This document shows positions 1 through 64,000 of a stretch of 64,000 nt of DNA, one piece after another (position 1 is the first letter of the stretch; every line of letters begins with the position of its first letter). Below the pieces are notes generated by a model that did no database searches, had not been told where the DNA came from, and saw only the letters and a program-made list of their open reading frames with translations. Both the position numbers and the translations under genes were made by a program. The DNA is from Actinotalea solisilvae (lineage in GTDB: Bacteria; Actinomycetota; Actinomycetes; Actinomycetales; Cellulomonadaceae): contig NZ_JADDKQ010000016.1 of the NCBI RefSeq assembly GCF_016464425.1, forward strand, positions 1-64,000. Direction: 5' to 3'.

Positions 1-548
1 GTGCGGCCGCGCCGGGTGCGGCGACCGCACCGGGCGCGGGAGCCGCGCCGACGGGCGACGGCGGGCCGGCCACGCCGGGCGCGGGCGGGCTCGACCTGGG
101 CTCGGGGGTGGCGCCGATCGCCCCGCCCGTGCCCCTCGAGTGGGTCGCCGAGGTGTGGGTGGACCCCGACTGGTACGCCGCGCAGGACCAGGCCGACCAG
201 CCGTGCCCGTCGCCCGGCCTGCCGACGACGGTGCCGCTCACGGTGCGCTCGCTGCTCGTCGGTCGGGTGTCGCGCAGCCGCAACATCCACCCGGAGATCG
301 ACTGCGGGACGGACTCGGCGGTGAGCCGGCGCCAGGCGCAGCTCACCACGGACGGCACGCGGTGGTTCGTCGAGGACCTGCAGTCCTCGAACGGCACCTA
401 CGTCGGTCCGGCGAGCGGGCCGCTGCCGACCGTGCCGCTCGTCGCGGGCCAGCGCCGCGAGCTCGCCGAGGACGATCGCGTCTACGTCGGTGCCTGGACC
501 CGCCTCGTCGTCCGTCGCGCCACCGACGAGGAGCGCGCCGCCGGCTGA
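1..548 (+). CDS. FHA domain protein, C-terminal part (5' truncated by window)
   Basis: The reading frame is open from the window edge, so the true start lies upstream. The visible part begins with about 40 residues rich in Ala, Pro and Gly, which looks like a flexible linker. A forkhead-associated domain follows. It carries the GR-(V)SRS and SRRQAQL segments and the SSNGTYV motif, the conserved phosphothreonine-binding loops. FHA domains bind phosphothreonine peptides, usually substrates of Ser/Thr kinases. Position 546-548 is a TGA stop. Nothing visible shows what lies N-terminal of the linker, so the partner domain is unknown. A run of hairpins follows the gene. Confidence 0.85.
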   Translation, partial: AAAPGAATAPGAGAAPTGDGGPATPGAGGLDLGSGVAPIAPPVPLEWVAEVWVDPDWYAAQDQADQPCPSPGLPTTVPLTVRSLLVGRVSRSRNIHPEIDCGTDSAVSRRQAQLTTDGTRWFVEDLQSSNGTYVGPASGPLPTVPLVAGQRRELAEDDRVYVGAWTRLVVRRATDEERAAG

Positions 549-552
549 CCAC

Positions 553-597
553 CGCGTGAAGGCTTCGGCTCGCCATGTGCGCCGAACCCTTCACGCG
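553..597. terminator. Long hairpin after FHA gene (GTGAAGG-type arm)
   Basis: Inverted repeat with arms CGCGTGAAGG and CCTTCACGCG, continued inward by TTCGGC and GCCGAA with one mismatch. It begins five bases after the FHA stop. No U-tract follows, as is usual for actinobacterial terminators. Confidence 0.55.
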
Positions 598-619
598 GGC
601 GCCCGGCCCGCAGACGGTG

Positions 620-648
620 GACTTCGTCACGCCTGGCGACACGAAGTC
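620..648. repeat. Inverted repeat GACTTCGT/ACGAAGTC
   Basis: Perfect 8-bp arms flank a 13-nt centre that holds a further CGC/GCG pairing around CTG. It lies between the two GTGAAGG-type hairpins. Role unknown; probably part of the terminator cluster. Confidence 0.5.
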
Positions 649-716
649 TCCCGGCCTCGAGCCCCTCACCCGCTCGGGCAGGGGCCGCCGCCCCGCGACG
701 CGCCTCCGCCGATGCC

Positions 717-755
717 GTGAAGGGTTCGGCACGCATGGCGAGCCGAACCCTTCAC
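717..755. terminator. Long hairpin, GTGAAGGGTTCGGC arms
   Basis: Perfect 14-bp arms (717-730 and 742-755) with an inner CGC/GCG pairing around ATG. The arm starts GTGAAGGGTT, as does the hairpin after the acetyl-CoA synthetase gene 28 kb away. Likely terminator or dispersed palindromic element. Confidence 0.6.
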
Positions 756-800
756 GTCGCCCGGGGCGGCGGCCCCCACCGCGCCCCGACGCGGGGGGGG

Positions 801-823
801 CGTGCGACCTGTCGGGTCGCACG
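801..823. terminator. Hairpin downstream of hppA
   Basis: Perfect 9-bp stem CGTGCGACC/GGTCGCACG with loop TGTCG. It lies 60 nt past the hppA stop on the minus strand, so it is the best candidate hppA terminator. Confidence 0.55.
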
Positions 824-882
824 CTCTCGGCGCTGTGTGGGACATCCCGCGTCGGGCGGCGCTGCGCCCGACGCCACCCGCG

Positions 883-3177
883 TCAGACCAGGTGCGCCTC
901 GTGCTCGAGCTTGCCCTCGCGGTCGACGGCGGCCGCCCGGAACCGCGACGCGATGACCGCGCCGAAGGCGATGAGCGCCGCGACCGTGGCGATGCCGAGC
1001 CGCAGGACGTGGTTGGCGTCCTCGCCGAGGCTGACCTGCACGACCGCCGGCGCGATGAGCAGCGCGACCAGGTTCATCACCTTGATCAGCGGGTTGATCG
1101 CCGGGCCGGCGGTGTCCTTGAACGGGTCGCCCACGGTGTCGCCGATGACGACGGCGGCGTGCGCGTCGGAGTTCTTGCCGCCGTACCGGCCGTCCTCGAC
1201 GATCTTCTTCGCGTTGTCCCACGCGCCGCCCGAGTTCGCGAGGAACACGGCCATGAGGACGCCCGCGGCGATGGCCCCCGCGAGGAAGCCCGCGAGCGGG
1301 CCGACGCCCAGGCCGAAGCCGACGGCGATCGGCGCGAACGCGGCGAGCAGACCCGGCGTCGCGAGCTCGCGCAGCGAGTCCCGGGTGCAGATGTCGACGA
1401 CCTTGCCGTACTCGGGCCGGACCTCGCCCGTCATGATGCCGGGCATCTCACGGAACTGGCGGCGCACCTCGAAGACGATCGCGCCGGCGGCACGCGTCAC
1501 CGCGTCGATCGCGAGACCCGAGAAGAGGAACACGGTCGCCGCGCCGAGGATGACGCCGACCAGCGTGATCGGCGAGATGACCTCGTAGGAGATCATCGCG
1601 ACCGCCGTGCCGGAGCGGTCGAGCGCGCTGCCGATCTCGGCGAGCGCCTGGCGCACCGCGTCGGTGTACGACCCGAACAGTGCCGTCGCCGCGAGCACGG
1701 CGGTCGCGATCGCGATGCCCTTGGTGATCGCCTTGGTGGTGTTGCCGACCGCGTCGAGGTCCGTGAGGATCTGCGCGCCCTCGGCGTTCACGTCGCCCGA
1801 CATCTCGGCGATGCCCTGCGCGTTGTCGCTCACCGGGCCGAACGTGTCCATCGCGACGATGACGCCGACCGTCGTCAGCAGGCCGCAGCCCGCGAGCGCG
1901 ATGAGGAACAGCGAGAGCGTGATCGAGCCGCCCGAGATGAGGAACACGCCGCAGATCGCGGCGGCGATGATGCCCGCGGTGTAGACGGCCGACTCGAACC
2001 CGACGCCGATGCCCGAGAGCACCACGGTCGCCGCGCCCGTGAGCGACGTGCGTGCCACGTGGAGCGTCGGCTTCGACGTCGTGCCCGTGAAGTAGCCCGT
2101 GAGCCACAGGATGACGCCCGCGAGCACGATGCCGATGGCGACCGCGAGGGTCGCGACGACGCGGGGGTCGCCGGTGTGCGTCGCGAGCTCCTCGCCCACG
2201 CCCGAGAGCTCGGCGAACGAGGACGGCAGGTACACGAACGCGGCGACGGCGGCGAGCACCGCGCCGATGAGCGCCGAGGTGTAGAAGCCGCGGTAGATCG
2301 CGGCCAGGCCGCTCTCGGAGCCGCGGACCTTGGTGATGTAGACGCCGAGCGCCGCCGTGAGGGCGCCGATCGCCGTGACGATGAGCGGGAAGACGAGGCC
2401 CTGCTCGCCGAACGCGACCTTGCCGAGGATGAGCGCCGCGACGAGGGTCACCGCGTAGGACTCGAACAGGTCGGCCGCCATGCCCGCGCAGTCGCCGACG
2501 TTGTCGCCGACGTTGTCGGCGATGGTCGCCGCGTTGCGCGGGTCGTCCTCGGGGATGTTCTGCTCGACCTTGCCGACGAGGTCCGCGCCGACGTCGGCCG
2601 CCTTGGTGAAGATGCCGCCGCCGACGCGCATGAACATCGCCAGCAGCGCGGCGCCGAAGCCGAAGCCCTCGAGCACCGCGGGCGCCTGCTCGCGGTAGAT
2701 GAGGACGACCGACGCGGCGCCGAGCAGGCCCAGGCCGACGACGGACATGCCGACGACGCCGCCCGTGCGGAACGCGATCCGCGAGCCCTCGACGCGACCG
2801 TTCGGCTGGATCGCCGCCGCCGCGACGCGCAGGTTCGCGCGCGTCGCGAGCCACATGCCCAGGTAGCCGATGGCCGCGGAGAAGCCCGCGCCGAGCAGGA
2901 AGAAGATCGACCGGCCGACCTTGATGCCCGTGTCGCCGGGCAGCAGGAACAGCAGGGCGAAGACCAGCACCGCGAACAGCACCAGGGTGCGGAACATGCG
3001 GTTGAGGTACGCGGACGCGCCCTCCTGCACCGCGAGGGCGATCTCCTGCATCTTGACCGTGCCCTCGCCGGCCGCGAGCACCTGTCGGCGCAGGACCAGG
3101 GCGAAGACGAGCGAGACGACCGCGATGGCGGCGATCACGCCCACGATGGTGAGGCTCGAGGTTCCGAGCGAGGGCAT
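883..3177 (-). CDS. hppA: K+-insensitive proton-translocating pyrophosphatase
   Basis: A 764-residue polytopic membrane protein, the usual length for H+-PPases. It couples hydrolysis of pyrophosphate to proton export across the cell membrane. The substrate-binding motif DVGADLVGKVE fits DX7KXE and is followed by the acidic NVGDNVGDCAG segment. The later motif GNTTKAITKG has Lys where potassium-dependent enzymes have Ala, which marks the K+-insensitive subfamily. The start is the ATG preceded by an AGGAGG-like site about 6 nt upstream. A -10-like TAGACT lies on the minus strand at 3260-3255, giving a leader of about 70 nt. The gene stands alone, convergent with the FHA gene and divergent from the first sigma operon. 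Confidence 0.95.
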   Translation of the reverse strand: MPSLGTSSLTIVGVIAAIAVVSLVFALVLRRQVLAAGEGTVKMQEIALAVQEGASAYLNRMFRTLVLFAVLVFALLFLLPGDTGIKVGRSIFFLLGAGFSAAIGYLGMWLATRANLRVAAAAIQPNGRVEGSRIAFRTGGVVGMSVVGLGLLGAASVVLIYREQAPAVLEGFGFGAALLAMFMRVGGGIFTKAADVGADLVGKVEQNIPEDDPRNAATIADNVGDNVGDCAGMAADLFESYAVTLVAALILGKVAFGEQGLVFPLIVTAIGALTAALGVYITKVRGSESGLAAIYRGFYTSALIGAVLAAVAAFVYLPSSFAELSGVGEELATHTGDPRVVATLAVAIGIVLAGVILWLTGYFTGTTSKPTLHVARTSLTGAATVVLSGIGVGFESAVYTAGIIAAAICGVFLISGGSITLSLFLIALAGCGLLTTVGVIVAMDTFGPVSDNAQGIAEMSGDVNAEGAQILTDLDAVGNTTKAITKGIAIATAVLAATALFGSYTDAVRQALAEIGSALDRSGTAVAMISYEVISPITLVGVILGAATVFLFSGLAIDAVTRAAGAIVFEVRRQFREMPGIMTGEVRPEYGKVVDICTRDSLRELATPGLLAAFAPIAVGFGLGVGPLAGFLAGAIAAGVLMAVFLANSGGAWDNAKKIVEDGRYGGKNSDAHAAVVIGDTVGDPFKDTAGPAINPLIKVMNLVALLIAPAVVQVSLGEDANHVLRLGIATVAALIAFGAVIASRFRAAAVDREGKLEHEAHLV

Positions 3178-3340
3178 CCGTCCTCCTGGTACGTCGGGGG
3201 CCGGACGGCGACGTTGCCGGCGGCCGCGCAGCCCCCCTGAGCCGCGACTGGCGCAGTCTACGGGTGGTCCGCCGACGCGCGAACCGCGGGAGCACGACCG
3301 CGCGGCGACCGTCCGCCGAACCCGGCGCGTCGCGCCCCCC

Positions 3341-3366
3341 AACGTTCACGCGCCGCCGCTCGTCAT
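3341..3366 (+). promoter_or_regulatory. ECF-type promoter of sigma pair 1
   Basis: CAACGTTC with AAC at 3341-3343, then CGTCAT from 3361. The same two boxes at the same spacing precede the other two SigE-family operons (7059 and 9082). AAC at -35 and CGTC at -10 is the classical ECF pattern. The start codon is about 85 nt downstream. Confidence 0.6.
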
Positions 3367-3446
3367 GATGGGCAGGAGGACCATCGCCGTCCGCCGACCG
3401 GCGGCAGCGGTCGGCGCACGGCCCGACGAGGGGAGGCGCGACCCGG

Positions 3447-3995
3447 ATGGCCGCGTGGGAGCAGGCGCTCGACGAGCTGGTGCGCACGCGGGGCTCCGCG
3501 CTCGTCGGCTACGCCTACCTGTTGTGCGGCGACCGGCGCGAGGCCGAGGACCTCGTCCAGGACGCCCTGGTCAAGACGTTCTCGCGGGGCCGCGGCGGGC
3601 TCGAGACGCGCAGCCTCGAGGGGTACGTCCGGAGCGCCGTGCTCACGACCTACGTCGACGGCTTCCGCCGGCGGCGCCGCTGGGCCGCGGTGCGTCACCT
3701 GCTCGTGACGGACGACGTCGGCCCGTCCCCCGACGCGGGCGTCGCGGCGCGGGCGGACGTCGCCGCCGCCCTCGCCGCGCTGTCGCCGCGCGAGCGCGCG
3801 TGCGTCGTCCTGCGCTACTTCGAGGACATGACCGTCCCGGCGATCGCCGACGCCCTCGTCGTGAGCGAGGGCGCCGTCAAGCGCTACCTGTCCGACGCCG
3901 TGCGCCGCATGGAGGGCCTGCTCGGCCCCCTGCCCGCCGCGTCGCCCACCGAGGGCGAGCAGATCACCCTGACCACCCCGAGGAGGACCCGATGA
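3447..3995 (+). CDS. SigE-family ECF RNA polymerase sigma factor (pair 1)
   Basis: A 182-residue ECF sigma factor. Region 2 is residues 10-75, with SALVGYAYLLCGD, the AEDLVQDALVKTF helix and an Arg-rich RRRRRW segment. Region 4 is residues 105-160, with LSPRERACVVLRYFEDM and a helix-turn-helix ending VSEGAVKRYLSDAVRRME. The family resembles the Streptomyces SigE-like group (TIGR02983 type). ATG with GGGGAGG about 12 nt upstream is the chosen start. The stop overlaps the next start (ATGA), so the pair is probably translationally coupled. Paralogues lie at 7128 and 9182. What it senses or controls is not shown by sequence. Confidence 0.92.
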   Translation: MAAWEQALDELVRTRGSALVGYAYLLCGDRREAEDLVQDALVKTFSRGRGGLETRSLEGYVRSAVLTTYVDGFRRRRRWAAVRHLLVTDDVGPSPDAGVAARADVAAALAALSPRERACVVLRYFEDMTVPAIADALVVSEGAVKRYLSDAVRRMEGLLGPLPAASPTEGEQITLTTPRRTR

Positions 3996-5290
3996 GCATC
4001 GATCTCGAGCGGTCGCTGCACGACCTGGCGCGCTCCGTCCACGACGACGACCTGGCCACGCGCATGAGCGGGCAGGTGCACCACATGGTGGTGCGCATCC
4101 GTCGGCGGCGGGCCGCCCGGCACGCCGCGACCGGCGTGGTCGGCGTCGGCGCCGCGACGGCGGTGGTGGTCGGCGGGCTCCAGCTCGCCGGAGGGGGCCG
4201 GTCCGGGACCGCGCAGGTGGTCTGGTCGGCGGACGCCTGGGGCTGCGCGGAGGCTCCCGACGTGCCGGCGGTCGCCGACGGCGGGGTCCCGGCCGCGCTG
4301 CTGGTCGACCACCCCGTGGCGGCCGCCACCGGCTCGAGCCTCGACGTCCACGTCACGGTCGGCACCGAGCTGCCGGCGCCGGACGACCCGGCGGGCCAGG
4401 TGATCGGCCTGACGGAGGCCCCCGTCGCGCTCCTCGTGCGCGACGACGTCGTGGTCGCGCAGGGCCAGGTCGTCACGACCGCCGAGTCCTTCCCGCCCCA
4501 GCACACCGTGGCCCTGGCGCTCGACGGCTGCCTCGCGCCGCACGACGCGCTGCCCACCGGCAGCTACACCCTCGTCGTCCGCCAGGTCGCCGACCTGGGG
4601 GCGGGCCCCGTCACGCTCGAGAGCCGGACCGCGCTCGAGGTCACCGCGACCGAGGCCGAGGCCCGCGCCCTCCAGGCCGCCGTCCCGACGTCGGCGCCGA
4701 CCGCCGCGCCCTCCCCCGCGCCGACCGAGCCGCAGAGCGGGGCCGGCGGCACCGGTACCGGGACCGGCCGGGTCGCGACGCAGGCCGACCTCGAGGCGCT
4801 CCTCGCGCAGGCCCCGCAGGGCACCTTCCCCGCGTGCGCCTCCGCGGTGACGAGCCAGGCCGAGCCGCCGCTGTCGCTCGACCTGGTGCTCGAGGACCGG
4901 CCGTACGCGCCGGGCGAGGCCGTCACCGGGACGGTCGGGCTGCGCGCGAACGGCGGTCGCACCGTGCTCGCCAACGCGCCCTCGCACGGCGCGCTGCTCG
5001 TGCTCACGCAGGCGGGCGCCGTCGTCGGGCGCGAGTACCGCGACACCGAGGACGTGACGCTCCTCGAGGCGACCGGCGAGCCGGTCCCCGTCGACCTCAC
5101 CGGGTCGATGACCCTGTGCGGCGTCCCGGCGTCCGAGACGGGCGCGGGCGGGCTGCCGCCGGGCCGGTACGACGCCTACGCCGTCATGGAGGTCATGCTC
5201 AAGGAGATCCAGGGGCCGGGCGGCACCGCGGAGGCCACGAGCGAGTCGATGGTCGTCATGAGCGCGCCGGTGGCCGTGACGATCGAGTAG
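3992..5290 (+). CDS. Single-pass membrane protein, putative anti-sigma partner 1
   Basis: A 432-residue protein overlapping the sigma gene by ATGA. Residues 1-46 are cytoplasmic and Arg-rich (RIRRRRAARH), residues 47-65 form one membrane helix (ATGVVGVGAATAVVVGG), and about 365 residues are predicted outside. The outside part has two beta-rich stretches split by a Pro/Thr/Ala linker near residues 230-255. The start MSIDLERSLHDLARSV matches the start of the two paralogous partners (MTTDLERAL, MTMIDLTQAL). No zinc-type anti-sigma motif HxxxCxxC is present, so the anti-sigma role rests on position and topology. Its C-terminal domain differs from that of partners 2 and 3. Confidence 0.75.
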   Translation: MSIDLERSLHDLARSVHDDDLATRMSGQVHHMVVRIRRRRAARHAATGVVGVGAATAVVVGGLQLAGGGRSGTAQVVWSADAWGCAEAPDVPAVADGGVPAALLVDHPVAAATGSSLDVHVTVGTELPAPDDPAGQVIGLTEAPVALLVRDDVVVAQGQVVTTAESFPPQHTVALALDGCLAPHDALPTGSYTLVVRQVADLGAGPVTLESRTALEVTATEAEARALQAAVPTSAPTAAPSPAPTEPQSGAGGTGTGTGRVATQADLEALLAQAPQGTFPACASAVTSQAEPPLSLDLVLEDRPYAPGEAVTGTVGLRANGGRTVLANAPSHGALLVLTQAGAVVGREYRDTEDVTLLEATGEPVPVDLTGSMTLCGVPASETGAGGLPPGRYDAYAVMEVMLKEIQGPGGTAEATSESMVVMSAPVAVTIE

Positions 5291-5372
5291 CCCCCGCGCG
5301 GCGGCGGCACGCGCAGCGGGCCCAGGGGGCGCTCGCCGCGCGCTGCCGCCGCCGCCGGGTTAGGACTGTCGG

Positions 5373-6077
5373 GTGACCACCGACCGTCCGACCCCGCCCG
5401 GCGCAGCGCTGCTCGACATCGACGGGACCCTCGTCGACTCGAACTACTTCCACGTCCACGCGTGGGTGCAGGCGTTCGCCGCGGTCGACCGGCCCGCCGA
5501 CGCGTGGCGCGTCCACCGCTGCATCGGCATGGGCTCGGACCTGCTGGTCGCGGAGCTCCTCGGCGACGACGACGCCGACGCGCTGGGCGAGCGCGTGCGC
5601 GCGCTGCATGCGGAGCGCTACGCCGAGCTCACCCCGCTGCTGCGCCCGTTCGACGGCGCCCGGGAGCTGGTGCTCGCGCTCGCCGAGCGCGGCGCGGCGA
5701 CCGTCCTGGCGACCTCGGCCTCCCCCGACGAGCTCGGGCACCTGCGCGCCACGCTCGAGCTCGACGACGTCGTCACGGGGATCACGTCCGCGCAGGACGT
5801 CGACGACGCGAAGCCCGAGCCCGACCTCGTCGAGGCCGCGCTGCGCACCGCCGGCGTCGGGCCCGAGCGCGCCGTCATGGTGGGCGACGCGGTCTGGGAC
5901 GTGCAGGCGGCGTCGCGCGCGGGCGTCGTGTGCGTCGGCCTCCGGAGCGGCGGGACCTCGCGCGCCGAGCTGCGCTCCGCGGGAGCGGTGGCGGTGCACG
6001 ACGACGCTGCGGACCTGCTCGCGCACCTCGACGAGAGCCCGCTCGCGCTCGCCTGGGGCGCACCGGCCCCGTCCTGA
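5373..6077 (+). CDS. HAD-superfamily phosphatase (phosphoglycolate phosphatase-like)
   Basis: A 234-residue HAD subfamily IA hydrolase. Motif I is LLDIDGTLVDS with nucleophile and acid/base Asp; motif II is ATSASP; motif III/IV is DAKPEPDL and MVGDAVWDV. The cap domain lies between residues 20 and 95. The substrate cannot be told from sequence; phosphoglycolate, beta-phosphoglucomutase-like or other sugar phosphates are possible. The GTG start lies exactly 6 nt after TAGGAC, a -10-like box, suggesting a leaderless transcript. A weak inverted repeat (5300-5353) separates it from the sigma pair upstream. Confidence 0.85.
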   Translation: MTTDRPTPPGAALLDIDGTLVDSNYFHVHAWVQAFAAVDRPADAWRVHRCIGMGSDLLVAELLGDDDADALGERVRALHAERYAELTPLLRPFDGARELVLALAERGAATVLATSASPDELGHLRATLELDDVVTGITSAQDVDDAKPEPDLVEAALRTAGVGPERAVMVGDAVWDVQAASRAGVVCVGLRSGGTSRAELRSAGAVAVHDDAADLLAHLDESPLALAWGAPAPS

Positions 6078-6133
6078 CCGGACCGTCCTACGACCACCTG
6101 CCGCACGACCACGGACCGAACCGAGGAGGACCC

Positions 6134-7030
6134 ATGGCCGACCAGCACACGCCCCAGGACCCGACCGACCAGTACCGCGACCCCGACGACCAGACGGCCC
6201 AGAAGATCGACCACCCGGGCGAGACGTCCGACATGGAGCAGCAGCCCGACCACGGCGAGGAGTCGTACGTCGGCTCGGGCAAGCTCGAGGGCAGGCGCGC
6301 CGTCATCACGGGCGGCGACTCGGGCATCGGCCGGGCGGTCGCGATCGCGTTCGCGCGCGAGGGCGCCGACGTCGTCCTGTCCTACCTGCCCGAGGAGCAG
6401 GAGGACGCCGAGGTGACGGCCGGCCACGTGCGCGACGCGGGCCGGACCGCGGTGCTCGTGCCCGGCGACATCCGCAGCGAGGAGCACTGCCAGGAGATCG
6501 TCGACCGCGCGGTCGCCGAGCTCGGCGGCATCGACGTGCTGGTCAACAACGCGGCGTACCAGATGGCGCAGGAGGACGGGATCTTCGGCATCACGACCGA
6601 GCAGCTCGACCGCGTCATGAAGACGAACATCTACGCGATGTTCTGGCTCACCAAGGCCGCGCTCGCGCACATGGGCGCCGGGTCGACGATCATCAACACG
6701 GCGTCGATCCAGGGCTACCAGCCCAGCCCGCAGCTGCTCGACTACGCGACGACCAAGGCCGGCATCCTCAACTTCACCAAGGGACTCGCGCAGCAGCTCG
6801 CCGAGAAGGGCATCCGGGTCAACGCGGTCGCGCCCGGTCCGATCTGGACGCCGCTCATCCCCGCGACGATGGACGCCGAGAAGGTCGAGCAGTTCGGCGC
6901 GGACACCCCGCTGGGCCGCGCGGGCCAGCCGGCCGAGCTCGCGCCCGCGTACGTCTTCCTCGCGAGCCAGGAGTCGAGCTACATCTCGGGCGAGCGCATC
7001 GGCGTCACGGGCGGCAAGCCCCTCCCCTGA
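6134..7030 (+). CDS. SDR-family oxidoreductase (general-stress glucose dehydrogenase-like)
   Basis: A 298-residue short-chain dehydrogenase. An acidic N-terminal tail (residues 1-50) carries DPTDQYRDPDDQ and DHPGETSDME, as in the YhdF/YghA stress-induced group. The Rossmann motif is TGGDSGIGRA, then NNAAYQ. The catalytic set is Ser in NTASIQGYQ, and YATTK as the YxxxK pair. The C-terminal GGKPLP ending is also typical. It is expected to reduce or oxidise a sugar or carbonyl substrate with NAD(P). ATG preceded by GAGGAGGACCC. It lies 56 nt after the HAD gene and may be co-transcribed with it. Confidence 0.92.
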   Translation: MADQHTPQDPTDQYRDPDDQTAQKIDHPGETSDMEQQPDHGEESYVGSGKLEGRRAVITGGDSGIGRAVAIAFAREGADVVLSYLPEEQEDAEVTAGHVRDAGRTAVLVPGDIRSEEHCQEIVDRAVAELGGIDVLVNNAAYQMAQEDGIFGITTEQLDRVMKTNIYAMFWLTKAALAHMGAGSTIINTASIQGYQPSPQLLDYATTKAGILNFTKGLAQQLAEKGIRVNAVAPGPIWTPLIPATMDAEKVEQFGADTPLGRAGQPAELAPAYVFLASQESSYISGERIGVTGGKPLP

Positions 7031-7058
7031 CCCCACCCGCACCCGCACCCCCGCGTGC

Positions 7059-7085
7059 AACGGTTCCGGCGGGGCCGGTCGTCCT
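7059..7085 (+). promoter_or_regulatory. ECF-type promoter of sigma pair 2
   Basis: CAACGGTTCC with AAC at 7059-7061 and CGTCCT from 7080. Measured from GTTC to CGTC the distance is 17 nt, identical to the promoter at 3341. The start codon of the sigma gene is 48 nt downstream of CGTC. Confidence 0.6.
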
Positions 7086-7127
7086 AGGGGGTGAAGGCCC
7101 GCTCGGGGCCGGGTGGAGGCTGGGGAC

Positions 7128-7679
7128 GTGGACGGACGGCGCAGGCGCGAGGCCGACGAGGCGATGGCGACGCTCGCCCGCGAGCGCGGCAAGGCCCTCG
7201 TCGGCTACGCGTACCTGCTGACGGGGCACCTCGGCGACGCCGAGGACCTCGTCCAGGACGCCCTGGTGCGCACCTTCGTCCGCGCGACGCACGTCGAGCC
7301 GCGCGCCGCCGAGTCCTACGTGCGGCGCGCGATCCTCACGACCTACATCGACGGCTACCGGCGACGGCGCCGGTGGGACGGCGTGCGGCACCTCCTTGCC
7401 GGCGCCGAGCGCGACGACGCGCTCGAGGACGTCTCCGGCGCGCGCCTGGACGTCCGGACGGCGCTCCTCGCGCTCCCGCCCCAGCAGCGCGCGTGCGTCG
7501 TCCTGCGGTTCTACGACGACCTCACGGTGCCCGAGATCGCGACCCGTCTGGGCCTCGGCGACGGGACCGTCAAGCGGTACCTCAGCCTCGCGGTCCACCG
7601 CATGGAGGGCCTCCTCGGACCGCTGTCCCCCGCACCTACCACCGAGACCTTGCTCGTCACGGACGGAGACCCCTCATGA
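7128..7679 (+). CDS. SigE-family ECF RNA polymerase sigma factor (pair 2)
   Basis: A 183-residue paralogue of the sigma factor at 3447. It has GKALVGYAYLLTG and AEDLVQDALVRTF in region 2, and LPPQQRACVVLRFYDDL with GDGTVKRYLSLAVHRME in region 4. The chosen GTG at 7128 has GGAGG 8 nt upstream. An in-frame GTG at 7113 overlaps that ribosome site and is less likely. It overlaps its partner by ATGA. Function beyond sigma activity is unknown. Confidence 0.92.
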   Translation: MDGRRRREADEAMATLARERGKALVGYAYLLTGHLGDAEDLVQDALVRTFVRATHVEPRAAESYVRRAILTTYIDGYRRRRRWDGVRHLLAGAERDDALEDVSGARLDVRTALLALPPQQRACVVLRFYDDLTVPEIATRLGLGDGTVKRYLSLAVHRMEGLLGPLSPAPTTETLLVTDGDPS

Positions 7680-9061
7680 CCACCGACCTCGAGCGCGCCC
7701 TCGGCGGGCTCGCGAGCGCCGCGGAGTCGGCGGCCCGGCCCGTCCCCGTCGACCGCGTCCTCACGCGGCTGCACCGGCGCCGCGCGGCCCGGACCGCGGT
7801 GACGACGGCGGCGGGGGTGACGACCGCGGGCGCCGTCGCCCTGGGCGGGGCCACGCTCGCGCAGACCCAGCGCACCGCGCCGCCGGTCACGTCGCCGTCG
7901 CCGACGACGTCGCCCGAGGCACCCGCGTGGAGCGCGGTCGCGGCGTCCGGCGCCTTCGCGTGCGGCGCGCCGGTGCCCGCGGTCGACGATCCCGCCGGCG
8001 ACGCCGACCTGCACCTGGAGACGACGGCGAGCGCGGCACCGACCGCTCCGGGCGCGGCGCCCGCCTGGGGCCCTCGCTCCCTGGACGGCGTCACGATCGC
8101 GCCCGGGGAGGCGCTGCTCCTCGACACCGTGCTCGTCAACGGCACGGGCACCGACGTCGGCGCGGCCGTGCCCCGCAAGCCCCGCGTCACGGCGTGGCTG
8201 GTGCAGGACGGCGTCGTCGTCGGGGAGCTGAGCGAGACGATCACGGCCGAGGACGGCCCGGCGTGGGTGCCGCTCGACGTGCCGGCCGGCGCCTCGGCGC
8301 CGGTGCCCAGCGGCCAGATGACGCCCTTCGCGTGCGACGGCGAGTCCGGCGCGGCGCTGCCGGCCGGCCCGTACGACCTCTACCTCGCGCTGCCGGTCGC
8401 CCCGCCGACGGCGGCCGACGACCCCGGTCAGGTCGAGTCGACCTCGACGGTGGTGGGCGGGCCCTACGCCGTGACGGTCGCCGGGCCCGCGGCGCCCGAG
8501 GCGCCCGAGACCGAGGAGCCCGCCCAGGGGCCGCCCGCGCTCGACGAGCTCGTCCTCACGCACGCGGGCCTCGGGCCGCTCGCGATCGGCAGCGAGGTGC
8601 CCTACGTCCCGTCGCCGACGGACCTCGTCCGGTTCGACGCCGCGGCCTGCGCGGGCACCGACCTGCCCGAGCGCTGGGTCGCCGCGTACCCCGACGGCAT
8701 CATGGCGAACGGCGCGCCCTCCGCGCCCTTCACGGTCTCGCCCTTCGAGGGTCGCCTCACCCGGATCGACGTGCTGACGCCCGGCCCCCGGACCAGCGGC
8801 GGCATCGGCGTGGGCTCGGCGCTCGACGAGCTGCGGGCGGCGCACCCCGAGATGACCCTGCTGCGGGCAGCCGCCGAGACCGGCGAGGCCGTGGACGCAT
8901 GGGGCGTCGAGGTCGACGGGCGCACGCTCGCGGTCGAGGTGGCGTCGAACGCCGGGACGGGCGGATGGGCGGCCGACCAGGCCGACCGCGTCGTCGCCCT
9001 GACGCTCGTGTCGGGCATCCCCTACGCGTCGCCCGCCTGGGGCGGCGACACCTGCGGCTGA
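7676..9061 (+). CDS. Single-pass membrane protein, putative anti-sigma partner 2
   Basis: A 461-residue protein. It has a cytoplasmic head of about 42 residues ending RRRAARTAV, a membrane helix (about 42-60), a Pro/Thr/Ser linker (APPVTSPSPTTSPE), then a long outside part. Its last 180 residues resemble those of partner 3 (9706): both contain GLGPL.IG, DVxxPGPRT, and GVGxxLDxLxAA(H/Y)P. This looks like a shared sensor or ligand-binding domain absent from partner 1. No known zinc anti-sigma motif is visible. The anti-sigma role is inferred from the ATGA overlap with a sigma gene. Confidence 0.75.
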   Translation: MTTDLERALGGLASAAESAARPVPVDRVLTRLHRRRAARTAVTTAAGVTTAGAVALGGATLAQTQRTAPPVTSPSPTTSPEAPAWSAVAASGAFACGAPVPAVDDPAGDADLHLETTASAAPTAPGAAPAWGPRSLDGVTIAPGEALLLDTVLVNGTGTDVGAAVPRKPRVTAWLVQDGVVVGELSETITAEDGPAWVPLDVPAGASAPVPSGQMTPFACDGESGAALPAGPYDLYLALPVAPPTAADDPGQVESTSTVVGGPYAVTVAGPAAPEAPETEEPAQGPPALDELVLTHAGLGPLAIGSEVPYVPSPTDLVRFDAAACAGTDLPERWVAAYPDGIMANGAPSAPFTVSPFEGRLTRIDVLTPGPRTSGGIGVGSALDELRAAHPEMTLLRAAAETGEAVDAWGVEVDGRTLAVEVASNAGTGGWAADQADRVVALTLVSGIPYASPAWGGDTCG

Positions 9062-9081
9062 GAAGGAGCAGGCTGGCGTAC

Positions 9082-9107
9082 AACGTCCCGCCCCGGTCCG
9101 GCGTCAT
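9082..9107 (+). promoter_or_regulatory. ECF-type promoter of sigma pair 3
   Basis: CAACGTCCC with AAC at 9082-9084 and CGTCATT from 9102, the same 20-nt offset as at 3341. The sigma start is 80 nt downstream. Confidence 0.6.
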
Positions 9108-9181
9108 TCATCAGTACACCTGCGGTGGACCCGCCGGACCGACCAGGACCGGCGCGGGGTGCGACGGACGGGAGCAGGCCG

Positions 9182-9709
9182 ATGGCAGGCCAGGACGACG
9201 TCGTCGGGACGCTGATCTCGACGCGAGGCAGGGCGCTCACCGGGTACGCGTACCTGCTGTGCGGCAACGTGGAGGACGCCGAGGACCTCGTCCAGGACGC
9301 CCTCGTCAAGACCTTCGCGCGGCGGCGCGCGGGGCTGCGGATCGAGTCGGCCGAGGGGTACGTCCGGCGCGCCATCCTCACGCTGTACCTCGACGGCTGG
9401 CGCCGCCGCGGCCGGTGGGCGGGGCGCCGGCACCTCGTGGTGGAGCCGCCCAGCGCGGCCGGGCCCGAGGACAGGACGGCCGCGCACGTCGACGTCGTCG
9501 CGGCCCTGCGCCGCCTGCCGCCCCAGCAGCGCGCGTGCGTGGTGCTGCGCTTCTACGAGGACCTCACCGTCGCGGAGATCGCCGAGCAGCTCGGGGTCTC
9601 CGACGGCTCCGTCAAGCGCTACCTCAGCATGGGCGTCCACCGCATGCAGGCCCTGCTCGGGCCCGTCGCGAACGCCGACGCCGACCTCGAGATCGTCCAG
9701 GAGGCATGA
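9182..9709 (+). CDS. SigE-family ECF RNA polymerase sigma factor (pair 3)
   Basis: A 175-residue third paralogue with GRALTGYAYLLCGN, AEDLVQDALVKTFARRR and YVRRAILTLYLDGWRRRGRW in region 2, and LPPQQRACVVLRFYEDL with VSDGSVKRYLSMGVHRM in region 4. ATG at 9182 follows GGGAGCAGGCCG; an upstream ATG-like extension to 9125 would add 19 residues without family similarity. It overlaps the next gene by ATGA. It is closest to pair 2 by eye, consistent with tandem duplication. Confidence 0.92.
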   Translation: MAGQDDVVGTLISTRGRALTGYAYLLCGNVEDAEDLVQDALVKTFARRRAGLRIESAEGYVRRAILTLYLDGWRRRGRWAGRRHLVVEPPSAAGPEDRTAAHVDVVAALRRLPPQQRACVVLRFYEDLTVAEIAEQLGVSDGSVKRYLSMGVHRMQALLGPVANADADLEIVQEA

Positions 9710-10998
9710 CCATGATCGACCTGACGCAGGCGCTCGGCTCGGCGGCGCACGCCGCGACCGCGACGCGCCCCACGATGGCCGCGGGCCCGGTGCTCCAGCG
9801 CATCCACCGCCGACGGGCCGTCCGGATCGCCACCGAGAGCACGGTGGGCGTCGCGGCGGCAGGCGCCGTCGCGTTCGCGGGCGTCCAGCTCGCCGGACGT
9901 GACGAGCCGGTGCCGCCGGCCACGCCGACACCGTCGCAGACCCCCACGCCGAGCCCGACGGCGACGTCGGCGCCGCTCGTCACGACCGCGGACCCGCTCG
10001 GCTGCGGGCTGCCGGTGCCCGACCTCGAGGACCCGGCCGGCGACGGCGACGTGCACCTCGACCTCCAGCCGGGCACGTTCACGCTCGTCGACGGCTCGCC
10101 CGTCGACCTCGCGCTCAGCCTGGTCAACGGCTCGGCGGTCGACGCCGGGCCCACCGGCCCGGGCCCGCGCGTGCTGCTCGCGCGCGACGGCGTCGTCGTC
10201 GGCGGGCTGACCGCGGCGACGACCGTCGCGGCGGGGCAGCCCCTCGACGCCGGCGCCGTGGTCACCGCGAGCGGGTCGTGGACCGCCGCCGCGTGCGACG
10301 GGGGCGACCTCGGCGCCGCCGGGCTGGCACCCGGCGCCTACGACCTCTACGGCGCGTGGGCGCTGGGCGGCGACGCGGCGGCCGACGGCGGGGCCGTGGA
10401 GGGCATCGTGGTCGGGGGGCCCTGGGCCGTGACGGTCGAGGCCGCGGCCGACCCGCACCCGGCGCTCGCGGACCTCGTCGTCTCGACGTCGGGGCTGGGG
10501 CCGCTCACCATCGGGCTCCCGCCGGAGACCAACCCGGGCGCCGCGATGATCACCTGGGACCCGGACTACTGCGCCGAGATCGTCGAGCCGGGCGCCGAGG
10601 CCGGCCGGTGGGTCGAGACGGGCTACGAGGACGACCCGGACCGCGGCGAGATCGGCTCCCCGTTCAGCGTCGCCGTGGACGACGCCGGACGGATCGGCTG
10701 GATCGACGTGCGCTCCCCCGGGCCGCGTACCGTCGAGGGCGTGGGCGTCGGGACGACCCTGGACGCGCTGCAGGCGGCGTACCCCGCGCTCTCCGGGCCG
10801 TTCGACGGGCCGGTCAGCCGGGTGTGGTGGGTCGAGGACGCCGCGGGCATCCTCGTCTTCGAGACGCAGGGCGACGAGGACGGGCTCCAGCCCGCCGGGA
10901 CGCCCGAGTCGGTGATCCTCCTGCGCGTCCTGCTCCCGGGGGCAGACCCCCAGTTCGCCACCGCCAACAGCGACTTCGTGGCCGGCGGCTGCATGTAA
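9706..10998 (+). CDS. Single-pass membrane protein, putative anti-sigma partner 3
   Basis: A 430-residue protein starting MTMIDLTQAL; a second ATG two codons in is also possible. A cytoplasmic head of about 45 residues (IHRRRAVRI) precedes a membrane helix VGVAAAGAVAFAGVQLAG, a Thr/Pro linker (TPSQTPTPSPTATS) and an extracytoplasmic region. The C-terminal domain matches that of partner 2. Three Cys residues outside (GCGLP, ACDGG, DYCAE) also have counterparts in partner 2, so they may form disulfides. TAA stop. Two strong hairpins follow. Confidence 0.75.
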   Translation: MTMIDLTQALGSAAHAATATRPTMAAGPVLQRIHRRRAVRIATESTVGVAAAGAVAFAGVQLAGRDEPVPPATPTPSQTPTPSPTATSAPLVTTADPLGCGLPVPDLEDPAGDGDVHLDLQPGTFTLVDGSPVDLALSLVNGSAVDAGPTGPGPRVLLARDGVVVGGLTAATTVAAGQPLDAGAVVTASGSWTAAACDGGDLGAAGLAPGAYDLYGAWALGGDAAADGGAVEGIVVGGPWAVTVEAAADPHPALADLVVSTSGLGPLTIGLPPETNPGAAMITWDPDYCAEIVEPGAEAGRWVETGYEDDPDRGEIGSPFSVAVDDAGRIGWIDVRSPGPRTVEGVGVGTTLDALQAAYPALSGPFDGPVSRVWWVEDAAGILVFETQGDEDGLQPAGTPESVILLRVLLPGADPQFATANSDFVAGGCM

Positions 10999-11016
10999 CC
11001 CCGCCCCTACTCCTCG

Positions 11017-11075
11017 CCGAGATGACGACTTCGCCCGCGTGTCGACCGGACACGCGGGCGGAAGTCGTCATCTCG
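11017..11075. terminator. 27-bp-stem hairpin after sigma pair 3
   Basis: Left arm 11017-11043, right arm from 11049. The arms pair almost completely (CCGAGATGACGACTTC with GAAGTCGTCATCTCGG, then CCCGCGTGTC) with a single-base bulge and a 4-5-nt loop. It is far longer than a usual terminator stem. Confidence 0.65.
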
Positions 11076-11091
11076 GGGAGGGGGCGGGGAT

Positions 11092-11128
11092 GACGACGGG
11101 GACCGCCCCTCGGGCGGTCCCCGTCGTC
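11092..11128. terminator. Bidirectional terminator, 17-bp perfect stem
   Basis: Perfect 17-bp arms (11092-11108, 11112-11128) around loop CTC. It lies 17 nt from the STAS gene stop (minus strand) and after sigma pair 3 (plus strand), so it can serve both. Confidence 0.75.
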
Positions 11129-11144
11129 GATCGAGCGTTTCGGG

Positions 11145-11480
11145 TCAGCCCTGGAGGGCCTCGTCGAGGGACGAGTGGATGGTGAAGACCTGGGTGAGCG
11201 CGGTGATGCGGAAGACCTTGAGGATCTTCTCCTGGTCGATGACGAGCTGGAGGTCGCCGCCGACGGTGCGCACCTTCTTGAGGGCGCCGACGAGGACGCC
11301 GAGACCCGTGGAGTCCATGAACCGCACGCCGGTGAGGTTCACCAGGATGTCGGTGTGCTCCGAGTCGATGAGGGACGCGAGCTCCTCGCGCAGCACCGGG
11401 GCCGTGTACACGTCGATCTCTCCCGTGACGTCGACCACGGTCCGGTCGCCGCTCGCGCGACTCGTGACGGACACGTCCAC
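11145..11480 (-). CDS. BldG-like anti-anti-sigma factor (STAS domain)
   Basis: A 111-residue single STAS domain protein. It has VVDVTGEIDVYTAPVLREEL, then the FMDSTGLGVLVGALK loop with the Ser that is phosphorylated by anti-sigma kinases, and ends IFTIHSS..EAL-like. This layout closely follows Streptomyces BldG (113 residues), which binds RsbW-type anti-sigma factors to free sigma factors. The GTG start has GAGGAG about 6 nt upstream. No anti-sigma kinase gene is adjacent. The same reading frame stays open upstream for more than 3 kb, antisense to the helicase, but that extension has no STAS-like features. Confidence 0.9.
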   Translation of the reverse strand: MDVSVTSRASGDRTVVDVTGEIDVYTAPVLREELASLIDSEHTDILVNLTGVRFMDSTGLGVLVGALKKVRTVGGDLQLVIDQEKILKVFRITALTQVFTIHSSLDEALQG

Positions 11481-11705
11481 ACCGGTCTCCTCATCGTTCG
11501 AGTGACTGCTCTGACTGACCGACCCATCCTGGTCCAGGCGGGCCCGGAGCGCCATTGAACCAAACACCCGCCTGGGCGGGGCGCCGGGCCGGGGCGACCT
11601 GCGGACATGATCGCACCCCTCGGGGTCCGGCGGGTGAGGCGCGGCCGGACGGTGCGGTCGCCGGGAGCGACGCGTCCGCCGGGGTGGCGCGTCGGTGGCG
11701 GGTGG

Positions 11706-11717
11706 CACGATCGCCGG
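11706..11717 (+). promoter_or_regulatory. Leaderless-type -10 box of helicase gene
   Basis: CACGAT at 11706-11711, then exactly 6 nt to the GTG at 11718. The same CACGAT-N6-GTG arrangement occurs before the genes at 21132 and 61537. Confidence 0.5.
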
Positions 11718-14141
11718 GTGGACGGGTCGAGCGGTGGTGAGGCGCTGCTCGACGTGCTGCTCGCGGGTGGCCGCCGCGCGGACCGGGTGACCCACGTCGA
11801 GCGCCTCCCGGCGCGTTCCGGGGTCCGCGCGGACTGGCCCGCGTGGTCCGACGCCGACGTCGTGGGCGGCTACCGCGCGCTCGGTGTCGAGCGTCCGTGG
11901 ACGCACCAGGTCACGGCCGCCGACGCCGCGTGGGCGGGCCGGCACACGGTGCTCGCGACGTCGACCGGCTCGGGCAAGTCCCTCGCGTTCTGGCTGCCCG
12001 CGCTGACCCGCGTGCGCGACCCCCGCCCCGCCCCGGGGGACGCCGCCCGCCAGGCCGCGGCGTTCCCGGGCGCCGGCCGACGGCGCGGGACGGTCCTCTA
12101 CCTGTGCCCGACCAAGGCGCTCGCCGCGGACCAGCTCTCGGGCCTCGAGCGCCTGCTGCGTGCGGCCGGCTCGCCGGACCTGCGCGTCGCGACGTGCGAC
12201 GGCGACACGGACGTCACCGCGCGGCGCTGGGTGCAGGACCACGCCGACGTCGTGCTCACGAACCCTGACTTCCTGCACTTCTCGCTGCTGCCCCGGCACG
12301 GCCGCTGGTCGCGCCTGCTGCGCGGGCTGCAGTACGTCGTCGTCGACGAGAGCCACGCGTTCCGCGGCGTGTTCGGGGCGCACGTGGCCGCCGTGCTGCG
12401 GCGCGTGCGAAGGCTCGCCGCCCACCACGGCGCGAGCCCGACGTTCGTCCTCGCGTCGGCGACGACGTCGGACCCGGCGCAGAGCGCGGCACGCCTGCTG
12501 GGCGTGGACCCGGACGACGTCGTCGCGGTGACCGACGACACCTCCCCGCGCGGCACCAAGACGATCGCGCTCTGGCAGCCGCCCGAGATGGCGGGCCTCG
12601 ACCCGGCGCTCGGCGCACCCGAGGGCGAGGACGCGCCGCACCAGGACGCGCCGACCCAGCCCGCGCACCGCACCGCGACGGCCGAGATGGCCGACCTGCT
12701 CGCCGACCTCGTGGTCGCCGGGGCGCGCACGCTCGCGTTCACGCGGTCGCGCCGCGCGGCCGAGTCGGTCGCGACGTCGACGCAGCGCCACCTCGAGCTG
12801 GTCCGGCGGGGGCTCGGCGCCTCGGTCGCCGCCTACCGGGGCGGCTACCTGCCGGAGGAGCGCCGCGAGCTCGAGGAGGGCATCCGGACCGGCGCGCTGC
12901 GCGCGCTCGCGACGACGAACGCGCTCGAGCTCGGCGTCGACATCTCGGGGCTCGACGCGGTGCTCATCGCGGGCTGGCCGGGCACGCGCGTCTCGCTGTG
13001 GCAGCAGGCCGGCCGCGCGGGACGCGCGGGCGCCGACGGGCTCGTCGTGCTCATCGCGCGCGAGGACCCGCTCGACACCTACCTCGTGCACCACCCCGAG
13101 GCGATCTTCGACCGGCCCGTCGAGGCCACGGTCTTCGACCCGACCAACCCGTACGTGCTCGCGCCGCACCTGTGCGCGGCGGCCGCCGAGCTGCCGCTGC
13201 GGGCGGAGGACGTCGCGCTCTTCGGGCCCGGCACGGCCGAGCTGCTCGACGTGCTCGTCGAGCGGGGCGCCCTGCGCCGGCGCAGCTCGGGCTGGTACTG
13301 GACGCACCCCGAGTCCGCCGCGTGGCTCACCGACCTGCGCGGCTCGGGCGGCGAGCCCGTGCGCGTGGTCGAGGAGGCGACCGGGCGCCTCCTCGGCACG
13401 GTCGACGCCGGTTCGGCCGACGCGACGGTCCACCCGGGCGCGGTCTACGTGCACCAGGGGGTGACGTTCGTCGTCGAGGACCTCGACCTCGAGACGTCGG
13501 TCGCCGTCGTCCGGCCGAAGCAGGTCGACTACGGCACCTGGTCGCGGTGGCTCACGTCCATCGAGATCCGCGGCGTGCGCGAGGAACGCACCGCCGGGCC
13601 CGTGCGGTGGGGGTTCGGGCCCGTCGACGTGACGACGCAGGTGGTGAGCTACCAGAAGAAGCACCTGCCGGACCTCGTCCCGATCGGGGGCGACGTGCTC
13701 GACCTGCCCGCGCGCACGCTGACGACGACGGCGGTGTGGTGGACGGCGCCCGCGTCGCTGCTCGCCGAGGCGCAGCTCGACGACGGCGACGTGCCCGGGG
13801 CCCTGCACGCCGCCGAGCACGCCTCGATCGGCCTGCTGCCGCTCCTCGCGACGTGCGACCGGTGGGACCTGGGGGGCGTGTCGACCGCGCTGCACGTCGA
13901 CACCGAGGTCGCGACCGTGTTCGTCTACGACGGGTACCCCGGCGGCGCGGGGTTCGCCGAGCGCGGCTACCACCTCGGCGCCGCGTGGCTCCGGGCCACG
14001 CGCGACGCGATCGTCGGGTGCGGCTGCACCACCGGGTGCCCCGCGTGCGTCCAGTCGCCCAAGTGCGGCAACGGCAACAACCCCCTCGAGAAGGCGGGCG
14101 CCATCCGCCTGCTCGACGCCGTCCTCGCGCACGAGGGCTAG
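11718..14141 (+). CDS. DEAD/DEAH-box DNA helicase, MrfA/YprA-like with Cys-rich tail
   Basis: An 807-residue superfamily 2 helicase. Walker A is ATSTGSGKSLAFW, the Walker B variant is VVDESHAFRG, and motif III is LASATTSDP. The second RecA domain has TRSRRAAE, TNALELGVDISGLDAV and the QQAGRAGRAG motif VI. The C-terminal DUF1998-like region ends in a four-Cys cluster, CGCTTGCPACVQSPKCGNGN, as in MrfA, a Bacillus helicase of mitomycin-lesion repair. A role in excision of DNA damage is therefore likely. The GTG start has no ribosome site but follows a leaderless-type -10 box. It runs tail to tail with the pilus operon, overlapping its last gene by 4 nt. Confidence 0.92.
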   Translation: MDGSSGGEALLDVLLAGGRRADRVTHVERLPARSGVRADWPAWSDADVVGGYRALGVERPWTHQVTAADAAWAGRHTVLATSTGSGKSLAFWLPALTRVRDPRPAPGDAARQAAAFPGAGRRRGTVLYLCPTKALAADQLSGLERLLRAAGSPDLRVATCDGDTDVTARRWVQDHADVVLTNPDFLHFSLLPRHGRWSRLLRGLQYVVVDESHAFRGVFGAHVAAVLRRVRRLAAHHGASPTFVLASATTSDPAQSAARLLGVDPDDVVAVTDDTSPRGTKTIALWQPPEMAGLDPALGAPEGEDAPHQDAPTQPAHRTATAEMADLLADLVVAGARTLAFTRSRRAAESVATSTQRHLELVRRGLGASVAAYRGGYLPEERRELEEGIRTGALRALATTNALELGVDISGLDAVLIAGWPGTRVSLWQQAGRAGRAGADGLVVLIAREDPLDTYLVHHPEAIFDRPVEATVFDPTNPYVLAPHLCAAAAELPLRAEDVALFGPGTAELLDVLVERGALRRRSSGWYWTHPESAAWLTDLRGSGGEPVRVVEEATGRLLGTVDAGSADATVHPGAVYVHQGVTFVVEDLDLETSVAVVRPKQVDYGTWSRWLTSIEIRGVREERTAGPVRWGFGPVDVTTQVVSYQKKHLPDLVPIGGDVLDLPARTLTTTAVWWTAPASLLAEAQLDDGDVPGALHAAEHASIGLLPLLATCDRWDLGGVSTALHVDTEVATVFVYDGYPGGAGFAERGYHLGAAWLRATRDAIVGCGCTTGCPACVQSPKCGNGNNPLEKAGAIRLLDAVLAHEG

Positions 14142-14546
14142 GCCGCCGTCGCGCGCGTGCCGGGGCCCGGCCCGCGCGACCGCGGAGACCGGGCCGAGCG
14201 GGGCGGGCAGGGTGACCTCCACGTCGACGACGCCGTCCCCCACGGTGCAGCCGGCCAGCGCCGCACCGTGCCGCGCCGCCACCTCCGCGGCGCGGCCGCA
14301 GGCGTCCGTGCCCTCCGTCCGGTCGACGACGCCCGGCGGCAGGGACACCGCGGCGGCGGCCGCGAGCGCCGCGAGGTCGGCCGCGGTCTGCGCCGTCCAG
14401 CGCGCCCGCTGCGCCGACGCGGTGACGCCGAGCGCGCCGCAGAGGAGGACCACGACCGCGACGAGCCCGACGACGAGCACGCTGCCGGAGCCCGTGTCAC
14501 CACCCGGGCGGGCCCCGCGCCGGTCCCACCGCACCGCCGGGCTCAC
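14138..14546 (-). pseudogene. Rv3654c/TadG-like pilus protein with apparent 1-base frameshift
   Basis: The gene starts with GTG overlapping the TadE stop (GTGA). The protein reads GDTGSGSVLVVGLVAVVVL with one membrane helix, then AQRARWTAQTAADLAALAAA, which is typical of Rv3654c-like helicase/secretion-neighbourhood proteins of Tad clusters. Two Cys residues follow (DACGRAAE, AGCTVG). In the given sequence the frame has no stop after the helicase end and stays open to 11145. Removing one base of the CCCC run (minus strand, about 14161-14167) gives a natural end RAGPGTRATAA and a stop at 14138, for 135 residues. It may be a sequencing error in the homopolymer or a real lesion. Confidence 0.7.
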
Positions 14547-14917
14547 GGCTCGGCCCACGCGGTCGCGCTCGCGGCGACGTCGATCCCGCCGCCGGTGAAC
14601 CAGGCACCGGGCCCCGAGGCGGTGACGGTCACCTCGACCCAGGGGTCCGCCCGCGACACGGTGACGTCGACCGCGGCCCCGGCGACCCGACGGGCCACGT
14701 CGGCGACGGCCGCGTCGTCCTCCCCGATCGCCGCCAGGCGAGCGCCGGCCCGGGCCGCGTCGGCGCACCGCAGCTGGAGCGAGGCGGCGGACGCCGTCAC
14801 GACGAGCACCGCGAGGACCAGCACGACCGCCGGGAGCGCGAGCGCCAGCTCGGCGGTCACGGCGCCGGCGTCGTCGCCCGCCCACCGGCGCGCCCGCGGC
14901 CCGGGCCGGGCGCTCAC
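14543..14917 (-). CDS. TadE-like minor pilin
   Basis: A 124-residue protein with a TadE-type N-terminus: GAVTAELALALPAVVLVLAVLV, in which Glu follows the cleavage-like site and a hydrophobic helix. The rest is a small periplasmic beta-rich domain with one Cys (QLRCADAARAGARLAA). TadE proteins are pseudopilins of the Flp/Tad machine. The GTG start overlaps the DUF4244 stop (GTGA), and its stop overlaps the next gene (GTGA). Tight overlaps show one operon. Confidence 0.85.
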   Translation of the reverse strand: MSARPGPRARRWAGDDAGAVTAELALALPAVVLVLAVLVVTASAASLQLRCADAARAGARLAAIGEDDAAVADVARRVAGAAVDVTVSRADPWVEVTVTASGPGAWFTGGGIDVAASATAWAEP

Positions 14918-15366
14918 ACCTGGAGGGCGCCGCGGACGATGCCGAGCAGCAGGCCCCGGACCTCGTCGCTGCGCAGGATGAGGAGCAGGAGCCCGGCGAA
15001 CCCGGCGGCGGCGACGGTCGCGATCGCGTACTCGGCGGTCGCCATCCCCGCGTCCGCGCCGCCCGCCGCGAGCCGCGCCCGCAGGGCCGCCGCCCGACCG
15101 GCGGGCGCCCGCACCGCCCGGGGCCGGCGCGTCTCGCGCTGCGCGGACGCGGCCGCCCCGGGCCCGGACCGCGCCTCTGCGGCCGCGGGAGCGGCCGCCG
15201 ACACGGGTCGCGGATCCTGCGTCAGTCGCGAACCTGGCGCCGGTCGCGGGTCCGGCACCGGTCGCCTGTCCGCCGCGGGCGCGACGTGCTCCGGGTGCGT
15301 CGACCGCGTCGGCGGGGGCACGAGCCGGAGACCGGCGACCGCGGTCGTCCTGAGTGGCAGGGGCAT
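14914..15366 (-). CDS. DUF4244 Flp-pilin-like protein
   Basis: A 150-residue protein with a long Pro/Ala/Arg-rich N-terminal stretch (residues 1-100). A DUF4244-type C-terminus follows: DAGMATAEYAIATVAAAGFA, then a second hydrophobic part and SDEVRGLLLGIVRGALQV. The MATAEYA motif resembles prepilin cleavage regions with Glu at +5, so this is the probable major pilin of the cluster. ATG at 15366 has GAGGAA about 5 nt upstream. The typical DUF4244 protein is 60-80 residues, so the N-terminal extension is long; a later start cannot be excluded. Confidence 0.8.
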   Translation of the reverse strand: MPLPLRTTAVAGLRLVPPPTRSTHPEHVAPAADRRPVPDPRPAPGSRLTQDPRPVSAAAPAAAEARSGPGAAASAQRETRRPRAVRAPAGRAAALRARLAAGGADAGMATAEYAIATVAAAGFAGLLLLILRSDEVRGLLLGIVRGALQV

Positions 15367-15525
15367 GGGAGTTCCTCTCGTCGGGCCCGCCAGCGGGCCG
15401 GGTGGGGCGTCGGGCGACGCCGTGCGCCGAGCCTCGGCGGGCTGCGGGCGGTCCGGTCGGAGCGACCCCGCGGACCGTGGACGGCGCGTGGCCACGCCGG
15501 GCTGTGGACGACGAGCCGGCGCGCC

Positions 15526-16050
15526 TCATCCGGAGAGCCCTCCGCCCGCCATCGACACGAGCACGGGCGCGACGCCGACGAGGACGAACGCCGGCAGGTG
15601 GCACAGCCCGAGCGGCACGACGAGCCGGACGCCGAGCCGCGACGCCGCCTCGAGCGCCCGCGCGTGCCGGTCCCGGCGGACGGCGTCGGCCGCCGCCCGG
15701 AGCGCGGGGCCGGGTGCCGAGCCGTCCTCCCACCCGGGTCGGAGCGCCCGCGCCACCGGGCCACCGTCGGGCCACGCCTCGTCCCACGTCGACCCGAGCC
15801 GGAGGGCCGTGCCCGCACGGGCGAGCGCCCGGCCCGACGACGGCGGGACGGCCGCGCCGACCGCGATCAGCGCCGCGGGCAGGCTCGCGCCGGCGGCGCA
15901 CGCGGCGGACAGGAGGTCCATCACGGTCGCATCGACTGCCGGTGGCCCGCCCTGCGACCGGCCGTGCGGACGGGCACGCGAGCGCGCGCCCGCCGGCGCG
16001 GCGCCCGTCGGGGCGGCGTCACCCGCGAGACGCGCGAGCCGGCGCATCAT
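15526..16050 (-). CDS. TadC-like type II/IV secretion inner-membrane protein (short)
   Basis: A 174-residue protein starting MMRRLARLAGDAAP. It has a T2SSF domain (VMDLLSAACAAGASLPAAL, then GSTWDEAW, RALEAASRLGVRLVVPLGLCHLPAFVLVG) and two C-terminal membrane helices. TadC homologues are often near 300 residues, so this is the short actinobacterial form with only the C-terminal F-domain. Its ATG overlaps the TadB stop (ATGA). It acts with TadB as the membrane platform driven by TadA. Confidence 0.85.
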   Translation of the reverse strand: MMRRLARLAGDAAPTGAAPAGARSRARPHGRSQGGPPAVDATVMDLLSAACAAGASLPAALIAVGAAVPPSSGRALARAGTALRLGSTWDEAWPDGGPVARALRPGWEDGSAPGPALRAAADAVRRDRHARALEAASRLGVRLVVPLGLCHLPAFVLVGVAPVLVSMAGGGLSG

Positions 16051-16802
16051 CCGTCGACCTCGCCGCGCGCCTCGGTCACGCACCGCGCGGTCCAGCGGTG
16101 GCCCACGAGGAGCAGCAGGCCCCCGGCCACCAGCAGCGTGGACCCCGCGCCCCCGTCGAGCAGCACTGCCACCGGGTCCGCGCCCAGTGCGACGCCGAGG
16201 CCGAGCCCGAGGACCGGGAGCCCGCCGAGGAGGCGCGCCGTCGCCACGGGGCCGGCGAGCGCGGCACGTCGCTGGCCGGCGGCCTCGGCGTCGCGCGCCA
16301 GGCTGGTCGCGACCTGGTCGAGGACGGTCGCCGGGGCGACCCCGAGCGTCGTCGTGAGCTCCGCCGCCGCGAGCACGGTCGCGAGGGCGCCCGACTGGCC
16401 CGGCCACCGGGCGAGCAGCGCGCCGCGCTGCGGCACGCCCAGCGGTGCCCGCACGCCCGCGCGCCGCCACGCCTCCTCGGGGACGGCGCCGCCGCGCAGC
16501 GCCGCGGCGACGGCCGTGAGGGTCGCCACGAGGTCGGCCAGCTCGTCCGTCTCGCGCCGACGGCCGGCCGGACGCAGGCGGGTCGTCGTGATGCCCGGGC
16601 CGCGCGTACGCCGGGCCGTCGAACCGGCTCCGCTTTCCGACGCGGTCTGCGGCCCGGCCCGCATCGCGGACCGACGCCCCGCCCGCCGTCCGGTTCGAGG
16701 CGTGGTGTGCGGAGCGGCGAGCCGCGCGATCCGCGTCATGCCGGCCGCCCGGGCGCGCACGCCCGCAGAGCCCCCTCCGGCCGCTCGGGCGCGCACGCCC
16801 AC
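16047..16802 (-). CDS. TadB-like inner-membrane platform protein
   Basis: A 251-residue protein. After about 75 poorly conserved, Arg-rich residues comes a T2SSF domain with LVATLTAVAAALRGGAVPEEAWRR and VATSLARDAEAAGQRRAALAGPVATARLL, then hydrophobic segments GLPVLGLGLGVALG and STLLVAGGLLLLVG. The start is uncertain: GTG at 16802 leaves 22 nt after TadA, while ATG at 16739 would shorten it by 21 residues. The stop overlaps TadC. Confidence 0.82.
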   Translation of the reverse strand: MGVRARAAGGGSAGVRARAAGMTRIARLAAPHTTPRTGRRAGRRSAMRAGPQTASESGAGSTARRTRGPGITTTRLRPAGRRRETDELADLVATLTAVAAALRGGAVPEEAWRRAGVRAPLGVPQRGALLARWPGQSGALATVLAAAELTTTLGVAPATVLDQVATSLARDAEAAGQRRAALAGPVATARLLGGLPVLGLGLGVALGADPVAVLLDGGAGSTLLVAGGLLLLVGHRWTARCVTEARGEVDG

Positions 16803-16824
16803 CGCGCCCCGCCCCGCCGCCCGG

Positions 16825-18150
16825 TCATGCCGTCCACCGGTCCGCGCCGACGCCGGTCGGCGGCCCGCACAGCGCGGCGAGCCGGGACCAGCCGGTGCCG
16901 CGCGTGACCGCGCCGTCCGCGCCGACCCGGGCCGCCGTCACGACGCGCACCCCCGGGGCACCCCACGCGCCGTCGGCGACGCCACGCGCCGCCGTGGCCC
17001 GGCCCGGCTCGGCGACGTCCACGCTCGCGTCGCCCGCGACGAGGACCCCGATCTCCGCGACGCGCCGCACGCCCGCGTCGCGCCGCAGGTGCACCACCGC
17101 GTGGACCGCCCCGGCCGCCTGGACGGCGACGGCCTCCGGGCTCATGCCCGCGAGCGCGCCGAGGGCGGCGAGGCGCCCCGGGACGTCGTGCGGCGCGTTC
17201 GCGTGGAGGGTCGCCCACCCGCCCTCGTGGCCCGTGTTGAGGGCGGTGAGCACCTCGCGGACCTCCGCCCCGCGCGCCTCGCCGAGCACGATCCGGTCCG
17301 GTCGCATCCGCAGTGCGTGCCGCACGAGCGCCGGGAGGTCCACCTCGCCCGCACCCTCGACGTTGGGTCGCCGGGTGGCGAGCCGGACGACGTGCGGGTG
17401 GTCGGGGGCCAGCTCCCCCACCTCCTCGATGACGACGACGCGCTCGGTGGGCGGCACGAGCGCGAGGAGCGCGGCCAGGAGCGTCGTCTTGCCCGTGCCG
17501 GTCGCGCCCGTGACGAGGACGTTCGCTCGCCGCGCGACGAGGCCGCGCAGCACGGGCTCGATCCCTGCCGCCACCGCGCCTGTCGCGACGAGCCGGCGCA
17601 GCGGGAACGCCGTCGGGCGCAGCACCCGCAGGGACAGCAGCGGGCCGTCCGGGGCGACGGGCGGCAGGACGGCGTGCAGCCGCGTCCCGTCCGGCAGCCG
17701 GGCGTCGGCGACGGGCGCCGCGTCGTCCAGCCGCTGGCCGCCCGCTGCGGCGAGCCGGACGGCGAGCGCACGCACCTGGGCCCTTCCGCCGAGGTCGACG
17801 TCCGACCGCTCGAGGCCCCGGCCCCGGTCCACCCACACCGGCCCCGGGCCGTTGACGAGCACGTCGGTGACGCCGGGCTCCTCCAGGAGATGCTGGAGCG
17901 GGCCGGCCCCCTCGACCTCCGCCCGGACGGCGCGCGCGAGCAAGGCGAGGTCCTCGCGGCCGAGCACGCCGCCACGGTCGCGCACGACGGCGGCGACCGC
18001 GTCCGGGCCCGTCCCCGCGCCGCCGTCGGCCGCGCGGCGGCGCACCTCGTCGAGCACCGCGCGCGCCGGGTCGAGAGCGGCGTCGCCCGGGTCCCCGGCA
18101 CCGGCCACCCGCCGGGCCCCGGCGCGCCGCCCGTCCTCAGACCCGCGCAC
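16825..18150 (-). CDS. TadA/CpaF secretion ATPase
   Basis: A 441-residue type II/IV secretion ATPase. The Walker A is GATGTGKTTLLAALL, followed by VVVIEEVGELAP (Asp/Glu box), RRPNVEGAGEVDLPALVRHALRMRPDR-like His-box region, and LGEARGAEVREVLTALNTGHEGG (Walker B). The N-terminal domain (residues 30-190) includes GVTDVLVNGPGPVWVDRG. It powers Flp/Tad pilus assembly at the inner membrane face. The GTG start lies 14 nt inside the end of the CpaE-like gene. Confidence 0.93.
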   Translation of the reverse strand: MRGSEDGRRAGARRVAGAGDPGDAALDPARAVLDEVRRRAADGGAGTGPDAVAAVVRDRGGVLGREDLALLARAVRAEVEGAGPLQHLLEEPGVTDVLVNGPGPVWVDRGRGLERSDVDLGGRAQVRALAVRLAAAGGQRLDDAAPVADARLPDGTRLHAVLPPVAPDGPLLSLRVLRPTAFPLRRLVATGAVAAGIEPVLRGLVARRANVLVTGATGTGKTTLLAALLALVPPTERVVVIEEVGELAPDHPHVVRLATRRPNVEGAGEVDLPALVRHALRMRPDRIVLGEARGAEVREVLTALNTGHEGGWATLHANAPHDVPGRLAALGALAGMSPEAVAVQAAGAVHAVVHLRRDAGVRRVAEIGVLVAGDASVDVAEPGRATAARGVADGAWGAPGVRVVTAARVGADGAVTRGTGWSRLAALCGPPTGVGADRWTA

Positions 18151-18958
18151 CGTCCCACCCCCACGCCGCCTCGCCCCGGGCGCCGACCCCCGCGGACGCC
18201 GTACCTCCCGGGTGCACCCCCGCCGCGCGCGTCACGCGGGCGACCGCCCGCGCCAGCGCGGAGCGCCGGCCGACCACCGGGCCGAACCCGCGGTCGCACG
18301 CCTCCGCGACGCCCCGGTCGGTCGGCAGCACGCCGGCGAGCGGCAGGCCGAGCACGCCCGCGGCCTCGGCCGGCGCGACGCGCGGCGCTCGCCGGCCCCG
18401 GAGGACCAGGGCGGCCGACCGGCTGTCGTCCGGGTCGCCCGCGCCCGCCGCCCAGGCCGCGGGCGGGAGCACTGCGAGCGCAGCGAGCGCCGCGGCGACC
18501 CCGCGCACGTCCTGTCCCGTGACGACGAGGACGCTCGGGGCGCCCGCGAGCACGACCTCACCCACGTCGCCGTCGAGCGCGGTGACCGGGGCGTCCACCA
18601 CCACGGTCGTGCAGCGCTCCCGCAGCGCGGGCCAGACGGCCTCCAGCGCATCGCCCGGCGGCCCACCGCCCCGGCGGTCCCCGCCCAGCACCTCGACGCC
18701 GCGCCACACGGGCAGCACCCCGTCGAGGTCCGCGGGTGCGATCGACCCGCGCAGCCCGTCGAGGTCGCGCCACCGCGCGCCCGGCCGGCCCTCCACGCCC
18801 AGGAGCACCTCGATCCCCGCCCCGTGAGCGGCGACGTCGACGAGCGCCGTGCCGGCGCCCGCGCGCGCCGCCTCGGCGGCGACCAGCGCGGCGAGCGTCG
18901 AGGTCCCGACCCCGCCGCACGCGCCCGCGACCACCACGACCCGCTGCTGCGCCCGCAC
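18137..18958 (-). CDS. CpaE/Ssd-like ParA-type protein of the Tad cluster
   Basis: A 273-residue P-loop protein of the MinD/CpaE type. It starts VRAQQRVVVVAGACGGVGTS, with a deviant Walker A (GACGGVGTSTL). TALVDVAAHGAGIEVLLG and VVVDAPVT follow, then VLVVTGQDVRGVAAALAAL. The actinobacterial members (Ssd) are linked to septum regulation and pilus localisation. The GTG at 18958 has GGAGGTGG just upstream. First gene of the minus-strand Tad operon; a divergent gene starts about 195 nt away. Confidence 0.85.
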   Translation of the reverse strand: MRAQQRVVVVAGACGGVGTSTLAALVAAEAARAGAGTALVDVAAHGAGIEVLLGVEGRPGARWRDLDGLRGSIAPADLDGVLPVWRGVEVLGGDRRGGGPPGDALEAVWPALRERCTTVVVDAPVTALDGDVGEVVLAGAPSVLVVTGQDVRGVAAALAALAVLPPAAWAAGAGDPDDSRSAALVLRGRRAPRVAPAEAAGVLGLPLAGVLPTDRGVAEACDRGFGPVVGRRSALARAVARVTRAAGVHPGGTASAGVGARGEAAWGWDGARV

Positions 18959-19152
18959 GGCACCACCTCCGCGCCCGAGGCTCCCCGGTGCCCGCACCCG
19001 CGTCACGGAGGGACCGTCGGGCCTGGGGACGGAGCGCCGGCGGCCCGCGCCTGTGGACGGCCGGACGGCCCGCCGCACACCTCACGCCGCACGCGGCCGC
19101 GGCTCGCTACCCTCGCAGGGGCCGGACGCCGACGCGGGAGGAGCGAGCGAGC

Positions 19153-19941
19153 ATGGGGGGCGCCGCGTTCTTCGACCTCGACAAGACGATCATCGCGACG
19201 TCCTCGGCGACCGCGTTCTCCCGGCCCTTCTACGCCGGCGGCCTCATCACGCGCCGCGACGTGCTCCGCACGGCCTACGCGCAGTTCCTCTTCCTCCTCG
19301 GGCGCGCCGACGCCGACCAGACGGAGCGGCTGCGCGCCCACCTGTCCGCCATGGTCGCGGGCTGGGACGTCGCCCAGGTGTCCTCGATCGTCTCCGAGAC
19401 CCTCCACCTGCACATCGAGCCCACGGTGTACGCGGAGGCCGTCGCGCTCATCGACGAGCACCACGCCGCGGGACGCGACGTGGTCGTCGTGTCCGCGTCG
19501 GGCGCCGAGGTGGTCGAGCCGATCGCCGCCCTGCTCGGCGCGGACCGCGTCGTCGCGACCCGGATGGAGGTCGTGGACGGGCGCTACACGGGCGGCATCG
19601 CGTTCTACGCCTACGGCCCGAACAAGGCGGCTGCGGTGCGCCGCCTCGCCGAGGAGCACGGCTACGACCTCGCCGCGAGCTACGCCTACTCCGACTCGGT
19701 CACGGACGTGCCGATGCTCGAGGCCGTCGGCAACGCCGCCGTCGTCAACCCCGACCGGTCGCTGCGCCGCCTCGCCGTCGAGCGCGGCTGGGACGTGCTG
19801 ACCTTCGCGCGCCCGGTCGCGCTGCGCCCCACCTTCCCGCCGCCGCGGCGCAGCGTCCCGGTCGCGCTCCTCGCCGCGCTCGCCACCGCCGTCGTCGTCC
19901 TCGCCGTCCGACGCGCGCGACGCCGACGCCGACGCCCATGA
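19153..19941 (+). CDS. HAD-IB phosphatase with C-terminal membrane anchor
   Basis: A 262-residue HAD subfamily IB hydrolase (SerB/CicA-like). Motif I is FFDLDKTII, motif II VVVSASG, motif III GPNKAAAVRRLAE, motif IV YSDSVTDVPML. Residues 60-150 form the helical cap. The last 30 residues hold a hydrophobic helix (SVPVALLAALATAVVVLAV) then a run of Arg ([10 protein letters not shown]), which looks like a single membrane anchor. ATG with GGAGGAGCGAGCGAG upstream and a TACCCT box about 45 nt before. HAD-IB genes are common next to actinobacterial Tad clusters. Substrate unknown. Confidence 0.88.
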   Translation: MGGAAFFDLDKTIIATSSATAFSRPFYAGGLITRRDVLRTAYAQFLFLLGRADADQTERLRAHLSAMVAGWDVAQVSSIVSETLHLHIEPTVYAEAVALIDEHHAAGRDVVVVSASGAEVVEPIAALLGADRVVATRMEVVDGRYTGGIAFYAYGPNKAAAVRRLAEEHGYDLAASYAYSDSVTDVPMLEAVGNAAVVNPDRSLRRLAVERGWDVLTFARPVALRPTFPPPRRSVPVALLAALATAVVVLAVRRARRRRRRP

Positions 19942-20229
19942 TGCGAGACGGCCCGGGCCCGCCCCGCGGGGGCGACGGGACGATCCGGGACAAGTGACCC
20001 ACGTCCCTTCCCCTTCCCGAGATCGGGGCGTACAAAGGAATCACAACAGCACAGCGGGACGTGAGAACCCACGCTCGACCTGTCCTCGAGTGGACCTGCT
20101 GACCGGGCTTGCCCCGTTGCGGCAGCGCTGCAAGCGCCTGATACCTCACGGCCCGCCGCTGTCGACGACGGCGTCCTCCACGTGGGGACGCCGTCGCTGT
20201 GCGTGCCGACGACGGCGCCGCACCCGCCC
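19942..20229 (+). ncRNA. Intergenic element with small ORF and terminator, candidate RNA
   Basis: No gene product is recognised in this 288-bp gap. Bases 20030-20060 are AT-richer than the surroundings and hold TACAAAGGAATC. A 13-codon ORF runs from GTG 20061 to TGA 20102 and would encode VRTHARPVLEWTC. Next comes a segment with a GCAGCGCTGC palindrome (about 20125-20137), and a terminator-like hairpin lies at 20166-20196. The downstream gene is on the other strand, so a plus-strand transcript would stand alone. It may be an sRNA or leader remnant. Evidence is structural only. Confidence 0.3.
20166..20196. terminator. Hairpin between HAD-IB and Fic genes
   Basis: Perfect 11-bp stem CGACGGCGTCC/GGACGCCGTCG with a 9-nt loop. 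It lies 34 nt past the Fic stop (minus strand) and after the HAD-IB gene (plus strand), so it may act on both. Confidence 0.6.
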
Positions 20230-21081
20230 TCAGGGGGCAGGCGCGAGCCGCCCGGCGAGCACGGCGTCCGCCACGCGCGTGCCCTCCGCCGCACCGACCT
20301 GCACCGCGGCGGCGACGTGCCGCAGCCAGGCCCCCACTCCGGCGGGCCCGCCCGCGGCGTACCCCGCCGCCGTCGACAGGTGCACCGCGGGCCGCGCCGC
20401 CCATGCCGCCTCGGGCACGACCACCCCGACGGGGTCGACGCCGCCCGCCGTGAGCAGGTGCCGCAGCACGCCGCGCGCGACCGCGCCGTTCCCGGCCGCG
20501 AACGGCCGCAGCGTCATGAGCTCGCCGTGCACGACGGCGGCCAGCACGAGCCCGGGGACGACGGGCGGCAGCGGTCTGGCCACGAGGTCCCCGAGGAGCG
20601 CGAGCCGGTCCGCGAGCTCCGCGCCGACGGGGGCGTCGGCGAGACCGCGGAGATCCTGGGGCTGCCCGTCGCGCCGCGGCACCCCCGCAGCCGCGTCCGG
20701 ACCGCCGCGCCCGACGGCGTGCAGCCGCGCGAGGAGCTGCCCGAGCGGTACCCGGTCGGCCCGCGTGGCACCCGGGGCGGCCATGAGCCGCTCGACCTCG
20801 GCCTGCACGCCGAGCGCGCCGCGGAGCGCGGCGCCGTCCGGCCCGGCGGGGGGCGCGGCGGCACCCCGGGCGACGTCGCGCACGACGTCGAGCGGCACGC
20901 GCAGCCCGTCCGCCCCGAGGCCCGCGTGCGCGCAGCGGACGCCCGCCTCGGTGCGCGCGACGGCCCACTGCCGCCGCAGCGCCCGGTGCCAGCGGAGCTC
21001 CTCGCACGCGGCGCGCGCCGCGGCGACCGCCTCCGGGACGCCGTCGAGAGCGGCGAGCGGTTCGAGGGGATGGTCCGGCAC
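20230..21081 (-). CDS. Fic/DOC-family protein with degenerate catalytic motif
   Basis: A 283-residue, mostly helical protein. Residues 180-205 hold LAAVVHGELMTLRPFAAGNGAVARG, here split as HGELMTLRPF and AAGNGAVARG. The normal Fic motif is HPFxxGNGRxxxR; here Arg replaces the catalytic His and Ala replaces the Arg of GNGR. AMP-transfer activity is therefore doubtful. Actinobacteria carry similar Fic-like proteins beside Tad/HAD-IB genes, so it is probably an ancestral neighbour rather than a toxin; no antitoxin gene is present. The GTG start is 6 nt after TACGCT on the minus strand (leaderless type). Confidence 0.75.
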   Translation of the reverse strand: MPDHPLEPLAALDGVPEAVAAARAACEELRWHRALRRQWAVARTEAGVRCAHAGLGADGLRVPLDVVRDVARGAAAPPAGPDGAALRGALGVQAEVERLMAAPGATRADRVPLGQLLARLHAVGRGGPDAAAGVPRRDGQPQDLRGLADAPVGAELADRLALLGDLVARPLPPVVPGLVLAAVVHGELMTLRPFAAGNGAVARGVLRHLLTAGGVDPVGVVVPEAAWAARPAVHLSTAAGYAAGGPAGVGAWLRHVAAAVQVGAAEGTRVADAVLAGRLAPAP

Positions 21082-21119
21082 GCCGCCAGCGTAGGCGGGC
21101 CCGGGCCCCCGCCGGGTGC

Positions 21120-21131
21120 CACGATGGCCGG
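21120..21131 (+). promoter_or_regulatory. Leaderless-type -10 box of malic enzyme gene
   Basis: CACGAT (21120-21125), 6 nt, then GTG at 21132. On the opposite strand TACGCT (about 21093-21088) sits 6 nt before the Fic GTG, so two leaderless promoters face away within 50 nt. Confidence 0.5.
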
Positions 21132-22535
21132 GTGACCTCAGCGCCGAGCGTGTCCTCCTCCATCACCGTCCGTCTGCAGGTCCAGGCACGGCCCACGGCC
21201 GTGAGCGAGCTCACGACGTCGATCGAGCACTCGGGCGGCATCGTCACCGCGCTCGACGTCACCGCCTCGGGCCACGAGCGGATCAGCGTCGACGTCACGT
21301 GCGCGACGCGCGGCGAGGACCACGCCGCCGACATCGTCGAGGCGCTGCGCGCGCTGCACGGCGTCGTCGTCGAGCGCGTCAGCGACCGGACCTTCCTCAT
21401 GCACCTCGGCGGCAAGCTGTCGATCGAGTCGAAGGTGCCGATCCGCAACCGCGACGACCTGTCGATGGTCTACACGCCCGGCGTCGCGCGTGTGTGCGAG
21501 GCGATCGCCGCGCGCCCCGAGGACGCGCGCAACCTCACCATCAAGCGCAACACCATCGCCGTCGTCACCGACGGCACCGCGGTGCTCGGGCTGGGCGACA
21601 TCGGCCCGCTCGCCGCCCTCCCGGTCATGGAGGGCAAGGCCGCGCTGTTCAAGCGGTTCGGCGACATCGACGCGTTCCCCATCGCGCTCGACACGACCGA
21701 CGTCGACCAGATCGTCGAGACCGTGTGCGCGATCGCGCCCGTCTTCGCCGGGATCAACCTCGAGGACATCTCGGCACCCCGGTGCTTCGAGGTCGAGCGC
21801 CGCCTGCGCGAGCGCCTCGACATCCCCGTGTTCCACGACGACCAGCACGGCACCGCGATCGTCGCGCTCGCCGCGCTGACCAACGCGCTCCAGGTCGTCG
21901 GCAAGGACATCGGCACCGTGCGGATCGTGATGTCGGGCGCCGGGGCGGCCGGCACCGCCGTCCTCAAGCTGCTCCTCGCGGCCGGCGCGCGCGACGTCGT
22001 CGTGTGCGACATCGAGGGCGTCGTCCACACGGCCCGCCCGGCCCTGCACCCGTCGCTGCTCTGGACCGCGCAGCACACCAACCCGCGCGGCGCGACCGGC
22101 ACGCTCCGCGAGGCGCTCGCGGGCGCGGACGTCTTCATCGGCCTCTCGGCGCCCGACATCCTCACGGGCGACGACATCGCGACGATGGCCCCCGGCTCGA
22201 TCGTGTTCGCCATGGCCAACCCGCGCCCCGAGGTCGACCCCGACGACGCCGCGCAGCACGCCGCGATCGTCGGCACGGGTCGGTCGGACTTCGCGAACCA
22301 GATCAACAACGTGCTCGCGTTCCCCGGCGTGTTCCGCGGGCTGCTCGACGCGCAGTCCCACAAGGTCACCGACGCGCTGCTGCTCGCGGCCGCGCGCGCC
22401 CTGGCCTCGGTGGTGAGCGCGGACGAGCTCAACCCGACCTACATCATCCCGAGCGTCTTCAACCCGGAGGTGACCACGCGCGTCGCCGCGGCGGTGCAGG
22501 AGGCCGTCCGCGGCCCCCGCCCCGTGACCCCCTGA
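21132..22535 (+). CDS. NAD-dependent malic enzyme with N-terminal ACT domain
   Basis: A 467-residue protein. Residues 1-80 form an ACT-like regulatory domain ([20 protein letters not shown]). The malic enzyme core follows: [13 protein letters not shown] with the catalytic Tyr, [18 protein letters not shown] with the catalytic Lys, [14 protein letters not shown] and [11 protein letters not shown] with metal ligands, and the Rossmann motif [15 protein letters not shown]. It converts malate to pyruvate with reduction of NAD(P). The ACT domain suggests allosteric control by an amino acid. GTG start, no ribosome site, leaderless-type box. Confidence 0.95.
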
Positions 22536-22558
22536 CCCCTCGCGGACTGGAGCGAAGG

Positions 22559-23662
22559 TCAGCGCCAGGTCGCGCGGTCGAGCTGGGGCTGCCAGCGCGC
22601 GGGGGCGTCGGGGGCGGTCGAGGCCGGCACGCCCAGGCGGTGGGCGGCGCGCAGCGGCCACATCGGGTCGCGCAGCGCCTCGCGGCCGAGCATCACGGCG
22701 TCGGCCGCCCCGTCGACGACGAGCCCCTCGGCCTGCTCGGCCGACGTGAGGAGCCCGACGGCGGCGACCGGCACCTTCGCGACCTCGCGGACCAGGCGCG
22801 CGTGCGGCACCTGGTACCCGGGCCCGACGGGGATCTCGGCGGGCGCATTCCCGCCGGTCGACACGTCGACGAGGTCGACCCCGAGCTCGCGCAGCACGGT
22901 CGCGACCTGGGCCACGTCCGCCACGTCGAGGCCGCCCTCCACCCAGTCGGTCGCCGAGACCCGGACGAACAGCGGGCGGTCCTCGGGCCACACGGCGCGC
23001 ACCGCCTCGACCACCTCGGTCAGCAGGCGCGCGCGGTTCTCGAGCGGGCCGCCGTACTCGTCCGTGCGCTCGTTCGACAGCGGCGAGAGGAACTGGTGCA
23101 GCAGGTAGCCGTGCGCGGCGTGCACCTCGACGACGTCGAACCCGGCCCGGAGCGCGCGCTCGGCCGCGGCGGCGAACGCGGCCGGGACCTCGGCGATCTC
23201 CTCGGCCGTGAGCGCGCGCGGGGCGTCGTAGCCGGGGAACGCCGACGCCGAGGGCCCGACCGTGCCCCAGCCGCCGTCGTCGGCGGGGACCGTGCCGCGG
23301 CGGCCCTGCGCGTCGAACGGGCTGTACGTCGACGCCTTGCGGCCCGCGTGCGCGAGCTGGACGCCCGCGCGGGCGCCGCGCTCCTGGACGAAGCGCACGA
23401 TCCGGGCCCACGCGTCGGTCTGCGCGTCGTTCCACAGGCCCGTGTCCTGCGGCGTGATGCGCCCCTCGGGCACGACGGCGGTCGCCTCGGCGAGCACGAG
23501 GCCGAAGCCGCCCACGGCGCGTGTGCCCAGGTGGACCAGGTGCCAGTCGTCGGGGACGCCGTCCGTCGCGGAGTACTGGCACATGGGCGCCAGCCACACA
23601 CGGTTGCGGAACGTGGTGCCGCGCAGGGTCAGGGGCTCGAAGAGTCGGCTCGTGGTGCTCAC
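22559..23662 (-). CDS. NADH:flavin oxidoreductase, YqjM-type old yellow enzyme
   Basis: A 367-residue FMN TIM-barrel enzyme of the OYE family. It shows APMCQYSATDGVPDDWHLVH, with the Cys and Tyr typical of the YqjM class; QLAHAGRKAS with substrate-binding His; VHAAHGYLLHQFLSPLSN; RTDEYGG; and VGLLTSAEQAE with VMLGREALRDP for FMN phosphate. It reduces activated C=C bonds with NAD(P)H. The GTG start VSTTSRLFEPL is chosen by family length. The frame is open without a stop into the small transporter-linked ORF upstream; a strong hairpin (23681-23710) lies between. It converges with the malic enzyme gene. Confidence 0.92.
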   Translation of the reverse strand: MSTTSRLFEPLTLRGTTFRNRVWLAPMCQYSATDGVPDDWHLVHLGTRAVGGFGLVLAEATAVVPEGRITPQDTGLWNDAQTDAWARIVRFVQERGARAGVQLAHAGRKASTYSPFDAQGRRGTVPADDGGWGTVGPSASAFPGYDAPRALTAEEIAEVPAAFAAAAERALRAGFDVVEVHAAHGYLLHQFLSPLSNERTDEYGGPLENRARLLTEVVEAVRAVWPEDRPLFVRVSATDWVEGGLDVADVAQVATVLRELGVDLVDVSTGGNAPAEIPVGPGYQVPHARLVREVAKVPVAAVGLLTSAEQAEGLVVDGAADAVMLGREALRDPMWPLRAAHRLGVPASTAPDAPARWQPQLDRATWR

Positions 23663-23908
23663 GGTGGGCGGCAACGACGGCGCGCCCCGTCGGCATTCCG
23701 ACGGGGCGCGCACGGCCGCGGCCGGGGGGGGGGTGGGGGAGCCGCCGGGGGCCGGCGGCGGGGTCACGGTCATGACGATGCCGTAGGAGAGCAGGGACCC
23801 GACGACGCCCCACAGCCCGAGGGCCATGAGCCGCACGGGGGCAGGCTGCGTCGCGGGGACGGCGACGACAGCCGCGTCGGGGGCGGTGGGCGCCAGGGTG
23901 GTGGCCAT
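23663..23908 (-). CDS. Single-helix MFS transporter small subunit-like protein (no own stop; fused in frame to OYE)
   Basis: The ATG at 23908 overlaps the OFA transporter stop (ATGA). The first 48 residues are a Thr/Ala/Pro-rich head followed by one membrane helix, VRLMALGLWGVVGSLLSYGIVMTV. This resembles the small partner protein often found right after OFA-family MFS genes. After the helix comes a Pro/Gly-rich stretch. The frame contains no stop and runs into the OYE gene, so either a 449-residue fusion is made or an indel in the 10-base C tract (plus-strand G run 23724-23733) hides a stop. One base more or less would change the frame; in one alternative frame TGA overlaps the OYE GTG. Confidence 0.6.
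23681..23710. terminator. Terminator-like hairpin between transporter operon and OYE
   Basis: Perfect 13-bp stem CGCGCCCCGTCGG/CCGACGGGGCGCG with a CATT loop. It sits just before the OYE GTG on the minus strand and inside the in-frame join, which argues that the transporter operon and the OYE are separate units. Confidence 0.65.
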
Positions 23909-25305
23909 CAGGACTCCTTCGCGCCCGCGCCGGCGAGGGCACGGGTCTGGTCGGCGGGTGCGGCGGTGGGGGCGGTGCCGGCGTCGGCCGGCTCGTGGTG
24001 CTTGGTGTCGACGGGGCGCACGAGCATGTTCGCGACGAACCCGAGCACGAGCAGGCACGCCATGACGACCATCGACGGGATGTAGAGCGTGGCGCCCTCG
24101 AGGCCCGCCTCGCGCCGGCCGTCGACGATCGAGTTGACGATGAGCGGCCCGGCGACGCCCGCCGCGGACCACGCGGTGAGCAGGCGGCCGTGGATGGCGC
24201 CGACCTCGAGCTTGCCGAACAGGTCCTTGAGGTAGGCGGGGACCGTCGCGAAGCCGCCGCCGTAGAACGAGACGATGACGAACGTCAGGGTCACGAAGAG
24301 CGCCGTCGCCGCGTCGCCCGCCAGGGCGAGCACCGCGTAGAGCGTCGCGCCGACGCCCAGGTACATGACGTAGGTGCGGCGGCGGCCGATCGCGTCGGAC
24401 AGGCTGGACCAGCCGAGGCGCCCGGACATGTTCGCGAGGGCGAGGAGGCCGACGAAGCCGGTCGCGGTCGCCTCGGTGACCGTGTCGGGGAAGAAGTCCA
24501 TGATCATGGGCTTGGCGTCCTCGAGGATGCCGATGCCGGCCGTGACGTTGACGAACAGGACCACCCACAGCAGGTAGAACTGCGGCGTCCGGACGGCGTT
24601 GCGCACGCGCACGTCGCCGTTGGTCCGCATGACGTCCGTGGTGGCCTTCGGCGTCCAGCCGGCGGGGGCCCAGCCCGGCGCGGGGAGCCGGATGACCGAC
24701 GCGCCCGCGAGCATGAGCACCGCGTAGACCGCGGCGAGCGTGAGGAGCGTCGGCACCAGCGCGTCGACCGGCTCCACCGCGTACGCGTCGAGCAGGCGCT
24801 GCGTCAGGGGCGCCGCGACGAGCGCGCCGCCGCCGAAGCCCATGATGGCGAGACCGGTCGCGAGGCCCGGGCGGTCCGGGAACCACTTGATGAGCGTCGA
24901 GACGGGCGAGATGTAGCCGATGCCCAGGCCCATGCCGCCGATGACGCCGTAGCCCAGGTAGACGAGCCAGAGCTGGCCGAGCTGCACGCCGAGCGCGGCG
25001 ACGAGGAAGCCCGTGACCCAGAACGTCGCGGCGAGGACCATGGCCTTGCGCGGGCCGTTGCGCTCCATCCACACCCCGCCGAACGCGGCGGAGAGGCCGA
25101 GCATGACGATCGCGATCGAGAAGATCACCGCGATCGGGGTGCCCACGCCCGTCTCCGGGAAGAAGCGCTCGATGAGCGGCTCCTTGATCACCGAGAAGGC
25201 GTAGACCTGGCCGATGGACAGGTGGACGGCCAGGGCGGCCGGGGGGACGAGCCACCGGTTGAACCTGGGCGGGGCGACGGTGCGCGAGCGGTCGAGCAGG
25301 TTCAT
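23908..25305 (-). CDS. OFA-family (oxalate/formate antiporter type) MFS transporter
   Basis: A 465-residue 12-helix transporter. TM1 is RWLVPPAALAVHLSIGQVYAFSVI and the loop 2-3 signature is GVWMERNGPRKAM; GYGVIGGMGLGIGYISPVSTLIKWFPDRPGLATG is the OFA-type segment (residues 110-145). The second half contains GRLGWSSLSDAIGRRR. OFA members move small carboxylates such as oxalate, formate or lactate; the substrate here is unknown. ATG at 25305 with GGGGGAGCC-like weak site upstream. The stop overlaps the small partner ORF. Two DosR-like boxes lie 75-100 nt upstream. Confidence 0.9.
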   Translation of the reverse strand: MNLLDRSRTVAPPRFNRWLVPPAALAVHLSIGQVYAFSVIKEPLIERFFPETGVGTPIAVIFSIAIVMLGLSAAFGGVWMERNGPRKAMVLAATFWVTGFLVAALGVQLGQLWLVYLGYGVIGGMGLGIGYISPVSTLIKWFPDRPGLATGLAIMGFGGGALVAAPLTQRLLDAYAVEPVDALVPTLLTLAAVYAVLMLAGASVIRLPAPGWAPAGWTPKATTDVMRTNGDVRVRNAVRTPQFYLLWVVLFVNVTAGIGILEDAKPMIMDFFPDTVTEATATGFVGLLALANMSGRLGWSSLSDAIGRRRTYVMYLGVGATLYAVLALAGDAATALFVTLTFVIVSFYGGGFATVPAYLKDLFGKLEVGAIHGRLLTAWSAAGVAGPLIVNSIVDGRREAGLEGATLYIPSMVVMACLLVLGFVANMLVRPVDTKHHEPADAGTAPTAAPADQTRALAGAGAKES

Positions 25306-25378
25306 CGGGGGAGCCTTCCCAGGACGGCCTCGGTGACGGTGGGAATCCATGGTCCCGACTGCGACCGGCCCGCGGAGG

Positions 25379-25404
25379 GGACCTAGGTCACCGGACCGAG
25401 GTCC
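25379..25404 (-). promoter_or_regulatory. Pair of DosR-like boxes upstream of OFA transporter
   Basis: GGACCTAGGTCA (25379-25390) and the perfect palindrome GGACCGAGGTCC (25393-25404) have centres 14 bp apart. They resemble DosR/DevR sites (GGGAC...GTCCC). A -10-like ATGGAT on the minus strand (25350-25345) is about 35 nt from the first centre, which fits activation from upstream. Confidence 0.5.
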
Positions 25405-25566
25405 CGCACGACCGCCCCGCAGGCGTGTGCACCGAGGTGCGCGCACGCGAGGCCACGAGCCCGCGCGGCACGCCGTGAGCACCCCGCGCGCCGCGCAGGG
25501 CCCGGCGCTACGTTGAGGCCAGATCCCACGGTCCGGGACAGACGCCAGCACCGACAGGAGCCGACC

Positions 25567-26898
25567 ATGTCCTCGCCCCGCACCCCCGACGAGACGCCGG
25601 GTCGCGACGAGAGCCGGGCCGACACGCCCCGGGCCGACGAGGCCCGACCCACCGACGAGGCCCGACCCACCGACGAGGCCCCATCCGCCGACGAGGCCCG
25701 GCCCGCCGACACGGCCCGCCCCACGGACGCGGGCACGTCCCCGGACGCGCCTGCCGCGGACCAGCGGGCCGCCGGGACGACGTCGCCCGGCACGGGCACG
25801 ACCGACCCGGACCGCACGCCCGACCCGGACCGCACGCCCGAGCAGGGCGACCTCAGCCTGTCCGGTCGTCCTATCGACGACGGCCCCGTCATCGGCACGA
25901 TCAGGCCCGGCGGTCCACCGTCGACACCCCCCGCGACCGAGCCCCGCCCCGCCGGCCCGACCTCGGGCCCGCCGGCGGGCGCGCCCGACCGCGGCGCGGC
26001 CGACGTCGGGCCCGGCCAGCACGCCGCCGCCCGGCCCTACCCTCCGGTGGTCCCCGACCGCGGCGCCGACGCGCCGACGACGACGGCACCGACGACGACG
26101 GCGACGGGCACCGGCGTCACGCCGGCCCCGTCGAGCGCGGCCCCCGTCGCGCCCGACGTCACCGCCCCCGGCACGACGGCGACCACCGCGCCCGCCGCCA
26201 CCGGACCCGCCACCCCGTCCGCGGCCCCGCCCGCCGCCGCGGCGGCCCCCGCCGCCCTCGCCGCGGGTGCCGCGGTGCCGAGCCGGCGCGAGCGCCGCGA
26301 GCGCGACGAGTCCACGGGCCGCGTCGCGCACGAGGACCTGCCCGAGCGGCCGCGCAAGCCCGGCGCCGGGCGCCACCTGCTGGGCGCGCTGCTCGGCCTC
26401 CTGCTCACGCCCGTCGCGCTGCTCCTCGTCGGCATCGGCACCTCGCGCCTCAGCGACGTCGCGGGCAGCGGCAACGCCGGCGGGGACGTGCTCGGCCTCA
26501 CCCTGCTCGTCCTCGGCGCCGTCCTGCTCGCCGTCATCGCGCTGCTCGGCGCGTGGTCGCCGCTCGTCCCGATCACGGGCGGCGTGGTGTGGGGGCTCGC
26601 TCTCGGGACCGCCTACCTCGTGGTGCCGGACCTCATGCAGGACACGGTCGACGTCGTGCTCGGCGACCGCGTGCTGCCCGCCGTGGTCGAGCAGGTGACC
26701 GAGAGCGCGATGAGCGGCCTGCTCGTCGTCGTCGGGGCGCTGCTCGTCGCGGCCGGCGCCGCGGCCGGACGCGCCCGCCGCGCCGGACGCCGGTGGGCCG
26801 AGGGCGTCGCCCTGGCCGAGGCCGCGCGCGCCGAGGCGGTCCGGGCCGACGCGGCGCGCGCCGAGGCCCGCGCCACGGGCACCCGCCCGGCGGTCTGA
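25567..26898 (+). CDS. Disordered Pro/Thr-rich protein with C-terminal membrane domain
   Basis: A 443-residue protein of unknown function. Residues 1-260 are low-complexity and acidic to Pro/Ala/Thr-rich, with tandem DEARPT-like repeats at residues 20-55 and a PDPDRTP repeat. Residues 270-290 are charged (SRRERRERDEST). The C-terminal part holds four likely membrane helices: HLLGALLGLLLTPVALLLVG, VLGLTLLVLGAVLLAVIALLG, ITGGVVWGLALGTAYLVV and MSGLLVVVGALLVAAG. It ends in an Ala/Glu/Arg helix. ATG has AGGAG 6 nt upstream. A TACGTT box lies about 60 nt before the start. No family was recognised. Confidence 0.75.
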   Translation: MSSPRTPDETPGRDESRADTPRADEARPTDEARPTDEAPSADEARPADTARPTDAGTSPDAPAADQRAAGTTSPGTGTTDPDRTPDPDRTPEQGDLSLSGRPIDDGPVIGTIRPGGPPSTPPATEPRPAGPTSGPPAGAPDRGAADVGPGQHAAARPYPPVVPDRGADAPTTTAPTTTATGTGVTPAPSSAAPVAPDVTAPGTTATTAPAATGPATPSAAPPAAAAAPAALAAGAAVPSRRERRERDESTGRVAHEDLPERPRKPGAGRHLLGALLGLLLTPVALLLVGIGTSRLSDVAGSGNAGGDVLGLTLLVLGAVLLAVIALLGAWSPLVPITGGVVWGLALGTAYLVVPDLMQDTVDVVLGDRVLPAVVEQVTESAMSGLLVVVGALLVAAGAAAGRARRAGRRWAEGVALAEAARAEAVRADAARAEARATGTRPAV

Positions 26899-26981
26899 CC
26901 GACCCGGCACTCCCGGCGCGGTCCCTGCGCGCCCCGGCCCGCTCCGCGAGACCCCCCGGGCGGCCGCGACACGGGTGCGTC

Positions 26982-26987
26982 TACGAT
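26982..26987 (+). promoter_or_regulatory. -10-like box TACGAT of acs
   Basis: TACGAT at 26982-26987, about 58 nt before the acs start codon, in the only AT-richer part of the gap. No clear -35 box. Confidence 0.4.
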
Positions 26988-27045
26988 CCGAAACGGCACC
27001 GGCCTACCCGGTGGTCGCACCACTGCTGCTGCGTCCGGAGGAAAT

Positions 27046-29055
27046 GTGACCCACGAGACCTCGACCCCGCTGGAGAACCTGCTGGCCGAGAGCCGCAGCT
27101 TCCCGCCGAGCCCCGAGTTCGCAGCGCAGGCCAACGCGCGCGCCGAGATGTACGCGTGGGCGGCGTCGGACCGCCTCGGTTTCTGGGCCGAGCAGGCGCG
27201 CAGCCTGCTGACGTGGGAGACCGACTTCAGCGAGGTCCTCGACTGGTCGGGTGCGCCCGTGGCGCGCTGGTTCGCCGACGGCCGTCTCAACGCCTGCTAC
27301 AACGCCGTCGACCGTCACGTGGAGGCCGGGAACGGCGACCGCGTCGCGATCCACTTCGAGGGCGAGCCGGGCGACACCCGCACGCTGACCTACGCCGAGC
27401 TCCAGACCGAGGTCTCGCGGGCGGCGAACGCGCTCACCGCGCTGGGCGTCGGCACCGGCGACCGCGTCGCGATCTACCTGCCGATGGTCCCGGAGGCCGC
27501 GATCGCGATGCTCGCGTGCGCGCGGATCGGCGCGATCCACTCGGTCGTCTTCGGCGGGTTCTCGGCCGAGGCGCTGCGCTCACGCATCGCGGACGCCGAG
27601 GCCGTCCTCGTCATCACGGCCGACGGCGGCTTCCGCCGGGGCAACGCGACGGCGCTCAAGCCCGCCGTCGACGAGGCCGTCGGCCCGGCCGCGGACGGCT
27701 CGGCGTCGTCGATCCGGCACGTGCTCGTCGTCCGGCGCACCGGGCAGGACGTCGCCTGGACCGAGGGCCGCGACGTGTGGTGGCACGAGGCGCTCGAGGC
27801 GGCGAGCGACCAGCACACGGCCGTCGCCGTCGAGGCCGAGCACCCGCTGTTCATCCTCTACACGTCCGGCACCACCGGGAAGCCCAAGGGCATCTTCCAC
27901 ACGACGGGCGGCTACCTCACGCAGGTCGCGTACACGCACCTCAACGTCTTCGACCTCAAGCCCGAGTCCGACGTCTACTGGTGCACGGCCGACGTCGGCT
28001 GGGTGACCGGCCACAGCTACATCGTCTACGGGCCGATGATCAACGGCGCGACGCAGGTGATGTACGAGGGCACTCCCGACACCCCGCACCAGGGCCGGTG
28101 GTGGGAGATCGTCGCGAAGTACGGCGTGACCATCCTCTACACCGCGCCGACGGCGATCCGCACGTGCATGAAGTGGGGCGAGGACATCCCCACGAGGCAC
28201 GACCTGTCGTCGCTGCGCCTGCTCGGCAGCGTGGGCGAGCCCATCAACCCCGAAGCCTGGATGTGGTATCGCCGCGTCATCGGCGGCGACCGCACCCCGG
28301 TGGTCGACACGTGGTGGCAGACCGAGACGGGCGGGATCATGATCTCCCCGCTCCCCGGCGTCACCGCGGCCAAGCCCGGCTCGGCCCAGACGCCGCTGCC
28401 GGGCATCAGCGCCGACGTCGTCGACGAGGAGGCGCACCCGGTGCCGAACGGGTCGGGCGGCTACCTCGTGCTCACGGAGCCGTGGCCCGCGATGCTGCGC
28501 GGCATCTGGGGCGACCCCCAGCGGTTCGCCGACACCTACTGGTCGCGCTTCGCGGGCATCTACTTCGCGGGCGACGGCGCCAAGAAGGACGACGACGGCG
28601 ACATCTGGCTCCTCGGGCGCGTCGACGACGTCATGAACGTCTCGGGTCACCGCCTCAGCACGACGGAGATCGAGTCCGCGCTGGTCTCGCACCCCATGGT
28701 CGCCGAGGCAGCGGTGGTGGGCGCGAGCGACGAGACCACCGGCCAGGCGGTCGTCGCGTTCGTCATCCTGCGCGCCGAGCACCTGGCGAAGGTCGACGAG
28801 CCGGGCGAGGGCGCCGACGTCGCGCAGACGCTGCGCGCGCACGTGGCCAAGGAGATCGGGCCGATCGCGAAGCCGCGCACGATCCTCGTCGTCACCGAGC
28901 TGCCCAAGACGCGGTCCGGCAAGATCATGCGCCGCCTGCTGCGCGACGTCGCCGAGCACCGTCAGGTGGGCGACGTCACGACGCTCGCGGACTCGTCGGT
29001 GATGGACCTCATCAGCAAGGGCCTCGACAAGCCCGCCGCGAGCAGCGAGGACTGA
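27046..29055 (+). CDS. acs: Acetyl-CoA synthetase
   Basis: A 669-residue acyl-adenylating enzyme of the usual Acs length. It converts acetate, ATP and CoA to acetyl-CoA. The P-loop-like motif is [20 protein letters not shown], followed by [19 protein letters not shown]. The ATP-binding [15 protein letters not shown] segment carries the conserved Trp before the Gln-Thr-Glu-Thr core. The C-terminal lid has [21 protein letters not shown], and [14 protein letters not shown] with the catalytic Lys that is a known acetylation target. The GTG start has GGAGGAAAT directly upstream. It stands alone and ends at a long hairpin. Confidence 0.96.
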
Positions 29056-29077
29056 CCGCCAGGGAGCCGCCCGGTTC

Positions 29078-29116
29078 GTGAAGGGTTGGTCGCGCGTGCC
29101 GCGACCAACCCTTCAC
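29078..29116. terminator. 17-bp perfect hairpin after acs (GTGAAGGGTT arm)
   Basis: Perfect arms 29078-29094 and 29100-29116 around loop CGTGC. The outer ten bases GTGAAGGGTT are the same as in the hairpin at 717-755. It lies between converging acs and ElaA-type genes. Confidence 0.7.
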
Positions 29117-29147
29117 CACTCCCGCGCGGCCGCTCGGCTGCCGCCGG

Positions 29148-29597
29148 TCAGGCACCCGAGCGGCGCATCGGGACGTGCGGGATGCCGTCCTCGTCGAAGC
29201 CCGGGCCGTCGACCTCGAAGCCGAACCGGGCGTACCAGCCCGCCAGGTGCGCCTGCGCGTCGAGCACGACGGGCGCGGACGGGTCGAGCTCGGCGCAGCG
29301 GTCGAGCCCACGACGCATGAGCTCGGACGCGACGCCGCGGGAGCGCACCACCGGGGCGGTCGCGATGCGGCCCAGGCGGAGCGCGCCGTCGTCGTCGTGC
29401 AGGACGCGCAGCGTGGCGACGACGTCCCCGTCCTCCTGCGCCCACAGCAGCTCGGCGCCCGGCTCGACGTCGCGCCCGTCGAGGTCCGCGTACGCCGCCT
29501 CCTGCTCGACCACGAACACCTCGACGCGCAGGCGCAGGATCGCGTAGAGCGTCAGGGCGTCGAGGTCGCGGGCCGGGGCACGGTGGTACGTCAGCAC
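29148..29597 (-). CDS. ElaA-family GNAT acetyltransferase
   Basis: A 149-residue GNAT protein of the ElaA type. Conserved segments are LTLYAILRLRVEVFVVEQE near the N-terminus, YADLDGRD, the acetyl-CoA loop RIATAPVVRSRGVASELMRR, and LDAQAHLAGWYARFGFEV. The acceptor substrate is not known for the family. The GTG start lies 6 nt after TACCGT on the minus strand, the leaderless pattern seen widely here. It is downstream of, and on the same strand as, the FG-GAP gene. Confidence 0.9.
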   Translation of the reverse strand: MLTYHRAPARDLDALTLYAILRLRVEVFVVEQEAAYADLDGRDVEPGAELLWAQEDGDVVATLRVLHDDDGALRLGRIATAPVVRSRGVASELMRRGLDRCAELDPSAPVVLDAQAHLAGWYARFGFEVDGPGFDEDGIPHVPMRRSGA

Positions 29598-29645
29598 CCG
29601 CCGACGGTAGCCGCCGCGTCCGCCGCGCCGCGGCCGCCGTCCGCG

Positions 29646-30824
29646 TCAGACGGGCTGCGCGTGCCCCACCGTCGCGCGGTTGACCCAGTGGTTCCACCCG
29701 CCGCCGCTGAGGACGCCGATGACGACCGGCGCCTCGGACGCGGCGCCCGTGGCGTCGGTGCGGTGCCACCACAGGAGGGACCCGCCGTCGGGCTGGGCGT
29801 GCTGGGTGACGAGGTCGTCGCGCCCGTCGCCGTCGACGTCGGCGGCGTACTGGCGCGAGAGGAAGTAGTCCCAGCCGCCCGCGTAGAGGCCGGTGAGCTT
29901 CTGGGCGGTGCCCGCGAACGCGCCGCCGACGGACGGCCGCACGAGCATCTCCAGGCCACCGCCCCGCTGGACGCGGCTGCTCACGAGGTCCTCGCGCCCG
30001 TCGCCGTCGACGTCGGCGAGCAGCTCGCGCCCGAAGGTGAAGGACCACCCCTCGGTGGGCGGTCCGCCCGCGACCGGGCCGGCAGCCGCGAACCCCGTGC
30101 CGGTGCTGAGGTGGACGACGTGCCGCACGCCGTCGTCGCCCGCGAACGTGAAGCCGCCGTCCGTGCTCACGAGGTCGGCCCGCGCGTCGCCGTCGACGTC
30201 GCCCAGGGCGTACCTGATCTGGAAGAACGGCTGGCGCCACGGCCGGGCCGGGTCCTGCAGCTGCGCCCACAGGACCGGGTCGGCGAACCCCGTGCCCGTG
30301 CTCCGGTGCACCCACACGTTCGCCTGGAGGTCGCCGGGCGCGAGCGGGTTGAGGTGGACGCTCACGACGTCGTCGAGGCCGTCGCCGTCGACGTCGCCGA
30401 CGAGCTGGCGCGAGTGCTCCCACGACCAGCCGCCCGTGCGCAGGTCCTCCCACACGTGGGGCGTGGGGTCGGGCCCGCCGCCGACGACCCACAGGAGCAG
30501 TCCGCCGTCGGGCTGCCGGTGCGAGATCAGCCAGTCCGGGCTGCCGTCGTCGACGCCCGAGACGTCGCCGAAGTCGCCGGCCTCCGTGCGGGAGGAGCCC
30601 CAGTCCCACCCGCCGGCCACGAGCGACGTGACGAGCTGGGGCCGGCCGAACGCGGGGTCGCCCGACGCGAGCGGCACCTCCCACAGGTTCACCCCGCCGT
30701 ACGGCAGCCAGTGGGTGATGTCGAGGGCGGGGGCGCCGTCGTCGTCGACGGCGGCTGCCGGGGAGCCCGTGAGTGCGGTGCCCGCGAGCACCGCGAGGAC
30801 GACGAGACCGGTATGAGGTCGCAT
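29646..30824 (-). CDS. Secreted FG-GAP/VCBS repeat protein
   Basis: A 392-residue secreted protein. Residues 1-26 form a signal peptide (LVVLAVLAGTALTGSPAAAVD, likely cut after AAA). The mature part is built of beta-propeller-like repeats, four of which carry DVDGD(G/A)xxD(D/L)(L/V)V calcium-loop motifs; GGWxxxxSRQ segments recur between them. Such repeats form seven-bladed propellers that bind ligands or polysaccharide outside the cell. No catalytic domain is visible. ATG start chosen to include the signal peptide. Function unknown. Confidence 0.87.
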   Translation of the reverse strand: MRPHTGLVVLAVLAGTALTGSPAAAVDDDGAPALDITHWLPYGGVNLWEVPLASGDPAFGRPQLVTSLVAGGWDWGSSRTEAGDFGDVSGVDDGSPDWLISHRQPDGGLLLWVVGGGPDPTPHVWEDLRTGGWSWEHSRQLVGDVDGDGLDDVVSVHLNPLAPGDLQANVWVHRSTGTGFADPVLWAQLQDPARPWRQPFFQIRYALGDVDGDARADLVSTDGGFTFAGDDGVRHVVHLSTGTGFAAAGPVAGGPPTEGWSFTFGRELLADVDGDGREDLVSSRVQRGGGLEMLVRPSVGGAFAGTAQKLTGLYAGGWDYFLSRQYAADVDGDGRDDLVTQHAQPDGGSLLWWHRTDATGAASEAPVVIGVLSGGGWNHWVNRATVGHAQPV

Positions 30825-30937
30825 GGCACACCCCCGCGCCCGGGGGGCTGTCCCCCGTGACCGTTTCACCGTAGCCACCCCGCACGCCCTCCGGGGAGGG
30901 TTCGCGTCATGGTCATCCGTCCGGCCGCACGGGGTGG

Positions 30938-30949
30938 TGGGATGGGCCC
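30938..30949 (+). promoter_or_regulatory. Leaderless-type -10 box of mshD
   Basis: TGGGAT at 30938-30943, 6 nt, then the ATG at 30950. Weak box, but the spacing equals that of many genes in the window. Confidence 0.35.
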
Positions 30950-31873
30950 ATGACCCGCGAGCTGCCGCCCGTCCGGACCGTCGGGCCCGGGACCGACCTG
31001 ACGCCGGACGAGGCCGCCGCCGTGCGCGCGCTGGCCGCCGCCGCGCACGAGCACGACGGCGTCGAGGCGCTCGGCGAGCAGACGCTGCTCGACCTGCGCG
31101 GTGGCGCCCCGGTGCGCCACCTGCTGCTCGCACCCCCGCCGCACGCGGCGCCGTCCCACGGACGCCCCGCGCCGCTGCTCGGCTACGCGGCCGTGCGTCA
31201 CGCGGACGACGGTGCCGCCGAGAGCGCCGAGCTCGTCGTCGACCCCGCGCACCGGCGCCGCGGCGCCGGCACCGCGCTCCTGGCGGCCGTGCGGGCCGCG
31301 GGCGACCCGCCCGTGTGGGCGCACGGGAACCTGCCGGGCGCCCGGGCGCTCGCGGCGCGCGCCGGGAGGGCCGTCGTCCGTGAGCTGTGGCAGATGGCCG
31401 TCCCGCTCCCGGCGCCCGGGGCCGCGTCCGGGACCGCGCCCGAGGGCGTCGTCGTGCGGCCGTTCGTCGTCGGGCAGGACGAGGAGGCGTGGCTGCGCGT
31501 CAACGCGCGCGCCTTCGCCGAGCACCCGGAGCAGGGCCGGATGACGCTCGCGGACCTCCGGGCCCGCGAGGCGGAGCCGTGGTTCGACCCGGGAGACCTC
31601 CTGCTCGCCGAGCAGGACGGGCGGCTGGTGGCGTCGGTCTGGATGAAGGTCGAGCCGGGGTGCAGCGCGGGCGAGCTGTACGTGCTCGGCGTCGACCCGG
31701 ACGCGCAGGGCCGCGGGATCGGGCGCCTGCTCACCGCGCGCGTGCTCGAGCACCTCGCGGACCGCGGCCTGCGCGAGGCGGTCCTCTACGTCTCCGCCGA
31801 CGACGCCGTCGCCGTGCGCACGTACGAGCGCGCCGGCTTCACCGTCGCCCGGGCGGACGTGCAGTACCGCTGA
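30950..31873 (+). CDS. mshD: Mycothiol synthase
   Basis: A 307-residue protein made of two GNAT domains. It acetylates Cys-GlcN-Ins with acetyl-CoA, the last step of mycothiol synthesis. Domain 1 has ALGEQTLLDLR and LVVDPAHRRRGAGTALL. Domain 2 has VNARAFAEHPEQGRMTLADL, EPWFDPGDLLLAE, GELYVLGVDPDAQGRGIGRLL, and a tail LYVSADDAVAVRTYERAGF. These are all MshD signatures. Mycothiol is the low-molecular-weight thiol of actinobacteria. It lies just upstream of the polyphosphate kinase gene, matching the frequent link of mshD to phosphate genes. Confidence 0.95.
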   Translation: MTRELPPVRTVGPGTDLTPDEAAAVRALAAAAHEHDGVEALGEQTLLDLRGGAPVRHLLLAPPPHAAPSHGRPAPLLGYAAVRHADDGAAESAELVVDPAHRRRGAGTALLAAVRAAGDPPVWAHGNLPGARALAARAGRAVVRELWQMAVPLPAPGAASGTAPEGVVVRPFVVGQDEEAWLRVNARAFAEHPEQGRMTLADLRAREAEPWFDPGDLLLAEQDGRLVASVWMKVEPGCSAGELYVLGVDPDAQGRGIGRLLTARVLEHLADRGLREAVLYVSADDAVAVRTYERAGFTVARADVQYR

Positions 31874-31972
31874 CGAGCAGTACCGGCGGACGTCCAGTCG
31901 CGCCGAGCCCACCACGATCACGGGCGTGGCCTCGTCTCCCGCAGTTCACCTGGTGGTGCGACGATGGCGGCC

Positions 31973-34528
31973 ATGACGACCGATGCGCGCACGGACGCCG
32001 TGACGGACCTCGCCGAGCAGGACGACGCGACCACCCCCGAGCTCGACCACGCGGCGGAGACCGCGGAGCCCGAGGGCGGGCCCGACGTCGACGTCGACGA
32101 CGAGTCGGGCGACGTCGACCTCGACGCGTCGGGCGACGTCGACGACGCTGCGGACGACGACGCACCCGAGGCCGAGCCGGCGCCCGCGCCGGAACCCGCC
32201 ACCGTGCGCACGGAGCGCGCCGAGCGTGCCGCCGACCGCGCCGAGCGCGCGCGGGAGAAGGCCGTGGCGCGCCTGGACCGCGAGGCCGCGGCGCTCGTCG
32301 AGACGCCGATCGAGCCGCCGCCCACGATCGCGACGCCCGAGCTCGCCGAGCCGGCGTCGCCCGGCGCGGACGACCTCGCCGCCGACGGCGGCCCGGCCGC
32401 GGAGCCGCTGCCCGAGGACCGCTTCGGCGACCGCGAGCTCTCCTGGCTCGCGTTCAACCAGCGCGTCCTCGAGCTCGCCGAGGACGAGTCGCTGCCGCTG
32501 CTCGAGCGCGTGCGCTACCTCGCGATCTTCGCCTCGAACCTCGACGAGTTCTTCATGGTCCGGGTCGCCGGCCTCAAGCGCCGCATCGCGACGGGCATGG
32601 CCGTGACGGCGGCGTCGGGCCTGTCCCCGCGGCAGGTGCTCGAGGCCATCGACGCCCGCGCGCAGGAGCTCATGGAGCGGCACTCCGACGTCTTCGCGCG
32701 CCAGGTGCAGCCCGCGCTCGACGCCGAGGGCATCGCGCTCGTGCACTGGGACGAGCTGGCCGCGGACGAGCAGGAGCGGCTGCACAAGTTCTTCCGCAAG
32801 CAGATCTTCCCGGTCCTCACGCCGCTCGCCGTGGACCCCGCGCACCCGTTCCCGTACATCTCGGGGCTCTCGCTCAACCTCGCCGTCGTCGTGGTCAACC
32901 CGACGACCGGCAAGGAGCACTTCGCGCGCGTCAAGGTGCCCCCGCTGCTGCCGCGCTTCATCGCGGTCGACGCGCGCGGCCGGCCGAGCGCGCCGAGCAC
33001 GCAGACGGCCGACCCCGAGAAGGGCCCGACGTCGTTCGTCCCGCTCGAGGACGTCATCGCCCAGCACCTCGACTCGCTCTTCCCGGGCATGGAGGTCGTC
33101 GAGCACCACACCTTCCGCGTCACGCGCAACGAGGACGTGGAGGTCGAGGAGGACGACGCCGAGAACATCCTCCAGGCCATGGAGAAGGAGCTGCTGCGGC
33201 GCCGGTTCGGCCCGCCGGTGCGGCTCGAGGTCGCCGAGGACATCGCACCGCGCGTGCGCCAGCTCCTCGTGCGCGAGCTCGGCGTCGACCCGTCGGAGGT
33301 CTACGAGCTGCCCGCACCGCTCGACCTCACGGGCCTCAACCTCATCGCCGACCTCGACCGCGCGGACCTGCACTTCCCGCGCTTCGTCGGCGGCACGCAC
33401 CGCCACCTCGCCGAGGTCGAGAGCGCCAAGCCGACCGACATCTTCGCCGCGATCCGGGCGCGCGACATCCTGCTGCACCACCCGTACGACTCGTTCGCGA
33501 CGTCGGTCCAGGCCTTCCTCGCCCAGGCGGCCGCGGACCCCAAGGTGCTCGCGATCAAGCAGACGCTCTACCGCACGTCCGGCGACTCCCCCATCGTCGA
33601 CTCCCTCATCGACGCGGCCGAGGCGGGCAAGCAGGTGCTGGCCCTCGTCGAGATCAAGGCGCGCTTCGACGAGCAGGCCAACATCTCGTGGGCCCGCAAG
33701 CTCGAGCAGTCGGGCGTGCACGTCGTCTACGGGATCGTCGGCCTCAAGACCCACTGCAAGCTCTCGCTCGTCGTGCGCCAGGAGAGCGACGGCCTGCGTC
33801 GCTACTGCCACGTGGGCACGGGCAACTACAACCCCAAGACGGCGCGCCTCTACGAGGACCTCGGTGTGCTCACGGCGGACCCGGAGGTGGGGCAGGACCT
33901 CACGCGCCTGTTCAACCAGCTCTCGGGCTACGCGCCCAAGGCGAAGTTCCAGCGCCTGCTCGTCGCGCCGCGGTCCGTGCGGTCCGGCCTCGTCGAGCGG
34001 ATCGAGCGCGAGCGCGAGGCCCACCTCGAGGGCCGCCCCGCGTGGATCCGGTTCAAGGTCAACTCGGTGGTCGACGAGGCCACGATCGATGCGCTCTACC
34101 GCGCGTCCCAGGCCGGTGTGCCGATCGACCTCGTCGTGCGCGGCATCTGCGCCGTGCGCCCCGGCGTGCCGGACCTGAGCGAGACGATCCGCGTCCGGTC
34201 GATCCTCGGCCGGTTCCTCGAGCACGCGCGCGTCTTCGCGTTCGCGAACGGCGGCGAGGAGCCCGAGGTCTTCATCGGCTCGGCCGACCTCATGCACCGC
34301 AACCTCGACCGGCGCGTCGAGACGCTGGTCCGCCTCGCCGACCCCGCGCACGTCGCGGAGCTGCTCGAGCTCCTCGACCTCTCCATGGCGCCGACGACGG
34401 CGTCCTGGCACCTGCGCCCGGACGGCACCTGGGACCGCCGGCACCTCGGCCCCGACGGCGAGCCGCTGCGCGACCTCCAGGAGCTCCTCATCACCCGCCA
34501 GCGCCGCCGGCCGGCGCGCGACCGGTGA
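31973..34528 (+). CDS. ppk: Polyphosphate kinase 1
   Basis: An 851-residue Ppk1; it makes polyphosphate from ATP reversibly. Residues 1-145 are an acidic, disordered extension (repeated Asp/Glu/Ala) not found in enteric Ppk. The core starts [19 protein letters not shown], then [17 protein letters not shown]. The autophosphorylated His is in [14 protein letters not shown] and the second catalytic His in [32 protein letters not shown] is the C-terminal phospholipase-D-like motif. ATG at 31973 is 7 nt after GACGAT; an ATG three codons upstream is also possible. The stop overlaps the next gene (GTGA). Confidence 0.96.
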
Positions 34529-35511
34529 CCCTCGCGATCGACGGGCGCGCCGCCGCCCCCCTGGGGACGATCCACGCGGCCGGCGCCGTCGTGTGGCGCG
34601 AGCGCCAGGGCCGCATCGAGGTCGCGCTCGTCCACCGACCCCGCTACCGCGACTGGTCCTGGCCGAAGGGCAAGCTCGACGACGGCGAGGCGGTCCCCGC
34701 GGCCGCCGTGCGCGAGGTCGCGGAGGAGATCGGCGAGCACGTGGTCCTCGGCGTGCCGCTGCCGGCGCTGGACTACCGCACCGACGGGCGCCCCAAGCAC
34801 GTCCGCTACTGGGCGGCGCGGGTCGCGACCGCTGAGGACGGCCCCGCGCTGGCCGCACGGCCGCACGTCCCGCCGGCCGACCTCGCCGAGATCGACGACG
34901 TCGTCTGGGTGAGCGCGCCGACGGCGGCCGACCTGCTCACGCGCGAGGCCGACCGCGGGCCCCTGCGCGCGGTCGTCGACCTCTGGCAGCGCGAGCGCCT
35001 GCACACGCACGCCCTCGCGGTCGTGCGTCACGCGCAGGCGGTCAAGCGCGGCGACTGGAAGGCCGAGGACGCCACGCGTCCGCTGACCACGACCGGGGTC
35101 GACCAGGCCGACGCGCTCGTCCCCGTGCTCGCCGCCTTCGGGGTCCGGCGGGTCGTCACGAGCCCGTGGGCCCGGTGCCTCGAGACCGTCGCGCCCTACG
35201 TCGACGCCGCCGGCCCCGCGCTCGAGCAGCACGACGGCCTGAGCCAGGGAGCGCACGACAAGGATCCCGGGCCGGCGCGTGAGCTGGCGCGGGCGGTCCT
35301 GCGCGCCCCGGACGCCACCGCCGTGTGCACGCACCGGCCGGTGCTGCCGACGGTGCTCGACGTGGTCGGCGGCGCCGCGCGCAAGTGGACCGTCGGCGAG
35401 CTGCCGCACCACGACCCGTGGCTGCGCCCGGGCGAGCTGCTCGTCGCGCACGTGACGCGCGGCCGGCACGTCGTCGCGATCGAGCGCCACCGGCCGCCGG
35501 TCGACGGCTGA
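34525..35511 (+). CDS. MutT1-like NUDIX hydrolase/histidine phosphatase fusion
   Basis: A 328-residue two-domain protein. Residues 10-140 form a NUDIX domain with box [22 protein letters not shown] (G..E..RE.AEE.G pattern). Residues 165-320 form a histidine phosphatase domain with [14 protein letters not shown], the catalytic RHAQ, and [10 protein letters not shown] with the second His. The layout equals mycobacterial MutT1, which clears 8-oxo-GTP and diadenosine polyphosphates. GTG overlaps the ppk stop (GTGA), so the two are translated together. ppk and mutT1 are also neighbours in mycobacteria. Confidence 0.92.
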
Positions 35512-35573
35512 CCGCGTCGCGGCGGCGTCGTCCCAGAGGGCGCGCCGCCCGGCGGCGTCACCGCCCCGCGGCG

Positions 35574-36575
35574 TCAGCCGATGAGCGCGTTGAGCACGAA
35601 GAACATGAGGGCCGCGACCGCGGCGGCGGCCGGGATCGTGAGGACCCAGGCGACCGCGATGTTGCCCGCGACGCCCCAGCGCACCGCCGAGAGGCGCTTG
35701 GTGGCGCCGACGCCCATGATCGCGGACGTGATGGTCTGCGTCGTCGAGATGGGCGCCTGGAAGACGAACGCCGTCACGTAGAGGACGGAGGCGGCGACCG
35801 ACTCCGCGACGAAGCCCCGCGCCGGGTCGAGCTCGATGACGCGCCGCCCGAGGGTGCGCATGATGCGCCAGCCACCCGCGTACGTGCCCGCGCTGATGGC
35901 GAGCGCCGCGGAGATCTTCACCCACAGCGGGATCTCGTGCGTGTCCTGGAACCCGCCCGCCACGAGCGCGAGCACGATGACGCCCATCGTCTTCTGCGCG
36001 TCCTGGAGCCCGTGCCCGAGCGCCATCGCCGCGGCGGAGGCCGTCTGGGCGATCCGGAACCGGCGCGTCACCTTGTGCGGGTTCGCGTTCTTGAAGACCC
36101 AGAGCAGCGCGAGCATGAGGAGGAACGCGAGGCTGAACCCGACGAGCGGGGACAGGATCATCGGGATGAGGACCTTGTCGAGGATGACCTCCCAGTGGAC
36201 CGTGATCCCCGAGGCGAGGCCGACGCCCGTGAGCGCCCCGATGAGGGCGTGCGACGACGACGACGGCATGCCGAACCACCACGTGATGAGGTTCCACACG
36301 ATCGCGCCGATGACGGCCGCGAGGACCATGATCAGGCCCGTGTGCGGCGGCCGCTCCCCCACGTCGATGATGCCGCTGCCGATGGTCGTCGCGATGCCCG
36401 TGCCGAGCAGGGCACCGACCATGTTGAAGATGGCCGCCATGATGAGCGCCGCGCGGGGCGTGAGCGCGCGCGTCGAGACCGAGGTCGCGATGGCGTTGGC
36501 GGCGTCGTGGAAGCCGTTGGTGTAGTCGAAGCCCAGGGCGAAGGCGACGACAACGACGACGAGCGCGATCTCCAC
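35574..36575 (-). CDS. pit: Low-affinity inorganic phosphate transporter, Pit family
   Basis: A 333-residue membrane protein with about 10 helices. The N-terminal PiT signature FDYTNGFHDAANAIATSVSTR and the C-terminal copy GVGATKRLSAVRWGVAGNI are both present. It takes up metal-phosphate by proton symport. The GTG start is 6 nt after the DUF47 stop, so the two are one operon; AAGGAG lies about 12 nt upstream of the start. The operon is preceded by PHO-box-like repeats. Confidence 0.95.
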   Translation of the reverse strand: MEIALVVVVVAFALGFDYTNGFHDAANAIATSVSTRALTPRAALIMAAIFNMVGALLGTGIATTIGSGIIDVGERPPHTGLIMVLAAVIGAIVWNLITWWFGMPSSSSHALIGALTGVGLASGITVHWEVILDKVLIPMILSPLVGFSLAFLLMLALLWVFKNANPHKVTRRFRIAQTASAAAMALGHGLQDAQKTMGVIVLALVAGGFQDTHEIPLWVKISAALAISAGTYAGGWRIMRTLGRRVIELDPARGFVAESVAASVLYVTAFVFQAPISTTQTITSAIMGVGATKRLSAVRWGVAGNIAVAWVLTIPAAAAVAALMFFVLNALIG

Positions 36576-36581
36576 GGAGAC

Positions 36582-37196
36582 TCAGGACTCCTTGAGCGCG
36601 ATGGTCTCGACGTGGTTCGCCACCTTCTCGAACGAGTCGGCGGCGGCCTCGAGGGCGTCCACGACCTCCTTGAGCTTCATGAGCTCGATGGCGTCGGTGC
36701 CGTCGTTGAACATCTCGGCGAGCAGCTTGCGGTAGGTCCGGTCGGCCTGGTTCTCGAGACGGTTGACCTCGACCCAGTACTCCGCCAGGTCCTTCATCGA
36801 GCGCAGGCGCGGCATCGCGTCGGCCGTGAGCTCGGCGCAGCGGCGCAGGACGTCGACCTGCTCGCTCACCAGCGGCGGGAGCGTGTCGAGCTTGTAGAGC
36901 ACGATGAGGTCGCCGGCCTCCTCCATGTGGTCCATGCAGTCGTCCAGGCCGGACGCGAGACGGTAGATGTCGTCCCGGTCGAACGGCGTGACGAACGTCT
37001 GGTTGAGCAGCCGCATGATCGAGTGCGTCGACTCGTCGGCCGCGTGCTCGGCGTCGCGCAGCTGGGTGGCGACCACCTTCCGCTCGGGACGCTCGGCGCC
37101 GAGCAGCTGGCTCAGCAGGTCCGCACCGGTCACGAGGTGGCGCGCGGACTCCGCCAGCAGGTCGAAGAAGGTGGTGTTGCGCGGGGTCAGGCGCAC
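36582..37196 (-). CDS. DUF47/PhoU-like regulator of phosphate transport
   Basis: A 204-residue helical protein of the DUF47 family (Pit accessory protein). It begins RLTPRNTTFFDLLAESARHL, then DAEHAADESTHSIMRLLNQTFVTPFDRDDIYRLASGLDD, split here as HAADESTHSIMRLLNQ and TPFDRDDIYRLASGLDD. The helices end MKLKEVVDALEAAADSFE. The conserved Glu/Asp pairs suggest metal binding as in PhoU. GTG at 37196 has GGAG 8 nt upstream. It is the first gene of the minus-strand pit operon. Confidence 0.92.
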   Translation of the reverse strand: MRLTPRNTTFFDLLAESARHLVTGADLLSQLLGAERPERKVVATQLRDAEHAADESTHSIMRLLNQTFVTPFDRDDIYRLASGLDDCMDHMEEAGDLIVLYKLDTLPPLVSEQVDVLRRCAELTADAMPRLRSMKDLAEYWVEVNRLENQADRTYRKLLAEMFNDGTDAIELMKLKEVVDALEAAADSFEKVANHVETIALKES

Positions 37197-37539
37197 GGGA
37201 GTCTCCGTCGGGAGAGGGGGGTCGGTCGCGCCCAGGCTAGGGCAGCCACGAGGTGAACACACAACCGCCAGCATGTCGCCCCGGACACATCCGGGTGACG
37301 TGGGTGAACGGCGGACCGACGCCAGGTGAACGCCAGGTGAACGCCGAGGAGCGCACCCGTCCGCGCCGGCACGGGGAGCCGGGACGGTGGTGGGGAGCGG
37401 GGAGGATGATGACGCCGGACCGCAGAGCGCCTGTCGGCGCGAAGGCCGCTCGAAGCGGCTCAAAGTGGAGCCCGGGGCTACCGCGGCCCGACGTCGTCGC
37501 TATTTTACCCACCGCGGGGCCGCGCGAGCCCCAGGGAGC
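37197..37539 (-). promoter_or_regulatory. Upstream region of pit operon, no gene
   Basis: No credible gene was found in this 343-bp stretch. It holds the PHO-box-like repeats (37252-37342), a -10-like TAGCCT on the minus strand (about 37239-37234), and a small AT-rich patch with TAAAAT on the minus strand (about 37507-37502) that could be a second -10 box. A CCGCTCGAAGCGG hairpin lies near 37447-37460. Confidence 0.6.
37252..37342 (-). promoter_or_regulatory. PHO boxes (GTTCACC direct repeats)
   Basis: Read on the minus strand, GTTCACC occurs at 37342-37336, 37331-37325, 37309-37303 and 37258-37252. The first two are 11 bp apart (GTTCACCTGGC repeated), and the third is 22 bp further on. Direct GTTCACC units in 11-bp register are the known PhoP binding pattern in Streptomyces and relatives. 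They point toward the pit operon. The last copy lies just upstream of a TAGCCT -10 box. Confidence 0.75.
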
Positions 37540-38172
37540 TCAGTCGAGCACGCCCGTGCGCCACAGCGCGGCGGCGTGCTCGAGCTCCTCCGCCGTGCGG
37601 ACCAGGCCCGACGCGCCCCGCGTCATGCGGTGTGCGAGGGCATGGTCGTGCTCGCCGACGTCGTCGGCGTCGAGCGCCGCGCCGGTCGCCAGGACGCGGC
37701 AGAACGCCGCGCCGCGCTCGAGCGCGACCGCCAGGTCGGCGGCGAACACCCCTGACAGGACGGCGTCCACGACCTGGGACACCTCGTCCGGCCCGGGCGG
37801 GCTCGCGACGCCCGCGACGACGTCGTGCACCTCGGCGCGCTGGACGCCCGTGCGGTACCGCTCGGACACGGTCCGCGGGTCCCGCCGCACCCACTCGCGC
37901 AGCACGTAGAGCCGCCACAGCGCACCCGGGAGCGTGTTGGGCGGGCTGTCGGCCCACATGCCCGCGACCGTGTCGAGACCCTCGGCCTCGACGAGGCTGA
38001 CGAGCCGGCGCACGATCTCCGGGTCCTCCGCGGCCCGCCCCTGGTGGACGATCGCGTTGGCGGTGGTGTGGGCGACCTCCGACCGCAGCGCGGGGTCCAT
38101 CTCGCCGGGCAGCTCGTCGGCGGCGCGCGGGTCGAGCATCGCGGGGCGGCGCGGCCGCGGCCGGTCCGACAT
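37540..38172 (-). CDS. Hypothetical helical protein downstream of msrB
   Basis: A 210-residue protein not recognised. It is predicted mainly helical and soluble, with AMLDPRAADELPGEMDPALR near the start, then HTTANAIVHQGRAAEDPEIVRRL, VAGMWADSPPNTLPGALWRLYVLREW and a long Ala/Glu/Leu helical tail. No catalytic motif, signal peptide or membrane helix is seen. ATG shares its last base with the msrB stop (TGATG), so it is translated from the msrB mRNA. This suggests a shared regulation, not a known function. Confidence 0.75.
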   Translation of the reverse strand: MSDRPRPRRPAMLDPRAADELPGEMDPALRSEVAHTTANAIVHQGRAAEDPEIVRRLVSLVEAEGLDTVAGMWADSPPNTLPGALWRLYVLREWVRRDPRTVSERYRTGVQRAEVHDVVAGVASPPGPDEVSQVVDAVLSGVFAADLAVALERGAAFCRVLATGAALDADDVGEHDHALAHRMTRGASGLVRTAEELEHAAALWRTGVLD

Positions 38173-38582
38173 CAGGCCCGGCCGTCCTGCGGCGCGAAGG
38201 TGAGCGAGACCGAGTTCATGCAGTACCGGTCCCCCGTCGGCGTCTGCGGCGCGTCGTCGAAGACGTGCCCCAGGTGGGACCCGCACCGCGCGCAGCGCAC
38301 CTCGGTGCGCACCATGCCGAGGCTGCGGTCCTCGATCAGCTCGACGGCGTCGCCCTCCGTCGGCTGGTAGAAGCTCGGCCACCCGCAGTGCGAGTCGAAC
38401 TTCGTCTCGGCCGTGAACAGCACCTGACCGCACGCGCGGCACGCGTAGGTGCCGACCCGCTTCTCGTCGAGCAGCTCACCCGTCCAGGGCCGCTCCGTGC
38501 CCGCCTGCCGCAGCACGGCGTACTCCTCGGGGGACAGCGCCTCGCGCCACTCCGCGTCGGACCTCGTGACCTCGTAACCCAT
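38172..38582 (-). CDS. msrB: Peptide-methionine (R)-S-oxide reductase
   Basis: A 136-residue MsrB; it reduces methionine-R-sulfoxide in proteins. Two CxxC pairs bind zinc (YACRACGQ and [12 protein letters not shown]). GWPSFYQP and the active-site [11 protein letters not shown] with the catalytic Cys are conserved. The start ATG has GGAGGAGG about 9 nt upstream. Divergent from the lipoprotein gene. Confidence 0.97.
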
Positions 38583-38700
38583 GCTCTGGCCTCCTCCTCG
38601 GGCGGACGTCGTCGAGCGTACGTCCGCGTCACCGAGCCCAACACCGCGCCCGCCGCGTTTGGTCCCGGACGCCCGACGACGCCTCCCGGGAGATCCCGAC

Positions 38701-38727
38701 CCATCCGCCCGGCCCGGCGCTCCGAAC
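38701..38727 (+). promoter_or_regulatory. SigK-type promoter of lipoprotein gene
   Basis: CCATCC at 38701-38706 and CCGAAC at 38722-38727, 15 nt apart. The mycobacterial SigK promoter is CCATCC with CCGAAT at 16-17 nt. A sigK/rskA pair lies directly after the lipoprotein gene. Confidence 0.5.
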
Positions 38728-38778
38728 CACCCCCGACAGACGCACGACACGTTGCACGAGCACCGAGGAGCAGAACCC

Positions 38779-40074
38779 ATGCGCACCCGACCCAAGACCA
38801 CCGCCCGCACCACCGCCGTCGTCGCCGCCGTCGCCGCTTCCCTCGCCCTGACCGCCTGCTCGCCCGAGGCGCCCGTCGAGGAGGAGACGACGCAGATGCC
38901 CGCCGACACCGGCGAGGAGATGGAGATGGAGGACGCGACAGGGCTCATGCCGATGAGCACGGGCGACCCGTTCGCCGACGCCCGCACCGCGGCCCAGCAC
39001 ATGCCCGAGACGGCGCTCACGCTCGCGACCGGCCTCGCGACCGCGACCGGCACCGAGGGCGACGTCGCCTCCGAGGCCGCCGACCTGCGCGCGGGCCTCA
39101 CGGCGCTGCTCCAGGAGCACGTCTACCTCGCGGGCATCGCGGTCGCGACCGCCTACACGGCCGGGCCGGACTCGGCGGAGTTCGAGGGCGCCGCGGCGAC
39201 CCTGGACGCCAACTCCGTCGACCTCTCGACCGCGATCGGCAGCCTGGCCGGCCCCGAGAAGGAGGCCGCCTTCCTCGAGCTCTGGCGCTCGCACGTGACC
39301 AACTTCGTCAGCTACGCGGTGGCCGCGCAGGGTGGCGACCAGGCGGGCAAGGACCAGGCGCTGACCGACCTCCAGGCCTACACCGTCTCGGCCGGCCAGT
39401 TCTTCGAGGAGATCAGTGCGGGCGCCCTGCCCGCCGCCGCGATCACCGAGTCGCTCGGCATGCACATCACGACGCTCAGCGCGGCGATCGACGCCATGGC
39501 CGCGGGCGACCCGACGGCCTACGCCAAGCTCCAGGACGCCTCGGAGCACGTCGCCATGGCGGCGGGCACGATCGCGGGCGGCCTCGACACGGCGCTCGAC
39601 CTCGAGGGCGACCCGGCGGACGCGGCGTCGTCGCTGCGCTCGGGCCTGACCCAGCTGCTCCAGGAGCACGTCTACCTGGCCGGGATCAGCGTCTTCACCG
39701 CGTACACGGCCGAGGGCGGCGTCGACTCGCCCGCCTTCGCGGCGGCGGCCGGCGAGCTCGACGGCAACTCCGTCGCGCTCTCGGAGGCGGTCGGCTCGCT
39801 CGCGGGCCCGGAGAAGGCCGAGGAGTTCCTCGTCACGTGGCGCGACCACATCGGCTTCTTCGTCGACTACGCGGTCGCCGCGGCCGGTGACGACGCCGAG
39901 GGCATGGCGGCGGCGCTCGAGGCGCTCGACGCCTACCGTCCGGCCGCCGGCGCGTTCTTCGACGAGGTGAGCGGCGGGGAGCTCCCGGCCGACGCCGTCG
40001 CCGAGGAGCTGGGCCACCACGTCGAGACGCTCGCGGGCGCGATCGACTCGCTCAAGTCGGCCCTCGTCGGCTGA
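38779..40074 (+). CDS. Lipoprotein with duplicated four-helix domain
   Basis: A 431-residue lipoprotein. Residues 1-33 form a signal peptide with lipobox LTAC, so Cys is lipidated and the protein sits outside the cell membrane. An acidic, Met-rich linker follows ([14 protein letters not shown]). Two copies of a helical domain occupy about residues 75-240 and 260-430: both hold [30 protein letters not shown] and FF.(E/D)(E/I).G. Conserved His (EHVY, SH/DH, HH/MH) suggest a metal or haem site. Similar stretches occur in proteins called copper amine oxidase-like, but no such activity can be claimed. A SigK-type promoter precedes it. Confidence 0.85.
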
Positions 40075-40093
40075 CGCACCAGGGCGGCAGGGT

Positions 40094-40246
40094 GGTGCCG
40101 GTCGGCGCGAGCCCGTCGGCACCACCCGCCGGACCCGGGCTGGCGGTGCCGGTCGGCGCGAGCCCGTCGGCACCACCCGCCGGACCCGGGCTGGCGGTGC
40201 CGGTCGGCGCGAGCCGGTCGGCACCACCCGCCCGGCCCGGGCTCGG
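40094..40246. repeat. Three tandem copies of a 51-bp repeat
   Basis: Copies start at 40094, 40145 and 40196. The first two are identical; the third has a few changes. Each unit carries an inverted repeat GGTGCCG...CGGCACC, so each could form a hairpin. The 51-bp period keeps a reading frame and would add a 17-residue unit upstream of SigK, but no signal supports translation. It lies between the lipoprotein stop and sigK. Confidence 0.85.
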
Positions 40247-40292
40247 CGGGCTCGACGCAGCGGTCCGCGCCACGCCTGGCAGACTCGGGCGC

Positions 40293-40871
40293 GTGGCGCA
40301 CCCTTCCGGCACCGACGAGGCCACCGGTCTCGACGCCGAGGCGCTCATGGTCGCCGTCGCCCGGGGCGACCAGCAGGCCTTCGCCGCGCTGTACGACGTC
40401 GTCTCGCCCGGCGTCCACGGCGTGGCCCGCGCCGTCCTGCGGGACCCGGACCACGCGGCCGAGGTGACCCAGGAGGTCATGCTCGAGGTCTGGCGCACCG
40501 CGGCCCGCTACGACCGGTCCCTCGGGACCGTCCGCACCTGGGTCCTCACGCTCGCCCACCGCCGCGCCGTGGACCGCGTCCGGTCCGTCCAGGCCCAGCG
40601 CGACCGCGACCAGCGCGTGCTGGACGGCGAGCAGCACACACCGTTCGACGTCGTCTCGGAGGAGGTGGAGGACACCATGGAACGTCGCCGCGTGCGCGGG
40701 TGCCTCGGCACCCTCACCGAGACCCAGCGCGACGCCGTCGTGCTCGCGTACTACGGCGGCCGCACCTACCGCGAGGTCGCCGAGGAGCTCGGCGCCGCGC
40801 TCCCCACCGTCAAGAGCCGGATCCGGGACGGGCTCCTCCGCCTGCGCGACTGCCTGGGGGTGGCGGCATGA
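40293..40871 (+). CDS. sigK: ECF sigma factor SigK
   Basis: A 192-residue ECF sigma factor of the SigK group. Region 2: DQQAFAALYDVVSPGVHGVARAVLRDPDHAAEVTQEVMLEVW, split as DQQAFAALYDVVSPGVHG and DHAAEVTQEVMLEVW; then GTVRTWVLTLAHRRAVDRVR. Region 4: LTETQRDAVVLAYYGGRTYREVAEEL and LPTVKSRIRDGLLRLRDCL. The GTG at 40293 follows CAGACT by 7 nt and lacks a ribosome site. The ORF extends upstream through the 51-bp repeats, but those codons look non-coding. It overlaps rskA by ATGA. Confidence 0.9.
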   Translation: MAHPSGTDEATGLDAEALMVAVARGDQQAFAALYDVVSPGVHGVARAVLRDPDHAAEVTQEVMLEVWRTAARYDRSLGTVRTWVLTLAHRRAVDRVRSVQAQRDRDQRVLDGEQHTPFDVVSEEVEDTMERRRVRGCLGTLTETQRDAVVLAYYGGRTYREVAEELGAALPTVKSRIRDGLLRLRDCLGVAA

Positions 40872-41674
40872 GCGACCGCGAGCAGCCGCACCCTGGGGGC
40901 CCTGTCGGCCCCGCCGGACCTTCCGCGCCCGACGACGGCTCGCGCGACGACGGTGTCCGCGACCTGCTCGGTGCGTACGCCCTCGACGCCGTCGACGACC
41001 TCGAGCGCCGCGCGGTCGAGCGCCTCGTCGCGCGGGACACCGACGCCGCCGCGGAGCTCGCCCAGCTCCGCGCGACCGTCGCGGAGCTCGCCGCGACCGA
41101 CGCGGCCCCGCCGCCCGCGGGGCTGCGGGCCGCCGTCCTCGCCCAGGTCGCGGCGACGGTGCAGGACCGACCCACGGCCATCGACGCCGTCACGGCGCCG
41201 CGCCCGCGGCGCACCTCCTCCGGGCGCCCGTCCGGCCGCTGGCTCGTCGCCGCGGCCGCGGCCGCCGTCGTCGCCCTCGCGGTCCCGTCGTCGGTCGCGT
41301 GGCAGCAGCACCAGCGCGCCGTCGTCGCCGAGCAGCGGTCGGCCGACCTCGCCGAGCTGCTCGCCGCGCCCGGCACCGAGGTGCTGCGCGGCGACGTCGA
41401 CGGCGGGGGCACCGCGGTGGCCGTGCTGGCCGCCGACGGCGCCGTGCTCGTCGCCGACGGCCTCCCCGCGCTCGACGCCGACCAGACCTACCAGCTCTGG
41501 GCGATGCGCGACGGGGTCCCGGTGCCCGCCGGGCTCTTCGAGCCGACGTCGGGCAGCGCGCAGGTCGCGGCCGAGGACTACCGCCCCGGCGACGGCCTCG
41601 CGGTGTCCGTCGAGCCCGCGGGCGGCTCCGCCCAGCCGACGACGACGCCGGTCGTGGTCCTGCTCCCCTCCTGA
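40868..41674 (+). CDS. rskA: RskA-family anti-sigma-K factor
   Basis: A 268-residue membrane protein. The N-terminal cytoplasmic domain has VRDLLGAYALDAVDDLERRAVERL, typical of RskA sigma-binding heads. A membrane helix follows at about residues 122-142 (WLVAAAAAAVVALAVPSSVAW). The outside domain contains LPALDADQTYQLWAMRDGVPVPAGLF, split here as LDADQTYQLWAM and GVPVPAGLF, the RskA C-terminal hallmark. It holds SigK inactive until proteolysed. ATG overlaps the sigK stop. Confidence 0.93.
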   Translation: MSDREQPHPGGPVGPAGPSAPDDGSRDDGVRDLLGAYALDAVDDLERRAVERLVARDTDAAAELAQLRATVAELAATDAAPPPAGLRAAVLAQVAATVQDRPTAIDAVTAPRPRRTSSGRPSGRWLVAAAAAAVVALAVPSSVAWQQHQRAVVAEQRSADLAELLAAPGTEVLRGDVDGGGTAVAVLAADGAVLVADGLPALDADQTYQLWAMRDGVPVPAGLFEPTSGSAQVAAEDYRPGDGLAVSVEPAGGSAQPTTTPVVVLLPS

Positions 41675-41689
41675 CCTGCGCTGCAGGTC
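41673..41689. terminator. Small hairpin between rskA and HNH gene
   Basis: GACCTGC/GCAGGTC stem with loop GCT, overlapping both converging stop codons. Short but perfect. Confidence 0.45.
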
Positions 41690-43523
41690 AGAACAACGCG
41701 GGCGTTGCGGCGGCGCGGCTCGCGGGCAGCCGAGTCGCAATGCGCGCGACCGGCGGATCCGAGACCTTCGGCGGCGGGCCGCTCGCTGGATCGGCACGGT
41801 GCGTCAGGGCAGGCGGGGACGCCGACGCGGCACGCCTCGGTGGTGAGGGTCCTCGGTCGGACGCCCGGGCATCGGGTGGGGGCCGTCCCGCGGGCTCCCT
41901 CGCTCGGGCGGGGTCGCTCGCTCGGGCGGGGTCGCTCGCTCGGGTGGGCTCGCTCGCTCGGACGGGGTCGCTCACTCGCGCGGTCTCGCTCGCTCGCGCG
42001 GTCTCGCTCGCTCGGGCGGTCTCGCTCGCTCGGGCGGGGTTGCTCACTCCCGTGGGCTCGCTCTCCGTGGTGCCGCTGGGCCGTCGCCCGCCGGCAGGGG
42101 CGAGGGGCGGGCTTCCGCGATCGGCCGGCGCGTGGTCTCCGGCCCCTCGCTCCTGCGGGCACACGACGCTGCCGTCGGGACGCGTGAAGACGAAGCCGTG
42201 GTCGATCCGCGAGATCCGCAGGTCGAGCCGGTGGACGATCTCGTGGTGGTACCAGCACAGGAGCACGCCGTTGTCGACGGACGTGGCCCCGCCGCGCGAG
42301 AACCAGCGGATGTGGTGCACCTCGCCGAGCACCGGTGGAGCGGTGCACGTCGGGTAGCGGCAGTGGCGGTCGCGCGCGATGACCGCGCGGCGCAGGTGCT
42401 TGGTGTAGGTGCGCTCGGCCTGTCCGACGTCGAGCACCTGCCCGGCCGGGCCGAAGACGACGCGCGTGATCTCGCTGTCGCACGCGACGCGCGCGAGCAC
42501 GGACGCCGGCAAGGGCTCGCCAGCCTCGAGCTCGGCCGGGGCGAGGAGCGCGCGCGGCTCCGCATTGGCACCGGCACCGGCACCGGCACCGGCGTCGGTG
42601 CGAAGTCCCGGAACGTCGTCGGGGGAGGGCGCGCCGGACGGGGTGCGCGACGCTGCGTTCGCGGCCCGCTCAGCGAGCGCCTCCAGCGTCCCGTACGGCA
42701 CGAGCACGCTCAGGTGCGGCCGGACCTGCGCCCCCTGCCCGGACAGCCCGCGGTCGAGGACGAGCCGCGACAGGTCCGTCAGGGCGGCCGCGCGCCGCTG
42801 GTCGGGTGTCCGTTCGTCGTCGCGGGCCGGGACGCCGGCGACCGACCGCAGCGCCGTCTCGAGGACCGCACCGTGCTCGTGCGTGAGGAACCCGGTGAGC
42901 GCGAGCCCGTCGCGCCGGCGCGCGAGCACCAACGACTCGCGCGACACCGCGTCCGTGTGCTCGCGCTCGGCGGCTGCGCCGTCGACGGCGACCGCCCAGC
43001 GCCGGGCCACCTTGCGGAACTCGTCCACCGGCAACCGGCGCGCCTGCTCCACGAGGAAGGCCTCGTTGCGGTCCGCCTCCGCGCCCGTCAGCGCCGAGCG
43101 CCGCTGGGGCGAGCTCATCCCGACCTCGGCGATCGCGTCCGCGTGCCCCGCCGTGATCTGCCCGCTGACGACCGCCTCGCGCGCCGCGGGCAGATCCGCC
43201 AGCGCGCGCCCCAGCGTGAGCTCGCGCCGCGCCGCGCCGAACGCGACCCCCTCCCGACGGGCCGCCCAGCCGACCACCGTGCGGTCCGCACCGCCCACCG
43301 CCCACCGCCCGTCCGCCTCGACCGCGGCGAGGAGCGTCGCCGACGCCACCTGCACCTGGTCCCCGACGAGCCGCAGGACCCGGCGCGCACCCGCCGCGGC
43401 GGGTCCGTCGAGCTCCCGCAGAGGGAGCGAGGCGAGCGACGCGGCGTCCGCGGCCAGACGCGCGAGCAGGTCATCGAGCCCGCTCGCCGCCTCGCCGACC
43501 GCCGTACCGGTCACCACGCTCAA
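41688..43523 (-). CDS. DUF222/13E12-type HNH endonuclease domain protein with repeat tail
   Basis: A 611-residue protein. The N-terminal DUF222 region spans residues 10-340 (LDDLLARLAADAASLASLPL, VDEFRKVARRWA, LTGFLTHEHGAVLETALR). The HNH nuclease domain is near 410-480: RDRHCRYPTC, GEVHHIRWFSRGG, VDNGVLLCWYHHEIVH with Cys and His zinc ligands. The last 130 residues hold about nine RASETA/RASDPA-like hexapeptides and are disordered. The TTG start at 43523 has AGGAGG with 6-nt spacing; nearby GTG codons or an ATG at 43553 are alternatives. The family is repeated in many actinobacterial genomes and its target is unknown. Confidence 0.88.
   Translation of the reverse strand: MSVVTGTAVGEAASGLDDLLARLAADAASLASLPLRELDGPAAAGARRVLRLVGDQVQVASATLLAAVEADGRWAVGGADRTVVGWAARREGVAFGAARRELTLGRALADLPAAREAVVSGQITAGHADAIAEVGMSSPQRRSALTGAEADRNEAFLVEQARRLPVDEFRKVARRWAVAVDGAAAEREHTDAVSRESLVLARRRDGLALTGFLTHEHGAVLETALRSVAGVPARDDERTPDQRRAAALTDLSRLVLDRGLSGQGAQVRPHLSVLVPYGTLEALAERAANAASRTPSGAPSPDDVPGLRTDAGAGAGAGANAEPRALLAPAELEAGEPLPASVLARVACDSEITRVVFGPAGQVLDVGQAERTYTKHLRRAVIARDRHCRYPTCTAPPVLGEVHHIRWFSRGGATSVDNGVLLCWYHHEIVHRLDLRISRIDHGFVFTRPDGSVVCPQERGAGDHAPADRGSPPLAPAGGRRPSGTTESEPTGVSNPARASETARASETARASETARVSDPVRASEPTRASDPARASDPARAREPAGRPPPDARASDRGPSPPRRAASASPPALTHRADPASGPPPKVSDPPVARIATRLPASRAAATPALF
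41896..42060 (-). repeat. Tandem 18-bp repeats encoding hexapeptides
   Basis: About nine imperfect units of GCTCGCTCGGGCGGGGTC on the plus strand. On the minus strand they encode RAS(E/D)(T/P)A units in the HNH protein tail. The unit length of 18 bp keeps the frame, so copy number can vary without a frameshift. Confidence 0.8.
42566..42600 (-). repeat. Short CACCGG tandem repeat in HNH gene
   Basis: Four or more near-identical 6-bp units encode Gly-Ala repeats (DAGAGAGAGAN) between the DUF222 and HNH domains. Likely an unstructured spacer. Confidence 0.7.
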
Positions 43524-43725
43524 CCGCTTCCTCCTGGTTCGCCCCGCTTTCATACAAGTGTACGAACGCGGTCTGACACGGATCGGTTCTCCACAGGACG
43601 AGTTCTGGCGGGCCACCTCTCGGCCACGACGACCCGCCCGAAGGCCGACGACGTCCCGCCGGCGCGTCCGTCGCCGATCACGACGGCTCTTGCCGTACAC
43701 CTCCGCAGGCCCACACCCTGGTGGC

Positions 43726-43914
43726 GTGACCGACGAGCCCGAGACCCTGCCGGCCGGACTGGGCCGACCGGCGACCAGGGCCCTCGAAGCAGCGGGCTAC
43801 CGCTCGCCACGAGACCTGGACGGCGCGAGCGAGCGTGAGCTCCTCGCACTCCACGGCGTCGGTCCCCGGGCGATCACGGTCCTGCGCGAGCACGGCGTCG
43901 ACCTCACGCCCTGA
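43726..43914 (+). CDS. Small helix-hairpin-helix protein
   Basis: A 62-residue protein with LPAGLGRPATRALEAAGYRSPRDL and ERELLALHGVGPRAITVLREHGV. The second hairpin LHGVGPRA is a classic HhH DNA-backbone-binding loop. It resembles the small HhH proteins found widely in actinobacteria and the alpha-C-terminal-domain fold of RNA polymerase alpha. GTG is 6 nt after CACCCT, so leaderless. It is divergent from the HNH gene and convergent with the FAD oxidoreductase gene. Confidence 0.75.
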   Translation: MTDEPETLPAGLGRPATRALEAAGYRSPRDLDGASERELLALHGVGPRAITVLREHGVDLTP

Positions 43915-43937
43915 GCCACCGGCGGGGCTCTGCGCAC

Positions 43938-45248
43938 TCAGCGCGCAGCCGCCCCCGCGTGCCGGCTGGGGCGGATGTTCTGGTTGAGGTGGAAGACGTT
44001 GTCGGGGTCGACGGCGTCCTTGAGCGCGGTGAGCCGCGCGAGCGAGGCCGCCGGGTACGCGCGGCCGACGCCGGCGTCGCCGTCGTCGCTGAGAGCGTTG
44101 ACGTAGGCACCGCGCGCGAAGGGCGCGATGCCGCTCGCGCCCGCCCGGACCGTCGTCGTCCGGGTCGCGTCCTCGACGGGGTCCGTCCACCGGGCGGCGC
44201 CCACGTACTCGAACGCCGTGCCGCGGTGGCCGAACGCGGTCGCGTCGGCGGGGACGTCGGCGATCGCGCCGCCGTAGGTCTGCAGGCTCGCCGCCATGGA
44301 CGGGTCCTGGGCGAGGAAGGCCTCGATCGCCGCGTCCGGCAGCGCGGGGAGGTAGTGGCCCTTCCAGTAGCGGCGCTGCGCGTGGCCCTGCGGGGTGTCG
44401 CCGCAGGTCTGGAGCGCGAGGTAGGAGCGCTCGATCTCGCGCTGCTCGACGGGTGCACCCAGCGCCTCGAGTCCGCGGGCGAGCCCGCGACCCTCGTCCG
44501 GGTCCCCGACCCACACGAAGCCGAGCGTGACGACGCCGCCGGTGACCGTGGCCTCGAACGTCGCGCGGCGCGGCGCGGCCAGGGCCAGGTCCCGCCAGAG
44601 CGCCATCGCGCCCGCGGCTGCGGATGCCGGGAAGTCGAGCTCCACCGTCAGCGTCTCGGTGCCGACGTCGTGCAGCCGGAACTCGAACTCCGTCACGACG
44701 CCGAAGTTCCCGCCGCCGCCGCGCAGCCCCCAGTAGAGCTCCGTGTTCTCCGTCGCCGAGGCGCGCACGACGTCGCCCGATGCCGTGACCACCTCGAACG
44801 ACACCACGTTGTCGCAGGCCAGCCCGTGCGCACGGGCGAGCCAGCCCATCCCTCCTCCGAGGGTGAGGCCGCCGACGCCGGTGTGGGAGACGTTGCCGGC
44901 GGTCGTGGCGAGCCCGAAGGGCTGGGTGGCCGCGTCGAGCGCCCCGAGCAACGCGCCGCCCTGCACCCAGGCGCGCCGCCCCTCGGGGTCGACCCGCACG
45001 CCGCCCATCGGGGTCAGGTCGATCATCAGGCCGCCGTCCGGCACCGCGTGGCCGGCCACGCTGTGACCGCCGCACCGGACGCCGACCTCGAGCCCGTCGC
45101 GCCGCGCGAGGGCCAACGCGCCGACGACGTCGGCCGCCCCGCGGCAGCGGACGATCGCCGCCGGGCGCCGGTCGATCATCGCGTTCCAGACCCGACGGGC
45201 CTCGTCGTAGCCCGGCTCGTCCGGTCGCAGGATCTCGGGACCTCCCAT
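43938..45248 (-). CDS. FAD-binding oxidoreductase of the berberine-bridge type
   Basis: A 436-residue flavoenzyme. The N-terminal FAD-binding domain (residues 30-210) has VRCGGHSVAGHAVPDGGLMIDL, split as RCGGHSVAGHAV and DGGLMIDL, where the His of GGHS is the usual covalent flavin link. HTGVGGLTLGGGMGWLARAHGL follows. The second covalent Cys of bicovalent enzymes is missing (Gly/Val there). The C-terminal BBE motif is NVFHLNQNIRP. No signal peptide, so cytoplasmic. Substrate unknown; oxidation of sugars or secondary metabolites is usual. ATG chosen for family length. Confidence 0.92.
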   Translation of the reverse strand: MGGPEILRPDEPGYDEARRVWNAMIDRRPAAIVRCRGAADVVGALALARRDGLEVGVRCGGHSVAGHAVPDGGLMIDLTPMGGVRVDPEGRRAWVQGGALLGALDAATQPFGLATTAGNVSHTGVGGLTLGGGMGWLARAHGLACDNVVSFEVVTASGDVVRASATENTELYWGLRGGGGNFGVVTEFEFRLHDVGTETLTVELDFPASAAAGAMALWRDLALAAPRRATFEATVTGGVVTLGFVWVGDPDEGRGLARGLEALGAPVEQREIERSYLALQTCGDTPQGHAQRRYWKGHYLPALPDAAIEAFLAQDPSMAASLQTYGGAIADVPADATAFGHRGTAFEYVGAARWTDPVEDATRTTTVRAGASGIAPFARGAYVNALSDDGDAGVGRAYPAASLARLTALKDAVDPDNVFHLNQNIRPSRHAGAAAR

Positions 45249-45443
45249 GGGACACACGCCTCTCGTCGCAACGGACCGATGCGGGACGGACCCTCCGCCG
45301 TTGCAGAACTCATCGGCCGAAGGCCCGGCATCCGACCCGGCCTCCCGCTCACCGCCCGCCGGCAGCCGGCTGCCCCGTGCCTGCCGGCACCCCGCCGGTA
45401 GGGTCGCGCCAGGCGTCGTCGGCAGCGCCCGAGGAGGGCAGCG

Positions 45444-46661
45444 ATGGTCGAGGCCACGGGACGCCTGCCTCCGCCGTTCGGCCGGTACTGGGCGGCCGCC
45501 GCGACCAGCGCGTTCGGGACCGCGGTGACCGCAGTCGCGCTGCCGGTGCTCGTCGTCCAGGAGCTGGGCGCGACGCCGCTCGAGGTGGGGCTGGTCAGCG
45601 CCGCGCAGCTGGTCCCGTACGCCGTCGTCGGCCTCCTCGCCGGCGCGTACATCGACCGGTGGCGGCGCAAGCCCGTGCTCGTCGCGGCAAGCGTGGCGCG
45701 GGCGCTCGCGCTGGCCGCGATCCCCGTGCTGTGGCTGCTCGACGCCCTGCCCATCGGGGTGCTGGTCGTCGCGCTGCTGGTGTTCGGCGGGGCGTCGGTG
45801 TTCGGGTTCGCGGCGACGCAGTCCCTGCTCCCGCGGCTGGTGCCACGCACCCGGCTCGTGGAGGCCAACGCGCGGCTCGACCAGACCGACGCCACCGCCC
45901 AGACGCTCGGGCCGGCGGTCGGCGGTGCCCTGGTCGGGCTGCTCGGCGCCCCGGTCGCGATCATCGTGGACGCGATCAGCTACCTCGTCGACGCGGCGCT
46001 CGTGGCGAGCCTGCGGGTCGAGGAGCCACGGCCGCGACCCCGGCGCAGCACGCTGCGGGCAGAGATCCGCGACGGCCTGCGGTGGACCTACGGACACCCC
46101 ACCCTGGGCCCGCTCGCCCTCTCGACGCACGTCTGGTTCCTCGGCAACGGCGCCGCGACGGCCGCCCTGTCGTTGCTCGCTCTGCGGTCCCTGGGGTTCT
46201 CCGCCGCGGCGTTCGGGCTGCTGCTGGGCGCGTCCGGCGTCGCCAGCCTCGTCGGAGCGTCGCTCGCACCTCGGCTCGGCGACCGTCTGGGGCCCGGGCG
46301 GGTCGTCGTGCTGGCCCGGGCCGCCTACCCGGTCGCCTGGCTCCTCGTGGCCCTCGCCCCGGCGAGCGACGTCGGCGGCCCGCTGCTCTTCGTCGCCCTG
46401 GTCGTCCAGGGGCTCGCCGCCGGCGCGGAGAACGCGAACGAGATGGCGCTGTGGCAGTCGCTCACGCCGGACGAGCTCCTCGGACGCGTCAACGCGACCC
46501 GGCGGTCCGTCAACCGGACGGTCGCGGCAGTCGGCGCCGTCGGGGCCGGCGTCGCGGTGGGCTCGCTCGGCGACCGACCGACCCTGGCGGCCGTGGCCGT
46601 CCTGTTCGCCGTCGCGGCCGTCCTCGTCGCGCTCTCCCCCGTCCGGGCCGCGCGCGGCTAG
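45444..46661 (+). CDS. MFS transporter (drug-export type)
   Basis: A 405-residue protein with 12 probable helices. It starts FGRYWAAAATSAFGTAVTAVALPVL and has GAYIDRWRRKPVLVAASVARALAL, the loop 2-3 motif. LVEANARLDQTDATAQTLGPAVGG is typical of the MFS_3 enterobactin-exporter type (EntS-like). ATG has GAGGAGG 6 nt upstream, and TAGGGT lies about 40 nt before that. Substrate unknown. It ends before a long hairpin. Confidence 0.88.
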   Translation: MVEATGRLPPPFGRYWAAAATSAFGTAVTAVALPVLVVQELGATPLEVGLVSAAQLVPYAVVGLLAGAYIDRWRRKPVLVAASVARALALAAIPVLWLLDALPIGVLVVALLVFGGASVFGFAATQSLLPRLVPRTRLVEANARLDQTDATAQTLGPAVGGALVGLLGAPVAIIVDAISYLVDAALVASLRVEEPRPRPRRSTLRAEIRDGLRWTYGHPTLGPLALSTHVWFLGNGAATAALSLLALRSLGFSAAAFGLLLGASGVASLVGASLAPRLGDRLGPGRVVVLARAAYPVAWLLVALAPASDVGGPLLFVALVVQGLAAGAENANEMALWQSLTPDELLGRVNATRRSVNRTVAAVGAVGAGVAVGSLGDRPTLAAVAVLFAVAAVLVALSPVRAARG

Positions 46662-46728
46662 CGACCGCGGGCCGCAAGCGCCGTGCCGAGGGCACCACGT
46701 CGACCTGACCGCGCCGGACGACCCCACA

Positions 46729-46782
46729 GAGCGGAGCGTCGTGCCCGACACGCCAGCGTGTCGGACCCACGACGCTCCGCTC
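46729..46782. terminator. Long hairpin between MFS and acyltransferase genes
   Basis: Outer 15-bp perfect arms (46729-46743 and 46768-46782, GAGCGGAGCGTCGTG) plus an inner GACACGC/GCGTGTC stem around CA. It lies 4 nt from the acyltransferase stop and between converging genes; bidirectional terminator likely. Confidence 0.7.
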
Positions 46783-46785
46783 GTG

Positions 46786-47361
46786 TCAGGGGGTGGGGGC
46801 GGGGCGGGGGCCCTCCTCGCGGAGGTACGGGGTCGAGCCGCGGCCCGGGCGGACGCCCCGCTTGTCGGCGTAGAACGCGCGGATGACGTCCATGTCCGCG
46901 CGCACGTCGCCCGTGAGGCGGATCGTCGGGCCGACGCCGGTGGTGCGCGTCGGGCCGTCGATGAAGCCGAGCGTCACGGCGAGGCCGGTCGCGGTCGCGA
47001 TCCGGTAGAAGCCCGACTTCCAGTGGTCGGTCGGGCGGCGCGTGCCGTCCGGCGCGATGACCACGGCGAACGCGCGGTCGGCCTGGGCGTCGGCGGTGAG
47101 CCGCTCGACGAGGCCGCCCGCGCCCCGGTCGGTCTCGAGTGCGCCGAGCGCGCGGAGCAGCGGGCCGAGCGGCCACCAGAACAGCTCGCGCTTGACCAGC
47201 ACGCGGGGCGAGACGCCCGCGTTCCAGAGCACGAGCACGGTGAGGACGAAGTCCCAGTTGGACGTGTGCGGGGCGCCGATGAACACCCCGGTGCGCGGCA
47301 CGACGCCGACCGCACGCCACCCCGCGAGCCGGAGGACCAGCGCAGCCAGACGACGCCGCAC
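46786..47361 (-). CDS. Lysophospholipid acyltransferase-like protein
   Basis: A 191-residue PlsC-like acyltransferase. The HX4D block is GAPHTSNWDFV, followed by KRELFWWPLGPLLRALGAL and PDGTRRPTDHWKSGFYRIA. This subtype is common in bacteria as a 1-acylglycerol-3-phosphate or polyol acyltransferase; substrate unknown. The start is doubtful: GTG at 47361 fits family length but lies in a hairpin, while GTG at 47421 overlaps the DEAD-box stop and adds 20 residues. Downstream of the helicase gene on the same strand. Confidence 0.82.
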   Translation of the reverse strand: MRRRLAALVLRLAGWRAVGVVPRTGVFIGAPHTSNWDFVLTVLVLWNAGVSPRVLVKRELFWWPLGPLLRALGALETDRGAGGLVERLTADAQADRAFAVVIAPDGTRRPTDHWKSGFYRIATATGLAVTLGFIDGPTRTTGVGPTIRLTGDVRADMDVIRAFYADKRGVRPGRGSTPYLREEGPRPAPTP

Positions 47362-47389
47362 CCCGGCGGGCCGGGGGCCCGCCGGGGTG
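47359..47389. terminator. 14-bp perfect hairpin after DEAD-box gene
   Basis: CACCCCGGCGGGCC/GGCCCGCCGGGGTG around loop GGG. Its outer base pair includes the GTG start of the acyltransferase. It could terminate the helicase transcript or hide the acyltransferase start. Confidence 0.6.
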
Positions 47390-47410
47390 GCGTCCTGCTC
47401 AGGATGGGGC

Positions 47411-48988
47411 TCAGCGCCCACGGCGCCGGCCACCGCCCATCGACATCTCGACGGCGCCGCTGCGGCCCGAGCCGCCGGACGAGCCGGAGCCCGACGGTGC
47501 GACCCGGAACTGCGAGCCGGGCGCACGGCCCTGCGAGGACGCGGCGCGGCCGGAGCCGCCCGCACGGCCCGAGCGCGCGCCGCCGGCGCTGCGCGCGGGA
47601 CGCGACCCGCCCGCACCGGCCTGCGCCGCGGGCGCCGAGCCGACGTGCGTCTCGGCCGCACCACGCTCGCCGCCACCGCCGCCACGACGGCGACCGCGCG
47701 TCGAGCCGGACCCAGCCGGAGCCGACGTCGTGCCGGCACTGCCGCCCGAGCGGGCCGAGCGGCCGCTGCCGCCCCGGCGCGGGGCACCGGTACGGGCCTG
47801 CTCGAGGACCGGCGGCGCGGGCGTCACGAGCGGCGCGACCTCGCCGACCAGCGCCTCGAGCGCGGGCGCGCCCGGGCGCACGGGCTGGGGACGCGCGTCG
47901 ATCTTCGCGAGGCGCGTGAGCGTCCGGACGTCACCGGTCTCCTCCGGCAGGACGAGCGTGACGACGTCGCCGCCCGACCCGGCCCGGGCCGTGCGGCCCG
48001 AGCGGTGGAGGTACGCCTTGTGCTCGGCCGGCGGGTCGACGTGGACCACGAGCTCGACCTCGTCGACATGGATGCCGCGCGCCGCGATGTCGGTCGCGAC
48101 GAGCACGCGCACGCCGCCCGTCGAGAACGCCTCGAGGTTGCGCTCGCGCGCGTTCTGGCTGAGGTTGCCGTGCAGGTCGACGGCGGGGATGCCCGCGGCC
48201 GTGAGCTGCTTGGCGAGCTTCTTCGCCTGGTGCTTGGTCCGCGTGAAGAGCAGGCGCCGGCCCATGCCGGACGCCAGGTGCTGGACGACGGCACGCTTGG
48301 TCTCGGCGTCGCCCACCGTGAAGAGGTGGTGCGTCATCGCCGCGACGGGCGACTGCGCGCTGTCCACCGAGTGCGACGTCGGGCGGTCCAGGAACCGCTT
48401 GACGAGCTGGTCGACGCCGTTGTCCAGCGTCGCCGAGAACAGCAGGCGCTGACCGTTCGAGGGCGTCGCCGTGAGGATGCGCTTGACGCCGGGCAGGAAG
48501 CCCAGGTCGGCCATGTGGTCGGCCTCGTCGAGCACGGTGATCTCGACGGCGTCGAGCGTGAGCACCTTCTGGCCCATGAGGTCCTCGAGGCGGCCGGGGC
48601 ACGCGACGACGATGTCGACGCCGGCCGCGAGCGCGACCTCCTGACGGTGCTGGCTCACGCCGCCGAAGATCGTGGTGACGCGCAGGCCGGCCGCGTCGGC
48701 GAGCGGCTCGAGGGTCGCGGCGATCTGCGTCGCGAGCTCGCGCGTCGGCGCGAGGACCAGGCCGCGCGGACGGCGCGCCACGCGGCGTCCGCCGGTGAGC
48801 CGGGCGACCATCGGGAGGCTGAACGCGAGCGTCTTGCCGGAGCCGGTGCGGCCGCGTCCGAGGACGTCCTTGCCGGCCAGGGTGTCGGGCAGGGTCGCGA
48901 CCTGGATGGGGAACGGGTCGGTGATGCCGCGCTCGGCGAGCGAGCGGGACAGGGCCTCGGGCACGCCGAGGGAGGTGAAGCTGGGCAC
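47411..48988 (-). CDS. DEAD-box ATP-dependent RNA helicase
   Basis: A 525-residue DEAD-box protein of the RhlE/DeaD type. Q motif: FTSLGVPEALSRSLAERGITDPFPIQ, split as FTSLGVPEALSRSL and GITDPFPIQ. Motif I is GRGRTGSGKTLAF; Ia APTRELATQ; II VLDEADHMADLGF; III FSATLD; V ATDIAARGIHVDEV; VI HRSGRTARAG. The C-terminal 150 residues are Gly/Arg/Ser-rich (RGG-like) and likely bind RNA. GTG start with weak GGAAAGG. The leader of at least 100 nt carries twin GTGCGCACG direct repeats (about 49084-49101), which may be an operator or cold-regulated leader. Confidence 0.94.
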   Translation of the reverse strand: MPSFTSLGVPEALSRSLAERGITDPFPIQVATLPDTLAGKDVLGRGRTGSGKTLAFSLPMVARLTGGRRVARRPRGLVLAPTRELATQIAATLEPLADAAGLRVTTIFGGVSQHRQEVALAAGVDIVVACPGRLEDLMGQKVLTLDAVEITVLDEADHMADLGFLPGVKRILTATPSNGQRLLFSATLDNGVDQLVKRFLDRPTSHSVDSAQSPVAAMTHHLFTVGDAETKRAVVQHLASGMGRRLLFTRTKHQAKKLAKQLTAAGIPAVDLHGNLSQNARERNLEAFSTGGVRVLVATDIAARGIHVDEVELVVHVDPPAEHKAYLHRSGRTARAGSGGDVVTLVLPEETGDVRTLTRLAKIDARPQPVRPGAPALEALVGEVAPLVTPAPPVLEQARTGAPRRGGSGRSARSGGSAGTTSAPAGSGSTRGRRRGGGGGERGAAETHVGSAPAAQAGAGGSRPARSAGGARSGRAGGSGRAASSQGRAPGSQFRVAPSGSGSSGGSGRSGAVEMSMGGGRRRGR

Positions 48989-49258
48989 GATGAGGTCGCC
49001 TTTCCGGCGGTGGTGGTCGGGGCTCGCGGCGGCTGTGCTGGGCTCCTGCAGAGGGCAGGTCCCACCGGTGCTCCACGACGGAGGTGCGCACGGTGCGCAC
49101 GTCTCGACATCAAGTGTCTCACGGATCGACCCGGCACCGCCCGACGGGCGGGCGGCGCCCGCGCCGGCCTGGACCGCTCAAGACCGGCGCGGCCCTGCCG
49201 ATGGGGTCGTCGTACCGGGCGTCCTGCCCGGTCCCCCGGCCCGGAAGGCGACGTCGCC

Positions 49259-52200
49259 GTGACCCACCTGCCCACGCTGCTGGTGCTGTCCCCGAGCACC
49301 GGTGGCTACTACTTCGGCTCCCTGCTCAGCGGCATCGCGCGCGAGCTCGCGGCCGCGGGCGGGCGGGCCGTCGTGGTGCAGACGCTCGAGCCGGGCATGC
49401 GCAGCGACGAGATCGGCGAGGCGCCCGAGTTCACCACCCGCGTCGCGTGGGACGAGGTCGACGGCGCCGTCTCGATCACGTCGGCGGCGCGCAGCGACTA
49501 CCTCACGGCGCTCCAGGGCACCGGCCGGCCCGTGGTCATGGCGAGCAACGTCCACGACGACCTCGTCGCGCCCGCGGCGCTCCCCGACAACCGCGGGGGC
49601 ACGGCGGCCGCCGTCGAGCACCTCGTCGCGCACGGGCACACGCGCATCGGGTTCGTCGGCAACCTGGCGCAGCGCGACATCCGCGACCGGTACGACGCCT
49701 ACCTCGCGACCCTCGAGGCGCACGGCCTGCGCGCCGTCACCGCCGACCTCTTCGACGCGCCGGACAACGGCGAGTCGGGCGGCCACGCCGCCGCCGGCGA
49801 GCTCCTGCGCGCGGAGTCCCGACCGACCGCGCTCATGGTCGCGACGGACCGCAACGCCACGGGCGTGCTCGACGTGCTGCGCAGCGCGGGCGTCGACGTG
49901 CCCGGCGACATCGCCGTCGTGGGCTTCGACAACATCGAGAACGCGAGCTTCACGAGCCCGGCGCTGACCACCGTGGACCAACCGTTCGACGAGGTCGGCG
50001 CGCTCGCCGCGCGGCTCGTGCTCGCGCGCGTCGCGGGCAAGGACGTCCCCGCGACGCCGCACGCCGCGCCCGCGACGCTCGTCGTCCGGTCGTCGTGCGG
50101 GTGCGGCACGGCGGGCGACGCGCCCGTGGCGGCCCGGCGCCGGTCCACCGTCCGTGCCATCGCGGAGAACCGCGTGCACCGCGCCCTCGCCCGGGGCGGG
50201 GCGCACGACGCCGACCTCGCGGTGACGGTCGAGGAGATCGTCACCCTCGTCGACGACCTCGTCGCGGCCGGGACCGCCGCGAGCCCGGCCGACGTCGAGC
50301 AGCTCGCGACGCGCCTGCGCCGCCAGGCGCCGCGCGCCGACGTCCTGCGGACCGTGACCCGAGCGCTCGACGAGCACGTCCGCGCGACGTCGTCGGCGGA
50401 GCGGTCGGCCCTGCTCCTCGCGGGCCTGCGCGACGTGCAGGCCGCGGCCTTCCTGCGCCAGTCGGCCGCCGTCGAGCTCATGCTCGACGAGCAGTTCGGG
50501 GTCGACGTCGGCCTCCTGGACACGGTCGCCGGCGACCCCCGGTCGCTGCGCTGGCTCGCGGGCACGCACGTGCGCAGCGCGCTCCTCGCGACCCGCACGC
50601 CCGACGGCGGCCTCACCGTCGCGGGCGTGTACGACCCGGACGAGCGGCTCGCCGCGCGGGTCGGCGACGCCACGCGCGTCGAGGAGTTCCCGCCCCGCGA
50701 CCTCGTCCTCAGCGCGCTGCCCGAGGCGCGCCAGCTCTGCTTCGTCCTGCCCGTGCGCACGCGCGAGCGCGACTGGGGCCTGCTCGCGCTCGTCGCCGAG
50801 ATCGAGATGACGTCGGCGCGCGAGACCTACCACCACTGGGCCTCCCTGCTCGCGGCCGCGCTCGAGCAGCAGGCGCTCCAGGCCGCGGTCCACGCGAGCG
50901 AGGAGCGCTACGCGCTCGTCGCCGAGGCGGCGCACGACGGCCTGTGGGACGTCGACCTGCGCACGGGCCGCGAGTACCTGTCCGACCGGTGCCGCGACCT
51001 GCTGTGCCTCGCCGAGGACGACCGCCCGGACCTGCGGACCTGGAGGACCCTCGTGCACGACGACGACCTCGAGCGGGTCGTCGCGGCGATGGTCGAGGCG
51101 CGCCGGACGACCGGGGTCGCGGTCGAGGTCGAGTTCCGCGTGCGCGCGTGCTCGGAGGGCACCCGCTGGCTGCTCAGCCGGTGCCTCGCGGTCGCGGGCC
51201 CGGACGGCGAGGCCGTGCGCCTGGTCGGCTCGCTCTCCGACATCAGCCAGCGCCGGGCGCTCGAGGAGCGCTTGCGCCACGGCGCGCTCTACGACGAGGT
51301 CACGGGCCTGCCCAACCGCCGGCTCTTCCTCGACCGGCTGACGCACGCGGTCCAGCAGCGCGAGCGCCGCCGCGAGGCGCGGTTCGCCGTGGTGTTCCTC
51401 GACCTCGACGGCTTCAAGCTCGTCAACGACTCGCTCGGCCACCTCGTCGGCGACGAGCTGCTCGTCGTCGTCGCCGACCGGCTGCGCGGCGTGCTGCGCT
51501 CGGTCGACATCGCCGCGCGCTTCGGCGGCGACGAGTTCGCCGTGCTGCTCTCCGACCCCGTCCCGGACGAGGTGCTCGTCATCGCGCGCCGCATCCAGGA
51601 GCGCATCGCCCAGCCGGTGGTGCTCGCGGGGCACGAGGTGAGCGTCACGGCGAGCGTCGGCATCGCGACGTCCGAGACGGGCTACGCCGACCCCGAGGAC
51701 GTCCTGCGCGACGCCGACATCGCGATGTACGACGCCAAGGCGGCCGAGCGCGGCAGCGCGTCGGTCTTCGACCCCGAGATGCACGCGCGCGCGTCGGGCC
51801 GGCTGCGGGCGCGCGCCGAGCTGCGCAGCGCGCTCGCGGACGGGCAGTTCGTCGTGCACTACCAGCCGATCGTCGCGCTCGACGGCGCCGGCCTGGCGCA
51901 CTTCGAGGCGCTCGTGCGCTGGCAGCACCCCACGCGGGGCCTGCTGCTGCCCGGCGCGTTCCTGCCCGCGATGGAGGACAACGCGTCGGTGGTCGCGCTC
52001 GGGCAGTGGGTGCTCGACGAGGTCTGCCGGCAGGTCGCGGCGTGGGAGGACGAGCACCGGACGCCCGCGACCGTCTCGGTGAACCTGTCGCACCAGGAGT
52101 TCTGGTCGCGGGGGCTCGTGCACTCCGTCCGGTCGGCGCTCGCGCGGCACGGTGTCGCGCCCGAGCGCCTGGTCCTGGAGATCACGGAGTCCGTGATCAT

Positions 52201-52585
52201 GGACGACCCGGACGTCGCCCGCGGCCTCATGACCGAGCTGCACGCGCTCGGCGTCCGGCTGCACATCGACGACTTCGGCACGGGCCAGTCCTCGCTCCAC
52301 GCGCTGCGCAGCTTCCCGGTCGACGCGCTGAAGATCGACGGGTCCTTCATCCGCGAGCTCGGCGACGTGCGCCAGACGACCGAGCTGGTCAGGATCATCG
52401 TGGAGATCGGCGCGGTGCTCGGCATGGACGTCGTCGCCGAGTGCGTCGAGACGTCGGACCAGGCGCAGCGGCTGCGCGAGATGGGCTGCGCCAACGCGCA
52501 GGGCTGGCTCTACGCCAAGGCGCTGCCGGGCGACGAGGCGGGCGCCCTGCTCGGCCGGGCCCTCGTCGGGGCGCTCACGCCCTGA
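49259..52585 (+). CDS. LacI-type sensor/PAS/GGDEF/EAL protein A
   Basis: A 1108-residue signalling protein. Residues 5-275 resemble the ligand-binding half of LacI regulators (LSPSTGGYYFGSLLSGIARE, GHTRIGFVGN, IAVVGFDNIE, TTVDQPFDEVG) without any DNA-binding head. CGCG lies at about 280-283. A helical/GAF-like region runs to 540, then PAS (545-665), GGDEF (677-840) and EAL (863-1105). GGDEF is intact (RFGGDEF) with inhibitory RxxD (RSVD) 5 residues before. EAL motif FEALVRW, NLSHQEF, ITES, IDDFGTGQSS and LKIDGSF are all kept. Both synthesis and breakdown of c-di-GMP look possible. No membrane helix. Confidence 0.93.
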   Translation: MTHLPTLLVLSPSTGGYYFGSLLSGIARELAAAGGRAVVVQTLEPGMRSDEIGEAPEFTTRVAWDEVDGAVSITSAARSDYLTALQGTGRPVVMASNVHDDLVAPAALPDNRGGTAAAVEHLVAHGHTRIGFVGNLAQRDIRDRYDAYLATLEAHGLRAVTADLFDAPDNGESGGHAAAGELLRAESRPTALMVATDRNATGVLDVLRSAGVDVPGDIAVVGFDNIENASFTSPALTTVDQPFDEVGALAARLVLARVAGKDVPATPHAAPATLVVRSSCGCGTAGDAPVAARRRSTVRAIAENRVHRALARGGAHDADLAVTVEEIVTLVDDLVAAGTAASPADVEQLATRLRRQAPRADVLRTVTRALDEHVRATSSAERSALLLAGLRDVQAAAFLRQSAAVELMLDEQFGVDVGLLDTVAGDPRSLRWLAGTHVRSALLATRTPDGGLTVAGVYDPDERLAARVGDATRVEEFPPRDLVLSALPEARQLCFVLPVRTRERDWGLLALVAEIEMTSARETYHHWASLLAAALEQQALQAAVHASEERYALVAEAAHDGLWDVDLRTGREYLSDRCRDLLCLAEDDRPDLRTWRTLVHDDDLERVVAAMVEARRTTGVAVEVEFRVRACSEGTRWLLSRCLAVAGPDGEAVRLVGSLSDISQRRALEERLRHGALYDEVTGLPNRRLFLDRLTHAVQQRERRREARFAVVFLDLDGFKLVNDSLGHLVGDELLVVVADRLRGVLRSVDIAARFGGDEFAVLLSDPVPDEVLVIARRIQERIAQPVVLAGHEVSVTASVGIATSETGYADPEDVLRDADIAMYDAKAAERGSASVFDPEMHARASGRLRARAELRSALADGQFVVHYQPIVALDGAGLAHFEALVRWQHPTRGLLLPGAFLPAMEDNASVVALGQWVLDEVCRQVAAWEDEHRTPATVSVNLSHQEFWSRGLVHSVRSALARHGVAPERLVLEITESVIMDDPDVARGLMTELHALGVRLHIDDFGTGQSSLHALRSFPVDALKIDGSFIRELGDVRQTTELVRIIVEIGAVLGMDVVAECVETSDQAQRLREMGCANAQGWLYAKALPGDEAGALLGRALVGALTP

Positions 52586-52641
52586 CCCGACCGCGGCTGC
52601 CGCGCGCCTCGCCCCGCCGGACGGGCGCCTACGCTCGCGGG

Positions 52642-53616
52642 ATGAAGATCGTCGTCCCGGGCGGGACCGGCCAGGTCGGAGGCCTGCTGCGGCGCGCGCT
52701 CGTCGCCGACGGCCACGAGGTCACGGTGCTGAGCCGCCGGCCCGAGCGCCTCGAGGACGGCGTGCGCCACGCGGTCTGGGACGGCCGGACGCTCGGCGCG
52801 TGGGCCGACGAGGTCGACGGGGCGGACGCCGTGGTCAACCTCGCCGGGCGCTCGGTGAGCTGCCGCTACACCGACGCGAACCTGCGCCAGATGATGTCGT
52901 CGCGCGTCGACTCGACGCGCGTCGTCGGGCAGGCGATCGAGCGCGCGGACGCGCCCCCGCGGGTCTGGCTCCAGATGAGCACCGCCACGATCTACGCGGA
53001 CGCGCGCAGCCGCGGGGACGGCCTGCCGCACGACGAGGCGACCGGCGTGCTCGGCGGCGACGAGCCGGACGTGCCGCTGTACTGGGAGTACAGCGTGCGG
53101 ATCGCGCGGCGCTGGGAGGAGGCGCAGGCGGAGGCCGACGTCCCGGGGACGCGCCGGGTCGCGCTCCGCACGGCCATGGTCATGACGCCGGACCGCGGCG
53201 GCGTCTTCGACTACCTCTCGTGGATGGCGCGCCTCGGCCTCGGCGGTCCGGTCGACGGCGGGCGCCAGCACGTGTCCTGGATCCACGGCGAGGACTTCGC
53301 GCGCGCCGTCGCGCTGCTGCTCGAGCGCGAGGACCTCGACGGCCCGGTGATCCTCGCGGCGCCCGAGCCGGTCGAGCAGCGCGAGCTCATGCGCTCGCTC
53401 CGCACGGCGTGGGGCGGCCGCCCCGGCCTGCCGGCCACCCGCCTCATGGCGGAGGTGGGTGCCCTCGTGCTGCGCACCGACACCGAGCTGCTGCTCAAGA
53501 GCAGGCGCGTCGTGCCACGGCGCCTCCTCGACGCCGGGTTCGCGTTCCGCCACCCCACGTGGCACGACGCGGCCGCCGACCTCGCCGCGCAGCGGCGCCG
53601 CGTCGCGCGCGTCTGA
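52642..53616 (+). CDS. TIGR01777-family NAD-dependent epimerase
   Basis: A 324-residue extended SDR of the SDR39U1/YfcH type. Rossmann motif PGGTGQVGG; VVNLAGRSVSCRYT; MSTATIYAD with Ser; YWEYSVRIARRWE with Tyr and Lys-position Arg. VSWIHGEDFARAV is the family signature in the middle, and DAGFAFRHPTW ends it. Function is unknown in the family; YfcH-like proteins are linked to cell division in some species. ATG is 6 nt after TACGCT (leaderless). It sits between the two large paralogues but has no clear link to c-di-GMP. Confidence 0.92.
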   Translation: MKIVVPGGTGQVGGLLRRALVADGHEVTVLSRRPERLEDGVRHAVWDGRTLGAWADEVDGADAVVNLAGRSVSCRYTDANLRQMMSSRVDSTRVVGQAIERADAPPRVWLQMSTATIYADARSRGDGLPHDEATGVLGGDEPDVPLYWEYSVRIARRWEEAQAEADVPGTRRVALRTAMVMTPDRGGVFDYLSWMARLGLGGPVDGGRQHVSWIHGEDFARAVALLLEREDLDGPVILAAPEPVEQRELMRSLRTAWGGRPGLPATRLMAEVGALVLRTDTELLLKSRRVVPRRLLDAGFAFRHPTWHDAAADLAAQRRRVARV

Positions 53617-53728
53617 CGAAGGTCTTCCGCGCCCGCCCTCGCGCTCCGGGCGAGACGTGCCGATAGGAGTCCAGGGCCGCGCACCACCGTGCGCGCCGAA
53701 CCGCGACCGGGAGCGTCCAGAGGACCAC

Positions 53729-56700
53729 ATGTTCCACATCGGTGTGCTGTCCCCCGTCACGGGCGGGTTCTACTTCGGCGAGGTGCTCGCCGGCGTGGTC
53801 CGCGAGGTCGCCGCGGCGGGTGGCCGGGTCGCCCTCGTCCAGACCCTTGACGCCGGCCACTCGGGCGACGAGCTCGTGCCCGCCCCGGACGTCGCCGCCC
53901 CCGTGGGCTGGGAGCACCTCGACGGTCTCGTCACCGTCGCGCAGGCCACCGACGCCGGCTACCTCCAGCGCGTGCGCGCGACCGGCACGCCCGTCGTCGT
54001 CGTGAGCAACGACCTCGACGTCGACGCCGCGCACGTCGTCGCCGACAACGTCACGGGCGTGCGGACCGCGGTGACGCACCTCGTCGAGCACGGCCACCGG
54101 CACGTGGCGTTCGTCGGCAACCTCGCGCAGACGGACATGCTCGAGCGCTTCGAGGCCTACCGGGCCGGGCTCGCCGCGCACGGGCTGCCCGCGGGCGACG
54201 ACCTCTTCCTGCCCGCCGCCGACCACGTCGAGACGGGCGGCCTCGCCGCCGCCGAGGCGCTCGCCGCACGCGTCGGCGGCCCGGACGGCGTGACCGCGGT
54301 CGTCGTGTCGACCGACCGCACGGCGCTCGGCCTCATCGAGGGCCTCCAGGCCCGCGGCCTCCGCGTGCCCGAGGACGTCGCCGTCGTGGGCTTCGACGAC
54401 GTCGAGGCCGGCTGGCACTCCTCCCCCGCGCTCGCGACCGTCAACCAGCAGATCGCCGAGCTCGGGGCGCGCGCCGCGCGGCTGCTCCTGGCCGAGCTCG
54501 CGGGCGAGCCCGTCGAGCACGTGCACCACCGCGTGCCGTCGACGTTCCTCGCGCGCCGCTCGTGCGGCTGCGGCGCCAACGTCGTCGGTGGCTCGGACCG
54601 CGGCACGCTCGCGGGCGCCACGGTCGCGGACGCGATCGCCGACCTGCTCGGCCGGCGCACGGGTGGCGGGAGCGGGTGCCTCGACGAGCTCGACGCGCTC
54701 GTCGTCGGGCTCGTGCGGTCGCTCTTCCCGACCGCCCCCTCGCCCGAGACGATCGAGGCCTTCACCGAGAGCGTCGTCGGCCGGCTCGACGCGATCACCC
54801 GCGGCCTCGCGCCCGACGACGCCGGGGGCCGCGACCTCGTGAGCCGCGCGGTCGTGCGGGTGAGCGTCGCGCTCCTGCGCCTGCAGGCCGTCTCGGGCCA
54901 GGAGAAGTCGTCCAAGCTCGCCCACTCGCTCGCCGAGCAGTACGACGTCGGCATGGGGCTCCTCGGCCACATCGGCGCGGACCCGAGCGACCTCGCGTGG
55001 CTGCGCCAGGTCTCCGTGCGCCTGGGGTACCTCGCGCTGTGGGACGGACCGCCGTCCGCAGGCCGGCTGCGGACGGCGGGCGTCTACGACCCGCACGGGC
55101 TCCTGCCCGCCGCGCTGCCCGCGCACCTGCCGGTCGAGCAGCTCCCGCCGCGCGAGGTCATGGCGCAGGCCGACGCCCACGCGGACGAAGTGACCTTCGT
55201 CGTCCCGGTCCGCGGCACGAGCGGCGACCACGGCTTCCTGTGCGTCGTCGGCGAGGTGGACACCACGGCGGGCACGGGACGCGCGACCTACAACCACTGG
55301 GCGGCGCTGCTCGGCGTGGCGCTCCAGCAGGAGGCGCTCGTCGAGACCGTGCGCCGCAGCGAGGAGCGGTACTCGCTCGCGGCCGCCGCGACGCACGACG
55401 GCCTGTGGGACTGGGACGTCGCGGGCGGCGAGTGCTTCTACTCCGAGCGCTGCCAGGACATGCTCGGCACCACCCAGGGTCGCGCGACGGACCTGCGCCC
55501 GCGCCGCGAGCGCCGCGGCGACGCGCCCGAGCTGCTCCCGTGGCTCGGCGCCGTGCACCACGACGACCTCGCGGCCGTGCGCAGCGAGCTGCGGCGCGCC
55601 GCCGTCGACGGGCAGGCGATCGAGGTCGAGCACCGGGTCGTCCTGCGCGACGGGACGCACCGCTGGCTGCTGTGCCGGGCCGTGCCCGAGGGCGAGCCCG
55701 GCACGCCCGCGCGCCGCGTCGTCGGCTCGCTCGCCGACATCCACCCGCGCAAGGAGCTCGAGGACCAGCTGCGCCAGGCGGCGATGTTCGACACGGTCAC
55801 CGGCCTGCCCAACCGCCGCCTGTTCCTCGACCGGCTCTCGTGGGCCGTCGAGCAGTCGCAGCGGGGACGGGGCGCGCGCTTCGCCGTCGTGTTCCTCGAC
55901 CTGGACGGCTTCAAGCTCGTCAACGACTCCCTCGGCCACCTCGTCGGGGACGAGCTCCTCGCGACCATCGGTCAGCGCCTGCGCGACGACCTGCGCTCGG
56001 TCGACACCGCCGCGCGGTTCGGCGGCGACGAGTTCGCGGTCCTCCTCTACGACCTCAGGCACGAGGCGGTGCTCTCGATCGTCGAGCGCATCCAGGGGCG
56101 CATCGCGGCGCCCGTCGTGCTCGCCGGGCACGAGGTCGCGGTCACCGCGAGCGTCGGCATCGCGACGTCGGACACGGGCTACCACGACGCCGAGGACGTG
56201 CTGCGCGACGCCGACATCGCGATGTACCACGCCAAGGAGGCCGAACGCGGCACCGCGAGCGTCTTCGACCCCGAGATGCACTCGCGCGCGACGGGCCGGC
56301 TGCTCGCCCAGACCGAGCTGCGCACGGCCCTGCTCGAGCACCAGTTCGTCGTGCACTACCAGCCGGTGGTCGCGCTCGACGGGTCCTCGCTCACGCAGTT
56401 CGAGGCGCTGGTCCGCTGGGAGCACCCGACGCGCGGCATCATGCTGCCCGGCGACTTCCTGCCCGTCATGGCCGAGAGCGGCACGATCGTCACGCTCGGC
56501 CAGTGGATCGTCGACGAGGTCGCGGCGCAGGTCGCGGCGTGGCGGCGCACCTACGACGGCCCGGTCTCCGTCTCGGTCAACCTGTCCCACCGGGAGTTCT
56601 GGTCCGAGCAGCTGCTCGCGACCGTGACGCAGGCGCTCACGCGGCACCGCGTCCCGCCGTCGTGCCTCGTGCTCGAGATCACCGAGTCGGTCATCATGTC

Positions 56701-57088
56701 CGACCCCGAGGCGGCCCGGCAGATCATGGCCGACCTCCACGCGGCCGGCGTCCGGCTGCACATCGACGACTTCGGGACCGGGCACTCCTCGCTCAACGCG
56801 CTGCGCGCGTTCCCGGTGGACGCGCTGAAGATCGACCAGTCGTTCGTCGCGCAGCTCGCGACCGACCACCAGACGAGCGAGCTCGTGCGGATCATCGTCG
56901 CGATGGGACGGACGCTCGGCATGGAGGTCGTCGCCGAGGGGGTCGAGACGCCCGAGCAGGAGGAGCGCCTGCGCACCATGGGCTGCGTCCAGGCGCAGGG
57001 CTGGCTCTACGCACGCGCGCTGCCGGGCGACGAGGCGGGCGCGATGCTCGGGAGCCGGGTCCACGGCCAGGCCGTCGGGGTCGGCTGA
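53729..57088 (+). CDS. LacI-type sensor/PAS/GGDEF/EAL protein B
   Basis: A 1119-residue paralogue of protein A with the same layout. LacI-type sensor at 1-275 (LSPVTGGFYFGEVLAGVVRE, GHRHVAFVGN, VAVVGFDDVE). SCGCG at about 277. A helical/GAF-like segment follows (NHWAALLGVALQQEAL ends it), then PAS at 544-680, GGDEF at 686-850 and EAL at 872-1115. Catalytic residues are intact: RFGGDEF with RSVD inhibitory site, FEALVRW, NLSHREF, ITESVIM, IDDFGTGHSS. ATG with AGAGGA upstream. The two genes probably arose by duplication and now bind different ligands. Confidence 0.93.
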   Translation: MFHIGVLSPVTGGFYFGEVLAGVVREVAAAGGRVALVQTLDAGHSGDELVPAPDVAAPVGWEHLDGLVTVAQATDAGYLQRVRATGTPVVVVSNDLDVDAAHVVADNVTGVRTAVTHLVEHGHRHVAFVGNLAQTDMLERFEAYRAGLAAHGLPAGDDLFLPAADHVETGGLAAAEALAARVGGPDGVTAVVVSTDRTALGLIEGLQARGLRVPEDVAVVGFDDVEAGWHSSPALATVNQQIAELGARAARLLLAELAGEPVEHVHHRVPSTFLARRSCGCGANVVGGSDRGTLAGATVADAIADLLGRRTGGGSGCLDELDALVVGLVRSLFPTAPSPETIEAFTESVVGRLDAITRGLAPDDAGGRDLVSRAVVRVSVALLRLQAVSGQEKSSKLAHSLAEQYDVGMGLLGHIGADPSDLAWLRQVSVRLGYLALWDGPPSAGRLRTAGVYDPHGLLPAALPAHLPVEQLPPREVMAQADAHADEVTFVVPVRGTSGDHGFLCVVGEVDTTAGTGRATYNHWAALLGVALQQEALVETVRRSEERYSLAAAATHDGLWDWDVAGGECFYSERCQDMLGTTQGRATDLRPRRERRGDAPELLPWLGAVHHDDLAAVRSELRRAAVDGQAIEVEHRVVLRDGTHRWLLCRAVPEGEPGTPARRVVGSLADIHPRKELEDQLRQAAMFDTVTGLPNRRLFLDRLSWAVEQSQRGRGARFAVVFLDLDGFKLVNDSLGHLVGDELLATIGQRLRDDLRSVDTAARFGGDEFAVLLYDLRHEAVLSIVERIQGRIAAPVVLAGHEVAVTASVGIATSDTGYHDAEDVLRDADIAMYHAKEAERGTASVFDPEMHSRATGRLLAQTELRTALLEHQFVVHYQPVVALDGSSLTQFEALVRWEHPTRGIMLPGDFLPVMAESGTIVTLGQWIVDEVAAQVAAWRRTYDGPVSVSVNLSHREFWSEQLLATVTQALTRHRVPPSCLVLEITESVIMSDPEAARQIMADLHAAGVRLHIDDFGTGHSSLNALRAFPVDALKIDQSFVAQLATDHQTSELVRIIVAMGRTLGMEVVAEGVETPEQEERLRTMGCVQAQGWLYARALPGDEAGAMLGSRVHGQAVGVG

Positions 57089-57190
57089 CGCCGCCCCTCC
57101 CGCACCGAAACGGACATACCGGGGCCTTCCGACCTGCGGAAATGCGACACCGCGGCGCATCAGGGTGAATCTGCCCGGTGCCCCCCGAAC

Positions 57191-57225
57191 GGACCTAGGT
57201 CCCTGGTCCGGGGGCGGCCTAGCGT
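57191..57225 (+). promoter_or_regulatory. DosR-like palindrome and -10 box of membrane GGDEF/EAL gene
   Basis: GGACCTAGGTCC at 57191-57202 is a perfect palindrome and shares GGACCTAGGTC with the site at 25379. A TAGCGT -10 box lies at 57220-57225. Leader of about 80 nt to the ATG at 57315. Confidence 0.45.
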
Positions 57226-57314
57226 CGGGCCACCCCCTTCCCCCGAGGGGACCGCAGACGGCGGCCGCCGGCTTCCCCCGAGCCGGCGGCACGCCCCGAC
57301 GTCCTCGGTGACCC

Positions 57315-59321
57315 ATGACCAGACGACTCGCGCACCGGCCGGCAGGGCCGACCCGGCTGTCGCTCACGCGCCGGTTCGGCCTCACGAGCCTGCTCGGCAT
57401 GGCGCTGGTCGGGGCCGCGCTCGTCGCGACGACGTCGCACGTCCTGCACCAGCAGGCGGTCCGGGAGGGCGTGGCCACCGCCGAGGCCGTCACGCGCCTC
57501 GCCACCTCCGAGCTCCCGGGCGGCGCGCTCGCGGGCGGCGTCCTCACCGCGGGCCAGACGGCCACGCTCGACGCGCGCCTCGTGGGGCTCGACGAGCGTC
57601 TCGTCGGGCTGCGCCTGTGGACCCCCGACGGCTCGGTGGTCTACGACTCGGCGGTGGTCGAGGGCGCACCCGCGGCCTTCCCGGACGTCGAGCGGCTCGA
57701 CGCCGCCACGCTGCGGGGCGAGGCGGCGCCGCGGGTGCGGACCCACGTCGACGGCCTGCCGGGCGGGACCGGCACCCTGGGCGCCCGTCTGGAGGTGCTC
57801 GACGTCTACGTCCCGGTCGTGGTCGCCGGCCGCGTCGTCGGGGCTGCCGAGGTGATGCTCGACCAGGCGACGACGGCGGCCGACCGGGACCGCGCCACGA
57901 CGACCCTCACGGCCGTCGCCGCGCTCGGCCTGCTCCTGCTCTGGCTCGTGCTCTTCCGCTCGGTGCACAGCGCGTCCGAGCGGCTCCAGCGCAGCGCCAT
58001 GGACAACGCCCGCCTCGCGCTGCTGGACGCGCTCACCGGCCTGCCCAACCGGCGCATGCTCCTCGACCGCCTCGACCGCGCCGTCGCCGGTGCGGCCCGC
58101 TCGCCCCACGGCGGCACGGGCATCGGGATCCTGCTGCTCGACGTCGACCGCTTCAAGGACATCAACGACTCGCTCGGCCACGACCGCGGCGACGAGCTGC
58201 TGGTCCAGGTCGCCACGCGCCTCATGGAGGCCTTCCGCGGCCGCGACCTCGTCGCACGGCTCGGCGGCGACGAGTTCGCGGTGCTGCTCCCCGGCGTCAC
58301 CTCGGTCGCCGATGCCGAGGCGCTGGCGCACCGCGCCCGCGCGGTGTTCACCGACCCGTTCGTGCTGGGCGGCATGAGCGTGCACGTCGCCACGTCGATC
58401 GGCGTCGCCGTCCTGCCGGACCACGCCGACGACGCGGGGAGCCTCATGCGACGCGCGGACGTCGCGATGTACACCGCCAAGCAGCACCGGCTCGGCGTCG
58501 CGGTCTACGACGCGGCCGACGACGACTCGAGCCCCGCCCGCCTCGTGCTCCAGGCCGAGCTGCACCGCGCGCTCACGCGCACGGACGAGCTGACCATGCA
58601 CTACCAGCCGAAGATCGACCTCGAGCACGGCCGGACCGTGGGGCTCGAGGCGCTCATGCGCTGGCGCCACCCCACGCGCGGCGAGGTGGAGCCGTCGGTG
58701 TTCATCCCGCTCGCGGAGCAGTCCGGCCTCATCGACGAGCTCACGTGGTTCGCGCTGCGCACGGTCGTCGCGCAGATCGCGCGGTGGTCGCCCGAGCAGC
58801 GTCTGCCCGTGGCCGTGAACCTCTCCGCGCACACCGTCGCGCAGGCCGACGTGGTCGACACGATCACGCGCCTGCTCGACGAGCACGGCGTCGAGACGCG
58901 CTGGCTCGAGGCCGAGATCACCGAGACCGCCGTGGTCGCCGACCCGGCGCGGGTCGTGCCCGTGCTGCGGCGGCTGTCCGCGGCGGGCGTGCGCGTCGCC
59001 ATCGACGACTTCGGCATCGGCAGCACGTCGTTCGCGCAGCTGCGCGACCTCCCGGTCGACGTCCTCAAGATCGACCGGCTCTTCATCGAGGACCTGCGCG
59101 ACGAGTCCACCGCGGCGCGCAGCCGGACCGTCATCAAGGCGATGGTCGACCTCGCCCACTCCTTCGGCATGCAGGTGGTCGCGGAGGGCGTCGAGGACCC
59201 CGAGACCGCCGCGTGCCTCCGCTCGCTCGACGTCGACCAGGCCCAGGGCTTCTGGTTCTCGCCGGCCGTCCCCCCGGGCGACCTCGCAGGGCGGCGCGTG
59301 CGCGTGCCCGCCCTGCCCTGA
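57315..59321 (+). CDS. Membrane-anchored GGDEF/EAL c-di-GMP enzyme C
   Basis: A 668-residue protein. A first membrane helix is at about 20-42 (FGLTSLLGMALVGAALVATT), an outside sensor domain at 43-190, and a second helix at about 196-214 (LTAVAALGLLLLWLVLF). GGDEF runs from about 235 to 395 with ARLGGDEFAVLL and RxxD (RGRD); EAL from about 425 to 660 with GLEALMRWRHPTRG, NLSAHTV, EITETAVV, IDDFGIGSTS and LKIDRLFI. Both sites look active. The EAL box is intact. It begins the block that continues with the TasA-like/SipW genes. Confidence 0.93.
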   Translation: MTRRLAHRPAGPTRLSLTRRFGLTSLLGMALVGAALVATTSHVLHQQAVREGVATAEAVTRLATSELPGGALAGGVLTAGQTATLDARLVGLDERLVGLRLWTPDGSVVYDSAVVEGAPAAFPDVERLDAATLRGEAAPRVRTHVDGLPGGTGTLGARLEVLDVYVPVVVAGRVVGAAEVMLDQATTAADRDRATTTLTAVAALGLLLLWLVLFRSVHSASERLQRSAMDNARLALLDALTGLPNRRMLLDRLDRAVAGAARSPHGGTGIGILLLDVDRFKDINDSLGHDRGDELLVQVATRLMEAFRGRDLVARLGGDEFAVLLPGVTSVADAEALAHRARAVFTDPFVLGGMSVHVATSIGVAVLPDHADDAGSLMRRADVAMYTAKQHRLGVAVYDAADDDSSPARLVLQAELHRALTRTDELTMHYQPKIDLEHGRTVGLEALMRWRHPTRGEVEPSVFIPLAEQSGLIDELTWFALRTVVAQIARWSPEQRLPVAVNLSAHTVAQADVVDTITRLLDEHGVETRWLEAEITETAVVADPARVVPVLRRLSAAGVRVAIDDFGIGSTSFAQLRDLPVDVLKIDRLFIEDLRDESTAARSRTVIKAMVDLAHSFGMQVVAEGVEDPETAACLRSLDVDQAQGFWFSPAVPPGDLAGRRVRVPALP

Positions 59322-59370
59322 CCCACCCGCACCCCATCCGCAGCGAGTCCCTCACCCCCGGAGGACCACC

Positions 59371-60018
59371 ATGGACGACCTCATCCGCGAGATGATCACA
59401 CCGCCGCGCGACCGCGTGGACGCCGCGCGCCGCCGGCGCCTCGCCGCGACCGCCGTCACCGTCGCCCTCGCGGCGGCCGGCGTCACGTCGCTGACGACCG
59501 GCGCCCTCTTCACCGACACCGAGACGCTCGGGGCTGCCGAGCTGACGACCGGGACCGTCCAGATCGCCCCGACGATGTCGCCCACGGTGACGCTCGGCGC
59601 CGCGGGCATGGCGCCGGGCGACACGACGTACGGCCTCGTGACGGTCCAGAACGCCGGCAGCCTGGCCCAGCGCTACGCGGTCTCCCTCCAGGCCACCAAC
59701 GACGACGTCGCCGTCGACCTCGCGGGCGAGCTCGAGCTCGCGGTCTACGCGACGAGCACGTGCACCGCACCCGCGGTCGCGGCCCTCACGCCGGTCGTCG
59801 CGGTCACGGGCCTGCCGACCGCGCTGACGCCGCTCGTCGGCGACCCGGCCACGGGCCAGCAGCCCACACGCGGCGGCGACCGGTTCCTCCCGACCGGTGC
59901 GGCCGAGGACCTCTGCGTCACCGTCCACGTGCCGCTCGCGACCGACAACACGTTCCAGGGCGCGGGCGCCGCGCTCGTGCTCCGCTTCGACGCCGAGCAG
60001 ACCGTCAACAACCCCTGA
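59371..60018 (+). CDS. TasA-like secreted fibre protein (SipW-type signal)
   Basis: A 215-residue secreted protein. Residues 20-50 form a SipW-dependent-type signal: RRRRLAATAVTVALAAAGV followed by TGALFTDTETLGAAELTTGT. The rest is a TasA/camelysin-like beta-sandwich (TVQNAGSLAQRYAVSLQATN). TasA proteins polymerise into biofilm fibres. Two Cys (STCT, DLCV) may make a disulfide. ATG with GGAGGACCACC upstream. The peptidase gene starts 13 nt after. Confidence 0.8.
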   Translation: MDDLIREMITPPRDRVDAARRRRLAATAVTVALAAAGVTSLTTGALFTDTETLGAAELTTGTVQIAPTMSPTVTLGAAGMAPGDTTYGLVTVQNAGSLAQRYAVSLQATNDDVAVDLAGELELAVYATSTCTAPAVAALTPVVAVTGLPTALTPLVGDPATGQQPTRGGDRFLPTGAAEDLCVTVHVPLATDNTFQGAGAALVLRFDAEQTVNNP

Positions 60019-60031
60019 TGCGGAGCCCACG

Positions 60032-60673
60032 ATGACCGCCGTCGCGGCGACGGCGTCACGCACCCTCGCGTGGACCGTCGTCGTCGCGTGCGTGGGCGCG
60101 TTCGCCGTGAGCACGCTCGCGCCGCTCTGGTTCCAGCTGCGCGACCAGCGCCTGCTGCTCGTCACGTCCGGCTCGATGGCGCCCGCGTTCCAGGCGGGCG
60201 ACGCCGTCGTCATCCAGGCGATCGAGGACCCGAGCGAGCTGCGCGTCGGCCAGGTGGCGACGTTCTGGCCGCCCGGCGGGGACCGCCTCGTCACGCACCG
60301 CATCGTCGACCTGCGCAGCCTGCCCGTCCTCGTCCCCGACCCCGCGACCGGCGAGATGGTCCCGCGCCTCGACGAGGCGACGGGCGCGCCGCTCGAACGG
60401 CCGTACATCGTGACCCAGGGCGACGCGAACGAGACGCCGGACCCGGACGCGACGCCCCTGTCGCGCGTGCGGGGCGTCGTGCTCGAGGTGCACCCGGGCT
60501 GGGGCGAGGTGCTCGGGTGGGCGCACTCGCCCACGGGCCGGTGGACGCTCCTCGTCCCGCCGCTCCTCGCGCTCGCCGCGCTCGAGCTCGTCGCGACCGT
60601 CGCCGAGCGGCGCCACCGCCCGGCGCCCCGACCCGGCCGGGAGGAGGTGCTCGATGCGTACCTCCTCGAGTGA
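60032..60673 (+). CDS. SipW-type signal peptidase I
   Basis: A 213-residue membrane protease. One helix near residues 10-28, then the catalytic Ser in VTSGSMAPAF. Where bacterial enzymes have Lys it has His in RLVTHRIVDL, the ER/SipW subclass, and GDANETPDP follows with Asp. A second helix is at residues 175-195. SipW-like enzymes process TasA-type pre-proteins, so the flanking TasA-like and LamG-like proteins are its likely substrates. ATG 13 nt after the TasA-like stop; its end overlaps the next gene by 20 nt. Confidence 0.88.
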   Translation: MTAVAATASRTLAWTVVVACVGAFAVSTLAPLWFQLRDQRLLLVTSGSMAPAFQAGDAVVIQAIEDPSELRVGQVATFWPPGGDRLVTHRIVDLRSLPVLVPDPATGEMVPRLDEATGAPLERPYIVTQGDANETPDPDATPLSRVRGVVLEVHPGWGEVLGWAHSPTGRWTLLVPPLLALAALELVATVAERRHRPAPRPGREEVLDAYLLE

Positions 60674-61472
60674 CGCGGACCTGGCGGACCGCGCCGGCGC
60701 CCGGGCCCTCCCCCCGGCCGCACCTCGGCGCGCGCGTGGCGCGCTCGTGCTCGTCGCGGCCGCGGCGATCGGCGCGACGTCGGGCGGCGCCCTGCCCTCC
60801 CCCGGCACGACGGCCGCGCTGCTCACCGCGGCGCACGACGTCGCCGCGAGCGTGGCCGTCGCGCCGTGCGACCCGGCGAGGTGGGAGGACGCGGCCGCGG
60901 CCGCGGCCCCGGTGCTGCGGTGGCGGCTCGACCCGGCCGACCTGCGGCCGTACGACACCGCCGCCGCCTCGCTCCTCGGCTGCGGCGCCGGGGGTGCGCG
61001 CGACCTCGCCCCGGCCGACGCCGGGCTCACCGCGGACCCGCTGCCGCTCGCATCGCCGGCGGACCTCACCGTCACGGTGTGGACCGGCCGCACCGACGCG
61101 GCGTCGGCCGAGGGGTCGCTGCTCGAGCTCGCGGGCGCTGGGCGGGACGTGCGCGTCGTCGTCGTGCCGGGCGGCGGGCTCGAGGTGCGGTACGCCGCCG
61201 CGGGCGGGCCGCACGTGCTCGTCGCGCCGTCGCTCGGCGAGGGTGCCCACCTCCTGGCCCTCGTGGTCGGCGCGGGCGGCGTCCGGCTCGCGGTCGACGG
61301 CGTCGACGTCGCGAGCGGCCCGGCCGAGGCCGATCCCACCGCGCCCGTCGCGCTCACCCTCGGCGCGGCGGCGGGCACCGCGGCCGACGTCGTCGTCGAC
61401 GACCTGCTGGTGCTCGACGACGCCCTCGCGGGCCCCGCGCTGGCCGGGCTGGCCGCCGCCGCGCGCTGGTGA
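60654..61472 (+). CDS. Secreted LamG-like (concanavalin fold) protein
   Basis: A 272-residue secreted protein. The signal region RRARGALVLVAAAAIGATSGGAL resembles SipW-type signals. The rest contains a beta-jelly-roll of LamG/concanavalin type: ADLTVTVWTGRTD, SLLELAGAGRDVRVVV, VRLAVDGVDVASGP and DVVVDDLLVLDDALAG. The fold binds sugars or proteins, so a matrix or adhesin role is possible. ATG lies 20 nt inside the SipW gene, so all three genes form one operon. Confidence 0.78.
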   Translation: MRTSSSDADLADRAGARALPPAAPRRARGALVLVAAAAIGATSGGALPSPGTTAALLTAAHDVAASVAVAPCDPARWEDAAAAAAPVLRWRLDPADLRPYDTAAASLLGCGAGGARDLAPADAGLTADPLPLASPADLTVTVWTGRTDAASAEGSLLELAGAGRDVRVVVVPGGGLEVRYAAAGGPHVLVAPSLGEGAHLLALVVGAGGVRLAVDGVDVASGPAEADPTAPVALTLGAAAGTAADVVVDDLLVLDDALAGPALAGLAAAARW

Positions 61473-61524
61473 GCGCGCGCGCCGTGCGCGGGGCCGGCCG
61501 TCTGGGGCGTCGTCCGCCGGCTGG

Positions 61525-61536
61525 CACGATGGCGCG
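61525..61536 (+). promoter_or_regulatory. Leaderless-type -10 box of M50 gene
   Basis: CACGAT (61525-61530), 6 nt, then GTG at 61537; same as at 11706 and 21120. Confidence 0.5.
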
Positions 61537-62262
61537 GTGATCGCCGAGCTCTGGTCCCGCGTCGTGGCCGCGCAGCCGCTGCCCACCGCACCCGTCGTCC
61601 TCGCCACCGCCGCGATCGCGCTCGTGCTCGTGCTCGTGCCGTGGCTGTGGCGCGTCACGCGGCACCTCGTCACGGTCGCGCACGAGGGCGGGCACGCGGT
61701 CGCCGCGGTGCTGAGCGGACGGCGGCTCACGGGAATCCGGCTGCACTCGGACACGTCCGGGCTCACCGTCTCGCGCGGGCGCCCCCGCGGGCCGGGCATG
61801 GTCGTCACGCTCCTCGCGGGCTACACGGGCCCGGCGCTCGTCGGGCTGGGTGCGGCGGCGCTGCTCTCGACCGGGCGCGCGGTGGCGCTGCTCTGGGGCG
61901 TCCTGCTGCTGCTCGCGCTGCTCCTGCTGCAGATCCGCAACCTCTTCGGGCTGTGGGTCGTGCTCGTGTGCGGCGCGGGCGTGTTCGCCGTCTCCTGGTG
62001 GCTCGCGCCCGAGCAGCAGTTCGCCGTCGCCCTCACCCTGACGTTCTTCCTGCTGCTCGGTGCGCCGCGCGCGGTGCTGGAGCTCCTCGCGACCCGCCGC
62101 GCGGGCGTCCGGACGTCCGACCCCGACCAGCTCGCGCGGCTCACGCGCGTCCCCGCTGGCGCCTGGGTCGCCGTCCTCGTCCTCGTCACCGTGGGCGCGG
62201 CCGCCGCCGGAGCCGGCCTGCTGCTCCCCGACCTGGCCGCGCGCGTCACGTCACTCGTCTAG
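61537..62262 (+). CDS. M50-family membrane metallopeptidase
   Basis: A 241-residue protein with about six helices. The zinc motif is VAHEGGHAVAAVLSG (HExxH as HEGGH), early in the protein after one helix. PGMVVTLLAGYTGPALVGLGA is the second conserved stretch of the actinobacterial M50B-like group. An Asp zinc ligand of site-2 proteases is not clear, so substrate and activity are open. Convergent overlap of 12 nt with the DUF1697 gene. Confidence 0.87.
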   Translation: MIAELWSRVVAAQPLPTAPVVLATAAIALVLVLVPWLWRVTRHLVTVAHEGGHAVAAVLSGRRLTGIRLHSDTSGLTVSRGRPRGPGMVVTLLAGYTGPALVGLGAAALLSTGRAVALLWGVLLLLALLLLQIRNLFGLWVVLVCGAGVFAVSWWLAPEQQFAVALTLTFFLLLGAPRAVLELLATRRAGVRTSDPDQLARLTRVPAGAWVAVLVLVTVGAAAAGAGLLLPDLAARVTSLV

Positions 62263-62796
62263 CGCCTCGAGCGCCGCGCGGATCTTGAGCATCGTGCGCA
62301 GGTTGCGGTCGGTGATCCACGGCTTGTAGCGGGCCTTCGAGCCGAGCTTGCTCTGCGCGTCGTCGAGCGTGCGACCCACCGGCGCCTGCCACGCCGCCGC
62401 CTCGGGACCGAGGCGCGTTCGCGGGGCGTCGGGGGCGGCCTCGGCGATCGACACGTCGAGCTCGTCGAGCCGCGCCGGGTCCGACGTGACGGTGACGTAG
62501 GTGTGCAGCGTCTCCGAGTCCGGCGGGTAGGGACACGCGTCGATCAGCTCGGCCAGCCGCTCGGCCGTGAGGACGACCACCCAGGCGTCGTAGCCGAACC
62601 GCTCACGCAGCGCGCCCTCGACGAGCACCTTGAGCGCGCCCGCGTCGCCGTCGTACCGGCACACGACGTTGCCGGACGCGAGCAAGGTCCGGGCGTCCGT
62701 GACCGGGAGCTCGGCCAGCAGGGCCCGGAGGTCGGCCGAGCGCACGGTGACGCCGCCGACGTTGACGCCTCGCAGGAGCACCGCGTACCGGGTCAT
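62251..62796 (-). CDS. DUF1697 protein
   Basis: A 181-residue DUF1697 protein. YAVLLRGVNVGG at the start, LLASGNVVC, and the C-terminal KLGSKARYKPWITDRNLRTM are the family marks. Function unknown. The ATG lies 6 nt after TACGGT on the minus strand (leaderless). The 3' end overlaps the M50 gene by 12 nt. Confidence 0.93.
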   Translation of the reverse strand: MTRYAVLLRGVNVGGVTVRSADLRALLAELPVTDARTLLASGNVVCRYDGDAGALKVLVEGALRERFGYDAWVVVLTAERLAELIDACPYPPDSETLHTYVTVTSDPARLDELDVSIAEAAPDAPRTRLGPEAAAWQAPVGRTLDDAQSKLGSKARYKPWITDRNLRTMLKIRAALEALDE

Positions 62797-62852
62797 GCGC
62801 CCACCGTAGGGCGGCCCTCCGACAGCGGGCACCGGACGGCCTGGGCGGGGCA

Positions 62853-62896
62853 GGGACCAAGGCCCCTGGCGGCCGTCGTGACGTCGGGGCGACCGT
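62853..62896 (+). promoter_or_regulatory. DosR-like box and -10 box of flavodoxin gene
   Basis: CAGGGACCAAGGCCCCTG (arms CAGGG/CCCTG, core GGGACCAAGGCCCC at 62853-62866). GACCGT at 62891-62896 is 6 nt before the ATG at 62903. If leaderless, the box centre is at about -43, the position expected for DosR-type activation. Confidence 0.55.
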
Positions 62897-62902
62897 GGTC
62901 GC

Positions 62903-63427
62903 ATGAGCGCGCTGGTGGTCTACGAGTCGATGTTCGGCAGCACCCGGGACGTGGCCGAGGCGGTCGCCGAGGGCCTCGGGGAGAGCGTCCCGGTCCGGTG
63001 CGTGGAGGTGTCGGCCTGGGCCGCGGAGCACCCCGGGTGGGTCCCGGAGGACGTGACGCTCCTCGTCGTCGGCGCCCCGACGCACGCGTTCGGCCTGAGC
63101 CGCGCGAGCACGCGCGCCGACGCCGCGACCAAGACGGGCAACCCGGTCATCTCGTCGGGCCTCGGCGTCCGCGAGTGGCTCGAGACCCTCACGCTGCCGA
63201 CCCACGGCCTGGACGTCGCGACCTTCGACACCAAGGTGTCGAAGCCGAACCTCCCCGGCTCGGCGTCGGGCGCGGCGGAGAAGCGGCTCAAGCGCCTCGG
63301 CGGCCACCCGGTCACGCACCACCGCTCCTTCTGGGTGCAGGGCATGACGGAGGGCCTCCAGCCCGGCGAGCTCGACGCGGCCCGCGACTGGGGCCGCACG
63401 CTCGCCCCCGCGCCCGCGCACCGCTGA
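62903..63427 (+). CDS. Flavodoxin-domain protein
   Basis: A 174-residue flavodoxin fold protein. ALVVYESMFGSTRDVAEAVAEGL is the FMN phosphate loop (split: VVYESMFGST and DVAEAVAEGL), and VGAPTHAFGLSRASTRADA the second loop. Close relatives in actinobacteria are hypoxia-linked flavodoxins of unknown partner. It probably carries FMN and transfers electrons. A DosR-like box upstream supports low-oxygen control. A hairpin follows. Confidence 0.9.
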   Translation: MSALVVYESMFGSTRDVAEAVAEGLGESVPVRCVEVSAWAAEHPGWVPEDVTLLVVGAPTHAFGLSRASTRADAATKTGNPVISSGLGVREWLETLTLPTHGLDVATFDTKVSKPNLPGSASGAAEKRLKRLGGHPVTHHRSFWVQGMTEGLQPGELDAARDWGRTLAPAPAHR

Positions 63428-63477
63428 GGCACCGAGGCACGGGCACCCCTAACACGGGCACTGCTGAGCACGGGCAC

Positions 63478-63509
63478 CGCCGGGCTGGACGACGTCGTCC
63501 GGCCCGGCG
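63478..63509. terminator. Hairpin between flavodoxin and exonuclease genes
   Basis: 16-bp arms CGCCGGGC.GGACGAC/GTCGTCC.GCCCGGCG with one T-G wobble and almost no loop. It lies between converging genes. The preceding 50 nt contain three CACGGGCAC direct copies. Confidence 0.6.
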
Positions 63510-63517
63510 GGCGCCCG

Positions 63518-64000
63518 TCAGGCGTCGCTCAGCGCGTCCACGAGGCGCGCCACGCTCGACGTGAGCCCCCACCGCTCGGCGAGCGCGACGAGGCGGTCGG
63601 GGTCGGCGGGCGTGCGCGGCAGCGCGTCGTCGTGCTCCGCGACGGGCGCGTCCCGCGCGACGTTGACGACGCCCGGCGCGACGGCGAGGTAGTCCAGTCC
63701 CTCGGTGAGGCGCCGGCGCTGGGCCTGCGTGAGACCGGCGTCGTGCGCGTCGAGCGCCGCGAGGATGCCGTCGAGCGTCCCGTACCGGCGCAGCAGCGCG
63801 GCGGCCGTCTTCTCGCCGATGCCCGCGACGCCGGGCAGCCCGTCGCTGCTGTCGCCGCGGAGCACGGCCATCTCGGCGTAGGCGCGGCCGTCGGGCACGT
63901 CGTACTTGTCGGCCAGCCGCGCCTGGTCGACGACGTCCAGGTCCCCGATGCCCCGCGAGGTGTACAGGACCCGCACGCCGAGCGCGTCGTCGACGAGCTG
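63518..64000 (-). CDS. 5'-3' exonuclease (C-terminal part; 5' end outside window)
   Basis: 161 codons of a longer gene that begins beyond position 64000. The visible part holds VRVLYTSRGIGDLDVVD and LADKYDVPDGRAYAEMAVLRGDSSD, with acidic metal ligands, then the H3TH loop LPGVAGIGEKTAAALLRRYG. This is the 5'-3' exonuclease/FEN family stand-alone form, not fused to DNA polymerase I here. It cleaves flap or RNA-primed DNA. Confidence 0.9.
   Translation of the reverse strand, partial: QLVDDALGVRVLYTSRGIGDLDVVDQARLADKYDVPDGRAYAEMAVLRGDSSDGLPGVAGIGEKTAAALLRRYGTLDGILAALDAHDAGLTQAQRRRLTEGLDYLAVAPGVVNVARDAPVAEHDDALPRTPADPDRLVALAERWGLTSSVARLVDALSDA

Follow-up and report, generated by a model that had tools for sequence, protein, structure and literature searches.

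Soil actinobacteria related to Cellulomonas carry, in a fixed order, the genes of a c-di-GMP enzyme, a TasA-like fibre protein, a SipW-type signal peptidase and a short helper protein. In the window, the 64,000-nucleotide stretch of Actinotalea solisilvae DNA that was analysed, these genes lie on the forward (+) strand, to which all coordinates below refer, and encode a membrane GGDEF-EAL protein (P0001, 668 aa; 57315..59321), a TasA/camelysin-like protein (P0002, 215 aa; 59371..60018), a SipW-like signal peptidase (P0003; 60032..60673) and a fourth protein, P0004 (60654..61472), with a SipW-type signal, a TasA-like first strand and a C-terminal LamG domain. The initial annotation had placed four reading frames here with a gap of 49 nt between the GGDEF-EAL and TasA-like genes, and both the frames and the gap were recovered, as were the two larger c-di-GMP proteins reported upstream, which contain Peripla_BP_3, PAS, GGDEF and EAL domains. 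The reading favoured here, with moderate confidence, is that the four genes form a matrix-fibre unit in which the fourth protein starts or caps the fibre and the GGDEF-EAL enzyme ties fibre output to c-di-GMP.

The principal evidence is the conservation of the gene order. An orthologous GGDEF-EAL gene is found directly upstream of the TasA-like gene, on the same strand, in all 58 named loci, mostly from Cellulomonas, and the SipW gene is next in 57 of them, the exception (L103) being a contig end. Because it is conserved in 58 of 58 loci, the arrangement is more than chance. The named loci were found through a search for the N-terminal tag or signal motif of the TasA-like protein, with linkage playing no part in the selection; counts of the tag among them are accordingly enriched. 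Two loci (L078, L079) were left out of the counts. The order is also retained in 36 of 40 hand-chosen loci from genomes of the family, a set that partly overlaps the 58, and its four exceptions are weak or different TasA/SipW loci. Among 200 Cellulomonadaceae genomes, a strong TasA match occurs in 72, the enzyme's sensor part in 74 and both in 71, and the genes flanking the unit differ between loci. A lasting link between the GGDEF-EAL and TasA genes is supported across Cellulomonas and part of Actinotalea. The latter genus is patchy for the unit, with strong TasA in 6/19 genomes and the sensor part in 8/19, counts for which one genome search used the whole protein.

P0001 itself matches the Pfam EAL (E 4.6e-70) and GGDEF (E 1.4e-44) families. 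Its GGDEF motif (58263..58277), preceded by an RxxD inhibitory site five residues upstream, and its EAL motif (58647..58655), along with the other EAL-domain motifs checked, are intact in 59/59 aligned orthologues, so that the catalytic motifs of both domains point to a bifunctional GGDEF-EAL protein throughout. The predicted extracytoplasmic sensor part, at about residues 45-190 (approximately 57447..57884), adopts a Cache/PAS-like fold in an AlphaFold2 model (mean pLDDT 88.0) and resembles the WalK ectodomain 4ywz (Foldseek E 5.5e-5).

Gene linkage and co-occurrence suggest that c-di-GMP may control the fibres. Linkage could instead reflect co-expression only: the fibre genes would be read from the enzyme's promoter, and the enzyme would contribute to a general c-di-GMP pool for motility or polysaccharide with no action on fibres. 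Such an account, considered possible though unlikely, draws on two genomes of the same genus (G014 and G001), in which the enzyme at the same site is followed by an M50B gene with zero fibre genes in between, and on the 20 EAL matches in the genome, which imply that c-di-GMP is widely used there; it is harder to reconcile with the finding that, of 74 genomes carrying the sensor part, 71 also have strong TasA, amid varied flanks. The enzyme copies without fibre genes do argue against an exclusive fibre role for the enzyme, as do TasA-SipW pairs that occur without it elsewhere in the phylum. In a tree of enzyme copies built without an outgroup, the two cassette-free copies join six Actinotalea-type copies in one clade (100/100) and fall outside those six (91/96, not starred), a topology equally compatible with the fibre genes having been lost or having been gained; another tree, for which the GGDEF-EAL part of P0006 served as root, was dropped, the outgroup being too distant.

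The distance between the enzyme and TasA genes ranges from -8 to 263 nt (median 99) and is 50 nt or less in only 8/58 named loci, and since most gaps exceed 50 nt a promoter within them is possible. Scans for sigma-70 promoters and terminators returned no consensus promoter and nothing else, and are uninformative at this G+C. No c-di-GMP riboswitch was found at 46500-62500, where two chance matches to eukaryotic families scored far below gathering scores. The palindrome GGACCTAGGTCC at 57191 was rejected as an operator: six matches with at most two mismatches were counted against 3.0 expected, a number reached in 11/100 shuffles, and upstream of the named orthologues the complete CCTAGG core plus flanks was not seen, any CTAG occurring in 7/58.

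Profile, predicted fold and interface residues together place P0002 among the TasA/camelysin fibre subunits. It matches Pfam Peptidase_M73 (camelysin; E 1e-5, 25.9 bits against a cut-off of 22.5) and, by profile, Bacillus subtilis TasA in the PDB (8aur, E 7.5e-7; also 5of1). No NCBIfam model matched, including the TasA model, which at E<=0.1 matches 48/59 family members, the window's protein excepted. The predicted structure has a TasA-type β-sandwich, matching 8aur with a Foldseek E of 5.9e-6 (TM 0.46/0.43) and, in a fold alignment over 148 residues, with Z 9.0, rmsd 4.4 and 16% identity; the next unrelated entry in the fold list is a sialidase at Z 7.9. Residues F47, P82 and Q210 are invariant in 59 aligned sequences and correspond, in the profile alignment with 8aur, to F29, P62 and Q232 of TasA, the "proline box" residues of the subunit interface (PMC10151520). 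T43, A45, F47 and D49 are likewise invariant, and model residue 46 aligns with residue 28 of TasA, which puts the modelled mature N-terminus in register. The precursor would thus be cut after T-G-A and before L46 (codon 59506..59508), with F47 next.

That Pfam names the family a camelysin metallo-endopeptidase, and that overall identity to TasA is only 16% in the fold alignment, could be taken to mean that P0002 is a surface protein or protease-like camelysin of the same fold and no fibre subunit. This is regarded as improbable, since conservation falls on the residues of the TasA fibre's subunit interface and the top structural hit, 8aur, is the fibre form, to which the mature N-terminus aligns in register. 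P0002 also bears an N-terminal tag, MDDLIREMITP (59371..59403), which precedes the membrane segment, is predicted to be helical (residues 3-9 in the model) and is probably cytosolic. Its residues D2, M8 and P11 are invariant in 59 sequences, and the MDDL tag was seen only at enzyme-linked loci, with 0/55 among the TasA-SipW loci scanned outside the family.

P0003 scores 61.1 bits against the archaeal-type signal peptidase I model TIGR02228 (cut-off 51.85). Its histidine, His89 (60296-60298), had been singled out in the initial annotation for standing in place of lysine; the residue is indeed present, but it is no oddity, since Ser48 (60173-60175) and His89 are retained in 58/58 aligned SipW sequences. 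Ser and His are the usual active-site pair of the ER/archaeal-type signal peptidases, to which P0003 may be assigned. Against the Bacillus SipW equivalog NF046067 it reaches 43.8 bits, below the curated cut-off of 190. Judged by its sequence, P0003 is a peptidase that would work like SipW, outside that equivalog.

The fourth gene begins 20 nt inside sipW in 56/57 named loci, the exception (L130) starting 3 nt later. In the window the overlap spans 60654..60673 and GGAGGAG lies immediately 5' of the start. The product of the fourth gene usually consists of no more than a SipW-type signal, a single TasA-like strand and a short tail, and the window's protein is an extended form of it: the LamG domain (Pfam Laminin_G_3, E 5.3e-8) is a lineage-specific extension present in Actinotalea and a few relatives. 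A profile of the fourth gene matches TasA over the signal and first strand with a probability of 95% and an E of 3.4e-8, a score that the included membrane segment may raise. The strict cut-site motif is present in 38/56 fourth genes and in 4/195 membrane-type control ORFs; by eye, those four are three fourth genes next to an uncalled sipW and, in L076, a SipW-type protein flanked by TasA-like genes. This control replaces an earlier one (15/213) that was contaminated by fourth genes. Taking the best-scoring site in each of the 56 sequences, with only F, L, Y or M admitted at +2 (37, 13, 5 and 1, respectively), position -3 is T in 44, -1 is A in 55 and +4 is D in 46. A SipW-signal model matches 2/36 minimal fourth proteins even at E<=1. 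One 21-aa sequence at a contig end (L109) was excluded from these counts, and lengths in L080, L102, L115 and L128 are lower limits for the same reason. In P0004 the predicted mature protein would begin at 60819..60821, within T-A-A|L-L-T found by motif search. The SipW-type signal that had been suggested for the LamG protein is supported by its sequence, as is the TasA/SipW module. P0004 has the SipW-type signal, TasA-like N-terminal strand and sipW overlap of TapA; it is not classed as TapA because neither a TapA family model nor an Ig-like TapA domain was matched, P0004 having no NCBIfam hit of any kind at E<=0.1 and carrying Laminin_G_3 instead.

Because the start sits in sipW codons, sipW itself partly dictates the -20 position, and the tails vary and have low sequence complexity, as would suit a by-product of the conserved sipW end with no functional peptide. 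The membrane segment and T-x-A|x-F-x-D are nevertheless conserved 3' of the sipW stop, and codon-position G+C is coding-like in most loci, which makes a by-product very unlikely. A scan outside the family for a fourth-like gene returned two candidates, L177 and L203, the latter at the end of the stretch scanned.

In the proposed mechanism, the TasA-like protein would be exported by its special signal, as its motif and the gene order suggest, and cut by SipW. The freed N-terminal strand would then enter the next subunit to build a donor-strand fibre, in keeping with the fold and the conserved interface residues. The fourth protein, which has a cut site of this type and a TasA-like first strand, may initiate or cap the fibre in the manner of B. 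subtilis TapA, and the LamG domain, where present, may attach to carbohydrate or to the cell surface. Through its Cache/PAS-like domain the membrane GGDEF-EAL protein would respond to an outside cue by adjusting c-di-GMP, which would couple fibre output to the sessile switch. A more elaborate version, rated doubtful, has the enzyme gate fibre release locally through the TasA tag (MDDLLxEMI): ahead of SipW cleavage the tag could anchor the precursor at the enzyme, or at a checkpoint that depends on c-di-GMP, and it would be shed together with the signal peptide; a naturally free donor-strand peptide, only 19 residues long at its shortest, would seed the fibre.

The unit shares with the B. subtilis tapA-sipW-tasA operon a TasA homologue, a SipW-type peptidase and a sipW-overlapping partner with a TasA-like N-terminal strand (PMC10151520). 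It differs in its order (tasA-sipW-fourth gene), in a fourth protein that is minimal or LamG-bearing with no Ig-like TapA domain detected, in the GGDEF-EAL gene at its head and in the predicted cytosolic tag of TasA. The minimal form resembles an experimentally cut-down TapA fragment (tapA1-57) described as sufficient for B. subtilis biofilm (PMC10151520). Camelysin/TasA subunits, SipW and an accessory protein are likewise common to sipW-calY1-bc_1280-calY2 (PMC10151520) and the CapP/TasA/CalY system (PMC13082335) of Bacillus cereus, where there are two camelysins as opposed to one TasA here; the portions of these two sources consulted make no mention of a c-di-GMP enzyme in that operon. The second Foldseek match of P0002 is the bundling pilus of Pyrobaculum (7ueg, E 2.8e-4), a TasA-related donor-strand fibre (PMC9674648) that is archaeal, whereas the present unit is bacterial. 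Among 396 genomes sampled across Actinomycetota, 24, including the window's own, match the TasA profile. Other TasA-like/SipW-like pairs in the phylum are adjacent as here, but lack a GGDEF-EAL gene within the 1.5 kb upstream examined and the MDDL tag in 55 loci. Of the c-di-GMP-controlled matrix operon proposed as new at the outset, the TasA/SipW pair by itself is thus not the novelty, since it also occurs elsewhere in Actinomycetota; the new part is the enzyme heading the unit together with the minimal fourth gene.

Bacillus is the best-known source of TasA fibres, and archaeal relatives exist (PMC9674648). With a c-di-GMP enzyme heading the TasA unit in nearly every unit-bearing genome of the family, Cellulomonadaceae offer a natural system in which to test the coupling of the two. 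The minimal fourth gene would be a natural counterpart of the laboratory-trimmed tapA1-57 (PMC10151520), and as such would put the donor-strand starter model directly to the test.

A TasA-type unit headed by a c-di-GMP enzyme, with a minimal TapA-like partner in most members, is conserved in the Cellulomonadaceae. In the window its four forward-strand genes encode a membrane GGDEF-EAL enzyme (57,315-59,321), a TasA-like protein (59,371-60,018), a SipW-like peptidase (60,032-60,673) and a LamG protein (60,654-61,472). These reading frames lie where the initial annotation had placed them, the 49-nt gap between the enzyme and TasA-like genes is confirmed, and each of the four assignments is backed by family searches. 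The TasA-like and sipW genes are separated by 13 nt, while sipW and the LamG gene overlap by 20 nt. The genome itself has one match each for SipW and TasA; among named relatives, the search placed Actinotalea ferrariae nearest, with 78% identity in TasA.

Protein searches matched TasA in 79 of 200 family genomes at E≤0.001, 72 of these at E<1e-20, and the N-terminal extracytoplasmic sensor part of the enzyme, used alone as query, in 74; strong TasA and sensor part occur together in 71. In the sole strong-TasA genome lacking the sensor part, identity is 30-35% for TasA and SipW, and the enzyme does not adjoin them. Among 58 named loci, mostly Cellulomonas or Actinotalea by name, plus single Pengzhenrongella and 'Cellulosimicrobium' loci and a handful of unnamed Actinomycetales or Micrococcales bins, a same-strand enzyme lies directly upstream of TasA in all, and SipW lies downstream in 57, the exception being a contig end. 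The neighbouring genes vary among lineages, and within Actinotalea the unit has a patchy distribution, with 6/19 genomes showing strong TasA and 8/19 the sensor part. Three genomes carry the sensor part without strong TasA; one (G174) has a contig end about 200 nt past the enzyme match. The other two (G014, G001), both Actinotalea, have immediately after the enzyme the counterpart of the gene that follows LamG in the window, an M50B-like membrane metallopeptidase (HEGGH; 61,537-62,262). The fibre genes are thus present or missing as one block at the enzyme site, which disfavours an enzyme dedicated solely to the fibre; a tree of enzyme copies did not separate loss from gain of these genes. An M50B-like gene also lies upstream of the enzyme in three loci (L107, L108, L116).

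Beyond the family, TasA loci were matched in 41/297 genomes of an order-level sample (own family included) and 24/396 of a phylum-level sample, with loci spanning 1.5 kb either side. A GGDEF gene lies near TasA in two of 22 order-sample loci (21 from other families), both from one genus and on the opposite strand to TasA. No GGDEF or EAL match was found within 1.5 kb per side in 29 phylum-sample loci, five of which gave zero matches to all six query proteins. Within the family genomes themselves, two loci (L076, L173; genomes G132, G196) combine several TasA-like genes with a SipW-like one, the enzyme not adjoining, and are perhaps other fibre systems.

The TasA-like profile, run against the PDB, reaches B. 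subtilis TasA (8aur, E 7.5e-7; 5of1, E 1.1e-6), and the predicted structure (mean pLDDT 82.8; residues 40-55 below 50) has the TasA fibre as top fold match (Foldseek E 5.9e-6; Z 9.0), followed by an unrelated sialidase (Z 7.9). Residue 46 of the model superposes on TasA residue 28; the B. subtilis donor strand is taken to begin at A28-F29 (PMC10151520). F47, P82 and Q210, unvarying across 59 sequences, correspond to F29, P62 and Q232 of the conserved inter-subunit proline box of B. subtilis TasA, which also includes F200 (PMC10151520). An N-terminal tag, MD[DE][LI]xx[ED]M, opens 56 of the 59, a count enriched by selection since the named loci were found by querying this tag or the signal motif; the tag is absent from all 55 outside or unlinked loci scanned.

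The fourth gene starts at -20 relative to the sipW end at all but one of 57 named loci, with ATG as start codon in 54 and GTG in 2. Among 56 fourth proteins longer than 50 residues, one of them the window's, the mature part is predicted at 16-101 residues in 48 (shortest complete example 19; three truncated at a contig end) and at 215-362 residues in the eight of LamG type. Laminin_G_3 (Pfam) was found in all four LamG-type members tested (the window, L107, L081, L040), the remainder being placed by alignment only. Profile alignment with TasA spans the signal and first strand. In B. subtilis, the TapA N-terminus is donated to TasA, and secretion of just TapA residues 44-57 yields a proper biofilm (PMC10151520). 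The fourth protein may be a fibre starter; a bare peptide as an efficient starter is disfavoured, because free TapA peptide alone is a weak accelerator in vitro (PMC10151520).

GGDEF, RxxD and EAL motifs are intact in 59/59 enzyme orthologues. The sensor-part model (mean pLDDT 88.0) resembles the WalK ectodomain (4ywz, E 5.5e-5; an integrative WalK-YycH model ranks first) and chemoreceptor Cache domains, with modest TM-scores. The two larger c-di-GMP proteins reported upstream are indeed present in tandem (49,280-52,585 and 53,729-57,088), with LacI-type sugar-binding (Peripla_BP_3), PAS, GGDEF and EAL domains; the domain search detected no DNA-binding domain in either. Several of the searched loci also have relatives of these proteins upstream of the enzyme. 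A perfect palindrome, GGACCTAGGTCC (57,191-57,202), roughly 115 nt ahead of the enzyme gene, has a one-mismatch copy at 25,379 and is not conserved upstream of enzyme orthologues. The genome holds 20 EAL matches and one PilZ match. EAL matches on contig pairs C9/C24 and C3/C29 score identically, which fits duplication or contamination of the assembly (8.17% contamination in its genome record). Control of the fibre by c-di-GMP, like the starter role of the fourth protein, is inferred.

The open-access literature searched contained nothing on a TasA-like and diguanylate cyclase operon, and the unit appears unreported in the part of it covered on Cellulomonas with TasA, c-di-GMP or SipW. What was available joining SipW, c-di-GMP and GGDEF concerns Bacillus and Anoxybacillus, and that joining SipW and Cellulomonas concerns B. 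subtilis. The novelty of the enzyme-headed unit is provisional, because subscription literature lay mostly outside the search. The TasA-type fibre unit is already known as a kind, and its enzyme-headed form in this family would, on that provisional footing, constitute a new variant.
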